This document shows positions 1 through 50,860 of a stretch of 50,860 nt of DNA, one piece after another. Below the pieces are notes generated by a model. The model saw only the letters and a program-made list of their open reading frames with translations. It was not told where the DNA came from and did not search any database. The stretch covers positions 1-50,860 of the forward strand of contig JAWWBS010000007.1 of the NCBI GenBank assembly GCA_033720895.1, in the 5' to 3' direction. A program made the position numbers and the translations under genes. Numbering within the stretch: position 1 is the first letter of the stretch; each line of letters begins with the position of its first letter. This DNA is from Gammaproteobacteria bacterium. GTDB lineage: Bacteria; Pseudomonadota; Gammaproteobacteria; Natronospirales; JAJUFS01.

Positions 1-2115
<2,115 letters not shown>

Positions 2116-2175
2116 TTTTTTTTGCCAATCTGCGCAAAAAACCCGCGAACACTGGCCGACAGGCGGCTTCGGGTC

Positions 2176-2204
2176 TTGACAGCCCCCGGGTGTTCCCTCA
2201 GAAT
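2176..2204 (+). promoter_or_regulatory. Sigma70 promoter of the tRNA-Ala/tRNA-Glu unit
   Basis: A perfect -35 box TTGACA (2176-2181) is separated by 17 nt from CAGAAT (2199-2204, 4/6 match to TATAAT). It is followed by a GC-rich discriminator, as in stringently controlled stable-RNA promoters. Transcription would start near 2211, about 10 nt before the first tRNA. Confidence 0.75.
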
Positions 2205-2220
2205 TTCGCGCTCCTCGCAA

Positions 2221-2296
2221 GGGGCTATAGCTCAGCTGGGAGAGCGCCTGCATGGCATGCAGGAGGTCGGCGGTTCGATCCCGCCTAGCTCCACCA
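2221..2296 (+). tRNA. tRNA-Ala (anticodon GGC)
   Basis: A complete 76-nt cloverleaf with encoded CCA (2294-2296). The acceptor strands GGGGCTA/TAGCTCC pair, including the G3:U70 wobble that marks alanine tRNAs. The anticodon stem CCTGC/GCAGG encloses loop ATGGCAT, with GGC at 2254-2256. The T arm is GGCGG-TTCGATC-CCGCC. It reads GCC codons. It is the first tRNA of a two-tRNA transcript. Confidence 0.97.
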
Positions 2297-2342
2297 AGAT
2301 AAAGGATTCAGCGTGGCGTTGCTGGATCCGGACGTTTTCAAC

Positions 2343-2418
2343 GTCCCCTTCGTCTAGAGGCCTAGGACACCGCCCTTTCACGGCGGCGACAGGGGTTCGA
2401 ATCCCCTAGGGGACGCCA
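2343..2418 (+). tRNA. tRNA-Glu (anticodon TTC)
   Basis: A complete 76-nt tRNA with encoded CCA. The acceptor GTCCCCT pairs with AGGGGAC (2408-2414). The anticodon stem CCGCC/GGCGG encloses loop CTTTCAC, with TTC at 2377-2379. It closely resembles the Escherichia coli tRNA-Glu as I remember it. It lies 46 nt after tRNA-Ala with no promoter between them, so the two are probably co-transcribed. Confidence 0.97.
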
Positions 2419-2432
2419 ATATTGCCGCAAGG

Positions 2433-2469
2433 CACGAAAAAGCCCGCTCATCGAGCGGGCTTTTTCGTG
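2433..2469. terminator. Bidirectional intrinsic terminator
   Basis: A long perfect inverted repeat, with left arm 2433-2449 and right arm 2453-2469 around a 3-nt loop. The GC core is AGCCCGCTC/GAGCGGGCT, flanked by A5 and T5 tracts, so it can end the tRNA transcript (plus) and the convergent PAS-EAL gene (minus). Confidence 0.92.
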
Positions 2470-2489
2470 TCCGGTGCCGGCCGGTATTG

Positions 2490-5339
2490 CTAGCTCTTGC
2501 TGCCGCGGGCGACAAAGTGGCCGCCCAGCTTGCGCGAAAACTCGATGAACTCGTCAAAGGGCATGGGTCGCGCGAAATGGTAGCCCTGGTAGAGCTCCAC
2601 GCCTTCTGCCTTGAGAATTTCGAACTGCTCCGCTTCTTCCACACCTTCGGCCACGGTTCGCATGTCAAAGCGTCGGGCGAGATCAGTGATGACCTGCAGC
2701 AGCGAGCGATCGCTGTCCGATTCGGCCAGTTGCATCACGAAGCTGCGGTCGATCTTCAGCTTGTCGGCCGGGAGGGTCTTCAGGTAGCCGAGGCTGGAAT
2801 AGCCGGTGCCGAAATCGTCGATGGCCCAGCTGATGCCAACATCCGCGAGGTCCTGCATCACCTGGGTGGCGTGCTGACGGTTTTCCATCAGCATGGTCTC
2901 GGTGATTTCGAATTCCAGCGCCTCCGCGGGAATGCCGGCGTCGTGCAGCAATTGTTTTACCCGAGTCACGAAATTGTTGTCGCGCAGCTGCTCGGCGGAA
3001 ATGTTCAGCGCCATGGTTGGCAGGAAACCCAGTTCCTTTCGGACAGCGTCGGCATGCCGTAGTGCTTCACTGATGACGAAATAACCGATTTCCACGATGC
3101 CGCCGGTCTTCTCAAGCACTGGCACGAATTCGGCGGGCGAAATGACTTCGTTGTCTGCCATGGTCCAGCGCAACAGGCACTCGCCACCGTACAAGGAACC
3201 ATCGGCTCTCAGTACCGGCTGGATGACCAGGTGAAATTCCTCGCGCTCCAGCGCATGTCGCAGTTTCTGCTCCAGGTAGAGGCGCCGTTCCAGTTCGGCC
3301 GACATGACGATGTCGTACTCGACATGATTCTCGCTGTGCAGGCGACGAGCCTCGATATTGGCAATGTGTGCGCGGTTCAACAGCTCGTCTGCATTGCTCT
3401 TGCCGGCCATGTAGCAGATCGAACCGCAATGCACGTCGAAACCTGTCTTGCTGAACGAGCTCTGGAAGGGCTCTTTCATGATCGCCTGGTATTTTGCGAT
3501 TTTCCTGTTGGCATCTTCCCTGTTTCCGACCGTGAACGAGATGGCGAATTCGTCCTCGGAAATCCGGGCGATGAACGTCCTGCCCGTCGTGTAAGGGCGA
3601 ATGTGGTTGGCGGTCTGGATGACGGCCGAGTTGTATTCTTCCTGGCCGAAAATGTCGCGAATTTCGAAAAGCTGCTCGATGCTGTATATCGCCAGCACGT
3701 GGATGGCACCTTCCTCTTCGCTCGCGCCCGCGGCAAGGTGCTCGAGCAGCGCAGCGCGGTTCGGCAGCCCGGTCAGGGGATCCTGCAATGCCAGTTCATT
3801 CAGCGAGGACTCGTGTCTGGCGTGGCTGCTCAGGTCCCTGGCGACACTGACCACGGCAACCGTCGTGCCATCGGCCGTGCGAAGCGGTCGATAACTGATT
3901 TCCATGGGAATGGTGTTGCCCCACCTGGTCTTGCGCAGGGTGCGCAGTCCCTCGGTGCCGATGCCTTGCCTGGCATGTTCCATGGTCAGGCGAAATTCCG
4001 GCAACTTCGATTCCGGGACCATGAATTCCTGCAGGTAACGGCCCTTGACGTCCCGGGCGCTGAAACCGGTCAGGTTCTCGGCTGCCTGGTTCCACTCCGA
4101 AATGGCGCCATCCGGCGTCATGATGATGATGGAGCTGTCCGATGTGGCAATGATCTCGGTGAACAGTTCGTCCATATTGACAAGCGCGGAGGAGTCATTG
4201 AGCGTGAAGCCAAAACCGCCGCAAGCACGTTTGCCATTGATTTCGCCGAGAGGAAATTTCACCACCTGGTAAGCCAGCGACGTGCCCTTGCCATCGACAT
4301 CCGGCCCGGGCTCGATAGTATGCAGGACTTCGCCGCTTTCAATGACCTTGCGATTGTTGAGCAGGTAAACCTGCGCTTCGTCGGCGGGCATGATGTCGGT
4401 GACGAACGTGCCACCGACCTTCTCAAGTTTCAGCAGGGACTGGAATGCCGGATTGCCGTCAATGATCTCGCCGTCTTCCGCAACCATCCAGGCCGGACCC
4501 GGCATGTTCCACAGGAAGCTGCGCAGCGATTGCTCCTTTGCCATCAGTCGCAGTTCATCATGCTTGCGCTCGGTGATGTCGAGCGCATGGATGGCAATGC
4601 CGCCGGGAATGCGTACGCACTGGTTGGAAATCCATTGTCCCTTGATCTGCGGGGCATTGTCGGCCTGGAACTCGAGCTGGCTGGGTTCGCCGGTTTCGAA
4701 GACCTTCTTGTACATCTCGAAATGGCCTTCGGTGCGGTTCATGGGGATCGTTTCGCACAGGCCCTTCCCGATCAGTTCTTCCTTGCCAAGACTGAGCAGG
4801 TTGTAGCCTGCCTGGTTGATGTAGACAAATCGGAAGTCGGTGATCGTACCCTCATCATCGGTAATGGGTGCCAGGATATAGGTACCGTCCAGGGCTCCTT
4901 CAAGCGTCTGGTGATAAAGCTCTTCATTGACCCGGTCCTTGGTCTCGAGCGCCGTGTAGTCCGAAACGTCCAGCTGGATGGACAGGTAGCGATCAATGTT
5001 GCCTTGCTTGTCGCGCAGCGGAACGATATTGAGTTCCACATCATAGGGCTGGCCGGACTTGTGGTAGTTGGTCAGGACGGCGTGGGTGGGCTTGCCTTCC
5101 TTGAGAGCCCGCCGGATCTTGGCGCGCTCGAGCTCGGAGGTCTCCGGGCCCTGGAGAAACCTGGGGTTCCGCCCGAGCACTTCACGCTCGGTGTAACCGG
5201 TCATGGAGCAAAAGGACTTGTTCACGTAGATGATCTGCTGATCACCCTTGCCGGTACCGGCATCGGTCATCAAGACACCTTCGGAGAATGCATCGAGCGC
5301 CTGCAGTACTTCCTGTGTATCCAGTTTCAAGCCAGTCAT
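2490..5339 (-). CDS. PAS4-GGDEF(degenerate)-EAL c-di-GMP phosphodiesterase
   Basis: A 949-residue cytoplasmic sensor protein. The chosen ATG (5339) begins MTGLKLDTQ, after a GAGTGG purine run; an upstream in-frame start at 5417 adds 26 residues with no conserved look. Four PAS domains come first (about residues 12-120, 135-250, 270-380, 390-520). The first has a LOV-like signature, GRNPRFLQGPET, in which Pro59 takes the place of the photoactive Cys. The GGDEF domain keeps DPLTGLPNR, but the signature is SEDEF (594-598) and the metal-binding Asp stretch is lost, so it is probably inactive. The EAL domain (about 690-940) keeps E720 (as ECL), NIS, EITET, DDFGTGYSSL, KIDRSF and EGVE, so it should hydrolyse c-di-GMP. 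No membrane segment is visible. It is divergent from the HD-GYP gene across a ~280-bp AT-rich gap. Confidence 0.92.
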   Translation of the reverse strand: MTGLKLDTQEVLQALDAFSEGVLMTDAGTGKGDQQIIYVNKSFCSMTGYTEREVLGRNPRFLQGPETSELERAKIRRALKEGKPTHAVLTNYHKSGQPYDVELNIVPLRDKQGNIDRYLSIQLDVSDYTALETKDRVNEELYHQTLEGALDGTYILAPITDDEGTITDFRFVYINQAGYNLLSLGKEELIGKGLCETIPMNRTEGHFEMYKKVFETGEPSQLEFQADNAPQIKGQWISNQCVRIPGGIAIHALDITERKHDELRLMAKEQSLRSFLWNMPGPAWMVAEDGEIIDGNPAFQSLLKLEKVGGTFVTDIMPADEAQVYLLNNRKVIESGEVLHTIEPGPDVDGKGTSLAYQVVKFPLGEINGKRACGGFGFTLNDSSALVNMDELFTEIIATSDSSIIIMTPDGAISEWNQAAENLTGFSARDVKGRYLQEFMVPESKLPEFRLTMEHARQGIGTEGLRTLRKTRWGNTIPMEISYRPLRTADGTTVAVVSVARDLSSHARHESSLNELALQDPLTGLPNRAALLEHLAAGASEEEGAIHVLAIYSIEQLFEIRDIFGQEEYNSAVIQTANHIRPYTTGRTFIARISEDEFAISFTVGNREDANRKIAKYQAIMKEPFQSSFSKTGFDVHCGSICYMAGKSNADELLNRAHIANIEARRLHSENHVEYDIVMSAELERRLYLEQKLRHALEREEFHLVIQPVLRADGSLYGGECLLRWTMADNEVISPAEFVPVLEKTGGIVEIGYFVISEALRHADAVRKELGFLPTMALNISAEQLRDNNFVTRVKQLLHDAGIPAEALEFEITETMLMENRQHATQVMQDLADVGISWAIDDFGTGYSSLGYLKTLPADKLKIDRSFVMQLAESDSDRSLLQVITDLARRFDMRTVAEGVEEAEQFEILKAEGVELYQGYHFARPMPFDEFIEFSRKLGGHFVARGSKS

Positions 5340-5621
5340 CGTTATCCACTCTTCTGGATGCCCCTTGGCATCGCCAGGTTGGGCAGCCCCGGTGCAGGCC
5401 CCCGTGCGGAAAGACAATCAACCGAACTATCTTCCTTGCATCCCTTGATACTAGCGTCAAAAATGGGATTTAACAGCAAATTATTTTGTTAGATTCCTGT
5501 TTTTCCCTGAGTGATATCAATGGTGTTCTCAGCAATCAGACTTATGGCAAAGTAGGGGCCGGGGCCGGTCGTGGAACGGCCGGGAAGGGGCTCGATCAAC
5601 GCACTGGAGGGGTTGCCGGCA
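5340..5621. promoter_or_regulatory. Divergent regulatory gap between the EAL and HD-GYP genes
   Basis: The middle of this 282-bp gap (about 5455-5520) is clearly AT-richer than its surroundings and should hold divergent promoters. I found no -35/-10 pair with acceptable spacing that I would defend, and no recognisable operator. Confidence 0.4.
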
Positions 5622-6857
5622 ATGCGCATCAAGCTGGATGTTGAGGAAGTTACACAGGGAATGTTTGTCGCCGAACTGGATCGACCATGGCTGGAGAGCC
5701 CGTTCCTGTTCCAGGGATTCGTGATCGAATCCGATGAGGACCTGAATACCCTGAAAGAGACCTGCAACTACGTCTTCATCGATGACCAGAAGTCGAGGGA
5801 CACCGAGGAGTTGCAGCGGCTGTTCGAAAGCCTGACCAAGACCGAGAAGAAAGCGCCTCCACCCGGGATGAATGAAAACGGCGGCGCGGCGACCTCCTTC
5901 AAGAACAGCATCGAAAAGACGGCGGAGACGGTCAACAGGAGTCGCAGCAGCGTCATCCGGTTTTTCGACGACGCGCGCCTTGGCAAGAGTATCGACACCG
6001 AGGATGCGAAGGCCGTGGTCGGCGAGCTGGTCAGCGAGATCACCTACAGCCCGAACACCGCCCTGTGGCTGACCAGCCTCAGGACCCGCCACGAGGAAAC
6101 AGCCAACCACTGCCTGAACGTGTCCATCCTGGCCGTCGCATTTGGCAAGCACCTGGGTTATTCCCACGACAAGTTGCAGGAGCTCGGGCTTGGCGCCCTG
6201 ATGCATGACGTTGGCGTGGCGCGCATTCCCAAGGAAATTCTCGACAAGCCGGGCAAGCTCAGCCAGGAAGAATTCGAGATGATGAAGAAACACCCGCGTG
6301 CGGGTCACGGGGTGCTGAAAGTCACCAAGAGCCTGCCGGAGATGTCACTCGACATCATCCTCCACCATCACGAGCGACTGGATGGCAGCGGCTACCCGGA
6401 TGGCCTGAAGGCGGAGGAGATTTCCGAAGCGGTGCGCATCGTCGCCATTTGCGACACCTATGACGCCATGACCAGCAACCGTACCTACAGCAAGGCGTTG
6501 CCGCCGCAGGATGTTCTGACGCGCATGCACAAGCGCTCGGAGTCGCAGTACGGCCGTGCCTTGATGGAGGAGTTCATCAAGTGCGTGGGCATCTATCCGA
6601 TTGGCAGCCTGGTGGTGCTCAATACGGGCGCGCTGGGCATGGTGATGTCGTCCAATGCCGAGGCCAAGCTGAAACCGCTGGTCCTCTTGATCCGGGATGA
6701 AAATGGCCGTGATGTCCGGCCGCGCAAGCTGGTCAACCTGGCCCAGCTCGCGCAGCAACGGGGTGACAAGGCCTGGAGCATTTCGCGCACCGTGAACCCG
6801 GACGACTACGGCATCGATCTCAGCGCTGTCGCTTCGGAAGAGATGCGCATCGCCTGA
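5622..6857 (+). CDS. DUF3391-HD-GYP c-di-GMP phosphodiesterase
   Basis: A 411-residue soluble protein. The start MRIKLDVEEVTQGMFV (5622) is the usual beginning of DUF3391 and lies ~11 nt after GGAGG; a longer frame from 5571 adds 17 unconserved residues. DUF3391 covers about residues 1-130. The HD-GYP domain (about 145-330) has H195-D196 (MHDVGV), H224, H229, the H249-H250-E251 triplet leading into DGSGYP (254-259), and CDTYDA around D278. All metal-ligand positions are therefore present and activity is expected: hydrolysis of c-di-GMP to pGpG or GMP. The stop is 4 nt before the GTG of the AlkA-like gene, so the two are likely translated from one mRNA. Confidence 0.93.
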   Translation: MRIKLDVEEVTQGMFVAELDRPWLESPFLFQGFVIESDEDLNTLKETCNYVFIDDQKSRDTEELQRLFESLTKTEKKAPPPGMNENGGAATSFKNSIEKTAETVNRSRSSVIRFFDDARLGKSIDTEDAKAVVGELVSEITYSPNTALWLTSLRTRHEETANHCLNVSILAVAFGKHLGYSHDKLQELGLGALMHDVGVARIPKEILDKPGKLSQEEFEMMKKHPRAGHGVLKVTKSLPEMSLDIILHHHERLDGSGYPDGLKAEEISEAVRIVAICDTYDAMTSNRTYSKALPPQDVLTRMHKRSESQYGRALMEEFIKCVGIYPIGSLVVLNTGALGMVMSSNAEAKLKPLVLLIRDENGRDVRPRKLVNLAQLAQQRGDKAWSISRTVNPDDYGIDLSAVASEEMRIA

Positions 6858-6861
6858 GGCC

Positions 6862-7497
6862 GTGACCGCTCCTTTCCCCGATACACGGCGGGCCGTGCGT
6901 GACCTGAAACGCGCCGACGCCGAGCTGGCAGGCTGGATGGCCCGGGTCGGTCCATGTCGCCTGGAGCTCCGTCCGCCGCAGCAACCGTTTGCAGCCCTGC
7001 TCAGGGCGATTGTCTACCAGCAACTCGCGGGTCGAGCGGCTGCGGCGATTCATGCCCGCGTACTCGCACTGTTTCCGCCGGGCCGGCAGCCGCAAGCCAG
7101 GCATTTCCTGGCACTCGACGAGGCCGAGCTGCGACAGGCCGGCCTGTCACGCAACAAGCAGCGTGCCATTGCCAGCCTGGCCGAGCACGTGATCGACAGG
7201 AAGATTCCCCGTCGTGCGACCCTCGCTCGCTGGTCCGACGAAGAGGTCATTGACTGCCTGACCCAGGTGCATGGCGTGGGCCGCTGGACGGCGGAAATGT
7301 TGCTGATGTTCAACCTCGGCAGGCCTGACGTGCTGCCGCGCAACGACCTTGGCCTGCTGAACGGTTTCGAACGCGCCTTTGGGAGCAACTCGCCCGACGA
7401 GCTGCTGGCCCGCGGCGAGCTCTGGCGGCCGTGGCGGACCATTGCCAGCTGGTACTTGTGGCGCATCGCCGAGCTCCCGGCTGCAAAGCGGAATTGA
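6862..7497 (+). CDS. DNA-3-methyladenine glycosylase II (AlkA-like, HhH-GPD)
   Basis: A 211-residue base-excision repair enzyme that removes alkylated purines from DNA. It is the short form, lacking the N-terminal domain of E. coli AlkA (282 residues). The helix-hairpin-helix is LTQVHGVGRWTAEMLLMF (about 133-150), followed by the catalytic Asp162 in PRNDLGL; YQQLAG (52-57) is the conserved first-helix motif. The start is GTG at 6862, 4 nt after the HD-GYP stop. That spacing implies co-transcription, although no functional tie between the two is evident. Confidence 0.9.
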   Translation: MTAPFPDTRRAVRDLKRADAELAGWMARVGPCRLELRPPQQPFAALLRAIVYQQLAGRAAAAIHARVLALFPPGRQPQARHFLALDEAELRQAGLSRNKQRAIASLAEHVIDRKIPRRATLARWSDEEVIDCLTQVHGVGRWTAEMLLMFNLGRPDVLPRNDLGLLNGFERAFGSNSPDELLARGELWRPWRTIASWYLWRIAELPAAKRN

Positions 7498-7539
7498 CTG
7501 ACCTAGGTCAATGCGGCTGGCGGGGAAGGGGAAAATACT
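7498..7539 (+). promoter_or_regulatory. FNR/Anr-like box and -10 element upstream of the UspE-like gene
   Basis: CTGACCTAGGTCAA (7498-7511) matches the FNR/Anr pattern TTGAY-N4-RTCAA at 8 of 10 fixed positions when read as T/C variants, and contains the perfect palindrome TGACCTAGGTCA (7499-7510). A -10-like AATACT lies at 7534-7539. That puts transcription start near 7546, so the box is centred at about -41.5, the class II activator position. Expected meaning: induction on oxygen limitation. Confidence 0.6.
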
Positions 7540-7581
7540 GGCTTCATCAGGCTGATTACCGCAAAGCGGAAGGAGAGCGTC

Positions 7582-8580
7582 ATGGGGCAGTACCAGAAGA
7601 TCATGGTTGTGGTGAATCCGGCCATGCGGGAGAGCACCGCCCTGGTCCGCGGCGTGGAGCTGGCCAACAGGTCCGGGGCAGCCCTGCACCTGTTGCTGGC
7701 TGACTACAATCCGGCCCTGTTCCGGGCCCGTTTTCTCGATCCTGCGACCATGCAGGATGCCATTCGTGGATACCTTGAAGTGCGCCAGCAGTGGCTGGAC
7801 GGCGAGGTCCAGAAACTCAGGACCGAGGGGCTGGAGGCCAGCGGTACGGCGATCTGGCACAAGCCCGTCTACGAGGAAATCGCCCATCATGCCTTGCAGC
7901 AATCGCCCGACCTCGTCATCAAGGACACGGATGAAACGAGTGGCCTGCAGGGCGTATTCAGCCACGCCGACTGGCACCTGATGCGACTTTGCCCGGTGCC
8001 CCTGATGCTGGTCAGTTCACACAGCAGCACCGCGCCGCAAAAGATACTCGCGGCCATTGATCCCTATGACCTGCATGGCAAGCCGGCCGAGTTGAATGAC
8101 GTCATTCTCGAGGCCAGCCTGACAATGGCCTACCAGTCCGACGCCGAGGTGCATGTCGCCCATGCGTTCGAGTTCATTCCCGCGGCGGCACCGGTAGGGG
8201 CCGAGTCGGTCTTTGCCGACCAGGGGCTGGCCGAGGAGACCCGCAAGGAGCACGAGCAGGTCCTCCGGGAGTTCTGCGACAAGCATGGCATTCCAGCCAG
8301 CCAGAGCAGGCTGGTCGAGGGCCAGCCGGCCACGGCCTTGCCGGCGCTGGCCAGGGAAATGACGGCCGACCTCCTGGTGCTTGGTACGGTCGGTCGCAGT
8401 GGCTTGAAGCGTATCCTGATGGGGGCGACGGCGGAGCAGGTCATTGGCGCGGCTGAATGCGACGTGCTGGTGGTCAAGCCGCAGGGGTTCATCGACGACC
8501 TCAAGGTCGAGCTGGCGGAGTTGCGCGATGATGAAAGCCTGCCAGAGCCCTGGAGGGATTTTCGTCGCAAATCGCTCTGA
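7582..8580 (+). CDS. uspE: Tandem-domain universal stress protein (UspE-type)
   Basis: A 332-residue cytoplasmic protein with two UspA folds (about 1-145 and 150-315), the arrangement of E. coli UspE. The first domain starts QKIMVVVNPAM and lacks a clear nucleotide loop. The second keeps the ATP-binding pattern G-x2-G-x9-G in GTVGRSGLKRILMGATAEQ (about 272-290). The ATG follows AAGGAGAG at good spacing. The FNR-like box upstream fits the known anaerobic or growth-arrest induction of Usp proteins by FNR/Anr in related bacteria. It is monocistronic, closed by the terminator at 8612. Confidence 0.88.
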   Translation: MGQYQKIMVVVNPAMRESTALVRGVELANRSGAALHLLLADYNPALFRARFLDPATMQDAIRGYLEVRQQWLDGEVQKLRTEGLEASGTAIWHKPVYEEIAHHALQQSPDLVIKDTDETSGLQGVFSHADWHLMRLCPVPLMLVSSHSSTAPQKILAAIDPYDLHGKPAELNDVILEASLTMAYQSDAEVHVAHAFEFIPAAAPVGAESVFADQGLAEETRKEHEQVLREFCDKHGIPASQSRLVEGQPATALPALAREMTADLLVLGTVGRSGLKRILMGATAEQVIGAAECDVLVVKPQGFIDDLKVELAELRDDESLPEPWRDFRRKSL

Positions 8581-8611
8581 CCGGCGACCGCCGAAAAAAG
8601 GGTAAATATTG

Positions 8612-8643
8612 AAAACCGGGTGCCATCGGTGGCACCCGGTTTT
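8612..8643 (+). terminator. Intrinsic terminator after the UspE-like gene
   Basis: A perfect 14-bp stem (8612-8625 with 8630-8643) with a TCGG loop. The arms start with AAAACCGGG and end with CCCGGTTTT. The next gene begins 52 nt later. Confidence 0.9.
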
Positions 8644-8694
8644 CATTCACGGTAATGTTTTGACCCGATTCCAGCCACCAACACAGTTACCACT

Positions 8695-10383
8695 ATGACC
8701 TTCTCAGTCCGCAATGCCTGGCTTCCATTGACCCTTGTCCTGCTGCTTACCGCGTGTGGTGGCGGCGGCGGTGGTGGTGGCGGCTCCGCCGACACTGCCG
8801 ACACGACGGCGAAGACCTGCTCTGGCAGCGGTACGGTCACCATATCGGGTACGGCCACCTATGACCGCGTGCCGGATATTGCCGACGGTACTGGCGGTGC
8901 CTACCTCGATCATGACGCCACCGTGGCCTTGCCGATTCGCCAGGCGACCGTCGAGGCCCGCTGCCCGGATGGCAGCGTGACCTATGCATCGACCAGCACT
9001 GGCGATGATGGCAGCTACAGCCTCGATGTGCCGGAGAACGTCGATGTCGAGGTGCGCGTCCTGGCCCGCCTGGATCGCAGTTCGGCGCCGGTGTGGCGCG
9101 TGCGGATTCGTGACAACACCAGTGGCAACGCCATCTATTCACTGGTCAGCAGTGAATTCGATTCCGAAACCGGCAGCGTCGGGCTGGACCTGCATGCCGA
9201 TTCCGGCTGGGGTGGTGCGTCCTACACGGGTGACCGCGCTGCCGGACCCTTCGCCATCCTCGATACCATGCTGGAGGCGATGGAGAAGGTGACAGCCGTC
9301 GATCCCGTGGTGACGTTCGCCAACCTTGACGTGTTCTGGTCGGCACAGAACAGTTCCTGCTCGGGCAACGTGTCGATTGGCTGCATCTCCACCTCTTACT
9401 ACGACGGCAACGGCGGCATTTACGTGCTGGGCACGGCCGCGGATACCGATGAATACGACGAACACGTCATGGTTCACGAGTGGGGCCATTACTACGAAGA
9501 CAACTTTTCCCGTTCCAACAGCATCGGGGGGCGCCACAGCGGTGGCAGCCTGCTGGATGCGCGCCTGGCCTTCGGCGAGGGCTGGGGCAATGCCTGGTCA
9601 GGCATCGCGCTGGACGACCCTATCTACAAGGACACCAATTCCGGTAGCGGCTTCACGGTCGGCATCGAGAATGGCACGGATTCGGCCTTCCCCGTGACGG
9701 CGCCATACCTCGGCTGGTTCTCGGAATCCGCCGTGCAGCGGATCATCTACGACCTGTATGACAGCAATTCCGATGCTGCCGATGGCGATACCGTGTCGCT
9801 GGGATTCGGGCCACTGCACTCGGTGCTGACCGGGGCGCAGAAAAACACGCTCTACCTGACGTCCATTTTCACGTTCATCGATGCCTTGAAGGATGCGAAT
9901 CCCGGCGAAGTGGCGGCCATCGATGCCATCACCTCGGCCTTCGACATCGAACCGGTGCAGGACGAAATCGGCACGGGCGAGGACAATGATTTCGACAATG
10001 GTGATCCAGACCTGATCCTGCCTGTCTACCAGACGGTCGTGGTCGATGGTGGTGATACCCAGGTGTGCTCCACCAACAAGTACCGCACGTCGGATTCCTA
10101 CGAATACAATCGTCTTGGCGCGCGACGTTACGTGCTGGTCGAACAGTCGACGGCGGCGACCATCAAGTTCCTCGCCCAGGGCTCGGGTGGACCAAGGATC
10201 ATCCTGTTCGAAAATGGCGAGGCGGTCATGGGCAGCAGCGGCACGGCAGAGGTGCATTCCATCACGGCCGACCTGGACGGCTCGGCCTCGCCCTACGTGC
10301 TCGAGGTCTATTCGGATCTCAATACCAACAATTCAGCGGACGGCGGCAAGTTCTGTTTTGCCGTGTCGGCCATCACCCAGTAA
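8695..10383 (+). CDS. Lipoprotein with HExxH zinc-metalloprotease motif
   Basis: A 562-residue secreted lipoprotein. The signal peptide ends in lipobox LLTAC, with Cys21 followed by nine consecutive Gly. Residues ~40-130 resemble a carboxypeptidase-regulatory-like beta domain (STGDDGSYSLDV). The core holds VMVHEWGHYYED (H261-E262, H265), with E295 in FGEGWGNAW 30 residues later as a candidate third zinc ligand, so a gluzincin-type peptidase is likely. The C-terminal ~130 residues are beta-rich, resembling a pre-peptidase C-terminal or adhesion-like domain. I recognise no named family. The Gly run is encoded by GGC/GGT triplets, so slippage would change length and not frame. It shares a tight gene run with the next two genes. 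Confidence 0.8.
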   Translation: MTFSVRNAWLPLTLVLLLTACGGGGGGGGGSADTADTTAKTCSGSGTVTISGTATYDRVPDIADGTGGAYLDHDATVALPIRQATVEARCPDGSVTYASTSTGDDGSYSLDVPENVDVEVRVLARLDRSSAPVWRVRIRDNTSGNAIYSLVSSEFDSETGSVGLDLHADSGWGGASYTGDRAAGPFAILDTMLEAMEKVTAVDPVVTFANLDVFWSAQNSSCSGNVSIGCISTSYYDGNGGIYVLGTAADTDEYDEHVMVHEWGHYYEDNFSRSNSIGGRHSGGSLLDARLAFGEGWGNAWSGIALDDPIYKDTNSGSGFTVGIENGTDSAFPVTAPYLGWFSESAVQRIIYDLYDSNSDAADGDTVSLGFGPLHSVLTGAQKNTLYLTSIFTFIDALKDANPGEVAAIDAITSAFDIEPVQDEIGTGEDNDFDNGDPDLILPVYQTVVVDGGDTQVCSTNKYRTSDSYEYNRLGARRYVLVEQSTAATIKFLAQGSGGPRIILFENGEAVMGSSGTAEVHSITADLDGSASPYVLEVYSDLNTNNSADGGKFCFAVSAITQ

Positions 10384-10398
10384 TTGCGGATGCAAACC

Positions 10399-10941
10399 AT
10401 GAACAAGACATTACAGACCAATATCATGAGCTATCGCAGCATGCGCATCATCGGAACGCTGCTCTGCGGCTTTGCGCTCGTCGCCTGCAACCAGGCTGGC
10501 GCTCCCGGCCCGTCGGCGGATAGCAGTGCAGCGCAGGCCGCCAGCCCGGGCAAGCCGCAGCCGCCCATCCAGGTGAGCGTGGTACCGGAGGGCAGCATCG
10601 CCGGTACGGAAAGCTACCGGGTCATGGTGACGTCGGAAATTCCGGTCGAAGACATGCGCGTGGTCATCAGCCACAACGGCGAGGAACTCGAGCAGTCGTT
10701 CAATACAGGCCAGCTCAAGCCGATGGACATGCGCGGTATCGTCCTTGAAGGAATCAGCAGCGAGGAACTGCCCGACTACCAGGTGGTTGTCACGGCAAGT
10801 GCCGGCGGCAAATCCTTCTCCCGCACCGTGACCTTGCGGGACGGCCTGGGCGCGGAAGCCTTGCAGGTGATCGACAAGTCGACCCTTGATGACAGCAAGG
10901 TGGTCGAGGTTCAGGCAGAAGAGACACTGACCCGCAAATGA
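10399..10941 (+). CDS. Putative lipoprotein of unknown function
   Basis: About 180 residues. The lipobox is FALVAC, followed by a Pro/Ala/Ser linker and a single beta-rich domain (about 65-175; many short Val/Ile strands, no Cys). The start is uncertain: in-frame ATGs are at 10390, 10399, 10426 and 10441. I chose 10399 because GCGGA lies ~8 nt upstream, but 10426 or 10441 would give a more compact signal peptide. It begins just after the metalloprotease stop (10383), and its stop overlaps the next gene's ATG in ATGA, so these three genes look like one operon. I do not recognise a family. Confidence 0.75.
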   Translation: MNKTLQTNIMSYRSMRIIGTLLCGFALVACNQAGAPGPSADSSAAQAASPGKPQPPIQVSVVPEGSIAGTESYRVMVTSEIPVEDMRVVISHNGEELEQSFNTGQLKPMDMRGIVLEGISSEELPDYQVVVTASAGGKSFSRTVTLRDGLGAEALQVIDKSTLDDSKVVEVQAEETLTRK

Positions 10942-11330
10942 AGACCCGCTGGGCCGTCATTGCCAACTCGTCACGGGCGCGAATCTTCGCGCGCGTGATC
11001 GGTGCGGGCGCCTGGCAGGACATCCAGGACCTGGCGGACAAGCATGCGGTGGATGCGCCCGAAGCAGGGCGCGAATCCCGGGCACCCAAGGATCCTTCGG
11101 CAGAGCCGGAGGGAACTTGCCTGCTCTCGCGGCTGACGGCGGAACTCAAGGCGGCACGCAAGCGCGGCGATTACGAGGAATTGATTCTCGTGATGCCCGA
11201 GACCCTGCAGAAATCCCTGCGTTCGGCACTGGATGCCAATACCCGCAAGCTGATCATCGCCAGCACGGTAGACGAGCTGCCGATCAATTCCCTGACACGA
11301 TTGCGCAAGGAGCTGGCCAAGCGCTGGTAG
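10938..11330 (+). CDS. Host-attachment-family protein
   Basis: 130 residues, resembling the family annotated 'protein required for attachment to host cells'. The beginning (WAVIANSSRARIF) is the typical first strand with the NxxxARIF motif. A polar middle and a C-terminal half with ELILVMPETLQKSLR and LRKELAKRW follow. Family members are cytoplasmic and poorly understood; the name comes from an Agrobacterium attachment phenotype and should not be taken as function. The start ATG overlaps the previous stop by 4 nt, implying translational coupling to the lipoprotein. Confidence 0.8.
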   Translation: MKTRWAVIANSSRARIFARVIGAGAWQDIQDLADKHAVDAPEAGRESRAPKDPSAEPEGTCLLSRLTAELKAARKRGDYEELILVMPETLQKSLRSALDANTRKLIIASTVDELPINSLTRLRKELAKRW

Positions 11331-11343
11331 GCCGACGCTCTTC

Positions 11344-12633
11344 TCAGCCGCGCTTGCGGCTGATCTTCACGCAGTCCCGACCCGCCTTCTTTGCTGCGTA
11401 CAGGGCTTCGTCAGCGGCCTTGATGATGTCCTCGGCCGTCTGCTGCTTGTGCTTGTGCTCGGCCAGCCCGCCGCTGATGGTGATGTTGATGACCGGGGCG
11501 GGGCGCCGCGCTGCACCCGTACTGCCTGCTTCGCGTCGCTCCTGGCGACGAATTTCGAAGGTATCGCTGCCAATCAGTTCGCGCAGCCGATCGACCTCCG
11601 GCTTTGCCTCCTTGGCCGTCTTGCCGGGAAACAGCAGCGTGAATTCCTCCCCGCCGTAGCGGAATGCCTTGCCGCCTTCGCTGACTTCCCGCAAGCGACT
11701 GGCGACCATGCGCAACACCTGGTCACCGACATCATGACCATGCGTGTCGTTGAAGGACTTGAAGTGGTCCACATCCATCATGGCAATCGCGTACTGGCCG
11801 TCCAGTCGCGCCAGGGCTTCGTCCAGGGCGCGGCGTGCGGGCAGCTCGGTCAGCGGGTCGAGATAAGCGATGTTCCAGGTTTCCTGGAATGCGGCGATGG
11901 TGAGGATCAGCAGGCCAGCCGTGGCAAAAGGAATGACCTCGCTCAGGTCCGTGGGCCGTGCAAATATCATGAACAGGCAGAATGCCAACGCAAACATGGC
12001 GGCCAGCTGGGGATTCATGCGCTGGTAAAGTCGCGCGAAGCTCAGGCCGAGGACGGTAAAGCAGGCCAGGAAGCCGAGATCGGCGCTGCCGAACTCGTTG
12101 GCATCGATGAAAAACAGGAAATCGCTGGTCAGCGAGCCCGCCAGCGTGTCGCCACCGATCCACAGCATGGCGCCGAGCAGCAAGCCCTCGACCAGCAGGG
12201 CCAGTGACAGCATGCCCGTGCTCTTCATGACAGGCAGGCTTTCCGGCAGCAGCGCACAGGCCAGGTGGTTGGTCGCCAGGAAAACGGCGGCCAGTGCCGC
12301 CGTGGCCGTGGCCTGGTCGCCCGGCAGGATTGGCAGCAGCCACACCAGCAGGGCGTAGGCAGCGAGGAAATTCAACAGCGCAGCGCCGATGCGCAGCCGC
12401 GAAAAGCGCAGGGCCAGGAAGGCGCCGATGCTGCCAACCAGGATCGGCAGCCAGCGCAAAAGGCCGATTTCCAGCGCGGCGAGCTCCTGCACGCCGCCAG
12501 TCAGTATCCACGCCGCAGCGATCAGCAGGCCCGGGAGCAGCAGGTGCAGGGCCAGCGACGTCAGCAGGTTCAGGAACATGTCTAGCAGGCTCCGGTCTTG
12601 GATTCGACGCTCTTTATAGCCTGACTGGCTCAT
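11344..12633 (-). CDS. Membrane diguanylate cyclase (GGEEF)
   Basis: A 429-residue inner-membrane protein making c-di-GMP from two GTP. About seven to eight hydrophobic helices fill residues ~20-235, with no recognised sensor name. The GGDEF domain follows: DPLTELPARRAL, MDVDHFKSFNDTHGHDVGD, then YGGEEF (GGEEF at 327-331), so metal and substrate residues are intact. There is no RxxD inhibitory site at the usual place before GGEEF, so product inhibition through an I-site is unlikely. The start MSQSGYKERR (12633) follows GGGGATTTCCG; a longer frame from 12744 is not convincing. It is convergent with the host-attachment gene (13-nt gap) and divergent from typA. Confidence 0.92.
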   Translation of the reverse strand: MSQSGYKERRIQDRSLLDMFLNLLTSLALHLLLPGLLIAAAWILTGGVQELAALEIGLLRWLPILVGSIGAFLALRFSRLRIGAALLNFLAAYALLVWLLPILPGDQATATAALAAVFLATNHLACALLPESLPVMKSTGMLSLALLVEGLLLGAMLWIGGDTLAGSLTSDFLFFIDANEFGSADLGFLACFTVLGLSFARLYQRMNPQLAAMFALAFCLFMIFARPTDLSEVIPFATAGLLILTIAAFQETWNIAYLDPLTELPARRALDEALARLDGQYAIAMMDVDHFKSFNDTHGHDVGDQVLRMVASRLREVSEGGKAFRYGGEEFTLLFPGKTAKEAKPEVDRLRELIGSDTFEIRRQERREAGSTGAARRPAPVINITISGGLAEHKHKQQTAEDIIKAADEALYAAKKAGRDCVKISRKRG

Positions 12634-12784
12634 CGGAAATCCCCAGTACGTCACATCTTGATGATCAAGCCGAAATACGGCCCTTGCGCCACCAGATATG
12701 GTGTTCGGACCATTTTCCCCAGTTTCCCCGGCGCAAGATAGCATGCCTGCCGCCCCAAGGCTGTTCCGGAAGACGGAATTTCCG

Positions 12785-12813
12785 TTCCAAGTGAGCCCTT
12801 CAGCCCGTATAAT
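12785..12813 (+). promoter_or_regulatory. typA: typA promoter
   Basis: A perfect TATAAT (12808-12813) lies 17 nt after a weak -35, TTCCAA (12785-12790). Transcription would start near 12820, giving a leader of ~45 nt. Confidence 0.7.
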
Positions 12814-12824
12814 GCGCCGCCTCT

Positions 12825-12846
12825 GCCGGCGTGCCGGCTATTTTTT
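12825..12846 (+). other. Hairpin plus T-run at the 5' end of the typA leader
   Basis: GCCGGC (12825-12830) and GCCGGC (12833-12838) can form a 5-bp stem, followed directly by TATTTTTT. It has the shape of a small intrinsic terminator, yet lies within ~25 nt of the predicted start site of typA. It may act as a 5' stability hairpin or attenuator, or may be chance. Confidence 0.35.
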
Positions 12847-12863
12847 CGCCATGTGAGAACGTA

Positions 12864-14696
12864 ATGATCAGCCATCTTCGCAACATCGCCATCATCGCCC
12901 ACGTCGATCATGGCAAGACCACGCTTGTCGATCGCCTGCTGTCGCAGTCCGGCACCCTGGACGCCCGTGCCGAGCTGCAGGACCGGGTGATGGATTCCAA
13001 CGACATCGAGCGCGAGCGTGGCATCACCATCCTGGCGAAGAACACGGCCATCAAGTGGACGCGCGAGGATGGCGAGGAATTCCGCTTCAACATCATCGAC
13101 ACCCCGGGACACGCCGACTTTGGTGGCGAAGTCGAGCGCGTGCTGTCCATGGCGGATGCGGTGCTGCTGCTGGTGGACGCCGTGGACGGCCCCATGCCAC
13201 AGACCCGCTTCGTGACCCAGAAGGCCTTCGCGCATGGCTTGAAGCCGATTGTGGTGATCAACAAGATCGACCGTGACGGCGCCCGTCCGGACTGGGTGTT
13301 GAACCAGACCTTCGACCTGTTCGATCGCCTCGGCGCGACCGACGACCAGCTGGATTTCCCCGTCATCTATGCCTCGGCGCTGGGTGGTTATGCCGGCGAC
13401 ACCGACGATGTGCGTGAAGGCGACATGACGTCGCTGTTCAATGCCATTGTCGATCACTGCCCGCCGCCGGCCGTCGACAGCGAAGGCCCGTTCCAGATGC
13501 AGGTTTCGCAGCTTGATTACTCCAGTTTCGTGGGTGCGATCGGCATCGGCCGCATCAAGCGCGGCAGCATCAAGACCAATACCCAGATCACCGTCGTGGA
13601 TCGTGATGGCAAGACCCGCAATGCGCGCATCTTGCAGATTTTCGGTTTCCTCGGCCTTGATCGCATCGAAGTCGAGTCAGCGGGTGCGGGCGACATCGTC
13701 GCCGTGACCGGTATCGAGCGACCGCTGATTTCCGACACCCTCTGCGCGCCCTCGGCTCCCGAGGCATTGCCGCCGTTGACCGTCGACGAGCCGACGATTT
13801 CCATGGTGTTCGAAACCAATACGTCGCCGTTCGCCGGTCGCGAAGGCAAGTTCGTGACCTCGCGCCAGCTGAAGGAGCGTTTCGATCGCGAGTTGCTGTC
13901 GAACGTGGCCTTGCGTGTCGAGCAGATGGATGACCCGGACAAGTTCCTGGTGTCCGGTCGTGGCGAGCTGCATCTTTCCATCCTGATGGAAAACATGCGT
14001 CGTGAAGGATACGAGCTGGCGGTGTCGCGTCCGCGTGTCATCACCAAGATGATCGACGGCGTCGAGCAGGAGCCGGTCGAGTCCGTGACTGTCGATATCG
14101 AAGAACGTCACCAGGGCGCCCTGATGGAAGCCCTGGGTGAACGTGGTGCCGACCTGACCGACATGAATCCGGACGGCAAGGGTCGCGTGCGCATCGATTA
14201 CATGGTGCCGTCGCGTGGCCTTATCGGTTTCCAGACCATCTTCAAGACCATGACCTCCGGCACCGGCCTGCTGCATCACGTCTTCGATCGTTACGACGTG
14301 GTCAAGGTCGACTCCGTCCAGGCGCGCCACAACGGCGTGATGATCGCGAACGGCACGGGCAAGGCAGTCGGTTTCGCGCTGTTCAACCTGCAGGAACGCG
14401 GTCGCATGATGGTCGACCCGGGTGACGAGATTTACGAAGGCCAGATCGTCGGCATTCATTCGCGCGACAACGACCTCACCGTGAACGTGCAGAAAGCCAA
14501 GCAGCTGACTAACGTCCGCGCCTCGGGCAAGGACGATGCCATCCTGCTGACGCCGCCGGAACGCTTCTCGCTGGAGCAGGCGCTGGCCTTCATCAACGAT
14601 GACGAGCTGATGGAAGTCACGCCGGAATCCCTGCGCCTGCGCAAGCGCCATCTCAAGGAACACGAGCGCAAATCGGCGTCCCGCAAGGCCAGTTGA
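12864..14696 (+). CDS. typA: Ribosome-associated translational GTPase TypA/BipA
   Basis: 610 residues, full family length. It is a cytoplasmic GTPase that binds 70S ribosomes and supports 50S assembly, stress and cold growth. The G domain has [10 protein letters not shown] (P loop), [13 protein letters not shown] and NKID. The EF-G-like beta barrel, domain III, domain V (SRGLIGF) and the TypA-specific C-terminal domain follow. The start [15 protein letters not shown] (12864) is the family start; a frame from 12831 adds 11 residues overlapping the leader hairpin. The promoter at 12785 is well formed. No terminator is visible after the gene before the small-protein genes. Confidence 0.97.
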
Positions 14697-14796
14697 GGCA
14701 ACATGCCCATGGATATGTGAGCCCGTCGCTTGAAATGCGCGTGCATTCTGGTTTCATGGGAAACTGGTCTTGCGCACATGTCGAGGAGATGGGCTC

Positions 14797-15180
14797 ATGT
14801 TCAAGCAGATACTGGTTCTATTTGTAACCCCGGTCTTTCTTTTCGCGGGAATGGTTTCTTCCGTTCACGCTTACGGACCTCCGGCATCCGATACGGACCA
14901 GGCCCGGCATGCCGGCCTGGTAAGCACTGCCGACTACATCCAGCAGACCGATGCTGCCCAGATGCGCGATGCGGTGACTGAACACCTGATGCGCGACGAC
15001 GTGCAGGCGCAGATGGTGGAGCTTGGCGTGGATGTCGATGATGTCGAAGCCCGCGTAGCCGCCATGTCGGATGCCGAGGTCATGCAACTGCATGCCGACA
15101 TCGAACAGATGCCTGCGGGTGCGGCGATCAGCGATACCACGCTGATTCTCTTGATCATCCTGATCATACTTCTCGTATAG
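14797..15180 (+). CDS. PA2779-family small secreted/membrane protein, copy 1 (short tail)
   Basis: 127 residues, function unknown. A Sec-type signal peptide ends ...SSVHA. A conserved helical region follows (DYIQQTDAAQMRDAV, then DVEARVAAMSDAEVMQLHAD), then QMPAGAA and a hydrophobic tail TLILLIILIILLV that ends the protein. The start at 14797 follows GAGGAG at 8 nt; an upstream in-frame start (14770) is less likely. It is a tandem paralogue of the next gene, sharing the DVQAQ and DVEARVAAM blocks, but it lacks the IFPFI-type ending of copy 2. It sits 100 bp after typA and 35 bp before copy 2. Confidence 0.85.
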   Translation: MFKQILVLFVTPVFLFAGMVSSVHAYGPPASDTDQARHAGLVSTADYIQQTDAAQMRDAVTEHLMRDDVQAQMVELGVDVDDVEARVAAMSDAEVMQLHADIEQMPAGAAISDTTLILLIILIILLV

Positions 15181-15215
15181 TCGAGCAACCCCTTCTTCGA
15201 ACCGGGAGAACAGCA

Positions 15216-15602
15216 ATGAACAGAAAGATCATATCTGGAATTCTCACACCGATTTTCCTGCTGATGACGCTGGCTGCCCCCGCCCAGGCGGGTGGCATGA
15301 TCACCACCAGCGACTACGTCAAGCAGGTCGATGCGGATGCCACGCGGGCGGCATTGGTCGAGCAACTGAACCGCGAGGACGTACAGGCGCAATTGCTGGC
15401 ACTCGGTGTCGACCAGGCTGATGTCGAAGCCCGTGTCGCGGCGATGACCGATGCCGAAGTTGCCCAGCTGCATGCCGAAATGGAAGACATGCCGGCCGGT
15501 GCCGGTGCTGTCGGTACGTTGGCCGTGGTCCTGCTGGTATTGATTATTCTCGATGTGGCCGGCGTGACCAACATCTTCCCGTTCATCAACGCGGCGAACT
15601 GA
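15216..15602 (+). CDS. PA2779-family small secreted/membrane protein, copy 2
   Basis: 128 residues, function unknown. The signal peptide ends ...APAQA. The helical body has DYVKQVDADATRAAL, DVQAQLLALGVDQADVEARV and MTDAEVAQLHAEMEDMPAGAG. A C-terminal membrane segment ends VTNIFPFINAAN, the usual tail of the family. The start follows GGGAGAA. The next gene, the PA2778-type peptidase, begins 1 nt after the stop. The body upstream of MPAGA, ending in a small-residue pair, resembles a double-glycine leader (inference), so this protein may be a substrate of that peptidase. Confidence 0.88.
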   Translation: MNRKIISGILTPIFLLMTLAAPAQAGGMITTSDYVKQVDADATRAALVEQLNREDVQAQLLALGVDQADVEARVAAMTDAEVAQLHAEMEDMPAGAGAVGTLAVVLLVLIILDVAGVTNIFPFINAAN

Positions 15603-15603
15603 G

Positions 15604-16569
15604 TTGAGTGTATCGACGTATCCTGCCGGCGCCTGGCGTCGGCAGGTTTTTCTCGTTCTGGCGGTAGCGATTCTTGGCGGCTGCGCGTCGGGGCCGCCGC
15701 CCTTGCCGTGGCCCGAACAGAATGCCGAGACAGCCGTGGCGGGTGTGCCGTTCTTCCCGCAGGACTATCGCCAGTGCGGTCCGGCTTCGCTGGCCGCGCT
15801 GCTGTCCTGGAGCGGCGTCGAAACCACGCCACAGGATCTCGAGCCCTGGTTGTACATCCCGGAGAAAGGCGGTTCCTTGCAGCCGGAAATGCTGGCGGCG
15901 GCCCGTCGCAGCGGTCGGGTGCCCTATGTCATCCCTGCCACGCCCGAGGCCATGCTGGCCGAGCTCGAGGCCGGTCATCCTGTCCTGATCCTGCAGAACA
16001 ATGGCATCAGCTGGTATCCCGCGTGGCACTACGCGGTGGTCATCGGTTCGGACAGCGACACCATCACCTTGCGGTCAGGTGATTACGAGACGCTGCGCAC
16101 CGACGCTGCGGTATTCATGCGTACCTGGCAACGGGCGGATTACTGGGCCATGGTTGCCTTGCCGGAAGACCGCTTGCCGGTGACCGCATCTGCCGCCACC
16201 GTGGTTCGTGCCCTGGAGGCCTACGGGCGAGTGCAGGGCGAGATCGGCACGCGTGCCGGCCTGGAAAAGGCATTCGTCCGCTGGCCGAATGACCCGGAGG
16301 TGGCGCTGGCGCTGGGTAACCTGCATTACGGTGCCGGCGAGGCCGAGCAGGCGATCAGCGTCTGGCAGTCCGGCCTGGCGGGCGGTGAATCAGCGGCGCT
16401 GCGCAACAACCTCGCCTGGGTGCTCGCCGAGGAAGGGCGCGTGGCCGAGGCGCAAGCCATCCTGGAGCCCGCACTGGCTGCGCCGGCTGGCTTCGGTGCG
16501 CAGGTGCAGGCTACTGCTGCCTTCCTTGAATGCCTGGAGCAGGGCGGGTCGCTGTCCACTTGCCAATGA
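15604..16569 (+). CDS. PA2778-family C39-like cysteine peptidase lipoprotein with TPRs
   Basis: 321 residues. The start is TTG at 15604, one base after the previous stop; no ATG or GTG precedes the signal peptide in frame. Lipobox LGGC (Cys27) makes it a lipoprotein, so it acts outside the cytoplasmic membrane. The peptidase domain (about 45-190) has QCGPASLAALL (Cys58), WHYAVVIG (His142) and RSGDY (Asp160), a complete C39-like triad. TPR-like helices follow (about 205-300: ALALGNLHYGAGEAEQAI, NNLAWVLAEEGRVAEA). It is translationally coupled to the PA2779 paralogues; this gene pairing is known from Pseudomonas (PA2778/PA2779), but its role is not. Confidence 0.88.
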   Translation: MSVSTYPAGAWRRQVFLVLAVAILGGCASGPPPLPWPEQNAETAVAGVPFFPQDYRQCGPASLAALLSWSGVETTPQDLEPWLYIPEKGGSLQPEMLAAARRSGRVPYVIPATPEAMLAELEAGHPVLILQNNGISWYPAWHYAVVIGSDSDTITLRSGDYETLRTDAAVFMRTWQRADYWAMVALPEDRLPVTASAATVVRALEAYGRVQGEIGTRAGLEKAFVRWPNDPEVALALGNLHYGAGEAEQAISVWQSGLAGGESAALRNNLAWVLAEEGRVAEAQAILEPALAAPAGFGAQVQATAAFLECLEQGGSLSTCQ

Positions 16570-16588
16570 CGGGCGCTGACAGCAGGGC

Positions 16589-16617
16589 GTGACCTGTCGG
16601 TTCGAAGTGGGTAAAAT
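16589..16617 (+). promoter_or_regulatory. dusA: dusA promoter
   Basis: GTGACC (16589-16594) and TAAAAT (16612-16617) have a 17-nt spacer; the -35 matches 4/6 and the -10 5/6. The start codon of dusA is 36 nt downstream of the -10 box. Confidence 0.6.
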
Positions 16618-16652
16618 TTGCCCGCTTTGCAGCGGCCATAGACCGGAATTCC

Positions 16653-17663
16653 ATGACCACACCATCCCCACAAGTTGCCGACCACCTCGACAGGCGCGTA
16701 TCCGTCGCTCCGATGATGGACTGGACGGATCGCTATTGCCGGAATTTCCTGCGTGTCATCAGCAAGCGCACCTTGCTCTATACGGAAATGGTCACTACCG
16801 GCGCGATCCTGCATGGCGACCGTGATCGCCATCTCGGATTCGATGATGCCGAGCATCCGGTGGCCGTGCAGCTGGGTGGCTCGGATCCCGTCGACCTGGC
16901 CGAGGCGGCTGCGATTGCCGAGCAGTACGGCTACGACGAAATCAACTTGAATGTCGGTTGCCCCAGCGACCGCGTCCAGTCGGGACGTTTCGGTGCCTGC
17001 CTGATGACCGAGCCTGCGCTGGTCGGCGATTGCATCAGCGCCATGCAGCAGCGCGTCGGCGTGCCGGTAACGGTCAAGACCCGCATTGGCGTGGACGAGC
17101 AGGACCGCTGGGAAGACCTGGAGCGATTCGTCAGGACCGTCGCCGATGCAGGTTGCCTCTCATTCACCATCCACGCCCGCAAGGCCTGGCTGAAAGGACT
17201 GAGTCCGAAGGAAAACCGGGAAATCCCGCCGCTCCGGTATGACGTCGCCGCCCGGGTGAAGCAGGCATTCCCGGAACTGGAGGTCATTCTCAACGGCGGG
17301 GTGAAGACACTGGCTGACATCCAGTCACACCTGGACGTTTTCGATGGCGTGATGATCGGGCGCGAGGCCTACCAGAACCCGTACCTGCTTGCCCAGGTCG
17401 ATCGCGTTGTTTTCGGCTGCGCATCCGAGCCACTGTCGCGCGAGGACATCATCGAAGCCTACCTGCCATTCATCGAACGCGAACTGGCTGCGGGAACGCC
17501 GCTGAATCGCATGACCCGCCACATGCTGGGGCTGTTTCATGGCATGCCGGGTGGTCGCCGCTGGCGCCGCACCATCAGCGAGCAGGCCACAAAAAAAGGC
17601 GCGGGAACCGAAGTTCTCCGCGCCGCATTGGAGGCCGTAGGCAGCATCGAAGACGCTGCCTGA
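16653..17663 (+). CDS. dusA: tRNA-dihydrouridine(20/20a) synthase DusA
   Basis: 336 residues. It is a cytoplasmic flavoenzyme reducing U20/U20a in the D loop of tRNAs with NADPH. The FMN-binding TIM barrel starts VAPMMDWTD. The catalytic Cys is in NLNVGCPSD. SGRFGACLM and HARKAWLKGLSPKENR (the DusA subfamily signature) follow, with NGGV and IGREAYQNPY binding FMN phosphate. The length is normal. The 3' end carries, on its opposite strand, the terminator of the convergent peptidase gene; the affected codons encode the weakly constrained C-terminal stretch TKKGAGTEVLRA. Confidence 0.96.
   Translation: MTTPSPQVADHLDRRVSVAPMMDWTDRYCRNFLRVISKRTLLYTEMVTTGAILHGDRDRHLGFDDAEHPVAVQLGGSDPVDLAEAAAIAEQYGYDEINLNVGCPSDRVQSGRFGACLMTEPALVGDCISAMQQRVGVPVTVKTRIGVDEQDRWEDLERFVRTVADAGCLSFTIHARKAWLKGLSPKENREIPPLRYDVAARVKQAFPELEVILNGGVKTLADIQSHLDVFDGVMIGREAYQNPYLLAQVDRVVFGCASEPLSREDIIEAYLPFIERELAAGTPLNRMTRHMLGLFHGMPGGRRWRRTISEQATKKGAGTEVLRAALEAVGSIEDAA
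17591..17624 (-). terminator. Intrinsic terminator of the M28 peptidase transcript, inside dusA
   Basis: Read on the minus strand: a 7-bp GGCGCGG/CCGCGCC stem extended by GAAC/GTTC with one bulge, closed by a C(UUCG)G tetraloop, then seven U (plus-strand A tract 17591-17597). It begins 48 nt beyond the peptidase stop codon and lies entirely within the dusA coding sequence. Confidence 0.85.
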
Positions 17664-17671
17664 GGCAAGTC

Positions 17672-19114
17672 CTATTCCGATTCGTCTTCGGTATTCGGCA
17701 GTCGCTGGAAGCCTTCATCCAGTTCGGCGGCAACATAGGCCGACACCGCGTACACCGCCACGTTCTGGCGCAGGTCTTCCGGGTTCACTTTATCCAGCGT
17801 GTCGTTGTCGGTGTGGTGCAGGTCGAAGTACAGCGTGCCGTCCTGGCGCGGACCGATCACCGGCACGCCAAGTTTCACCATCGGATTGATGTCCGCACCA
17901 CCGTAGGCTTCGTTGTTGCCGCGCTCGATGTCCAGCGGTTCGAGCAGCTGGTGGATGGCAGCAATCTTCGGCAGGTCCGCTTCATCGACACGCGATGACA
18001 GCGACCAGACACGACCCGCGCCAAAGTCCGCTTCCATGGCGATGGCGTGCTGCTTGACGGCATCGCGTTGCTGGTCGCGATACACCTTGGCACCGGTCAG
18101 GCCGAACTCCTCGTTGGCGAACAGCACGACGCGAATGCCACGCCGGGTGTCGCCGCGAATCTCGTCGATCAGCTTGGCTGCCATGGTGACGATGGCAACG
18201 CCTGCGCCATCATCATGCGCGCCCGTGCCTGCGTCCCAGGAATCCAGGTGAGCACCCAGCAGGATGAACTCGTCGGTATCGCCAGGGATTTCACCAATGA
18301 CATTGGCGGACATTTCATTCGGAAGCTGGCGCGCGGACAGGGTGAAGGAGAACATCACGTCCTGGCCGGTGGCCAACTGGCGTTCCAGCAGGTCGGCATC
18401 GGGATTGGACAGGGCGATCGCCGGGATCTTCCTGACGCCATCCTCATACCGCATCATGCCGGTGTGGGCGATGCGGTTGTTGTCGGTGCCCACCGAGCGG
18501 ATGACCACCGCAACGGCGCCCAGCTTCGCTGCCTCGCTGGCACCATCGGATCGCTTCTGGACCGCCGGGCTGTAGCCGGATCCGTCGCGATGACGTTCCA
18601 TGCGGCTGCCGATGTAGACAATCTTGCCACGCACGCGCGATGCGGCCAGCGCCTTGAGTTCATCGAGCGACTCGACGGCGAGAACCGGTGCCGTGATGCC
18701 TTCGTTCGGCGTGCCGATGCTGCCTCCCAGCGCAGTGGCCACGACTTCCTGCGGGTAGGGTGCAAGGATCTCCGCCGCAATATCGCCGCGATCCCAATGC
18801 GGCACTTCGACGGGTTCGGCGCGGACATTGCGGAAGCCCAGTGCCTTCAGGTTCTGCATTGCCCAGGCGACGGCCGCCTTGTCGGCGGCACTGCCCGCCG
18901 GCCGCGGACCCACTTCGGTGGTCAGTGATGCGAGCAGGTCGAATGCCCTCGGATCTCCCAGCGCCTTGTCGCGCAACGCAATGGCGCGCTCGCGCAGATC
19001 GTCCGGCAGCGCGACAGCGCTCGCGTCTGCGCTCCCGGTTTCTGCGGCAGCAGCGGGGAGCTGGGACAGGCTGGCGACGAGCGCCAGCACGGCCAGGGTA
19101 CTCATACGAAGCAT
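17672..19114 (-). CDS. Secreted M28-family zinc metallopeptidase
   Basis: 480 residues with a signal peptide ending ...LPAAAA. It should be a periplasmic or extracellular aminopeptidase or carboxypeptidase of family M28 (co-catalytic two-zinc). A protease-associated (PA) insert spans about 130-260. The metal and catalytic residues are visible: GAHLDSWD (His and following Asp), HDDGAG (bridging Asp), NEEFG (general base and ligand Glu), EADFG (Asp) and LHHTDNDT (His). The start has AAGGAG 6 nt upstream. It lies 36 nt downstream of the cytochrome-FTR1 gene on the same strand and may share its Fur-controlled transcript. It ends with the terminator embedded in dusA. Confidence 0.92.
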   Translation of the reverse strand: MLRMSTLAVLALVASLSQLPAAAAETGSADASAVALPDDLRERAIALRDKALGDPRAFDLLASLTTEVGPRPAGSAADKAAVAWAMQNLKALGFRNVRAEPVEVPHWDRGDIAAEILAPYPQEVVATALGGSIGTPNEGITAPVLAVESLDELKALAASRVRGKIVYIGSRMERHRDGSGYSPAVQKRSDGASEAAKLGAVAVVIRSVGTDNNRIAHTGMMRYEDGVRKIPAIALSNPDADLLERQLATGQDVMFSFTLSARQLPNEMSANVIGEIPGDTDEFILLGAHLDSWDAGTGAHDDGAGVAIVTMAAKLIDEIRGDTRRGIRVVLFANEEFGLTGAKVYRDQQRDAVKQHAIAMEADFGAGRVWSLSSRVDEADLPKIAAIHQLLEPLDIERGNNEAYGGADINPMVKLGVPVIGPRQDGTLYFDLHHTDNDTLDKVNPEDLRQNVAVYAVSAYVAAELDEGFQRLPNTEDESE

Positions 19115-19150
19115 TGCAAACTCCTTGGTGGTGCAGCGTGAGCGCAGGGC

Positions 19151-21052
19151 TCAGGCTGCAGCAGGTTTATCGGTCGAGCGGGCATTGTAGACGATGAAGG
19201 CCACTGCCGCCGCGATCACGGCGAGCTGGAGGCCCAGCGACTGCAAGTTGGGGTAGATGCCCAGCAATTCGATGCGCGGGAAGGATACCGGGTCCACCGG
19301 CAGCATGCCGGCTTCCTGCAGGGCCGCAATGCCCTTGCCGGAGAAGATCACAGCCAGCGCAATCATGATGTAAGCCGTCGCACCGAAGAACTGCCGGAGC
19401 GGCAAGCGCACGCTGAACTTGAGGATGGCCCAGGCGGAAACCAGGATCGAAATCGCACCCGCAACAAAACCACCCAGCACCGGCCCCTGGCCTTCCGTGC
19501 CGACCTGGGCCAGCAAGGCCTGGAAGAACAGCACGGTTTCGAAAACCTCGCGGTAGACCGCGACAAAGGCAATCAGGGCAATGGCCCAGAGCTCGCGATT
19601 GTCCATTGCGGCCTGCAGCTTGGACTGGATGAACTGCTGCCAGCGAGCGGCGTTCAGCTTGGAATGCATCCAGAAACCGACATAAAACAGGATGGCCGCT
19701 GCCAGCAGGGCAGTCAGTCCCTCGGTCACCTCGCGGGTGGCGCCGGAGATGGCCAGCACGTAATTCGACACGATCCAGGTGGCCACGCCGACCATCAGTG
19801 CAGCAATCCAGCCGGCGTGCAGCCAGGCCATGGCCTCCGGGTGCTCGGTCTTGCGCAGGAACGCCGCAATGGCGCCGAGGATCAGGATGGCTTCCAGGCC
19901 TTCACGCAGCAGGATGATGAAAGCGCTCGAGAACGCCACGCTGGCGGAGATTTCTTCCGAGTCGAGCGCATCGCGCGCATTGATCAGCAGTTCACTGGCG
20001 GCATTTGCCGCGGCATTCACTTCGGCAATCGTGGCGCCTGCCTTGATCACCTGTCGCAGGGTCATCATGGCCGCTTCGATGTCCAGCACGAGCTCGGGAT
20101 GGGTAGCACGCAGCGAGGGCTCGGCCAGCTCGAAGCCTTCAAGGTAGGCCTGCACCGCCATGTCGTAGGCCGCCGCGCCGTCGCCCTGCGCATACAGCGA
20201 ACTGGCCTTGTCGACCGAGGCGATCGCAATGGTCATCGGGCTGCGATCCGAGTCGGCCAGCAGTCCGGGGTTGGTGCGCAGGTAGGCATGCAGGTCGGCT
20301 TGCAGGCTCGAACGCTCGGCGACCTCGGCCAGGCGAGTGGCCGTCAGGCCGGCGAGGTCGGGTTGCTGTTCGGCTGGCAGGGTATCGAAGGCAGCTGCTC
20401 CCTTGGCCAGGGTGTCCGGCGAGACATGCATTCCGCCTACGTAAAAGGCCAGCGCCCAGCGCTGGCTGTCGCTCAGCTGCGGGAAGGCCGGCATGCTGGT
20501 GCCGTCGACGCCGAGGCTGATGGTGTTGTAAAGACCGTAGAGCGTGCGCTGTGCGGCACGCTCGCTATCGTGGAAATTGGTTGGCTCCGGCTCCATGCCG
20601 GGAGCAGCCGGCCCGTCGCCCATGCCGTTGGCACCGTGGCAGGCCGCGCAATTCTGCGCATAGAGCGCGTCGGCGCCAGCCAGTTGCGGCACGCGGCGTG
20701 GCGCGGCATCCAGCAGGCCACTGGCGAGCAGCACGCTGCGCATCTCGGCCGTGGTCTCGTTGATGGCCGCGGGTTCGGCCTTCGCTTCGATCTGCTCGAC
20801 CAGGGTGGCGGCGGCCGGTTGCAGGGCCTCCCGGGTGTCGCCCTTTGCCAGTGCTTCGACCTCGGCCTTGATCAGCTGGCTGAACTCCAGCATTTCGAGG
20901 TATTCGGCCTCGCTGATGACCTCGCCATTGGCGACGGCGACGGGATAGTCCACACCGACATAATCCACCAGCTGTGCCAGCTTGGCCGGGTCGGCGACGG
21001 CGGGTAGAGACAGGGACAGGGCAAACAGGGCGGTCAGGCATCTGGCCAGCAT
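19151..21052 (-). CDS. Cytochrome c-FTR1 fusion iron permease
   Basis: 633 residues with a signal peptide (...LSLPAVA). The N-terminal half is periplasmic, with one c-type haem site CAACH (135-139) and a possible distal Met in TSMPAFPQL. The C-terminal half (about 370-625) is an FTR1 permease with about seven membrane helices. The first iron motif is intact, REGLE (about residue 380); the second is REVFE (about 500), a variant of RExxE. The arrangement suggests coupled oxidation and import of ferrous iron, as proposed for cytochrome c-FTR1 proteins. The ATG (21052) follows GAGG at 9 nt; a TTG one codon earlier is possible. A Fur box lies 57 nt upstream. Confidence 0.92.
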   Translation of the reverse strand: MLARCLTALFALSLSLPAVADPAKLAQLVDYVGVDYPVAVANGEVISEAEYLEMLEFSQLIKAEVEALAKGDTREALQPAAATLVEQIEAKAEPAAINETTAEMRSVLLASGLLDAAPRRVPQLAGADALYAQNCAACHGANGMGDGPAAPGMEPEPTNFHDSERAAQRTLYGLYNTISLGVDGTSMPAFPQLSDSQRWALAFYVGGMHVSPDTLAKGAAAFDTLPAEQQPDLAGLTATRLAEVAERSSLQADLHAYLRTNPGLLADSDRSPMTIAIASVDKASSLYAQGDGAAAYDMAVQAYLEGFELAEPSLRATHPELVLDIEAAMMTLRQVIKAGATIAEVNAAANAASELLINARDALDSEEISASVAFSSAFIILLREGLEAILILGAIAAFLRKTEHPEAMAWLHAGWIAALMVGVATWIVSNYVLAISGATREVTEGLTALLAAAILFYVGFWMHSKLNAARWQQFIQSKLQAAMDNRELWAIALIAFVAVYREVFETVLFFQALLAQVGTEGQGPVLGGFVAGAISILVSAWAILKFSVRLPLRQFFGATAYIMIALAVIFSGKGIAALQEAGMLPVDPVSFPRIELLGIYPNLQSLGLQLAVIAAAVAFIVYNARSTDKPAAA

Positions 21053-21108
21053 CAAGCATTCCTCTTCGAAACAAGGGGTAAAGTCAGGATCCTAAGATTG
21101 GTAATTGT

Positions 21109-21129
21109 AAATGGTAATTATTCGCATTT
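21109..21129. promoter_or_regulatory. Fur box
   Basis: On the minus strand the site reads AAATGCGAATAATTACCATT followed by T. It differs at two of 21 positions from the Fur-type string AAATGAGAATAATTATCATT+T, and contains the 7-1-7 form TGCGAAT-A-ATTACCA. It lies 57 nt upstream of the FTR1-fusion start, where iron repression is expected, and ~100 nt upstream of the divergent methyltransferase. Confidence 0.75.
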
Positions 21130-21230
21130 ACAAGCTGAAGCTGCCCTTGCGGTGAGTGCAATCCTTGCTCGTGCTTGCGGCCCGCATTCGCTAGAATGCC
21201 GGGCTTTAAGAGGGGAGGTCAGCAAGGCAT

Positions 21231-22064
21231 ATGAGCAAGGGAAGCAGCGCGGCGAAGGGCGCCCAGCGACAGACCATGGCGGACAAGGCGGACATCTATG
21301 CCTTGTACGAGGACGCCGTCCAGGACGCGCCAGCGGAAATGGAGTTCATCGACGAGACCTTCGAGGAGCTGCGTGGCCGCAAGGCCGAGGGCCTGCGTGA
21401 GGATTTCTGCGGTTCCGCCTGGGCAGCCTGCGAGTGGGTGAAGCTCGACCACGGCAAGCGCGCCGTCGGCGTGGATCTCGACCAAGAGGTGCTCGAGTGG
21501 GGGCGCCAGCGCCACTATGCCAAGCTTTCCGCCGACGAACAGCGGCGCATCCAGCTGATCCATGGTGACGTGCTGGCAACGCCTACGGAGCCCGTGGACG
21601 TCACGGTAGCGATGAATTTCAGCTACTGGATTTTCAAGACCCGTGAGCAGCTCCGGAAATACTACGAGACCGTTCGGGAAGGCTTGAGCGAGGATGGCAT
21701 CTTCGTCATGGATTGCTTCGGCGGCTACGAAGCCTTCCAGGACGAGTACAAGGAAAATCGCGATTGCGGCAAGTTCACCTATGTCTGGGAACAGGATCGC
21801 TACGATCCGGTTTCGGGCGATTACACCTGCCACATCAGCTTCCGCTTTCCGGACAAATCCCGCCTGGATCGCGCATTTACCTACGAATGGCGTCTCTGGA
21901 CCCTGCCGGAAATCCAGGAGCTGCTGCGCGAGGCCGGATTCTCGAAAGTCACGGTCTGGTGGCAAGGCACCGATGAAGATGGCGACGGGGACGGGGAATT
22001 CGAGCCGGTCGAGGCAGGCGAGGCGGACCCCGCATGGATTACCTACCTGGTGGCCGAGCGCTAG
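21231..22064 (+). CDS. Class I SAM-dependent methyltransferase
   Basis: 277 residues, cytoplasmic. The Rossmann-type motifs are REDFCGSAWAACEW (motif I variant; the usual E/DxGxGxG is replaced by DFCGSA), AVGVDLDQE (motif II, acidic end of strand 2), HGDVL, and VAMNFSYWIF (motif IV region). The C-terminal part has an acidic DEDGDGDGEFE loop. The start follows GGGGAGG/AAGG purine runs. The substrate is unknown. It is divergent from the Fur-controlled iron permease and may be affected by the same operator, though nothing else ties it to iron. Confidence 0.85.
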   Translation: MSKGSSAAKGAQRQTMADKADIYALYEDAVQDAPAEMEFIDETFEELRGRKAEGLREDFCGSAWAACEWVKLDHGKRAVGVDLDQEVLEWGRQRHYAKLSADEQRRIQLIHGDVLATPTEPVDVTVAMNFSYWIFKTREQLRKYYETVREGLSEDGIFVMDCFGGYEAFQDEYKENRDCGKFTYVWEQDRYDPVSGDYTCHISFRFPDKSRLDRAFTYEWRLWTLPEIQELLREAGFSKVTVWWQGTDEDGDGDGEFEPVEAGEADPAWITYLVAER

Positions 22065-22140
22065 TCAGGGTGCGGCTCGGGGCCCCGAACAGGGCTCCGG
22101 GAATTATGGTGAAAGAGACGGGCTCTGGCCCCGGATTTCG

Positions 22141-22149
22141 TGCTATAAC
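22141..22149 (+). promoter_or_regulatory. Extended -10 element before the cyclase-FHA gene
   Basis: TGCTATAAC is a TG-n-TATAAC extended -10 box without a recognisable -35. It lies ~84 nt before the start codon. Confidence 0.45.
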
Positions 22150-22232
22150 TTACGAAACCGCGGAGCCGGACAAGACAATAAATCCGGGCGATGGGGATTG
22201 TCGCCCACCGGCGGGAGAAGGGTACCAGGAGC

Positions 22233-23129
22233 ATGGTCAACGAAACGCAGCTGACGATACTGTTTGCCGACGTTTGCGGAAGCACGAAACTCTACGACAC
22301 GATTGGGGACGTCAAGGCACGTGAAACCATCGCGCGCTGTGTTTCCATCATGACGGCGGCCACCGAAAGGAACAAGGGTACGTTGATCAAGACCATTGGC
22401 GATGAAGTCATGGTCACTTTCCCGACGGCCGATGATGCCTGCACGGCAGCTTCGGAGATGCAGGAAGAGATCACCGAGAATCTTGTGGTCGATGGTCGCA
22501 ATATCGAAATCCGCATCGGTTTTCATCATGGTCCTGCCTTGCTCGACAAGGGCGACGTGTTCGGCGATGCCGTCAACGTGGCAGCTCGAATGGCTGGACA
22601 GGCCAAGGCCGGCCAGATCATCACCACCTCGAGTTCCGTCAAGGAATTCGGCCCGCTGTGGGAAGATGCGGTGCGGCAGATCGACAGAGCCGTGGTCAAG
22701 GGCAAGAAGGACGAGATCGATCTCTACGAAGTCCTCTGGCAGCGCGAGGACGTCACGCGCATGGCTTCAGTCGGTTTCGGATCATCGACCACGGAATTGC
22801 GCGGGCGCCTGATGCTCGAATACAAGGGCAACAGTATCGAGGTCGGCGAGGATCGTCCGACTGTCGTCATGGGTCGTGCCGACCAGAGCGACCTGGTGGT
22901 CAAGCACAACCTGGTCAGCCGCATGCACGCCAGAATCGAATTCCGCAAAGGCAATTTTTTCCTGACCGACCAGAGCATCAACGGCACCTTTGTGCACATC
23001 GATGGTGGTGAGGATCGTTTCGTACGCCGCGACAACGTCCAGTTGACCGGTACCGGTGTGATCGGGCTGGGGCAGGCGCTGGACGACAAGGAGCCGGAAG
23101 CCATCCTGTTCAAGTACGAAGCGGGCTGA
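22233..23129 (+). CDS. Class III adenylate cyclase with C-terminal FHA domain
   Basis: 298 residues, soluble. Residues ~5-170 form a class III nucleotidyl cyclase domain with the metal-binding Asp13 (LFADVCGST) and Asp57 (KTIGDEVM), Lys53, and GDAVNVAARM giving Asp112, Asn115 and Arg119; Lys plus Asp suggests ATP as substrate and an active enzyme. Residues ~195-290 are an FHA domain, a phosphothreonine reader, with MGR (G214-R215), S229-R-x-H232 and N250-G. The start MVNETQL (22233) is preferred over 22191 because it begins just before the first cyclase strand and follows AGGAG. It converges with the kinase/phosphatase operon, whose products could supply its phospho-Thr ligand. Confidence 0.9.
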   Translation: MVNETQLTILFADVCGSTKLYDTIGDVKARETIARCVSIMTAATERNKGTLIKTIGDEVMVTFPTADDACTAASEMQEEITENLVVDGRNIEIRIGFHHGPALLDKGDVFGDAVNVAARMAGQAKAGQIITTSSSVKEFGPLWEDAVRQIDRAVVKGKKDEIDLYEVLWQREDVTRMASVGFGSSTTELRGRLMLEYKGNSIEVGEDRPTVVMGRADQSDLVVKHNLVSRMHARIEFRKGNFFLTDQSINGTFVHIDGGEDRFVRRDNVQLTGTGVIGLGQALDDKEPEAILFKYEAG

Positions 23130-23166
23130 TTTGCCGGCGCGGATGAACCGGCAGGTGACGTGATTG

Positions 23167-23193
23167 AAAAAGGCCTCCCAGGAGGCCTTTTTT
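23167..23193. terminator. Bidirectional intrinsic terminator
   Basis: A5-GGCCTCC-CA-GGAGGCC-T6 forms a compact hairpin with A and T tracts on both sides. It serves the cyclase-FHA gene (plus) and the kinase operon (minus), which converge here. Confidence 0.88.
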
Positions 23194-23216
23194 GATGGTC
23201 GTCGGCAGGGCCCGAA

Positions 23217-23777
23217 TCAGCTGCCTGGCATGAAATCCATTCGCTCGGCAAACACGCGCAGGCGAGCTGCCTGCATCAGTCCTTCGGGCGTACCCAGTGC
23301 TTCGTATTCCTTGATACGAGATTCGGCTTGCGATTTCAGGCGCCGGTACCAGAGGCTCTGGCGAGCCGTCTCGCGCTCGAACCCGGTAAGTTCCTGCCAG
23401 TTCGACTCCAGGTTTTCCAGGGTCGGTTCGTCCCATCGATCCGCCTCGACGAACCCCCGCAGCAGCTCGACGCCGGGCTGCTCCTTGATCACGATTTCCG
23501 CGGGCTCCTCTGCTGGCTGGCTGGTGAGCTGGATGAGCAGCGATATCGCCAGCATCGCTATCAGCAGCACACCCACCGACAGCATGATCAGCTTGCGCCG
23601 ATCGACCTTGGGAGTGGCTTGCGGACGATTGGTCGGGCGAATGTCGCGATACTTGATGGATACATCGCCGTTCACGATGGCATCGATCAATTTCCCTCGC
23701 TCGCGACGATAGTCTTCCTCCGGCATCCCGCCGGAAGCAAACTTTCGCGTCAGATCGCGTAGCTGCGAAACCTTCAT
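23217..23777 (-). CDS. SHOCT-like single-pass membrane protein, last gene of the kinase operon
   Basis: 186 residues. The start MKVSQLRDL (23777) has a GGAG-type site upstream; a frame from 23828 would overlap the kinase stop. Residues ~5-38 (LTRKFASGGMPEEDYRRERGKLID) resemble a SHOCT short helical motif. A basic stretch (VDRRK) leads into one membrane helix (about 62-84), so the N-terminus is probably cytoplasmic and the helical C-terminal 100 residues periplasmic. It starts 31 nt after the kinase stop and is surely co-transcribed. Its topology mirrors that of the kinase (cytoplasmic N, periplasmic C), which suggests a partner, but no function is known. Confidence 0.82.
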   Translation of the reverse strand: MKVSQLRDLTRKFASGGMPEEDYRRERGKLIDAIVNGDVSIKYRDIRPTNRPQATPKVDRRKLIMLSVGVLLIAMLAISLLIQLTSQPAEEPAEIVIKEQPGVELLRGFVEADRWDEPTLENLESNWQELTGFERETARQSLWYRRLKSQAESRIKEYEALGTPEGLMQAARLRVFAERMDFMPGS

Positions 23778-23808
23778 CGTGACTGCTCCGTCCTTGTATT
23801 CCCTGGCC

Positions 23809-26800
23809 TCAGTCCGTCTCTCGCGCAACCCGGAAGCCGGTGATCTCGCTGGCCTGGCCGGAGAAGTTGCGACTCAAGCCGATGTCACAGGTCGACAGGT
23901 TGTCCTGGAACGCACCGCCGCGAGCCGCATGCCCACCGCCGTCACGCACCACTTCCTGTACGTTGCCGACGTAGTTCATCAGGCCCCACGGATTTGCACG
24001 CCCGGACTTGATCTCGAGCATCGTCAGACCCTTGAGGATCTGCCCGCCCTGGGTAACACGGCAGTTGAAGTTGGTCACTGCCTTCGGGTTGGTTGCAGTG
24101 GCCGCATAGCTCCACTCGGCCGCGGTCGGCAGGCGATACTGCTTGCCGGTCGTCTGGGTCAGCCAGTTGACGTAACCCTGCATGACGCTGAGCGAAATGT
24201 TGGTAGCCGGCATGCCGGTATCCGAGTTGACCGGGCAATTGCTGCTGGCCCTGCAATAGGCGTTCAGGTCGCCGTTCGAAATCTCGTACTTGCCGATGGC
24301 GAAGGGCTTGCTGATGCCGCCGCCTGCAGGTACGACAACCAGCTCCGGACCACGCGTGCTGCCGCTCAGGATATCGAAGCAGACAGCGCGACCGGAGCGG
24401 CCGAAGCCGGCCAGGCTTGCGGTGCAGGGCCGCGAGCCATCGGCACTGCGGGTCGGCGCGCGGGTGGTCGTGAAGTTCTTGGCGAGCTCGTCCTTGTACT
24501 TAGGATTGTCGGTCCAGAAGCTCAGTGCAGCATCGAGGTAACGCTTGGCTTCCGTTTTCTGGCCACGCGCCATCAGCTGCTGGTAGCTCGAGTAGTAGAC
24601 ATTGGCCTGGTCCTGGCGCTCGCCGAGTTCTCTCGCAAATTCGGCGACCTGCTGGTTGCCTGGCTCTTCACGACGCGCCGTGGCGAGAATGTTCTCCGCC
24701 TCGGTGAGCTGCTTGCGCTCCATGGCCTGGCGGGCCGACGGGACGTACTTGGAGGGACGGGGCGGGGCCTTGAGGCTCAGACCGTCAATGACGCGCGTTC
24801 CGGGGAACAGGCGCTTGGCGGCATCCCACAGGTCGTTGGCCGCAGTCACGTCAGAGGCTTCCAGTCGCTTGATGCGATCGGCCAGCTGGCGCATGGCTTC
24901 GTTCTGGATGGCGGTAGCGTCATCCGGGAACAGGCCACGAACTTCACGCAGCAGCGGCGGCAGGTTGCCGATGGTGCCGGTCGTAGCCTGGGCTGCGCCC
25001 TTGATCAGCTGCTCGCGCTTGGCGAGGTTCTCGTAGTCCGAGAGGGCCTTCTCGAGGCCCTGCATGCCCGGCACGTATTCCAGGCCACGCTGCGCGAACT
25101 GCACGGCGTTGGCGAATTCCTCGCGCTCCGCCTGGGCTGTAGCCAGTCGCAGGAAGCTGTCGGCAATCATCTGCGGGCCGGTCGTGGTGATGAACTCGTC
25201 ATCGACGGGCAATTCCTGCTTCAGCTGCTCGAAGGTATTGATGGCCGCATTGATGTCGTTGGCATTCGTCTGTGCGACCAGGCTGTTCTTGGCCGCGTTG
25301 ATCTGTGCAAGGCGGATGCGTTCGGCCTGGCGGCGGTCGAAGTCGGCCTTGGCAGCAGCCAGCTTCTCTGCCTCGGCATCGAATACAGGCAGGCCCGGGT
25401 TGAAGGCGCGGGCGGCCTGCAGGCTGCGGGTAGCGGCATCAAAGCGTTCGGCTTCGACCAGCTGGCGGGCATTGTCGACATAGGAATCGACGATGCGCGT
25501 CTGCATCTGGTCGAACCAGGTGTTGCCCGGGCGCAGCAAACTGATGGTTTCCTTGAAATTGCGAAGCAGTTCATCGGACCACTCGTTGTTGTACTGCGGC
25601 GAGGCCAGCAACCTGTTCATGGCCTGCTGGCGCTCGTCCAGGGCCGCCAGCACTTCGCCGAGGTTCTCGGGCTGGTAGCCGGCGTTCACTTCCGCACGGG
25701 ACAGGGTATTGCGCATGTCCAGCAGTTCAGGCACGGAGAACATGGTCGCGAAGGTGCGCAAGAGGCCTTCGGCCTGGCGCCATTCGCTCGCTGCGATTGC
25801 CTGCTGCAGGCTGCTGCTGACCGAGCTGCGCAGCGGCGTGACGATTTCCTTCAACAGTGCGTCATCCGGGCGAAGTTCCTCGAGACGACGGAGGTCGTCG
25901 ACGACCGTGGCGTAATCAGCCACCGTCTTGAGATCGCCCTTGGCTGCGTTGAGGCGATCCTTGATCTCGGCGACCAGTCGCGCATCGGCCTGGCGCTGCA
26001 GTTCGCGTGTCACCTGGTCATCCAGGTTGAGCAAGGAAGCATCCGTCGCCGAGTAGTCGAGACCGGCGGTCAGGTATTCCTTGGCGCGCTGCCATTCGCC
26101 GTCGGCGATGGCCTGCTCTGCCAGGGTGGCATAACGTTGCGAAAGACGGGCGTCTTCGAGCAGCGGGTTGCCGGGATCGGCCTGGCGCAGCTTGGCGAGC
26201 AGGTCGGTAATGTCATCCTCGCCCTCGATCGGCATGAGCCGGTCTTCTGCCAGGTAGTTGTCGAAATCGGTGGTCAGTTCCGAGATCAGGCCGTTCCGGC
26301 GGCTGATGATGTCGGACTCGATGCTCAACAGGGCGGCCGAGTCCTCGTAGTACTGCTTGGCTTCCTGGATGACGGCAAGCGCCTGCGGGAAATCGTACTT
26401 GTCCTGGGTTTCGTCGATCGCCGCTTCGGCGCGTTGCTCGAAGTACTCGAAAATCGTTTCACGACCGATGTCGAGCAGGTTCTGGTCGGCACGTTCGCTC
26501 AGCTCGTCGCTCTTGATCAGCTCCAGCACTTCCGGCACCTGGCGCTGTCCGGCGTCGAGCTCGGCAATGATGTTGTTGACTTGCTTGTCTTCGATGAATT
26601 CGACAACCGGCTTGTAGGCCAGCACGCCGATCAGCAACGAGAAACCGATGCTGGCAGCGGCAATCTGCAGCGTGTAGCTCTTCTTGAAGCGAACGCCATC
26701 CCAGAACTCCTCGACGGAGCTCGTGCGATCGGCACGCTTGAAGGCAAGGGCCTTCATCAACGCCTTGTTCTGTCGCTTGGTGAAGCCGGGCTTGTTGATC

Positions 26801-28335
26801 GGGGCAGGGGAGAGACCTTTCTCCATTGCCTTGACGGACGACAGCTTGTTGAACGGATGCTTGCCCGTCAGCAGTTCATAGGCGACACAGGCCAGCGCGT
26901 AGATGTCATCGCCCGGTGCCGGATCCTCGCCTTCGAACATTTCCGGGGTTGCGTAGGCGGGCGTCAGCGCGCCCAGCTGGCCCGGGTCGAAGACCGTGGT
27001 TTCGCCGGCCGCATCGGAACGGGTGGTCGATGCGCGCGCGATACCGAAGTCGAGAATCTTGACCGTGCCGTCCTTGAGGTAGAAACAGTTGCCCGGCTTG
27101 AAATCGGAATGCACGAGGTTGCGGGCATGTGCGTATTCCAGGCCTTCACAAAGTTGCTGCACGATGCCGAGCGCGTCCTCGGTCGGCAGGCCGCCCGGCG
27201 GCAGCTTCTTGATGAACTGCGCCAGCTCCTGGCCTTCCATGAGCTCCATGGTGAGATAGACGGTCGGACCGTCGCGGTCGAAGTCGTACACCGTGGTGAT
27301 GTTCGGGTGAGCCAGCTTCTGCGCCTTGGAGGATTCTCGCTGCAAGGCGATGAACGCCTCGGGGTGCTCACGGAAATCACCGGACAGCAGCTTGACGGCG
27401 ATGTAGGGGTTGCGGTCCTTGGCTTCGACCTTGAGAAGGTCACGGGCCTTGTAGACCTTGCCCATACCGCCCTCGCCGATGGCCGAGAGCAGTTCGAAAC
27501 GATCCTTCAGGATGGTGCCGGGGCCGATGCTGTCCGGGTCGAGGGCGGAACCCTTGCCCTGGAAGTTGGTGGCCGTCGGCCAGCCGGTACCGGTCGGGCT
27601 GCTCATGCCGCCGCCGGGCGCCGTGGAATTCGCCATGGCGAACGGGTCTTCCTCGTCCGAACCACGCAGGGCGCCGGGACGCTGGGTCGGGTCGTCACCA
27701 CCTACGACAGTGGCATCGGGGTCGCGAACAACCTCGGTCTTGTCACCGCCAGCCTGGGGAACGACTTCGGTCTTGTCGGAATCGGCAGGCTTCTGCACGA
27801 CTTCGGTCTTGTCGGAATCGGCTGGCTGCATGACTTCCGTGCGATCACCAGCATTGGGATCGGACGCCGGCGCATCACCGGTCGCAAAGGGGTCGATGGT
27901 GCCGAAGGGGTTTTCTTCCGACTGACCGACAGCCTGGCCGCCGTCGTCTTCGCTCGCCGTGGTGTCTTCGCTGCTGTCGGATGACGCGGGTTCGGCAGGT
28001 TCTTCAAGGCTTAGCTCACCGTCGAAGGAGGGCGCCTCCATTTCCGGATCGACCACGGTCTTGTCGCCGTCGTCGGCGGCGGGCACTTCCAGGTCGAAAT
28101 CGAATTCCAGGCCGCCATCGTTGCCCGAGTCGCCACTCGGCTCACCTTCGATCATTCCCTGCAGCGCGGCGACCATGTCGTCGGGCAAGGCCCCCTTCAC
28201 TTCGTCAAGCTGGGCACTCAACTGCTCCCGGGTGGCATCGCCTTCCTCGAGTGCATCTTCCACCCAGCTGCGAACCGTTTCGAGGCTGGCATTTCCCTGT
28301 GTCAGCTCCGAGAGCAAGTCTTTGAAATCGGCCAC
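23809..28335 (-). CDS. Transmembrane Ser/Thr protein kinase with C-terminal FGE-sulfatase (C-lectin-like) domain
   Basis: 1508 residues. The start is GTG (28335) with AGGGGA 7 nt upstream. A short helical domain (1-62) comes first, then an acidic disordered linker with D-K/R-T-E-V repeats (91-211). The Hanks-type kinase follows (about 280-545): GEGGMGKVY, K314 in AVKLL, VHSDFKPGN (HSD in place of HRD, catalytic D411), DFG (429-431), ATPE. The activation segment contains GETTVFDPG. One membrane helix lies at ~556-575. About 730 residues of helical, TPR- or coiled-coil-like sequence follow, presumably periplasmic. A 181-residue FGE-sulfatase/C-type-lectin fold ends the protein (1328-1508: VPAGG, RLPTAAEW, YVGNVQEVV, ARGGAF, GFRVAR). 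I see no paired active-site Cys as in true FGE, so ligand sensing is likelier than catalysis. It is flanked by its presumed phosphatase. Confidence 0.92.
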   Translation of the reverse strand: MADFKDLLSELTQGNASLETVRSWVEDALEEGDATREQLSAQLDEVKGALPDDMVAALQGMIEGEPSGDSGNDGGLEFDFDLEVPAADDGDKTVVDPEMEAPSFDGELSLEEPAEPASSDSSEDTTASEDDGGQAVGQSEENPFGTIDPFATGDAPASDPNAGDRTEVMQPADSDKTEVVQKPADSDKTEVVPQAGGDKTEVVRDPDATVVGGDDPTQRPGALRGSDEEDPFAMANSTAPGGGMSSPTGTGWPTATNFQGKGSALDPDSIGPGTILKDRFELLSAIGEGGMGKVYKARDLLKVEAKDRNPYIAVKLLSGDFREHPEAFIALQRESSKAQKLAHPNITTVYDFDRDGPTVYLTMELMEGQELAQFIKKLPPGGLPTEDALGIVQQLCEGLEYAHARNLVHSDFKPGNCFYLKDGTVKILDFGIARASTTRSDAAGETTVFDPGQLGALTPAYATPEMFEGEDPAPGDDIYALACVAYELLTGKHPFNKLSSVKAMEKGLSPAPINKPGFTKRQNKALMKALAFKRADRTSSVEEFWDGVRFKKSYTLQIAAASIGFSLLIGVLAYKPVVEFIEDKQVNNIIAELDAGQRQVPEVLELIKSDELSERADQNLLDIGRETIFEYFEQRAEAAIDETQDKYDFPQALAVIQEAKQYYEDSAALLSIESDIISRRNGLISELTTDFDNYLAEDRLMPIEGEDDITDLLAKLRQADPGNPLLEDARLSQRYATLAEQAIADGEWQRAKEYLTAGLDYSATDASLLNLDDQVTRELQRQADARLVAEIKDRLNAAKGDLKTVADYATVVDDLRRLEELRPDDALLKEIVTPLRSSVSSSLQQAIAASEWRQAEGLLRTFATMFSVPELLDMRNTLSRAEVNAGYQPENLGEVLAALDERQQAMNRLLASPQYNNEWSDELLRNFKETISLLRPGNTWFDQMQTRIVDSYVDNARQLVEAERFDAATRSLQAARAFNPGLPVFDAEAEKLAAAKADFDRRQAERIRLAQINAAKNSLVAQTNANDINAAINTFEQLKQELPVDDEFITTTGPQMIADSFLRLATAQAEREEFANAVQFAQRGLEYVPGMQGLEKALSDYENLAKREQLIKGAAQATTGTIGNLPPLLREVRGLFPDDATAIQNEAMRQLADRIKRLEASDVTAANDLWDAAKRLFPGTRVIDGLSLKAPPRPSKYVPSARQAMERKQLTEAENILATARREEPGNQQVAEFARELGERQDQANVYYSSYQQLMARGQKTEAKRYLDAALSFWTDNPKYKDELAKNFTTTRAPTRSADGSRPCTASLAGFGRSGRAVCFDILSGSTRGPELVVVPAGGGISKPFAIGKYEISNGDLNAYCRASSNCPVNSDTGMPATNISLSVMQGYVNWLTQTTGKQYRLPTAAEWSYAATATNPKAVTNFNCRVTQGGQILKGLTMLEIKSGRANPWGLMNYVGNVQEVVRDGGGHAARGGAFQDNLSTCDIGLSRNFSGQASEITGFRVARETD
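27700..28065 (-). repeat. Acidic linker with D-K/R-T-(E)-V-V phospho-acceptor-like repeats in the kinase
   Basis: Residues 91-211 of the kinase carry six related motifs with Thr at 93, 166, 177, 189, 200 and 209 (DKTVV, DRTEV, DKTEVV three times, DATVV) in Asp/Glu/Pro/Ala-rich sequence. Such spaced Thr motifs upstream of a kinase domain look like autophosphorylation or FHA-docking sites (inference). Confidence 0.7.
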
Positions 28336-28389
28336 TTCAGTTTCCCCTGGCTGCGACCCTGCGCCGCCGTCTGCTTGTTGTCAGAATAT

Positions 28390-29112
28390 TCAGTTTATGG
28401 TCACCGTGATGACGGTGACGTTGTCTCTTGCGCCTCGGTCCAGTGCGAGGTCCACACCGGCCTTGGCGCGATTGCCGCGTCCCTTCAGTATCTTGGTGAT
28501 GTCCGCCGGCTGCAATTCCTTGTAAAGACCGTCACTGCAGAGCAGGAAGCGATCCCCTTTCTGCAGTTCGAAAATGTCCATGTCGACAAACACCTCGGGC
28601 GCCGCCCCGATGGCGCGCGTGATCCGGTTGGCCTGCGGATGGTGCTCGGCTTCTTCCTGGCTGATCAGGCCGACATCCACCATGTCTTCGACCATGGCAT
28701 GGTCCTGGGTCAGCTGTTCCAGTGTTCCCTTGCGCAGGCGGTAGACGCGGCTGTCACCTGCCCAGATGCAGATGGCGTGGCTGTTGCGGGCAATCATGAC
28801 GGATACCGTGCTGCCGATGGTCTGCTTCTCGGAATCCTCGGCCAGCTTGACGAGCCGTGTGTTCACATCACGAAGGCAGCGTTCGACCTGGTCGGCCAGC
28901 TGCGCCAGGGAATCGGCGGCCGGCATCTCGTCCAGCGCGGCCGTGATGGCCTGGCTGGCAACATCGCCAGCTGCATGACCCCCCATGCCATCCGCCACGA
29001 CCCAAAGACCCTTTTCAGGGCGATCCAGGCAGGAATCCTCGTTGACCTTGCGGACCGTACCGACGTGGCTGACGGCTTCGGAGCTCCAGGCAAATCCTTC
29101 TGTCGACCCCAT
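28390..29112 (-). CDS. PP2C-family Ser/Thr protein phosphatase
   Basis: 240 residues, soluble, metal-dependent. Visible PP2C motifs are VRKVNEDS (E25-D26), VVADGMGGHAAG (D41-G42), IWAGDSRVYR (D120), LCSDGLY (D194-G195) and ARDNVTVI (D230-N231). This is the full metal-binding set of the bacterial Stp/PrpC/PppA type. The ATG at 29112 has AGGGGT upstream; an in-frame TTG directly precedes it. It is the first gene of a three-gene minus-strand operon (54-nt gap to the kinase) and should reverse the kinase's phosphorylation. Confidence 0.95.
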   Translation of the reverse strand: MGSTEGFAWSSEAVSHVGTVRKVNEDSCLDRPEKGLWVVADGMGGHAAGDVASQAITAALDEMPAADSLAQLADQVERCLRDVNTRLVKLAEDSEKQTIGSTVSVMIARNSHAICIWAGDSRVYRLRKGTLEQLTQDHAMVEDMVDVGLISQEEAEHHPQANRITRAIGAAPEVFVDMDIFELQKGDRFLLCSDGLYKELQPADITKILKGRGNRAKAGVDLALDRGARDNVTVITVTIN

Positions 29113-29482
29113 CAATAACCCCTGAGCTGCCTCTGATGTAGTGCCTGCCGTACGCCATCCGGAGTACCCCCGATTCCGGCTTGCAGGTTGACATAAAATA
29201 TAGCGGCTGGCGCACGATTGCCATAATAAAAGTGAAGATTGTTGGGTACTTGGCTGGCAGTGTTCAGGCTGAAAATAAGTGGAAACAAGTCCGATATTGA
29301 ACTAATCAATATTCCAGCCTTGGATTATTGCAAATCAGCCGTTTGCAGAATATTGTTAAGTCGCAATATTCGGGGGTTGTCACCGATTGGTGACGGCATG
29401 GCGCTGTGGTAGCGGACCTTTACATGGAGGCGGGGTGCCACGGCGAACAGATCGGTGCTGAACCGATTCTTGAGGGGATTAC
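29113..29482. promoter_or_regulatory. AT-rich divergent control region between the phosphatase-kinase operon and tpsB
   Basis: This is the only gene-free stretch over 300 bp. Its middle (about 29190-29370) is much richer in A/T than the rest of the window. It holds three AATATT-type blocks: 29309-29316 and an inverted pair GAATATT (29348-29354) / AATATTC (29365-29371). A perfect inverted repeat GTCACC-GATT-GGTGAC (29379-29394) follows and could be an operator. No open frame or RNA gene is recognisable. AT-rich DNA upstream of an adhesin locus would suit nucleoid-protein (H-NS/MvaT-type) silencing, which is inference. Confidence 0.5.
29328..29356 (+). promoter_or_regulatory. Candidate tpsB promoter
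   Basis: TTGCAA (29328-29333), a 17-nt spacer, then TATTGT (29351-29356); both boxes are 4/6 or better. The -10 overlaps the left arm of the GAATATT inverted repeat. An alternative pair is TTTGCA (29342) with AATATT (29365), also at 17 nt. Confidence 0.35.
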
Positions 29483-31549
29483 ATGCAAGTCGTGATTGAA
29501 TCTTCCGCAGGCCTGGTCGGCGTGACGACCAGGCATATCCGCATGGTCATGTTGGGCGTGTTCGCCTGCCTGTCGACGCCGGCGCTGGCCAACACGCCGT
29601 TGCCGTTGCCAGACCTGCCGCCACTTCCAGGTGGTTCGTCGCAGCCGCAGACACAAGGTGAATTGCCTTCTCCGGTATTGCCTGCTGCACCCGTGCTCGA
29701 TCCCAACCAGCTGGTGTTCGAAATTCCGCCGGTCTTCCAGCGCCCACTCGGTGTCGACGAGGGCGGTCGTGTATTCGTGCGCAAGTTCGTCATCACCGGC
29801 GTGATCGATGATCCGGAAGCCGGCATCATCAAGGAAGAAATCGATGCCCGCGTTGCCGCGCGCTTCGAAGAACTGAACGAACTGCTTGCGCGCCTCCGTG
29901 TGGCGCGCCAGAACCAGGAGGATGTCGGGCCGGATGGCTTCACGCCGGACGAGCGCGAAGCAATTGTCGATTTCATGTCGGATGTGGTGCGCGACCTGAG
30001 CCCTGATCGCCAGGTGCGTGCCTACCAGTCTTTCGTGGACCAGTTGCGCCTGCAGCGACTCGAGCGCAACCAGGGCCTGACCATCGGCCAGTTGCAGTTG
30101 ATTGCCGATGAAATCACGCGCTATTACCGCGAGCGGGGTTACTTCCTTGCTCGCGCCGTCGTGCCGGCCCAGGAAGTCGTGGAAGGCATCGTGGCGATCC
30201 GCGTGCTGGAAGGACGCCTCGGCCAGGTCTTGTCCGACGGCAACCGTCGCTACAGCCATTCGCGCCTGCAGGCACCGTTCCGTGACCTGACCGGCAAGCT
30301 CGTTACCGTGGAAAAGACGGAAGACGCCTTGCTGACCTTGCAGGGTTATCCCGGTTTGAGTGCTGTCGGCGTGTTCCAGCCTGGCGGTGAAGTCGGTGAG
30401 GCCGATTTGCTGATCAACGTGTCGGAGGAGGACCCGCTGGACTTCCTGGTACGCGTGGACAATCACGGTACGCGCTTTACTGGCGAAAATCGCCTGCTGG
30501 CCGATGCCATTTGGAACAACCCGTTTGGCGCGGCCGATTATCTCGAGCTGACCGTGCTGCAGACGTACTCGCCGGACAACTCGCTGTTCGGCTCGTTGAA
30601 GTACCAGGTGCCGTTTTCCAACCCGCGTCACAAGATCGGCATCGAACTGACCAACAATTCCTTTGACGTCGACAGCCTTTCCCAGTCTGCAACCGACAAC
30701 GACGCGGGCGGTACTTCGGACATCTACCGCCTCTACTACGACTGGAACCTCAGCCGGACCCGTGCACGCCGCACGGCCCTCAAGTTCGATCTCGCGCGCA
30801 AGGTTGCCGACACCGAGGTGTTCGGCCGGGTCACTGCACGCGATGATATCGACGTGTTCGGTGCGCAGTTCGATTACGAGTTGATCAGTGCAGAAACCGC
30901 AACCATCGTCACGGCCTATGCCCGCGTCGATATCGGCCTTGACGGTGCGCTCGGTGCACCGACCGTGGAAGAACTCGAAGACGGCAGCATCCAGCCGCCG
31001 CCGACTATCGCGGGAGTGGGCGCAGACTTCACCAAGGCGTCGCTGGGCATGTCGTGGTTGAAGAGCATGACTGCCAACCAGTCCTTGCTGTTGCGAGCCA
31101 ACGGCACCTACACCGCCGACCCGCTGACCTCGCTGGAGCGCTTCGTCATTGGCGGACCGGCCAGCGTGCGTGGCGTGCCGAGTTCGCAGTTCCTTTCAGA
31201 CTACGGCGCGTTCGTTTCCGTGGAATGGGGCGTGCGTGCGCCGGGCTTTGCAGACAAGCCGGCATTTGCCAATCGCAACTGGGGTGACCTGCTGCGCTTC
31301 ACGGTGTTCGCCGATTATGCGCAGGGTTATTTCAACGAGGTTGGTGGCGGCAGCAGCGCCAACATTTTCGATGACATCACCGAATCGGGTTATGGCATCG
31401 GCATCGAGTTCGGCTTGCCGGGTTCGTTCAGCTTGAACGTCCAGGCAGCGTGGCGCAGCGGTGGTGCGGACGAAAATCCGCAACCAACCGATCCGCGCGC
31501 CGTGTTTGATGACAGTCAGTACTGGGTCGACTTCACCTGGCAGTTCTGA
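29483..31549 (+). CDS. TpsB outer-membrane transporter (FhaC/ShlB family) with an insertion in POTRA1
   Basis: 688 residues, Omp85 superfamily. It secretes the adjacent TpsA across the outer membrane. The long signal peptide ends STPALA (cleavage near 36); the start is supported by GAGGGG 6 nt upstream. A Pro-rich linker (about 38-90) and two POTRA domains (about 97-245 and 246-316) precede a 16-strand-type barrel. The barrel has the conserved VRG at 562-564 (GGPASVRGV) and a C-terminal aromatic strand ending TWQF. POTRA1 begins VRKFVITG and resumes at LTIGQLQLIADEITRYYRERGYFLARA, but ~85 charged helical residues (about 112-197) sit between, where FhaC-type proteins have a short link. It is co-directional with tpsA, 140 nt upstream. 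Confidence 0.93.
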   Translation: MQVVIESSAGLVGVTTRHIRMVMLGVFACLSTPALANTPLPLPDLPPLPGGSSQPQTQGELPSPVLPAAPVLDPNQLVFEIPPVFQRPLGVDEGGRVFVRKFVITGVIDDPEAGIIKEEIDARVAARFEELNELLARLRVARQNQEDVGPDGFTPDEREAIVDFMSDVVRDLSPDRQVRAYQSFVDQLRLQRLERNQGLTIGQLQLIADEITRYYRERGYFLARAVVPAQEVVEGIVAIRVLEGRLGQVLSDGNRRYSHSRLQAPFRDLTGKLVTVEKTEDALLTLQGYPGLSAVGVFQPGGEVGEADLLINVSEEDPLDFLVRVDNHGTRFTGENRLLADAIWNNPFGAADYLELTVLQTYSPDNSLFGSLKYQVPFSNPRHKIGIELTNNSFDVDSLSQSATDNDAGGTSDIYRLYYDWNLSRTRARRTALKFDLARKVADTEVFGRVTARDDIDVFGAQFDYELISAETATIVTAYARVDIGLDGALGAPTVEELEDGSIQPPPTIAGVGADFTKASLGMSWLKSMTANQSLLLRANGTYTADPLTSLERFVIGGPASVRGVPSSQFLSDYGAFVSVEWGVRAPGFADKPAFANRNWGDLLRFTVFADYAQGYFNEVGGGSSANIFDDITESGYGIGIEFGLPGSFSLNVQAAWRSGGADENPQPTDPRAVFDDSQYWVDFTWQF

Positions 31550-31689
31550 GCAGGTGAAGTGGTGGCCGGCATCCGTTGATGCCGGTCGGTTCGTTAGGTG
31601 CAAGTCCGGGCCTGGAGGTCCGGGCCGAGTAGATGCCCTCCGGGGGCGAGCGGCGGCTGAAAACCAGTCGTTGCAACAGGGGTGAGATC
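31531..31689 (+). other. Structured tpsB-tpsA junction (four hairpins)
   Basis: Four hairpins can form. CTTCACCTG/CAGGTGAAG (31531-31539/31551-31559, 9 bp) spans the tpsB stop codon. CCGGCAT/ATGCCGG lies at 31566-31572/31579-31585. A GTCCGGGCC direct repeat (31604-31612, 31618-31626) can fold back with one G-U pair. GCCC/GGGC encloses the 31635-31647 segment. None is followed by a T-run, so simple termination is not predicted. The tpsA ribosome site AGGGGTGAG is downstream of all four. Confidence 0.5.
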
Positions 31690-34600
31690 ATGACCGCAAA
31701 GTCGGCAGCCAAGCGTTACCTTCGTTCTGCAACAGCGACATTCGTTGCAGCCTACCTGGCACTTGCATTCGGAGTGTCGGTAGCAGGCCCTACAGGCGAA
31801 AGCGTCGTCTCCGGCGAAGCTCGAGTCACTCGACCTGACCAGGTGACAACCAACATCGACCAGCTTACCGACCTGGTAATCATCGACTGGTCGACGTTCA
31901 ACGTCGCGTCCGATGAAGTGGTCAACTTCATCCAGCCCAGTTCCGACGCCGCTGCATTGAACCGCATTCTCGATCAGAACCCCTCCGAGATTTTCGGTCA
32001 GATCAACGCCAATGGACGCCTGCTGCTGGTCAATCCCTACGGTTTCGTCTTCGGCCGCAACGCGTCGGTCGATGTCGGCAGCCTGTTCGTTTCCGGTCTC
32101 GACATTTCCAACGACAGTTTCCTGAGCGGTGACTGGCAGTTCAACAACACCGACGGCAGCGTCGGTGGCCTGATCATCAACCACGGCCTTTTGCAGGCGG
32201 CCAACGGTGGTTCCATCAACCTGTTTGGCGGCGGCGTCGTCAATGACGGTGCAATCCTTGCCGACTTCGGCACGGTGAATATCGGTGTCGGCGAGCAGGT
32301 CACCATCGACTTCGATGGCGACGGCCTGATCCAGTTCGCGGTCGATGGCGAGGTGCTGGAAAATGCCTATGGTCTCGACTCGGCAATTGCCAACAGCGGC
32401 GAAATTGCCGCGCGTGGCGGTTCCATCCTGCTGTCGGCGTCCGCTGCACGCGATGTGTTCTCGCAGGTCGTGAACAATGAAGGCGTGATTGCAGCGCAGG
32501 GCGTCGAAGACGTCGAAGGTCGTGTCTACCTGGTAGGCGAGGGCGGTGTCGTTGCCAACAGTGGCGTCATCGATGCCAGCAACGATTCGGGCAATGGCGG
32601 CACCATCCAGGTCCTGGGCGACCAGGTTGCCCTGGTCGGCGATGCCGTGCTGGATGCTTCGGGCAGCGCGGGCGGTGGCGACATTCGTGTCGGTGGTGGA
32701 ATCCAGGGTGGTGAAGGACTGCAGGAAGCCTCGCATGCCTACGTGGGCAGTGACGTTGTCATCAATGTCGATGCCACGCAGGACGGCGACGGCGGCAGTG
32801 CCGTCGTCTGGTCATCCGATGGCACGCGTTTCTACGGTTCCATTTCGGGCCGTGGCGCCGGCAGCGGCGACGGCGGCTTTGCGGAAGTGTCGGGTGGCGG
32901 CCTGGTCTTCCAGGGCCTGGTCGACATGTCCGCCGAGAACGGCGAATTCGGTGTGTTGCTGCTCGATCCGGACGACATCGTGATCGCGGCTGGCACCGGT
33001 GACGGTGACGACTCCGGTGGTGGCTCCGGCACGCTGGACGACCCGACCATCCTGTTCGGTGATACGCCGACGACGTACACGGTTTACGAAAGCGAGCTGG
33101 AAAGCGTTTCCGCCGGCACCTCGATCATCCTGCAGGCGGTCAACAGCATCACGACCAGTGGTGGCGCGTTCACGGTCACCCTGACGGCCGGCACGGACAT
33201 CACGCTGGAAACCACCAGCAACACGGGCGCTGGCATCAACATCGCCGACATGACGCTGGTGACTACTGAAACGGCTGACATCGTGCTGATTGCCGGTTCG
33301 GATGGCGGTGCGGGCACGGCCACGGTAACCGTGGGCACACTGTCCACTGCGCCGGGCACCGGCGCGCTGAATACCGGCAACATTTCCATCACGGCTGATA
33401 GCGATATCACCGTCAATGGCGCGCTGACCACGGGCAGCATTGCCGATACCCAGGACCAGGATTCCGGTGACATCACCCTGACCTCGACGGGTGGCGCGAT
33501 CACCATCGGTGGCGGAGCATCACTGACCACCGGTGATGTGGATGTCACCTCCAACAACAACCAGGCGCTCAGCGGCACCATCAGCCTGACGGCCGACGGC
33601 AACATCGATATCAGCGGTGCGCTGACCACCGGTGACACCTCGGCCAATGACGACGTGGCCGACTCCGGCGCGATCAGCATTACCAGCAACAACGGCACGG
33701 TAACCACCAATGCCGGCGGCACCTTGACGACCGGTGCGGCCGATGGCGATGACACCCTGAACACGGATTCGGGAGGCATCACCATTGCGGGCGCCAATGG
33801 CGTGACGATTGGCGACGCCGTGACGACCGGCAATGCCTCGAATACCGGCAACAACGTGGCGGTGAATTCGGGTGCTGTGACGATCAGCTCCTCGGCAGGC
33901 AACGTCGCGATTGATGCGGCGGTCGCGACCGGTACTGCAACGTCGGCCGATGACCAGGGCATATCCGGCGCTATCAACGTGACTTCGACGACGGGCACGA
34001 TTTCCTCCAGCGCGGGTGGCACGATTGCCACCGGCGCGGTCGACGGCGATGACCAGGCTTCGACTTCCGGTTCGGTAACCCTGACCGCCTCGACCGGCAT
34101 CGCGCTCGGCGATGCCGTCAGCACCGGCACGGCGACACTGGATGCCAACTCGGTTGCCGCAACGTCAGGTGACATCACCATCTCCACCACCACGGGCAAC
34201 ATCAGCGGCACGTCGCTGGCCACGGGTGCCTCCACGCCGACCTCGGGCGGCGGTGCTGCCATTTCCGGCGATATCGACGTCGATGCCACGGCAGGAGCCA
34301 TTACCTTCACCGGCACCGTCAGCAGCGGTAGCGCCACGTCCGCACAGGATGCCTCGACCTCCGGCCTGGTCGATCTCCTGGCCGGTGGTGGCGACATCAC
34401 CGTGGCCAGCGTGGTCTCGGGCAATGCGACCTCCAGCACCGGTGATGTGCAAGCCACCTCCGGCAGCGTGACGCTGGCGGCCTCGGGCGCCATCGCACTG
34501 AGTGGTGCCGTGGGATCGGGTTCGGCAACGTCGGCCGATCTCGATGCCGTGACCGGCAACGTATCGCTGACCGCCAGTGGCGGCAGCATTTCCGGTGCAG

Positions 34601-37600
34601 GCACCGTCTCCTCCGGCGATGCGCTGGGTGACGGCAATGGCACGACGGAGATCGCGACCTCAGGCAACGTGACGCTGGACGCCAGCGGCAACATCACCTT
34701 GTCGGCAGCCGATGCCGTCGCCACGGGCAATGCGTCGCTGGACGATGATGCGGGCACCAATGACACCGCGACCATCGGCTCGATCAGCCTGGTGTCCGAT
34801 GGCCTGATTTCCAGCGATGGTGCGACCGGTCGCCTCGATGTTTCGGTGGGCACCGGCTCCCTGACCAATGCCGATGGCGCCATCGTTGATGGCAGCCTGA
34901 CGCTGGATCTCAGTGGCGGCACCGATTCCGCCTACGTCACCTCGGGCGAGAACCTCGCCGTTGCCGACATCGACACCGGTGCCGGCGCGCAGACGGTCGA
35001 CATCACGACCTCCGGTACCGCGAACCTGACCATCGAAGACATGACGGATTCGATCTCGGGCGACACCGTTTCCTTCGCCACCGTTGATGGCACCCTGACC
35101 ATCAATGACACGGCCTTCGCCATCGGCGCCGGCAGCCTTTCGCTGGAAGGCGCCGAAGTCGATTTGCTGGGTGGTGCGAACAGCATTACCGGCTCCGGCG
35201 CGGTGACCATTTTCCAGAGCACCGTCGCACAGGACATGACCATCGGTGGCGCCACGGACGATGCGGCGCTCAACCTGACCAGCACGGACATCGCCGCGCT
35301 GGCTGACGGTTTCGCGAGCATCACCCTGGGTCGTGCCGACGGCACGGGCCTGGTGAGCACGGATTCCGGTGGTGTGAGTTTTGCCGATCCGCTGACCATC
35401 CAGTCTGGTGGCGCCAGTGGCGATGTGATCGTCGGTGGCACCTTGACCGGCACGGGCGATGCGACCATCGACCTGCTGGCCGGAAACGAGATCGCCCTGT
35501 CTGGCGATATCGTGACCTCTGGCACGGCGGTGACGCTGGATGCCACGACGGTCGACCTGGACGTGGCGGCGATCAGCATCGACACGACCAATGCCGGCGG
35601 CACGGCCACCGGCGCAGCGATCAATTTCAACTCGGGCTTGCTGACGGACGTGCTTGGCGCGGCCTCGTCGCTGACCCTGAACGCCGGTACGACCGGGCAG
35701 GTCGACCTCAATGGTGGTTCGATCGGCGGTGACCTGACGGTCGACGCCGACATCATCAACCTGAACAACGCCACCCTGTCGGTGGGCGGCAATGCCGATC
35801 TCGACACCTCGGCAGGCACCGGCACGATTGCGGACAACGGTTCCGGCGCGCTGTCGGTGGCCGGCACGACCACACTGGCCGTGGGCGCAGCCGTCGACCT
35901 GGTCCTGGACAGCACGTCCAACGATTTCGATAACGACGACAACGGTGGCGCGGTCAGCGTCACCTCGGGCAACAACATCACCCTGGTCGATGCGGACAAT
36001 ATCGACCTCGGCGCCATCACTGCCGGTACCAGCCTGACGGTTACCGCTGCGGGCAACATCACCGACAGCGGTACCGTGATTGCACCGACGGCCACATTCG
36101 ATGCCGGCGGTACCACCGAGGGCACGAACGACGTGCTGCTCGATTCGGCAGCCAACGATTTCGACAGCATCGTGATCACCCAGGCGGGTGACGCGGTGAT
36201 TGTCGATGTCGACGAAATTTCTTTCGGCGCCTCGACGATCTCCGGCGACCTCGATGTGACCGCAGCCGATACCATTTCGCAGAGCGGCGCGCTTGTTGTC
36301 ACGCTGACCTCGGCATTCACCACGACCAATGACGACCAGGCGATCAGCCTGGGCAACACCGGCAACAGCTTCGGCGGTGCGGTGTCCTTCACCACGGCCA
36401 CCTCGGGCGGCAACGCGGGCAACGTGACCGTCGATGCAGGCCTCGGCGGCATCGAGTTCGGCGCTTCGACCATTGCCGGCAACCTGTCGGTCATCGCCAA
36501 CAACGGTTCGGTCACCCAAAGCGGCGCGCTGGACGTGATCGGCACTGCCGGCTTCGTGCTCAGCAACAACAACACCGTGACCCTGGTCACTGCGGGCAAC
36601 GACATCGATGGCACCGTCAGCTTCTCGACGGATGGCACGGGCGCCAATGTCAGCTTCACCAATACCGATGGCGATGCTTCGGGCACGACCATCGGCGCTT
36701 CCACGGTCGACGGCAGCCTGACAATCGTGGCCGGCGACGCGCTGGTTGTCGGTGGCGCGCTGGATACGTCAGCCGATAACGGCGTGATCACGCTCACCGG
36801 TGGCACCAGTGTCACCATTGCCGAGGACGGCCTGCAGGCCGGTGCCGGCAACATCAGCGTGACGGCCTCGGGCGGCAATATCGAAGACGCTTCGGCAGGC
36901 GCTGACACCAACGCCAACATCACCACCACCGGCCAGATTGCACTGACGGCTTCCGGCAGCATCGGCACTGGTGCCGATCCGGCCGACCTCGACCTGTCGG
37001 GTACCACCGACCTGGTGCTGTCGGCGGGCACCGACATCTTCATTTCGAACGATGTCGAGCTGACCAATTTCGCGCTGACCTGGACGCCGAGCACGAGCAC
37101 CTTCTCGCTGTCCGGTGCGACCACGATCTCGCTGTCGGATGACGGCACCGACACGACGCTGACCACGGCGTCCAACACGGCGCTGGACCTCGACTTCAGC
37201 CTGACCACCACCAGTGGCGACCTGCTGGTCGCTGACGGCGCGATCAACACCATCGGCGCCGGCAACGTGTCGCTGACCGCGCAGGCCGGTTCGATCCTCG
37301 ATTCGACCCCGGGTGCAGACGGTGCTGTTGCGGTGACTACCACCGGTACCCTGGCACTCGATGCGGCGAACAACATCGGTACCTCGGCCGGCGTCGGCGC
37401 ATTCGACGTCGACGTTTCCGGGCTCGTCAGCCTGACCAGCGGCGGCGACATTTTCCTGGATACCAGTTCCAACCTGACGCTGACCGCCATCCAGACGGCG
37501 GTGGGCGCGAACACGCTCAACCTGTCGGCCGATACGGCGGGCGCGCAGATCCTGCTGGGCGGCAGCTCGGCCAGCTACATCAACGTCAGTGACGACGTGC

Positions 37601-40600
37601 TCGACATCGATGGCGGTACCGGCGATGTCACGTTCAACGTGACCGGCGGTCTCGTGGTCGGCTCCGTGGACATCGACACCGGGGGCAACGTCAACCTCGA
37701 TGCCAACCTCTCGACGGCCGATTCGGTTGACGGTGCGAGCGGTGACATCAACATCCTGACCTCGGGCGGCAGTCTGGTCAGCGGTGGCACGGCCACCCTG
37801 GCGACCGGCAATGCCGACGACAGCAATTCCGGTGATGGTGGCGGCATTACGTCCGGCTCCATCGTCGTCAATGTGAGTGGCACCATCGACAACTCGGTGA
37901 CCTTCGCCACCGGCACGCCGACCGATTCCACCGGCGGTGCCAATGACACCGTGACGGCGGGCTCCATCAGCCTGACGGCTTCCAGCATCGGCTCCGCGGG
38001 CAATGCCGTCGAACTGAACTTCGGCCAGCCCACGGGCGGTTCGGGCCAGGTGCCCGGCGTCCTGACGCTGGAGACGACGGGCGGCGCGGGTGCTGGCAGC
38101 ATTTATGTCACCAGTACCAGTGCGGCCGACTTCGAAGTCGGCAACATCACCGTGGCGGGCACGGGCAATGTCATTTCCCTGAATTCCGACAACTCCGGTA
38201 TCAGCCTGCCGACCACCGGTGATTTCCTTGGCGCCGGCATTTCGACGGCCGACCTGGTGATCACCACCGGTGCGGGCGGGGCAATCATTTACGATCGCAC
38301 CTCGGCGCATACCTTCAACAGCGTCACCATCAACTCGGGCGACTTCCTGACGATCAACCAGGACATCACCTCGACGGGACTGATCGACATCGATGCCGCC
38401 GGCCTTGTCACGCTGAACAGCGCGCTGGCTACGACGGCCAGCACCACCGGCACGACGGCAGCGATCAACATCACCACCACCGCCGGCGGCAACCTGACCG
38501 GCGCGGCCGGCAGCATCACCACCGGTGACGCCGACAATTCCGGCGGTGGCACGAATGTCACGGCAGGGGACATCACCCTGAATATCGCCGGTACCGTCGA
38601 TAACACCATTTCCTTCACGGCGGGCGATGCCACCGACACTGGTGCCAACACGGCAACGGCCGGCTCGATCAGTGTCACTGCAGCCTCCATCGGCAGCGCG
38701 GGTAACGAAGTCATCTTCTCCACCGGCACGGCGTCTTCGTTCGGTGGCAGTGCCGCCAGCGGTGTCCTGGACATTGCCACCACCGGCGGTGCCGGTGCGG
38801 GCGGTGCCTTCGTCGATGGCAATGGCGTGCAGTTGCTGATTGGCGACCTGTCGACGGCGTCGAACACCAATGCCAACGAATTCAACTTCATCAATGCCGG
38901 TGCAGCCATCCAGTTCGTGGCCGGATCGGTGTACGGCAACCTGGGTGCCCTGACGCTGGACGTCGACACCACCGGTGCCGGCGGCAATGTCGTATTCAAT
39001 GAAGCGATCACGGTCGGCACGCTGGAGATCAACACCGGCGACACCGTGTTCTTCCTGGCCAATACGGGTACTGCGGACAACGCGACGGCCTCGGGCAACA
39101 TCACCATCGTTTCCGGCGGTGGCGTGTCGGGCAACGCCAGCCTGTTTACCGGCGACTCCTCCGGTGGCACCAGCGGCAGCATCGACATCACGGCATCGGG
39201 CAGCATTGCCGATACCCTGGCGCTGAACGTTGGCGCGGCCAGCACCACCGGTGGCGACATCAACCTGGATGCCAACGGCATCGGTACGGATGCCGCGAAT
39301 GCCCTCGATGTCGTGTTCGGCACCGCCGGCACGGCCGGTCAGCTGAACCTGACGACCAACGGCAGCAGCGTGTTCATCACCTCGCCGAGCGACCTGGTCG
39401 TCGGTGACATCACGGCTACCGGAACGGAAACGGTGTCCATCGGTTCCACGGCGGGTGGTGCGATCAGCTTCGATTCGCTCGGTTCCGATACCAGCATCGG
39501 CAACATCCTGCTCGACGTGAATACCGCGGGTGGCGGCACGGTGACCTTCGATCGCGCCATGACTGTCGGTGTCATCGATGTGGATGCCACCGGTGAGGTG
39601 ATCGTCAATGCGGCGCTTGCTACGACCACGGGTGCGCTGGGTACTTCGGGCGATATCAACATCACCACGACGGGTGCGGGCGGCCTGTCCGGCACGGCTG
39701 GCTCGCTGACCACTGGCTCGGCCAGCAATGGCGGCGGTGGCACCAACGTCACCGCAGGCAGCATCACCGTGTCGGTGGTGGGCGACATCACCAATGGCGT
39801 GAGCTTCACCACCGGTGACGCTCTCGATACCGCAGCCCTCTATACGGCGACCTCGGGCAGCATCAATCTCGACGCGGCCAATATCGGCGGCCTGGGCACG
39901 GAAGTGGCCGTGACCATCGGTACGGCGTCGGGTGGTGCAGTCAACGACCAGGGCGAACTGAACATCGCGCTGTCGGGCGCTGGTACGGCGGAGGCTTACG
40001 TCAGCTCTTCCTCCAGCCTCGAAGTCGGCACCATCGACACCGTGCTGGCACAGGCCGATACCGTGTCCGTGCTGGTCACGGGCGGCAATACCCTGACCTT
40101 GACCGCGGCGCTCGATGAAGACTTCACGCCGAGCCTCACGGACGACAACCTGATCTTCAACGCGCAGGACGGCACCTACGACGGTACCGGCATCGCCGTC
40201 GACCTGGGTGCGGCCGGCTCGCTGAGCGTCACCTCGGATGGCCTGTCGGCCGGCAGCTTTGCCTCCGTCGAGGAAGCCGGTGGTGGCATCTCCGTGTCGC
40301 CGTTCACGGCCGGTACGACCATCGGTCTTGGCACCGGTGCAGGCACCTTCCAGCTTTCCGATGCCGATCTTGATGCGCTGGTCACCGCCTCGGGCGGCCC
40401 GGGCGGCGTCCTGTCGGTCGGTACGGCCGGGGCGGGCGGCTCCGGTGACGTGACCATCGATGACGTGACCTTCGGTACGGGCCAGACCCTGATCGTGAAC
40501 ACCAATGGCACGATCAATGACGACGACGATATCGGCTTTGCCTATGTCGGTGGCCAGCTTGTGCTGAATGCCGGTACCGGCATCGGCACGACCTCGAACC

Positions 40601-43600
40601 TGCAGATCGATACCGACATTTTCGGTGCGACGGTCTCGACCTCGGGCGGCATCGACATCGAAACGTCCGAGAACATCAATCTCGGCAACCCGACACAGGG
40701 TGTCGGGGTGACGGCTCCGGGCGACATCAACATCACGGTCAACGGCAACGGCGTGTCGTTTGCACTGTTTGCAAACCTGACCCTCGAATCCACGGCGGGC
40801 AACGTCACCATCGTGGCGCTGGACAACGACGAGACCGGCCCGGGTGACAACCTGACGCCGCAGAACTTCCAGCTGGCCGGCAACATCATCGCCGCCGGCA
40901 ACGTGACCATCAGTGCGGCCGATGACATCAGCCTGATTGTCGGCAGCATCACCGCGGGCGGCACGGTCACCCTCAACGCCAACGTCGGCGACGCCGTGGG
41001 CGACAACGAGGGCAGCATCTTCGGTTCACCGCTGATCAGCGGTGCCGTGATCGACCTCAATGCCTATGACGGTATCGGTGTCGGCACTGCCCTGAACCTG
41101 GCTGGCGCCAGCATCAGCGCGGACACGACCACTGGCGCTATCGATTTCAACAACAACGCGACCGGCCTGGGTACGGTCACGCTGTCCAGCGTGACGACGG
41201 CTTCCGGCGCCATCACCATCGACCAGACGGGCGGCGAAAACCTGATCCTGACCTCGGTCGATACCAACAGCGGCAATATCGCCGTCACCAATGACGCCGA
41301 TATCCTGGTTGCGCTGGTGGATGCTGTTGGCTCGGTCACCCTGAATGCAGGCGGCGCCATCGAAGAGAGTGGAGCGGATGCCGGCGCGGACATCGTTGCC
41401 TCGGGTGGTGCGGATCTCGATGCCGCTACCGGCATCGGCGCAGCCGCTACGCTGGAAACTGCTGTTGCCGGTAACTACCGCATCGACAGCCTTGCCGGTG
41501 CCATCGATATTTCCAACAATGGCGGTGGCGGCAATGTCCTTGCCGAAGCGAATACCGATTCCGCGAACATCACCTTCGTGGAAACCAGTGCGACCTCCGC
41601 GCTGATCTTCGGCGGCTCCACGACGACCAGTGGCAACATCACGGTTCAGGCGAGCGATGCCTTGGTGCTCGGCAATGAATTTGCGGTCAGCGGCATCGGC
41701 TTCGACACCTCGGTCAACTCGGCCGGAAACGTGACGGCGACCAGCACGGCGGACTTCGTGCTGCTGGAAGACGTCACGGCAGCCGGCACGGTCACCGTTA
41801 CGGCGAGCGCCGGCATTTCCGACTGGTTCGCTGGCAGCACGACGGTCTCGATCACGGCACCGACTGTGATCATGACCACGGATACGGGGGGTATCGGCAC
41901 GATTTCGGGCACCGACCTCTACATCGTCGCGGATTCCATTTCTGCAACGGTCAATACCAGCGGCAACATCGACATTCTCAGCAACAACGCCACGAATACC
42001 ACGCTCGCCTCCGTCAGCACGGTATTGGGAACGGTTGTTGTGGATCAAAGCGGTGGTGGTGACCTGGTTGCCACCAGCGTGTCCGCAAACAATTCGGTGA
42101 CCCTGACTTCGACCGCGGGCATCACGGTTGGCAGCATCAGTTCGACCGGTGCGACCGATACTGACGACATCATCCTGTCGGCAAACAGCATCGACCTGGC
42201 GGGCGGCTCGATCAGCGCTGCAGGCCTGGGTGATGTCAGCCTGACGGCCACGGCCGGCAGCATCGACGACAGCGTCGGTGGCGGCAGCATCACGGCGGAC
42301 GACCTGTCCTACAGCGCGACCACGACGGTCGGCGCAACCAATGCCATCAACACCACGGTGGCCGAAATCCTCAGCGGTTCGGCCGCCGGTGGCACGACCA
42401 TCAATGAAACCGATGCCATTGTCCTGACCTCGGTCAGCGACAGCGCTGGTGCGATCAGCCTCACCGCCGGTGGCGCGATCACCGCGACCAGCGTCAGCAC
42501 CTCGGGTGCAACCGACACGGACGACATCGCGCTGCAAGGCACGAGCATCGATCTTGCCGGTGGCACGGTCAGTGCGGCTGGCCTCGGTGATGTCAGCCTG
42601 ACGGCCACGGCCGGCAGCATCGACGACAGCATCGGTGGTGGCAGCGTGGTGGCAGACGACCTGTCCTACAGCACGACCACGACGGTCGGTGCGACCAACG
42701 CCATCAACACCAATGTGGCCGAGATCCTCAGCGGTTCGGCCGCCGGTGGCACGACCATCAATGAAACCGACGCCATCGTCCTGACCTCGGTCAGCGACAG
42801 CGGCGGGGCGATCAGCATCACGGCCGGTGGCGCGATCACCGCGACCAGTGTCAGCACCACGGGCGCCGGCGACACCGACGACATCGCGCTGCAAGGCACG
42901 AGCATCGATCTTGCCGGTGGCACGGTCAGTGCGGCTGGCCTCGGTGATGTCAGCCTGACGGCCACGGCCGGCAGCGTCGACGACAGCGTGGGCGGTGGCA
43001 GCGTGGTGGCAGACGACCTGTCCTACAGCGCAACCACGACGGTCGGTGCGACCAACGCCATCAACACCACGGTGGCCGAGATCCTCAGCGGTTCGGCAGC
43101 CGGTGGCACGACCATCAACGAAACCGACGCCATCGTCCTGACCTCGGTCAGCGACAGCGGCGGGGCGATCAGCATCACGGCCGGTGGTGCGATTACCGCA
43201 ACCAGTGTCAGCGCCACGGGCGGTACCGACACCGATGACGTCACCCTGGTTTCGACCGGTGCCGGCATCGCCGTGGGCAACGTCGCGGCTTCCGGCCTCG
43301 GCGACATCAGCATCGATGCGCAGGGCGGGGCGATCACCGACAGCACCAGCGCGGTGTCGGGTGACAACCTGACCCTCACCGCGACCACGGGTATCGGTGC
43401 CTCGGGCAACGAGATCAACACCACGGTCAACAGCCTGACGGCGTCGGTGTCCGGTGCTGGCGACATCTTCATCAACGAGACCAACGGCATCACGCTGACC
43501 TCGCTGAGCACCTTCGACGGTTCGATCAGTGTCGCAGCGGCCGGCGTGGTCGATGCCACCAGCCTCACGGCGGGCGATGATGATGGTTCGGCCGACGAAT

Positions 43601-46600
43601 CCGTCACCATCAACACCAGTGGCAACATCCATGTGGGCCTGATCTCCACCGGCACGACGGGCAGTATCAGCCTGACGACGTCGGGTGGTTCGATCTACGA
43701 CCAGCAGGATGACGAGATCGACGACCTGGTCACTTCCGACCTGACGCTGAGTGCCATCACCGGCAACATCGGTGGCAGCGATCCGACCCCGGCAGGCGGT
43801 CCGGATCCGGAAGACCAGCTGGAAGTGAACGCCAACGGCACGCTGACGCTCTCGTCGAACAGCCTGTTCATCGATGACAACAGCGGCAGCGATGTCACGC
43901 TCGACTTCACCGGTATCAACTTCGAGTACTCGGCGTCCGGCAACATCCTGGTCGGCTTCATCAATGCCAGCGGCACGGTGCTGCTCGAGACCTCGGCCGG
44001 TTACATCCGGGACGATGGCGCCGATGCAGTCGACATTGCCGGCAGCAGCATCACGTTGAATGCCAGCCTCGACGTCGGCGATAGCGCGGCCCTGTTCACG
44101 CAGACCGATACCCTGGCCGTGACGGCGGGTGGCAACATCGATCTCGACAACAACTTCACCACGCTGGTGACGGTCAGCGACCTGACCACCACGTCCGGCA
44201 CGATCGACTTCGACCAGACGGGCGCCGGTGGTGCAAGCATCACCAATATCGATGCCACCGACACGGTGACCCTCAGCAGCGCCACGACGCTGCAGACGGG
44301 TACGGTCGATGTGACCGGTACCGGCAACCTGTCGATCACGGCAGACGGCATCACCCTGGGCGGCGTGACCAATGTCGCCGGTGACGTCACGTTGCTGTCT
44401 TCGGCTGCCTTGCAGATCAACGGGGCATTGACCGCCAATTCGCTGGATGCGGACTCCACGACCACCACCAGCATCACGGCGGGAATTACCACCACCGACC
44501 TGCTGGACGTGAATGCCACCACCAGTGTGTCCCTGGCCAACGTCACCTTGCAGACGGGCGGGGCAGATACCGCAGACATCCTGATCAGCGGTAGCAGCAT
44601 CGACCTGGCGGGCGCGGACCTGAACGCTGGCGCATCCGGTGATGTGGTCCTGACGGCGACGGCAGGCTCCATTGTCGACACCTTCGGTGGCAACAGCATT
44701 GTTGCGGATGACTTCAGCTACAGCGCAACTGGCGGCGTCGGTGCGGGCACGGCCCTGAACCTGACCGTGGTCGAGCTGCTCAGTGGCGTGTCTGCCGGTA
44801 CGACCAACCTGGTCGAAACCAATGACCTGATCATCACGTCGGCAAGCAACAGTGGCGGCACGCTGAACATTTCGGCAGGTGGCGCGCTGGTGATTGGCAG
44901 CGTGACCAACACGACCGGCACCGATGCCGGCGACATCACGCTGTCGGGTACGTCCATCGACCTCAACGGCGGCACGATCAGCGCCTCGGGTGCTGGCGAT
45001 GTCAGCCTGCTGGCCACGGCCGGCGCCATCGACGATACGGCCGGTGGCGGCAGCGTGGTTGCCGATGACCTGTCCTACAGCGCCACCACCACGGTGGGTG
45101 CGACCAACGCGATCAACACGACGGTTGTCGAGATCCTCAGCGGTTCTGCCAACGGTGGCACGACCCTGGTCGAGACCGACGCCATCACGCTCACCTCCGT
45201 CTCGGATGCGGGTGGCGCGATCGACATCACGGCGGGTGACGCCATGAGCATCGTGTCGATCAATGCGGGTGCCAATGCGGTCACCTTGAACGCAGGCAGC
45301 ACCATCACCGACGCCTCGGGCGGCCTGACCGGCATTGTCGCCGGCTTGCTGACCGCCGACGCTGCTGGTGGCATGACGCTGGACACCAACGTGACCAGTG
45401 CCGACCTGTCGACCAGTGCTGCGGGCAACATCGTGGTCACCGAAGTCGATGCCATCATCCTGACCGATGTCGACAGCAACGACGGTGCCATCACCGTCAC
45501 CGCGGGCGGTGCCGTAACGGCTACCGATGTCGCATCGCTGACGGACAATGCCGCCAACGACATCGCGATTACCGGCTCGACGATTGCGGTCGGCCTGGTG
45601 GATGCCGGCGCGACCGGTGACGTGACGCTGAATGCCACAGGCGGTGCAATCACCGATGCGGGTGTTGGCGTGACAGCCAATGTGCTGACGGCGGATGCCG
45701 CAGGCGCCATCACCCTCGATACCACGGTCACCAGTCTCGACCTTTCGACCAGCGCGGTCGGTGACATCACCATCAATGAAACGGATGCCGTGACCGTGAC
45801 CAGTGCAGACACTGCCACGGCAGGCAGCGGTGCCATCAACATCACCTCGGGTGGTGCGATGAACATCGTCTCCGTCAACGCCGGAACGAGCGCGGTCACC
45901 TTGAATGCCGGTGCGGCAATCACCGACGGCTCCGGCGGTGGCACGGGCATCATTGGCGGCGTACTGACGGCTGACGCTGCCGGTGCAATGACGCTGGATA
46001 CCCAGGTCACGAGTGTCGACCTGAGCACCAGCGCAACCGGTGACATCATCGTTACCGAGCTGGATGCCATCACGCTGACGGACGTCGACAGCAACGACGG
46101 TGCCATCAATGTGACGGCGGGCGGCGCGATGACGGTTACGGATGTCGCATCGCTGACCGACAACGATGCCAACGACATCACCCTGCAGGCCGCCACCATG
46201 AACGTGGTGCTGGTGGATGCGGGTGCGGCTGGCGACGTGTTCCTGACCACGACGGGCGGCGCCATTACCGATGGTTCGGGCGGCTCCACCGGCATTACCG
46301 CCGATGTCCTGACGGCTTCGGCAGCCGGCAACCTGACGGTCGACACCGCAGTCAACACGATTGTCGGCAGCACGTCGGCAGCCGGTGGAATCGTGGTCAC
46401 CGAGGTCGATGGTGTCGAATTGCAGCTGACCGCCTTCAACGGAGCAACGTCCGTCACGGCGGGCGGTGCGATCACGGCAACCTCCGTTGTCTCCAGCACC
46501 GATTCCGACGCCAATGACATTGCCCTGACGTCCACCGGTGCCGGCATTGCTGTCGGAACCGTGAACGCCGGCGCGCAGGGCGACGTGTTCCTGGATGCGC

Positions 46601-49600
46601 AGAGCGGGGCAATTACCGATGCCACCAGTGCCATCACCACGGACGTGCTGACCATGAGCGCTGCCGGTGCAATCGGTACCTCCGGTGCACGGATCAACTC
46701 CACGGCCACCTCGCTGGTCCTCACGACCTCGGCAGCGGGTGATGTCTGGTTGAACGAGACCAATGGCATCACGCTGACCTCGGTTGCCACCTTCGACGGC
46801 AGCGTCGACCTGCTGGCGGCCGGCATTGTCGATGTCATCAGCCTGTCGGCTGGCGACGATGACGGTTCTGCCGATGAAACGGTCACCATGTCGACCTCCG
46901 GCGATATCACCATCGGTGTCATCACGACGGGTGGTACCGGCCTCGTCGACCTCACGTCCACCGCTGGCTCGATTTTCGACCGCGACCTGGACCTGGTGGA
47001 CGACATCATCACCGGTGATGTCAGCCTCAGCGCAGTGACCGGCAGCATCGGCGGCGCGGGTGTAGAACTCGAGCTGAATGCCACGGGTACCATCACGCTG
47101 GTGTCGAACAGCGTCACCATCATCGACAACACGGGTAACGAAGTGACCCTGGACTTCACGGGTGGCAACTTCTCCTACACCTCGGTGGGCAACATCCTGG
47201 TGGGCTTCATCGATGCCACGGGTGCCGTCGACCTCACGACCAGCAATGGCTGGATCCGTGATGACGGTGCCGATGCCGTCGACATCGCAGCCAGCAGCGT
47301 AACGCTGTCGGCCAGCCTCGACGTCGGCAGCGGTGCCGCGCTGGCAACCACGGCCACGACGTTCGACGTCACGGCGGGCAACGGTGCCATCGACATCGAC
47401 AACAGCTCGGCGGGCGCGGTGACTGTCACCAGCCTGTCGGCTGTCGGCAACACCATCGACTTCGACCAGGTCGGTGGTGGCGATGTCGCCTTCAACGCGC
47501 TGACCGGTTCGGCCATTACCCTGTCGGGTGCGAATGGCGTCACCGTCGGCGCGACCACGGCAACGGGTGCATTGACCGTCTCGGGTGCGTCCATCATCCA
47601 GTCCGGTGCCTGGAACGTGGCCGGCCTGGACCTGGATTCCAGCGGGGCCATCACTCTTGGCAATGCCATCGTTTCGTCGGCGGCAATTACCATCGACAGC
47701 ACGGGTTCGACCTCGCTGTCGGCGGCCGCAGACATTTCCAGCAACGGCGCAGTGACCTTCGGTGGTACCTTGACCGGCGGCGTGACCACGGCAGCGGACA
47801 TCACCACGCAGGGTGATGCCATTACCTTCACGCGAGCCGTCACGCTGTCGGGTGCGGTCAATCTCGACACCACCAACGGCGCAGCAGCCGGTGCGAATGT
47901 CAGCTTTGGCAGCACCGTCAATGGAGCCAATGCCCTGACGATCAACGCCGGTACCGCGGGTGATGTGAGCTTCAGCGGTGACGTCGGCGGATCGACGCCG
48001 CTTGGTGCCACGAGCATCACGGCTGACCAGGTGACCATCAGCGGTGCCTTCAATACCGCGGCTGCCAGTAACCTGGTCATCGCCAACGGCGGCCTGTTGA
48101 CACTGGCCAATGCGGCCACCTTGAACCTCGGTGGTGCCTTCCAGCAGACCGGCGCGGGCCTGGTCGATATCGGCAGTGACATCACCACCAGTGGTGATGC
48201 CATCAGCTTTGCCTCGGCACTGACGCTGACCGACAACGTGGTGATCGATACGACCACGACCGCCAACATCACCTTCGGTGGTGCCGTGGATGGTGCAGGC
48301 TTCAACCTCAGCCTCGATGCAGGCAGCAACACCGGCGTCATTGCCAGCAATGGCACGGTTGACGGTGTGGGTACCTACACGGTGGTTGCGGGTTCGTCCG
48401 ACATCAATGCCGACATGGGCACGAGCACGGCGATCGGCTCCTTCAGCTTCGGTGGTCCGGTCGATCTCGCCAGCGGTGTCGACCTGACGGCCAGCAACGG
48501 CCTGACCTTTAACGGTGGCGTGGTCCTGAGCGGTGGCGGTACGTCGGTGATTACCGGTGGCAACGATGCGGCCATCAGCTTCGCCAGCACCATCACCAGT
48601 GCGTCCGGCTCGCTGACCGTCAGCTCCGATGGCGACCTGACGTTCACGACCATCAACACGGGTACGGGCAGTGTCGATCTGCAGGTCGATTCGGCCGGCG
48701 ACACCAACTTCTCGACCCTGAGCGGCACGAGTGTCACGGCCGCGGGTGTCAGCCTGCGCGGTGGCGCTGACAACAATGACCACATCAACCTCGCAACCGT
48801 CAATTCGGCCGGCAACGTGCTGATTGCCAACAACGTGGTGCTGGATGCTGCACTGGCAGTGACGACCAGCAGTGGTGGCAACATCACGGCCACGGGCAAC
48901 CTGAGCGGTGGCCAGGCAGTGACCTTGAATGCGGCCGGCGCAATCGACCTGCAGGGCAATGTCACTCAGACCAGCCTGAGCCTGGTCAGCGCGGCTGCGG
49001 TCACCCTCGGTGGGACGACCACGACCACGGGCACCGGCACGGTCGATATCGACAACGGTGGCCTGTTGACCATCGGCGGGGCCATGAACCTGAACGGTGC
49101 GTTCACGCAGACCGGTGCTGGCAATGTCAGCCTGGGCGGCGACATCACCACCACGGGTGACGCGGTCAGCTTCGTGTCCGACGTGACGCTGACGGGCGGG
49201 GCACGCAGTGTCAGCACGGGTACCGGTGCCGGTGACATCCTGTTTGCGGGTGCGGTAAGCGGTAACAACGACACCTTCACCCTGACCTCGGGTACGGGAC
49301 GCATTGGCCTTGCCGATGTGACGTCGGTGACAACCCTGGATCTCAACGGCACGGGCATGACCCTGTCGGGTGGCCTGACCGTCGACACCCTGGATGTGAC
49401 CGGCATGTCCGGTGGCTTGCTGGTGCAGGGTGCGGCGGCCATCACCACGGCCAATACCGAGGTGAACCTGCGCAGCTTTGGCGGCATCAATGCCCAGACG
49501 GCCGGCTCCCTGAGCGTTGATGCCGGCACGGCCAATGTCCTCCTGCCGAGGGTCGGTAACACGACAGCGCTCGACAGCCTGGATGTGACCGGTACCGGCA

Positions 49601-50841
49601 TTGCGCTGGTCAACGTGACCACCACCGGTGCCCAGGGCTACAACGGCAACGTTGGCCTGAATGGCGACCTGGCGGCAGGCGGTGCACTGGATATCAGCGG
49701 CAACGTGGTCTTGCTGGGTGCCAGCTCGATCAGCGGTGCGACCGTCGATATCGGTGGCGATGTGGATGGTGGCTTCGCGCTTGTGCTCGATGGCGACGCC
49801 TCTGTCGGCGGTGCCGTCGGTGCCGCGACGCCGTTGACCTCGCTGACCACCTCGGGAACCGCCGCGAGCTTCGGCGGAACCGTGACCACGACCGGTGCGC
49901 AGACTTATGGGTCTGCAGCGACCTTCAACGGTGACCTCACCGGTTCGTCGCTGGTCTTCGACAGCACGGTCAGCATTGCCTCGGCTACGGCCATGTTGTC
50001 GGATGTGATCGACTTCAATGGCGGTGCCAACTCGGTCTCGGGTTCGGCCGAGCTGACGCTGGTCGCAGCAACCGACGGGGCCAGCATCGATATCGGTACG
50101 GGTAGCAGCAGTGCCACCCTGAGCCTGAATGCTGCGGCGCTGAGCGGCTTCGACAGCGGGCTGGTGATCGGTGGCTACGTCACGGGCTTCGATATCGCCG
50201 AGACGCCACGCGCCCAGACCATCACGATCAGTGACAGTATCGATGTCGGCACGGGTACCTTGACCCTGGTCGCTCGCGACCTGATTACCCTGGTCAACGG
50301 CACTGTCTCGGGTAACCAGCTGAACCTGGTGCTCACCGAGCAGCAGGGCCAGATCCTCAACACGGGTGGCAACAACACCTTGTTGAGCGGCAACCTGATC
50401 GCCCTCGTCGCTGGTGGCGGCATCGGTGAGCAGGGCGAGGACATCTTCGCCCAGGGTACCGGCGCGGGTGCGCAGTTGCAGATCGCATCGAACGCGACCG
50501 GCGTCACGATCGAGAACATCGGCAACTCGCTGGAAGTGATTTTCGACAGCACCGCGACCGTGGCCTTCGGCTTTGCCGAGGCCCTGCGCATCACGACCAA
50601 CCAGGACCTGACCGTGACGTCATCGGCGCAGTCCTCGGCGAATCGTGAACAAGGTGGTGGCCTGGCAGACGAGGGCTTCATTGATCCGTCGCTGTTCGAG
50701 GATATCTCGCTGTACGAAGTGCTCGGCTCGGGTATCGCCATGCCGGCAGACCAGAGCGAAGAAGAGACCTTCGAGACGGATGATTGCGATCCCTTGGAAG
50801 GCGAGTGCAACGAGCCCGGTGGGGTGCAGGGCCCATACTAA
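31690..50841 (+). CDS. Giant TpsA filamentous-hemagglutinin-like adhesin (6383 residues)
   Basis: A secreted two-partner exoprotein of roughly 600 kDa. The start MTAKSAAKRYLR (31690) follows AGGGGTGAG; a longer frame from 31633 runs through leader RNA. A signal peptide (cleavage near 32) is followed by the TPS secretion domain (about 33-290) with NPSEIFGQINANG and VNPYGFVFG (N115). The remainder is a Gly/Ala/Ser/Thr/Asp/Asn-rich beta-helix made of short strands and nested higher-order repeats. By eye it has no Lys after the signal peptide and very few Arg. The only cysteines I saw in the mature chain are the pair CDPLEGEC near the end, as in HMW-type tethered adhesins. The ending (EGFIDPSLFEDISLYEVL, then acidic) is distinct from the repeats. 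No toxin domain or VENN-type pretoxin motif is seen. It should form a long surface fibre exported by the adjacent TpsB. Confidence 0.95.
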   Translation: MTAKSAAKRYLRSATATFVAAYLALAFGVSVAGPTGESVVSGEARVTRPDQVTTNIDQLTDLVIIDWSTFNVASDEVVNFIQPSSDAAALNRILDQNPSEIFGQINANGRLLLVNPYGFVFGRNASVDVGSLFVSGLDISNDSFLSGDWQFNNTDGSVGGLIINHGLLQAANGGSINLFGGGVVNDGAILADFGTVNIGVGEQVTIDFDGDGLIQFAVDGEVLENAYGLDSAIANSGEIAARGGSILLSASAARDVFSQVVNNEGVIAAQGVEDVEGRVYLVGEGGVVANSGVIDASNDSGNGGTIQVLGDQVALVGDAVLDASGSAGGGDIRVGGGIQGGEGLQEASHAYVGSDVVINVDATQDGDGGSAVVWSSDGTRFYGSISGRGAGSGDGGFAEVSGGGLVFQGLVDMSAENGEFGVLLLDPDDIVIAAGTGDGDDSGGGSGTLDDPTILFGDTPTTYTVYESELESVSAGTSIILQAVNSITTSGGAFTVTLTAGTDITLETTSNTGAGINIADMTLVTTETADIVLIAGSDGGAGTATVTVGTLSTAPGTGALNTGNISITADSDITVNGALTTGSIADTQDQDSGDITLTSTGGAITIGGGASLTTGDVDVTSNNNQALSGTISLTADGNIDISGALTTGDTSANDDVADSGAISITSNNGTVTTNAGGTLTTGAADGDDTLNTDSGGITIAGANGVTIGDAVTTGNASNTGNNVAVNSGAVTISSSAGNVAIDAAVATGTATSADDQGISGAINVTSTTGTISSSAGGTIATGAVDGDDQASTSGSVTLTASTGIALGDAVSTGTATLDANSVAATSGDITISTTTGNISGTSLATGASTPTSGGGAAISGDIDVDATAGAITFTGTVSSGSATSAQDASTSGLVDLLAGGGDITVASVVSGNATSSTGDVQATSGSVTLAASGAIALSGAVGSGSATSADLDAVTGNVSLTASGGSISGAGTVSSGDALGDGNGTTEIATSGNVTLDASGNITLSAADAVATGNASLDDDAGTNDTATIGSISLVSDGLISSDGATGRLDVSVGTGSLTNADGAIVDGSLTLDLSGGTDSAYVTSGENLAVADIDTGAGAQTVDITTSGTANLTIEDMTDSISGDTVSFATVDGTLTINDTAFAIGAGSLSLEGAEVDLLGGANSITGSGAVTIFQSTVAQDMTIGGATDDAALNLTSTDIAALADGFASITLGRADGTGLVSTDSGGVSFADPLTIQSGGASGDVIVGGTLTGTGDATIDLLAGNEIALSGDIVTSGTAVTLDATTVDLDVAAISIDTTNAGGTATGAAINFNSGLLTDVLGAASSLTLNAGTTGQVDLNGGSIGGDLTVDADIINLNNATLSVGGNADLDTSAGTGTIADNGSGALSVAGTTTLAVGAAVDLVLDSTSNDFDNDDNGGAVSVTSGNNITLVDADNIDLGAITAGTSLTVTAAGNITDSGTVIAPTATFDAGGTTEGTNDVLLDSAANDFDSIVITQAGDAVIVDVDEISFGASTISGDLDVTAADTISQSGALVVTLTSAFTTTNDDQAISLGNTGNSFGGAVSFTTATSGGNAGNVTVDAGLGGIEFGASTIAGNLSVIANNGSVTQSGALDVIGTAGFVLSNNNTVTLVTAGNDIDGTVSFSTDGTGANVSFTNTDGDASGTTIGASTVDGSLTIVAGDALVVGGALDTSADNGVITLTGGTSVTIAEDGLQAGAGNISVTASGGNIEDASAGADTNANITTTGQIALTASGSIGTGADPADLDLSGTTDLVLSAGTDIFISNDVELTNFALTWTPSTSTFSLSGATTISLSDDGTDTTLTTASNTALDLDFSLTTTSGDLLVADGAINTIGAGNVSLTAQAGSILDSTPGADGAVAVTTTGTLALDAANNIGTSAGVGAFDVDVSGLVSLTSGGDIFLDTSSNLTLTAIQTAVGANTLNLSADTAGAQILLGGSSASYINVSDDVLDIDGGTGDVTFNVTGGLVVGSVDIDTGGNVNLDANLSTADSVDGASGDINILTSGGSLVSGGTATLATGNADDSNSGDGGGITSGSIVVNVSGTIDNSVTFATGTPTDSTGGANDTVTAGSISLTASSIGSAGNAVELNFGQPTGGSGQVPGVLTLETTGGAGAGSIYVTSTSAADFEVGNITVAGTGNVISLNSDNSGISLPTTGDFLGAGISTADLVITTGAGGAIIYDRTSAHTFNSVTINSGDFLTINQDITSTGLIDIDAAGLVTLNSALATTASTTGTTAAINITTTAGGNLTGAAGSITTGDADNSGGGTNVTAGDITLNIAGTVDNTISFTAGDATDTGANTATAGSISVTAASIGSAGNEVIFSTGTASSFGGSAASGVLDIATTGGAGAGGAFVDGNGVQLLIGDLSTASNTNANEFNFINAGAAIQFVAGSVYGNLGALTLDVDTTGAGGNVVFNEAITVGTLEINTGDTVFFLANTGTADNATASGNITIVSGGGVSGNASLFTGDSSGGTSGSIDITASGSIADTLALNVGAASTTGGDINLDANGIGTDAANALDVVFGTAGTAGQLNLTTNGSSVFITSPSDLVVGDITATGTETVSIGSTAGGAISFDSLGSDTSIGNILLDVNTAGGGTVTFDRAMTVGVIDVDATGEVIVNAALATTTGALGTSGDINITTTGAGGLSGTAGSLTTGSASNGGGGTNVTAGSITVSVVGDITNGVSFTTGDALDTAALYTATSGSINLDAANIGGLGTEVAVTIGTASGGAVNDQGELNIALSGAGTAEAYVSSSSSLEVGTIDTVLAQADTVSVLVTGGNTLTLTAALDEDFTPSLTDDNLIFNAQDGTYDGTGIAVDLGAAGSLSVTSDGLSAGSFASVEEAGGGISVSPFTAGTTIGLGTGAGTFQLSDADLDALVTASGGPGGVLSVGTAGAGGSGDVTIDDVTFGTGQTLIVNTNGTINDDDDIGFAYVGGQLVLNAGTGIGTTSNLQIDTDIFGATVSTSGGIDIETSENINLGNPTQGVGVTAPGDINITVNGNGVSFALFANLTLESTAGNVTIVALDNDETGPGDNLTPQNFQLAGNIIAAGNVTISAADDISLIVGSITAGGTVTLNANVGDAVGDNEGSIFGSPLISGAVIDLNAYDGIGVGTALNLAGASISADTTTGAIDFNNNATGLGTVTLSSVTTASGAITIDQTGGENLILTSVDTNSGNIAVTNDADILVALVDAVGSVTLNAGGAIEESGADAGADIVASGGADLDAATGIGAAATLETAVAGNYRIDSLAGAIDISNNGGGGNVLAEANTDSANITFVETSATSALIFGGSTTTSGNITVQASDALVLGNEFAVSGIGFDTSVNSAGNVTATSTADFVLLEDVTAAGTVTVTASAGISDWFAGSTTVSITAPTVIMTTDTGGIGTISGTDLYIVADSISATVNTSGNIDILSNNATNTTLASVSTVLGTVVVDQSGGGDLVATSVSANNSVTLTSTAGITVGSISSTGATDTDDIILSANSIDLAGGSISAAGLGDVSLTATAGSIDDSVGGGSITADDLSYSATTTVGATNAINTTVAEILSGSAAGGTTINETDAIVLTSVSDSAGAISLTAGGAITATSVSTSGATDTDDIALQGTSIDLAGGTVSAAGLGDVSLTATAGSIDDSIGGGSVVADDLSYSTTTTVGATNAINTNVAEILSGSAAGGTTINETDAIVLTSVSDSGGAISITAGGAITATSVSTTGAGDTDDIALQGTSIDLAGGTVSAAGLGDVSLTATAGSVDDSVGGGSVVADDLSYSATTTVGATNAINTTVAEILSGSAAGGTTINETDAIVLTSVSDSGGAISITAGGAITATSVSATGGTDTDDVTLVSTGAGIAVGNVAASGLGDISIDAQGGAITDSTSAVSGDNLTLTATTGIGASGNEINTTVNSLTASVSGAGDIFINETNGITLTSLSTFDGSISVAAAGVVDATSLTAGDDDGSADESVTINTSGNIHVGLISTGTTGSISLTTSGGSIYDQQDDEIDDLVTSDLTLSAITGNIGGSDPTPAGGPDPEDQLEVNANGTLTLSSNSLFIDDNSGSDVTLDFTGINFEYSASGNILVGFINASGTVLLETSAGYIRDDGADAVDIAGSSITLNASLDVGDSAALFTQTDTLAVTAGGNIDLDNNFTTLVTVSDLTTTSGTIDFDQTGAGGASITNIDATDTVTLSSATTLQTGTVDVTGTGNLSITADGITLGGVTNVAGDVTLLSSAALQINGALTANSLDADSTTTTSITAGITTTDLLDVNATTSVSLANVTLQTGGADTADILISGSSIDLAGADLNAGASGDVVLTATAGSIVDTFGGNSIVADDFSYSATGGVGAGTALNLTVVELLSGVSAGTTNLVETNDLIITSASNSGGTLNISAGGALVIGSVTNTTGTDAGDITLSGTSIDLNGGTISASGAGDVSLLATAGAIDDTAGGGSVVADDLSYSATTTVGATNAINTTVVEILSGSANGGTTLVETDAITLTSVSDAGGAIDITAGDAMSIVSINAGANAVTLNAGSTITDASGGLTGIVAGLLTADAAGGMTLDTNVTSADLSTSAAGNIVVTEVDAIILTDVDSNDGAITVTAGGAVTATDVASLTDNAANDIAITGSTIAVGLVDAGATGDVTLNATGGAITDAGVGVTANVLTADAAGAITLDTTVTSLDLSTSAVGDITINETDAVTVTSADTATAGSGAINITSGGAMNIVSVNAGTSAVTLNAGAAITDGSGGGTGIIGGVLTADAAGAMTLDTQVTSVDLSTSATGDIIVTELDAITLTDVDSNDGAINVTAGGAMTVTDVASLTDNDANDITLQAATMNVVLVDAGAAGDVFLTTTGGAITDGSGGSTGITADVLTASAAGNLTVDTAVNTIVGSTSAAGGIVVTEVDGVELQLTAFNGATSVTAGGAITATSVVSSTDSDANDIALTSTGAGIAVGTVNAGAQGDVFLDAQSGAITDATSAITTDVLTMSAAGAIGTSGARINSTATSLVLTTSAAGDVWLNETNGITLTSVATFDGSVDLLAAGIVDVISLSAGDDDGSADETVTMSTSGDITIGVITTGGTGLVDLTSTAGSIFDRDLDLVDDIITGDVSLSAVTGSIGGAGVELELNATGTITLVSNSVTIIDNTGNEVTLDFTGGNFSYTSVGNILVGFIDATGAVDLTTSNGWIRDDGADAVDIAASSVTLSASLDVGSGAALATTATTFDVTAGNGAIDIDNSSAGAVTVTSLSAVGNTIDFDQVGGGDVAFNALTGSAITLSGANGVTVGATTATGALTVSGASIIQSGAWNVAGLDLDSSGAITLGNAIVSSAAITIDSTGSTSLSAAADISSNGAVTFGGTLTGGVTTAADITTQGDAITFTRAVTLSGAVNLDTTNGAAAGANVSFGSTVNGANALTINAGTAGDVSFSGDVGGSTPLGATSITADQVTISGAFNTAAASNLVIANGGLLTLANAATLNLGGAFQQTGAGLVDIGSDITTSGDAISFASALTLTDNVVIDTTTTANITFGGAVDGAGFNLSLDAGSNTGVIASNGTVDGVGTYTVVAGSSDINADMGTSTAIGSFSFGGPVDLASGVDLTASNGLTFNGGVVLSGGGTSVITGGNDAAISFASTITSASGSLTVSSDGDLTFTTINTGTGSVDLQVDSAGDTNFSTLSGTSVTAAGVSLRGGADNNDHINLATVNSAGNVLIANNVVLDAALAVTTSSGGNITATGNLSGGQAVTLNAAGAIDLQGNVTQTSLSLVSAAAVTLGGTTTTTGTGTVDIDNGGLLTIGGAMNLNGAFTQTGAGNVSLGGDITTTGDAVSFVSDVTLTGGARSVSTGTGAGDILFAGAVSGNNDTFTLTSGTGRIGLADVTSVTTLDLNGTGMTLSGGLTVDTLDVTGMSGGLLVQGAAAITTANTEVNLRSFGGINAQTAGSLSVDAGTANVLLPRVGNTTALDSLDVTGTGIALVNVTTTGAQGYNGNVGLNGDLAAGGALDISGNVVLLGASSISGATVDIGGDVDGGFALVLDGDASVGGAVGAATPLTSLTTSGTAASFGGTVTTTGAQTYGSAATFNGDLTGSSLVFDSTVSIASATAMLSDVIDFNGGANSVSGSAELTLVAATDGASIDIGTGSSSATLSLNAAALSGFDSGLVIGGYVTGFDIAETPRAQTITISDSIDVGTGTLTLVARDLITLVNGTVSGNQLNLVLTEQQGQILNTGGNNTLLSGNLIALVAGGGIGEQGEDIFAQGTGAGAQLQIASNATGVTIENIGNSLEVIFDSTATVAFGFAEALRITTNQDLTVTSSAQSSANREQGGGLADEGFIDPSLFEDISLYEVLGSGIAMPADQSEEETFETDDCDPLEGECNEPGGVQGPY
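33415..34803 (+). repeat. TpsA repeat block 1: GALTTG / AVxTGxA units
   Basis: Roughly eight to nine diverged units of ~45-55 residues. Each has a TTG- or SGxA-type turn (GALTTGS, GALTTGD, DAVTTGNAS, AAVATGTATS, DAVSTGTAT, TVSSGSATS, AVGSGSATS, DAVATGNAS), followed by a variable acidic loop and an SGxITL strand. The pattern is consistent with regular beta-helix coils. Confidence 0.75.
37680..40050 (+). repeat. TpsA repeat block 2: four ~190-240-residue modules
   Basis: Four modules share the order SGDINI-type strand, then LTTG/FTGD-type turn, SGSI strand, ATAGSI-type strand, IGSAGN-type turn, FGTA-type strand, then VGDI- or VGTI-type strand. They begin near 37740, 38460, 39090 and 39645. Spacing shrinks from ~720 to ~560 bp, so they are diverged and not recently copied. 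Confidence 0.65.
42151..43221 (+). repeat. TpsA repeat block 3: three tandem 357-bp units, nearly identical
   Basis: Units start at 42151, 42508 and 42865 (exactly 357 bp, 119 residues each; protein residues 3488-3844). Anchor segments such as GCCGAAATCCTCAGC / GCCGAGATCCTCAGC recur at 42361, 42718 and 43075. Each unit contains SIDLAGG, GLGDVSLTATAGS, ADDLSYS, GATNAIN, AEILSGSAAGGTTINETDA and ITAGGAITATSVS. The high DNA identity indicates recent duplication or gene conversion. Confidence 0.95.
43222..44220 (+). repeat. TpsA duplicated module A, copy 1
   Basis: A ~330-residue module with STGAGIAVG, INETNGITLTS, AGDDDGSADE, LDFTG, GNILVGFI, IRDDGADAVDIA, LDVG and TIDFDQ. The same order recurs at 46495. 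The acidic AGDDDGSADE loop is a possible calcium site (inference). Confidence 0.8.
44560..45273 (+). repeat. Two diverged 357-bp units, same family as block 3
   Basis: Units start at 44560 and 44917, again 357 bp apart. They keep SIDL, TATAG or ATAGAIDD, ADDxSYS, VxELLSG/VEILSG and the LVET counterpart of INET. They are separated from the three near-identical units by module A copy 1, which gives a 3 + module + 2 arrangement. Confidence 0.8.
45241..46470 (+). repeat. TpsA tandem 615-bp duplication
   Basis: Two 205-residue units begin at 45241 and 45856. Shared segments are SIVSINAG/NIVSVNAG, LTADAAGxMTLDT, DLSTSA, VTExDAI, LTDVDSNDGAI and VTDVASLTDN. Identity is high but not complete, so the duplication is older than the block 3 units. 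Confidence 0.85.
46495..47472 (+). repeat. TpsA duplicated module A, copy 2
   Basis: The counterpart of 43222-44220, displaced by about 3.25 kb. It keeps STGAGIAVG, LNETNGITLTS, AGDDDGSADE, LDFTGG, GNILVGFI, IRDDGADAVDIA and TIDFDQ, with a shorter centre: the PTPAGGPDPEDQ insert of copy 1 is missing. Confidence 0.8.
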
Positions 50842-50860
50842 GGCCCTGTCACCACTGAGC

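Follow-up and report, generated by a model that had tools for sequence, protein, structure and literature searches.

PA2779-family proteins and the adjoining C39-like lipoprotein PA2778 form a conserved, dedicated pair with a candidate cleavage site at a Pro-Ala-Gly strip

Genes and features of the locus

The window analysed here, a stretch of 50,860 nucleotides from a gammaproteobacterial contig (JAWWBS010000007.1), contains three genes in a row on the + strand, which encode two copies of a PA2779-family protein followed by one PA2778-family protein. The trio is flanked on its 5' side by what we take to be a TypA/BipA-like GTPase gene and on its 3' side by what is presumably a tRNA-dihydrouridine synthase gene, both named by eye, and these flanks look like housekeeping-type genes.

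The first PA2779 copy (14797..15180, + strand, 127 amino acids) matches PF20332 (DUF6627) at 66.6 bits and NF033919 at 88.8 bits, and the second (15216..15602, +, 128 amino acids) at 110.1 and 127.5 bits, both copies being over the curated cut-offs of 27 and 40, respectively. Copy 1 consists of a Sec signal, a helical periplasmic domain, a P-A-G tripeptide (residues 106-108; 15112..15120, +), recognised from the sequence and from family conservation, and a membrane stretch. It is a short-tail form, without the TDxxGxTxxFPF-type end, so that the conserved C-terminal end of long-tail forms (T118 to F123) is missing. Copy 2 is a long-tail form. Signal cleavage after A25, placed by eye, would leave a mature chain with the conserved start G26-G27-M28-I29-T30-T31 (15291..15308, +), the corresponding start across the family being mostly [AG]-[MLIV]-[VI]-x-T. 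Its P-A-G occupies residues 93-95 (15492..15500, +) and is followed by a predicted membrane helix at residues 97-115 (15504..15560, +), for which the membrane location is suggested by hydrophobicity, and by the conserved C-terminal motif D113 ... T118 ... F121-P-F123 (15552..15584, +).

The PA2778 gene (15604..16569, +, 321 amino acids) begins with a TTG codon at 15604, one nucleotide past the stop of copy 2, and the 1-nt gap reported in the preliminary description is thus correct. The protein has a signal with a lipobox (LGGC, with Ala at +2), whose Cys27 is encoded at 15682..15684 (+), as expected from the same description, which had called it a lipoprotein. Profile matches, a structure model and fold comparison place a C39-like domain after the signal, followed by TPR helices at residues 197-312 (16192..16539, +). 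Residues considered below are Gln53 (15760..15762, +), a candidate oxyanion-hole residue, the catalytic candidates Cys58 (15775..15777, +) and His142 (16027..16029, +), Ser158 (16075..16077, +), which stands at the canonical C39 Asp place, and Trp254 in the TPR part (16363..16365, +), which covaries with residue 28 of PA2779.

The PA2779 family: a near-invariant strip before the membrane helix

Residue counts were made over 167 distinct PA2779 proteins from the fetched loci which score above 50 bits with a profile made for this analysis, related rows being included and matches below 50 bits left out. The strip before the tail is close to fixed, with Pro in 164/167, Ala in 163/167 and Gly in 160/167 proteins (the other seven have Ala at this last place), and the residue after it is loose (Gly 93, Ala 49, Ser 12, Glu 7). 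Other near-fixed places are R73 (167/167), E81 (166/167), G64 (160/167) and T31 (158/167), and S/T78-x-x-E81 looks like a helix capping box. The preliminary description had noted a DAEVxQLHAxxExMPAGA segment before a hydrophobic tail in both small proteins, which is indeed seen in both window copies. Across the family its Glu (166/167) and the P-A-G are kept, but the DAEVxQLHA wording is local, with His in 8/167 and Gln in 67/167 proteins at that place; likewise P-A-G is near invariant but the fourth residue of the supposed PAGA varies, and the conserved small-residue pair is A-G, not G-A. Poor conservation of this pair, which the same description had named as a refutation, therefore holds for G-A and not for A-G.

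The segment had also been likened to the double-glycine leaders cut by C39 peptidases. These leaders carry hydrophobic residues at P4, P7, P12 and P15. If Gly95 is taken as P1, PA2779 proteins have mostly hydrophobic residues at P4 (residue 92), P7 (89), P11 (85) and P14 (82), so the likeness holds at P4 and P7, but Pro at P3 is unusual and A-G stands in the place of G-G.

In the AlphaFold2 model of copy 2 (mean pLDDT 71.9) the P-A-G lies in a loop that follows helix 79-91 and leads into helix 97-115, and the latter is read as the membrane anchor. Since the strip lies between the last helix of the domain and the C-terminal membrane helix, a cut here would free the periplasmic domain. The same geometry would also suit a complex without any cutting, in which PA2779 tethers, places or restrains the peptidase and P-A-G serves as a helix cap or as a hinge ahead of the membrane helix; Pro and Gly often occur at such places, and lone short-tail PA2779 proteins far from any PA2778 still have PAG or PAA. 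A helix cap is one way to account for the strip, but the conservation of Ala94 exceeds what such a cap requires, and we consider a complex of this kind possible but unlikely. Comparison of the PA2779 model with PDB structures gave a best match of only E 2.6.

Two tail forms occur in the family. Long-tail proteins end in a TDxxGxTx[VI][FY]xF-type strip, in which D113 is found in 130/164, T118 in 140/144 and F121 in 128/144 sequences, whereas in short-tail proteins the chain stops after the membrane stretch. Besides window copy 1, short-tail examples are the first copy in genome G040, the copy in G037, the copies in G449, G450 and G451, and lone copies in the genus of G284, which have no PA2778 in the fetched region and sit between genes that look like, and that we presume to be, yciO-like and trpS-like genes. 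Both forms keep the domain and P-A-G, with PAA in some of the lone short-tail copies, which makes the domain, rather than a tail peptide, the likelier product if a cut takes place. The preliminary description had envisaged the opposite, namely that cleavage would free a very hydrophobic peptide. That the C-terminal peptide is itself an active molecule would fit the strong conservation of the long-tail end (D113, T118, F121), but short-tail paralogues, window copy 1 included, have a bare membrane stretch past P-A-G, the product would stay in the membrane, and an exporter gene does not recur beside the pair, except for a TolC-like gene in three loci; we regard this reading as very improbable, and the release of a hydrophobic peptide as unlikely to be the point of the system.

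A profile of the 39-residue strip comprising P-A-G and the membrane stretch was searched against 8 genomes, where it found PA2779 proteins at E 1.7e-9 or better and nothing but PA2779 below E 0.144. The idea of a sorting signal shared by several cargo proteins was dropped, as no further protein with a PAG tail appeared in these 8 genomes.

PA2778: a C39 fold with Ser in the third catalytic place

PA2778 scores 274.3 bits with NF033920 (cut-off 150 bits; profile positions 2-252) and 34.2 bits with PF13529 (cut-off 24), and it stays under the cut-off of 22 for PF03412, with 13.5 bits. The structure model has a mean pLDDT of 94.4. In a structure profile search with the full-length PA2778 alignment, TPR matches crowded out the rest, and the search was rerun with the C39 part; the fold was also compared by Foldseek and VIA-align. 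With VIA-align the nearest structure to the C39 part is 3erv (Z 17.4, rmsd 2.1 over 151 residues), followed by LahT with bound leader (6mpz, Z 16.2), PeiR and ComA (both 16.0) and PCAT1 (15.6); with matches from the two methods that include 3erv, 6mpz, 3k8u and PCAT1, the domain has the C39 fold. PA2778 is a lipoprotein with TPR repeats and has no transporter domain, which sets it apart from the PCAT type of enzyme.

Among 184 distinct sequences, 154 have both the catalytic Cys and His, and these define the intact set used for counts; 27 are short copies that lack the two residues, and three broken or partial C39 pieces of dead copies (two from locus L034, one from L143) were dropped. A 43-row alignment in which C58 and H142 are invariant offers no separate evidence, because its rows had been selected by the motifs CGP and WH and by length (of 62, 51 passed and 43 were used). 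The unselected observation is that Cys and His losses among the 184 are confined to the 27 short copies, which are not linked to PA2779, and the three broken pieces. Gln53 is present in 150/154 intact proteins.

The preliminary description had credited the peptidase with a full Cys-His-Asp triad. Cys58 and His142 stand, but the canonical Asp place holds Ser in 144/154 intact proteins, Thr in 7 and Asp in 1, and the Asp160 of the window protein is Asp in 10/154, so that in nearly all of them the third residue at the aligned place is neither the Asp nor the Asn of a C39 peptidase. In the HMMER alignment to structures the Ser place is matched in 3erv by the Asp of an Asp-Pro pair; the Asp of ComA falls two residues further on, which makes the register at this place less sure. 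From the fold and the conserved residues we infer that this domain acts as a Cys-His peptidase whose third place holds Ser, an atypical arrangement which counts against the reading of PA2778 as an enzyme acting on PA2779.

The closeness in fold to PeiR, a pseudomurein endoisopeptidase (Z 16.0), also recalls another type of target: PA2778 might act on other envelope substrates, either proteins or peptidoglycan peptides, with PA2779 as adaptor or chaperone. We think this improbable in view of the distribution of the two genes, to which we now turn.

Co-occurrence of the pair

Of 397 genomes, selected by asking for a completeness of at least 90, 46 have a PA2779 match over cut-off and 47 a PA2778 match, and in all 46 PA2779 genomes PA2778 is an adjacent gene (coordinates compared by eye), which bears out the co-occurrence that the preliminary description had proposed to check. 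The 47th PA2778 genome, G266, has a degraded copy. Within one genus, represented by 199 genomes, the 24 with a PA2778 match above 300 bits over the whole profile are exactly the 24 with a full-length PA2779. For 147/154 distinct intact C39 proteins, a PA2779 gene lies upstream in the same orientation and no more than 1.5 kb away, a figure which is not unbiased, because some of the loci were fetched through their PA2779 match. The best 80 of at least 561 named loci were fetched by PA2778 alone, and 74 of them contain PA2779; in the other six it lies on another stretch of the same genome. Two of these six lack PA2779 because PA2778 starts at the contig end, and the PA2779 found at the end of another contig in those two genomes may be the broken-off neighbour. 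Conversely, L007 is a 3.4-kb locus with PA2779 and no PA2778, from a genome (G053) which has PA2778 beside its other copy (L015). One locus of the pair is in Pseudomonas aeruginosa PA7 (L161).

Three of the six loci (L121, L134 and L163) have a TolC-like gene, named by eye, directly before PA2778, and their genomes contain a second PA2778 beside a short-tail PA2779, plus a lone long-tail copy. These three genomes, with one PA2778 behind a TolC-like gene and PA2779 elsewhere, fit a role of PA2778 on other envelope substrates, but the strict co-occurrence with PA2779 speaks against it, as does the neighbourhood, in which, apart from reading frames judged antisense, no other gene accompanies the pair in more than six of the scanned loci. 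Such antisense frames make up the top of the neighbour list.

Five weak PA2779 matches (L226-L230) were all taken as chance, because the match examined crosses a stop into the start of the next gene; for this check one was translated (in L247) and the reading frames of two were listed (L247, L248).

That PA2779 is the dedicated partner of the C39-like lipoprotein PA2778 is well supported by these observations, although the joint loss of adjacent genes can be a single deletion. The two proteins very probably work together physically, and as a real, conserved pair they are best read as an enzyme and its client.

Degraded relatives in one large genus

A PA2778 match at E<=1e-15 is found in 192 of the 199 genomes of the genus mentioned above, where 168 genomes other than the 24 have weaker matches only. 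Among the matches listed these weaker copies are short, extending from profile position 1 to about 180-205, with most of the TPR part missing. In the 27 distinct short copies that were read, Cys58 is replaced by Ser (16) or Gly (11) and His142 by Arg (22) or Gln (5), and Gln53 is gone in 25. No full-length PA2779 was found in genomes of the genus that have only a short C39 copy, and 25 of the 27 genomes of degraded copies have no PA2779 over cut-off.

The two exceptions are G545, which has an intact pair in addition to a degraded copy (L279, read), and G574, which has two short C39 matches, one of them read, and whose only PA2779 over cut-off is short-tail; G574 thus departs from strict pairing as far as the short-tail form goes. 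A further genome, G481, combines an intact copy with a second, short match of 122.7 bits. The dead copy of G266 lies in the same neighbourhood as intact pairs, the shared neighbours being, as judged by eye, thrS-like and FAD-oxidoreductase-like genes, and the other dead copies lie elsewhere.

In a quick, midpoint-rooted tree all 27 dead copies form one clade among the intact genes (SH-aLRT 99), so they count as one evolutionary event, and several independent decays were rejected. The confinement of Cys and His losses, in complete sequences, to the 27 copies not linked to PA2779 argues against a complex in which PA2778 does not cut. The short copies were also considered as FapD, the C39 peptidase of a Pseudomonas amyloid system; this was dropped, because they have lost the catalytic Cys on which FapD depends.

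Covariation between the two proteins

When 147 PA2778-PA2779 pairs (effective number 121) were submitted to direct-coupling analysis, the top inter-protein coupling was that of PA2778 residue 254 with PA2779 residue 28, at a score of 1.67, which ranks sixth among all pairs when near neighbours within a protein are excluded. Residue 28 lies three residues past the signal-cleavage site placed by eye in copy 2. The pair 271 x 29 takes ninth place among the inter-protein couplings, and residues 254 and 271 should, judging from the helix numbering of the model, face each other across one TPR hairpin (helices 247-260 and 264-276).

On the tree, Tyr254 goes with Ile or Val at position 28, with 10.3 concordant against 0.4 discordant cases among 17 independent pairs taken on well-supported branches (median p 0.003), a split which was chosen after the table had been seen; each of 254 and 28 has the other as its best partner, with 251 and 594 traits compared. 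No significance was obtained for two further splits (254 Leu with 28 Met, 271 Ser with 29 Ile). Random re-pairing reached 1.67 in 0 of 12 runs, and shuffles within coarse clusters in 0 of 31, the latter being close to random re-pairing since the cut gave six clusters and was too coarse. Under strict clade-preserving shuffles the best inter-protein score was at least 1.67 in 1 of 38, so that significance is borderline. When 20168 site pairs were scanned broadly, the pair 254 x 28 came second and did not stand apart from the rest, which weakens it as an indication of docking. The docking of the TPR part on the mature N-terminus through 254 and 28 is thus a lead from sequence comparison.

Among the top 100 pairs of the scan, TPR x N-terminus (27-35) accounts for 7 against 3.5 expected and C39 x helix 36-81 for 37 against 26.6. 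The strip around P-A-G (82-97) shows no excess with the C39 domain (10 against 8.2 expected), so that contact between the two finds no support from covariation; P-A-G itself cannot covary because it hardly varies. The lack of enrichment here, together with a top coupling between TPR part and mature N-terminus, fits a complex of the two proteins without cutting.

Membrane location and a proposed mechanism

A lipobox is recognised in 142/154 intact PA2778 proteins, in agreement with the lipoprotein nature of the window protein, and Asp at +2 is found in 0 of these 142, the other 12 being left out of the +2 count. By the E. coli Lol rule, a lipoprotein without Asp at +2 goes to the outer membrane. 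With its LGGC-A, the window PA2778 has a lipobox and no Asp at +2, and it is predicted, like the family, to lie in the outer membrane, whereas PA2779 would be anchored far away in the inner one, which speaks against a cut at that anchor. A cut would be compatible with this topology if it took place prior to export by Lol or if sorting followed a different rule; otherwise the topology favours one of the alternatives to cutting at the anchor.

The reading that we prefer is that the two proteins make up a dedicated envelope module. PA2779 would be exported by the Sec pathway, lose its signal and be held in the inner membrane by its C-terminal anchor, with the small helical domain in the periplasm, as its sequence and model suggest. 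PA2778, a predicted periplasm-facing lipoprotein, would act through its C39-fold domain as a Cys-His peptidase, to judge from the fold and the conserved residues, and its TPR part may bind PA2779, possibly by the mature N-terminus as the covariation hints. The most likely act is then a cut in the strip before the anchor, after P-A-G, by which the periplasmic domain would be freed from the membrane.

Confidence differs between the parts of this scheme. It is somewhat more likely than not that PA2778 cuts PA2779. Cleavage at P-A-G is plausible, but placing the site there falls a little short of an even bet, and the module as a whole, with cutting after P-A-G and release of the domain, is put forward with the same reserve. 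The substrate role which the preliminary description had given to PA2779 is accordingly kept as far as dedicated partnership goes, on the grounds of co-occurrence, adjacency and a PAG tail for which the 8 genomes searched gave no other protein, and the cut at P-A-G stays a candidate about which we are nearly evenly divided. More doubtful is the fullest version, in which a periplasmic stand-alone C39 lipoprotein of many Proteobacteria, with a short dead relative widespread in one large genus, grips its sole client by the mature N-terminus through the TPR part, cuts it at P-A-G and releases the domain.

Comparison with known systems

C39 peptidases are known mainly as the cytosolic, leader-cutting parts of ABC exporters. 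PA2778 shares with the C39 domains of such exporters (ComA, LahT, PCAT1) the fold and the Gln-Cys-His residues, but it is a stand-alone TPR lipoprotein, predicted to be periplasmic, with Ser at the Asp place. Similarly PA2779, as presumed substrate, resembles double-glycine substrates in having a helix followed by small residues, but differs from them in having PAG rather than GG, a Sec signal and a C-terminal anchor.

Another parallel is found in the GlyGly-CTERM tails processed by rhombosortase, where small residues before a C-terminal membrane helix are the cut site. PA2779 likewise has small residues just ahead of such a helix; PA2778, however, is C39-like and not a rhomboid, and it has a single dedicated partner in place of many cargo proteins.

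The nearest studied precedent for PA2778 is FapD, a C39 peptidase active in the periplasm in the Pseudomonas functional-amyloid (Fap) system, according to excerpts of PMC5557850 and PMC6173800. As described in the excerpt of PMC5557850, with which that of PMC6173800 agrees, the C38A change in FapD abolishes secretion of FapC and the FapD target is unclear; GG/GA sites in FapE or FapF are suspected. Like PA2778, FapD as portrayed in these excerpts is a Sec-exported, periplasmic C39-like domain without an ABC transporter; unlike PA2778 it works with the fap operon, and the excerpts mention neither lipobox nor TPR for it. In P. aeruginosa PA7, a genome which may or may not carry fapD, a search with the C39 profile of PA2778 gave no second match resembling FapD at E<=0.1, and the sole other match there, L327, is a GNAT fusion.

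In the profile libraries NF033920, NF033919 and DUF6627 are family names without a stated function. A literature search found no study of the PA2778-PA2779 pair and no report of PA2779 cleavage in print. With one client, a candidate site that hardly varies, a dead relative in nature and possibly a dock, the pair allows a direct test of what a periplasmic C39 peptidase cuts, and the answer would assign a function to two named families on which no study turned up.

The excerpts of PMC3985676, PMC3697988 and PMC10155442 do not treat the function of either protein, and the other papers that mention the genes are clinical, to judge from their titles. They place PA2779 divergent from the regulator gene PA2780, with 407 bp between them (PMC3985676), and PA2778 among the genes whose start codons are lost in clone CHA (PMC3697988). 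In P. stutzeri, a species of which strain DSM4166 has a PA2779 gene, the promoter of a PA2779-family gene, one of 26 candidates from RNA-seq, equalled the reference promoter in strength (excerpt of PMC10155442).

Short relatives, broken copies and other settings of PA2778

The C39-fold lipoprotein PA2778 has short relatives (loci L078–L084 and L273–L298) in the genus of genome G284, and among the matches listed, at E ≤ 1e-15, such a relative is the sole PA2778-type match in 168 of the 199 species genomes of that genus. The catalytic Cys and His are absent from every distinct short copy read (27 of 27). Since this dead lipoprotein is nevertheless kept in so many genomes, it may have a role of its own.

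Broken copies were also seen elsewhere, as in L034 (G165:C9), where an in-frame TAG splits PA2778 and a second pair is present in the same genome, and in L143, where a single reading frame holds just part of the protein. In L121, L134 and L163, PA2778 is immediately preceded by an outer-membrane gene, assigned by eye as TolC-like, and PA2779 lies at another place in the genome. In Pseudomonas aeruginosa PA7 (L327, G647), a C39-like part is fused to a GNAT acetyltransferase-like protein and adjoined by an apparent ATP-grasp-like gene; a reading frame in the window's own genome (L326, G000:C13) begins similarly to this fusion.

Variation in PA2779, the small probable partner protein

At the start of PA2779 copy 1 (window 14797–14910), additional residues separate the conserved GLVST strip from the signal peptide, which makes the mature N-terminus of this copy different from that of copy 2. 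Short-tail PA2779 also occurs on its own at one conserved site (L238–L246 and L249), flanked by genes assigned by eye as yciO-like and trpS-like, and in several of these lone copies PAG is replaced by PAA.

Follow-up and report, generated by a model that had tools for sequence, protein, structure and literature searches.

A Possible Phospho-Threonine to cAMP Relay Encoded beside a Giant Two-Partner Exoprotein in Gammaproteobacteria

Introduction

Few second-messenger outputs are known to us for the eukaryotic-like kinases of bacteria, and dedicated signalling genes are, to our knowledge, not usually described for two-partner secretion (TPS). It is in the PknG-GarA/OdhI system where the closest counterpart of the locus described here is found: PknG autophosphorylates its disordered N-terminus, recruits in this way the FHA protein GarA/OdhI, and then phosphorylates the ETTS motif located beside the FHA domain (PMC8546545). 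In type VI secretion (T6SS), the PpkA/PppA/Fha pathway co-encodes a kinase, a PP2C phosphatase, and an FHA protein, with the latter reading the phospho-Thr made by the kinase (PMC3953482). Ser/Thr kinases with a C-terminal FGE/DUF323 (NirV) domain, such as the chlamydial ones, and also a Myxococcus PKN2-type fusion of a Ser/Thr kinase with a nucleotide cyclase domain, have been described as well (PMC1262709). In parallel, Par27, a parvulin of the PpiC kind, was found to bind a Bordetella TPS adhesin, and its loss did not lower secretion (PMC8151025).

Results

The Genes of the Locus

The window, meaning the whole stretch of 50,860 nucleotides analysed here, is contig 7 of a 2.2 Mb genome assembled in 124 contigs, the closest named relatives of which are gammaproteobacterial assemblies. 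A first-pass annotation had placed four genes between 22233 and 29112, i.e., a PP2C phosphatase, a transmembrane Ser/Thr kinase, and a small membrane protein on the minus strand, facing a class III cyclase fused to an FHA domain on the plus strand, and all four are present there by Pfam, NCBIfam, and sequence. The feature is larger, with the TpsB and TpsA genes directly beyond the phosphatase and a methyltransferase before the cyclase; these secretion partners had been missed, together with Thr175 of the cyclase linker and a large sister clade of cyclases without the kinase. The features are the following:

21231..22064, plus strand: SAM-dependent methyltransferase gene, upstream of the cyclase (weak Pfam Methyltransf_11/25 matches; synteny in 35 loci)
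22233..23129, plus strand: predicted class III adenylate cyclase fused to an FHA domain, 298 aa (Pfam, AF2, PDB fold matches)
22755..22757, plus strand: codon of the interdomain-linker residue Thr175, a proposed phospho-acceptor within the motif EDVTRM (108/108 invariant, entropy 0; pLDDT < 50 at 173-188)
23217..23777, minus strand: small single-pass membrane protein with helical N- and C-terminal parts (conserved beside the kinase; AF2 model)
23809..28335, minus strand: transmembrane Ser/Thr kinase, 1508 aa, with a long extracytoplasmic part (Pfam, orthologue alignment)
23821..24309, minus strand: kinase FGE-sulfatase (C-lectin fold) ectodomain, residues ~1343-1505 (Pfam, orthologue alignment)
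26701..27495, minus strand: kinase catalytic domain, residues ~281-545, where HSD replaces HRD (Pfam, orthologue alignment)
26995..26997, minus strand: codon of the activation-loop Thr447, motif GETTVFDP, invariant in 14 aligned orthologues
27703..28065, minus strand: linker at the kinase N-terminus, in which D-x-T-x-V occurs six times (Thr 93, 166, 177, 189, 200, and 209; from sequence)
28390..29115, minus strand: PP2C phosphatase, probably of the Stp1/IreP type, ATG start at 29112 (Pfam, NCBIfam, catalytic motifs)
29483..31549, plus strand: TpsB (ShlB/FhaC-type) outer-membrane transporter with POTRA_2 (Pfam; beside the kinase/cyclase set in ~20 loci)
31690..50841, plus strand: TpsA giant two-partner exoprotein, ~6.4k aa, start at 31633 or a later ATG (TPS secretion domain, adhes_NPXG, DUF5649 repeats)

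The TpsA reading frame with its DUF5649 repeats runs nearly to the contig end. The methyltransferase is a frequent neighbour of the cyclase in relatives, including genomes where the cyclase stands alone, and a promoter and terminator scan gave no signal exceeding that of shuffled sequences.

Comparison with Described Systems

This locus resembles the PknG-GarA/OdhI system in a Thr placed beside the FHA domain, which is conserved here as Thr175 (108/108), and in the [DE]xTxV pattern, which the PknG-system peptide VETTSVF also fits (PMC8546545), and it may resemble it in the Thr sites of a disordered kinase N-terminus that would recruit an FHA protein. The D-x-T-x-V repeats lie in the kinase segment of many, not all, orthologues. 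The locus differs in having a transmembrane kinase with an FGE ectodomain, and in carrying its FHA domain on an adenylate cyclase and not on a dehydrogenase inhibitor, the fusion being no OdhI/GarA orthologue (22.6 bits vs. an OdhI cut-off of 200). Phosphorylated GarA/OdhI, as Nott et al. reportedly found in 2009, folds on itself.

As in the PpkA/PppA/Fha pathway, a kinase, a PP2C, and an FHA protein stand together and are tied to a secretion system, but here it is two-partner secretion that adjoins them, and the FHA domain sits on the cyclase. The window kinase shares with the chlamydial-type enzymes the combination of a kinase and an FGE-like domain in one chain; its FGE domain, however, lies past the transmembrane segment and a long coil, and its gene is linked to those of the PP2C, the cyclase, and the TPS pair (its match to the PknD model is weak, at 94.8 bits vs. 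839). With the Myxococcus PKN2-type fusion, the locus has in common the coupling of a Ser/Thr kinase to a nucleotide cyclase domain, although in our case each is carried by a protein of its own, and FHA recognition is what we propose to bring the two together. Finally, TpsB with POTRA/ShlB domains, TpsA with the TPS domain, and a PpiC gene nearby in relatives are as in FhaB/FhaC-type secretion with its Par27-like parvulin, whereas kinase-cyclase signalling genes such as those found here are not in the TPS loci described in the papers searched. No direct precedent for the combination of FHA-cyclase, kinase, and TPS was found in the open-licence literature.

Conservation and Gene Orders

Full-length cyclase-FHA proteins were found in ten genomes, including the one studied here, in a search of 56 relatives, and a kinase or phosphatase adjoins the cyclase in six of the nine others (L034, L035, L036, L037, L039, and L041). 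Of these, L035 has the exact window layout: the methyltransferase and the cyclase come first, the opposite-strand genes of the small protein, the kinase, and the phosphatase are next, and TpsB and TpsA close the series. Scanning named genomes yielded 80 loci, ~14 of which have the phosphatase and/or the kinase beside the cyclase. Among 370 sampled genomes of the class, the cyclase family occurs in 81, the closest kinase family in 26, and both in 24 (24/26; Fisher odds ratio 60, p 1.6e-15). In this comparison, kinases were searched for by their catalytic domain alone, and their family was delimited by a score threshold. Of the 24 kinases with the highest scores, 21 lie < 5 kb from the cyclase.

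Eighteen cyclase-kinase loci and two kinase loci without a cyclase were compared, many of the genomes being metagenome-assembled and some contigs ending within clusters. At least 14 family groups of Gammaproteobacteria carry the set, arranged in two gene orders, and in the commonest arrangement TpsA-TpsB-PpiC run one way and cyclase-PP2C-kinase-small protein the other. Given that the window order differs from the commonest one, the set stayed together through rearrangement. Since its genes are neighbours in no fewer than 14 family groups and are strongly associated at the genome level, the kinase/phosphatase/FHA-cyclase set exceeds chance, and the conserved neighbourhood that the first-pass annotation had proposed to look for does exist, with the three genes together in many lineages. 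Two kinase loci, L151 (in the window's order) and L152, showed no cyclase at E<=1e-35, and therefore, the kinase must have other targets there. In L151 (G004:C31, 6187-6420), the cyclase is absent between the methyltransferase and the small membrane protein, the layout being otherwise that of the window, which on its gene content we read as a natural cyclase loss within the window's order.

A Clade of Lone Cyclases

In a tree of 106 cyclases, which is a quick tree with long branches present, the four linked sequences of the window's order stand beside a clade of 65 lone cyclases with a support of 100; the group adjoining them consists of 30 further linked sequences. Because of this placement of the lone clade among linked groups, the linkage to the kinase is probably ancestral, with a single loss in the lone clade. 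The transition-state residue Asn115 is mostly changed to His in this clade (61 cyclases), whereas it is kept in the window and in the 38/38 kinase-linked rows; the His115 cyclases retain the metal-binding, adenine-specifying, and FHA residues. Thr175 and the FHA pocket are likewise preserved in the clade of 65. In 18 sampled genomes (17 of the lone clade plus G035), no kinase reached scores similar to those of the linked family, with the best match there reaching 353 bits in a 512-residue frame of Steroidobacter agaridevorans. Since the lone cyclases keep Thr175 without the linked kinase, this residue may be a target of other kinases or have a structural function.

The Cyclase-FHA Protein and Its Linker Thr175

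The Guanylate_cyc (66.5 bits) and FHA (47.8 bits) matches of the fusion are both above the Pfam cut-off. The catalytic residues had been described as intact, and the alignment bears this out: D13, D57, K53, and D108, comprising the metal-binding Asp and the adenine-specifying Lys/Asp, are invariant in 108/108 homologues, R119 is present in 107/108, and with N115 the transition-state Asn/Arg pair is kept. The same holds for the phospho-Thr-binding residues of the FHA domain, also described as intact, where G214-R215, S229-R230-H232, and N250-G251 are invariant in 108/108. The AF2 model shows two confident domains (mean pLDDT 87.7) and matches Ma1120, CyaC, and CyaB in the PDB, which supports the class III fold. 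The window protein is a predicted class III adenylate cyclase that would make cAMP as a homodimer, and its FHA domain is a putative phospho-Thr reader. The same genome contains two more class III cyclases, L159 (G000:C39), which carries a CHASE2 domain by Pfam, and L160 (G000:C25), which is similar by sequence.

Between both domains, closely following the last cyclase strand, lies Thr175, which is invariant in 108/108 cyclase-FHA sequences with a column entropy of 0, is preceded at -2 by an acidic residue in all 108, and is followed at +2 by Met in 87%; a few residues past it, the column entropy climbs to 3-3.7 bits. In the AF2 model, the pLDDT is < 50 over residues 173-188, and residues 171-181 are drawn as a low-confidence helix; with this helix and with the motif so close to the last cyclase strand, Thr175 may have a structural role. 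Its context fits [DE]-x-T-x-[VILM], the pattern repeated in the disordered N-terminus of many linked kinases. The motif EDxTxM after the last cyclase strand was found in 0 of ~22 non-FHA class III cyclases in the same search, where two loose partial resemblances were seen (L023 and L024). On its conservation and context, we consider Thr175 the best mechanistic clue and the proposed phosphosite.

The Kinase, the Phosphatase and the Small Membrane Protein

The kinase matches Pkinase with 132 bits and, at its C-terminus, FGE-sulfatase with 38 bits, and a single transmembrane segment was placed by eye at ~residues 555-575. The C-lectin-like sensor attributed to this transmembrane kinase is therefore an FGE-sulfatase domain, which has a C-lectin-type fold and lies past that segment. 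The catalytic Lys, Glu, Asp, Asn, and DFG are invariant in the orthologue alignment, with the HRD of the window kinase reading HSD, and the activation-loop Thr in ExT[LV]FD, invariant across the 14 aligned orthologues, is better conserved than the linker motifs. These motifs, [DE]xTx[VIL], number 31 in the linkers of 15 orthologues vs. 4.2 expected by shuffling (maximum 11 in 2000), for a pattern defined after viewing the sequences and with within-protein duplication inflating the counts. Residues 160-215, which had been proposed as the docking stretch, contain D-x-T-x-V repeats; linker motifs of this kind are shared by many orthologues and lacking in several (L069, L136-L139, and L147-L149).

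In the orthologue alignment, the FGE ectodomain has several conserved cysteines; the FGE-type catalytic pair was not found in it, with one conserved Cys in the region where we take that pair to lie. Conserved cysteines without the catalytic pair fit an extracytoplasmic sensor role for this domain.

The minus-strand phosphatase, correctly assigned as PP2C, scores 214.5 bits against the Stp1/IreP NCBIfam model (cut-off 230) and has the catalytic motifs NEDS, DGMGGH, GDSR, and RDNVT. The small membrane protein has no Pfam match at 0.001 and no NCBIfam match, and the PDB fold search with its AF2 model gave no significant match. Its earlier description as "SHOCT-like" was a loose one, given that its homologues do not match the Pfam SHOCT model even at 0.1.

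The Two-Partner Secretion Genes

TpsB (POTRA_2, ShlB) adjoins TpsA (TPS domain), with Pfam scores over the cut-off, and the set usually includes both, often with a periplasmic PpiC isomerase, the PpiC-type prolyl isomerase gene lying between TpsB and the cyclase in loci of the commonest order. Wherever TPS genes occur together with a complete kinase, the FGE ectodomain is present, and five short-kinase loci without FGE are also without TPS (Fisher p 0.0017, the short kinases belonging to just two family groups, f101 and f122). In L041:12151-14957 (G024:C11), going by sequence and gene order alone, ExbB/ExbD-like and TonB-like genes come after TpsB. L087 (Pfam 151 bits), L135, L136, and L141 have an additional, separate FGE-sulfatase gene downstream of the kinase set.

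Discussion

We suggest that the kinase and the cyclase form a phospho-Thr relay, in which the FHA domain of the cyclase docks on the kinase, the kinase phosphorylates Thr175, the FHA domain clamps the modified linker, and cAMP synthesis changes; from the gene linkage, the conserved residues, and the analogy with PknG, we give this reading a probability of about 0.5. The periplasmic coil and FGE ectodomain of the kinase would sense some condition of the envelope or surface that is probably connected with the exoprotein encoded next to it, and that it senses the TPS system itself is a guess. The kinase would autophosphorylate its activation-loop Thr and the D-x-T-x-V repeats in its disordered N-terminal part, the cyclase FHA domain would dock on these repeats, and the kinase would phosphorylate Thr175. 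The FHA domain would then clamp pThr175, either in cis or from the other subunit of the dimer, altering the pairing of the catalytic domains and the rate of cAMP formation, and the PP2C would reset every phospho-site. We infer all of these phosphorylation, docking, and clamping events, and likewise the direction of the cAMP change and the sensed signal. With regard to direction, the phosphorylation could silence the cyclase, so that the kinase lowers cAMP; phosphorylated OdhI/GarA stops binding its targets, a precedent for phospho-driven self-clamping (PMC8546545), and by this analogy we regard silencing as possible, if doubtful.

Downstream, CRP and other cNMP-binding proteins would read the cAMP. 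The genome encodes a CRP equivalog (327 bits, cut-off 266), and thus cAMP has a receptor. No CRP box above chance was found in the intergenic regions of the window or in 24 cluster-upstream regions of relatives. A cNMP-binding gene beside the L036 cyclase was rejected as a cAMP receptor, being FNR-like with an N-terminal Cys cluster. Elsewhere in the genome, L158:322-3047 (G000:C12:26500-31000) encodes two tandem Ser/Thr kinases, each with a C-terminal cNMP_binding domain (Pfam Pkinase + cNMP_binding), and matches of similar length occur in several relatives; from this domain content, they are possible direct cAMP-kinase effectors.

The first-pass annotation had favoured a simpler scheme, in which the FHA domain binds the phosphorylated activation loop or linker of the kinase and thereby recruits the cyclase to the membrane or pairs two cyclases, with Thr175 being structural. 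The intact FHA pocket, the linker repeats of many kinases, and the invariant ExT[LV]FD Thr of the 14 aligned orthologues all agree with it, but it leaves unexplained why a low-confidence linker should hold a 108/108 Thr matching the kinase motif, and several linked kinases are without linker motifs, so we consider docking by itself unlikely. Improbable in our view, and placed after the former, is an indirect linkage where the kinase and PP2C serve the TPS system or the envelope via other substrates, and the cyclase-FHA is an ancestral neighbour that uses other kinases, the two sharing the regulation of surface adhesion. L151, having kinase, PP2C, TpsB, and TpsA beside an empty cyclase slot next to the methyltransferase, the abundance of lone cyclases, and the FGE-less kinases of TPS-less loci, which are few independent cases, speak for it; however, the cyclase follows the set through rearrangement, as a Cyc-PP2C-Kin operon in many lineages and convergently in the window's order, and the genome-level association of kinase and cyclase is strong. 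Control of a T6SS by the set is rejected since TssC is lacking in its own genome, in line with the earlier remark that no T6SS genes were visible, and TssC/VipB was also absent from 13 of the 14 other genomes searched (one of 15 positive).

In summary, a receptor-like kinase may, as a tentative reading that we hold at somewhat less than even odds, directly control an FHA-fused cyclase via an interdomain Thr in a phospho-Thr to cAMP relay coupled to the display of a giant exoprotein across Gammaproteobacteria. The neighbourhood is a ready test set for the phospho-Thr relay, with its orthologues, its natural cyclase losses, and its natural lone-cyclase clade. The set also suggests a signalling partner for two-partner secretion, and, if the relay is true, a kinase that gates a cyclase by way of an FHA domain would connect two signalling currencies that are usually treated apart.
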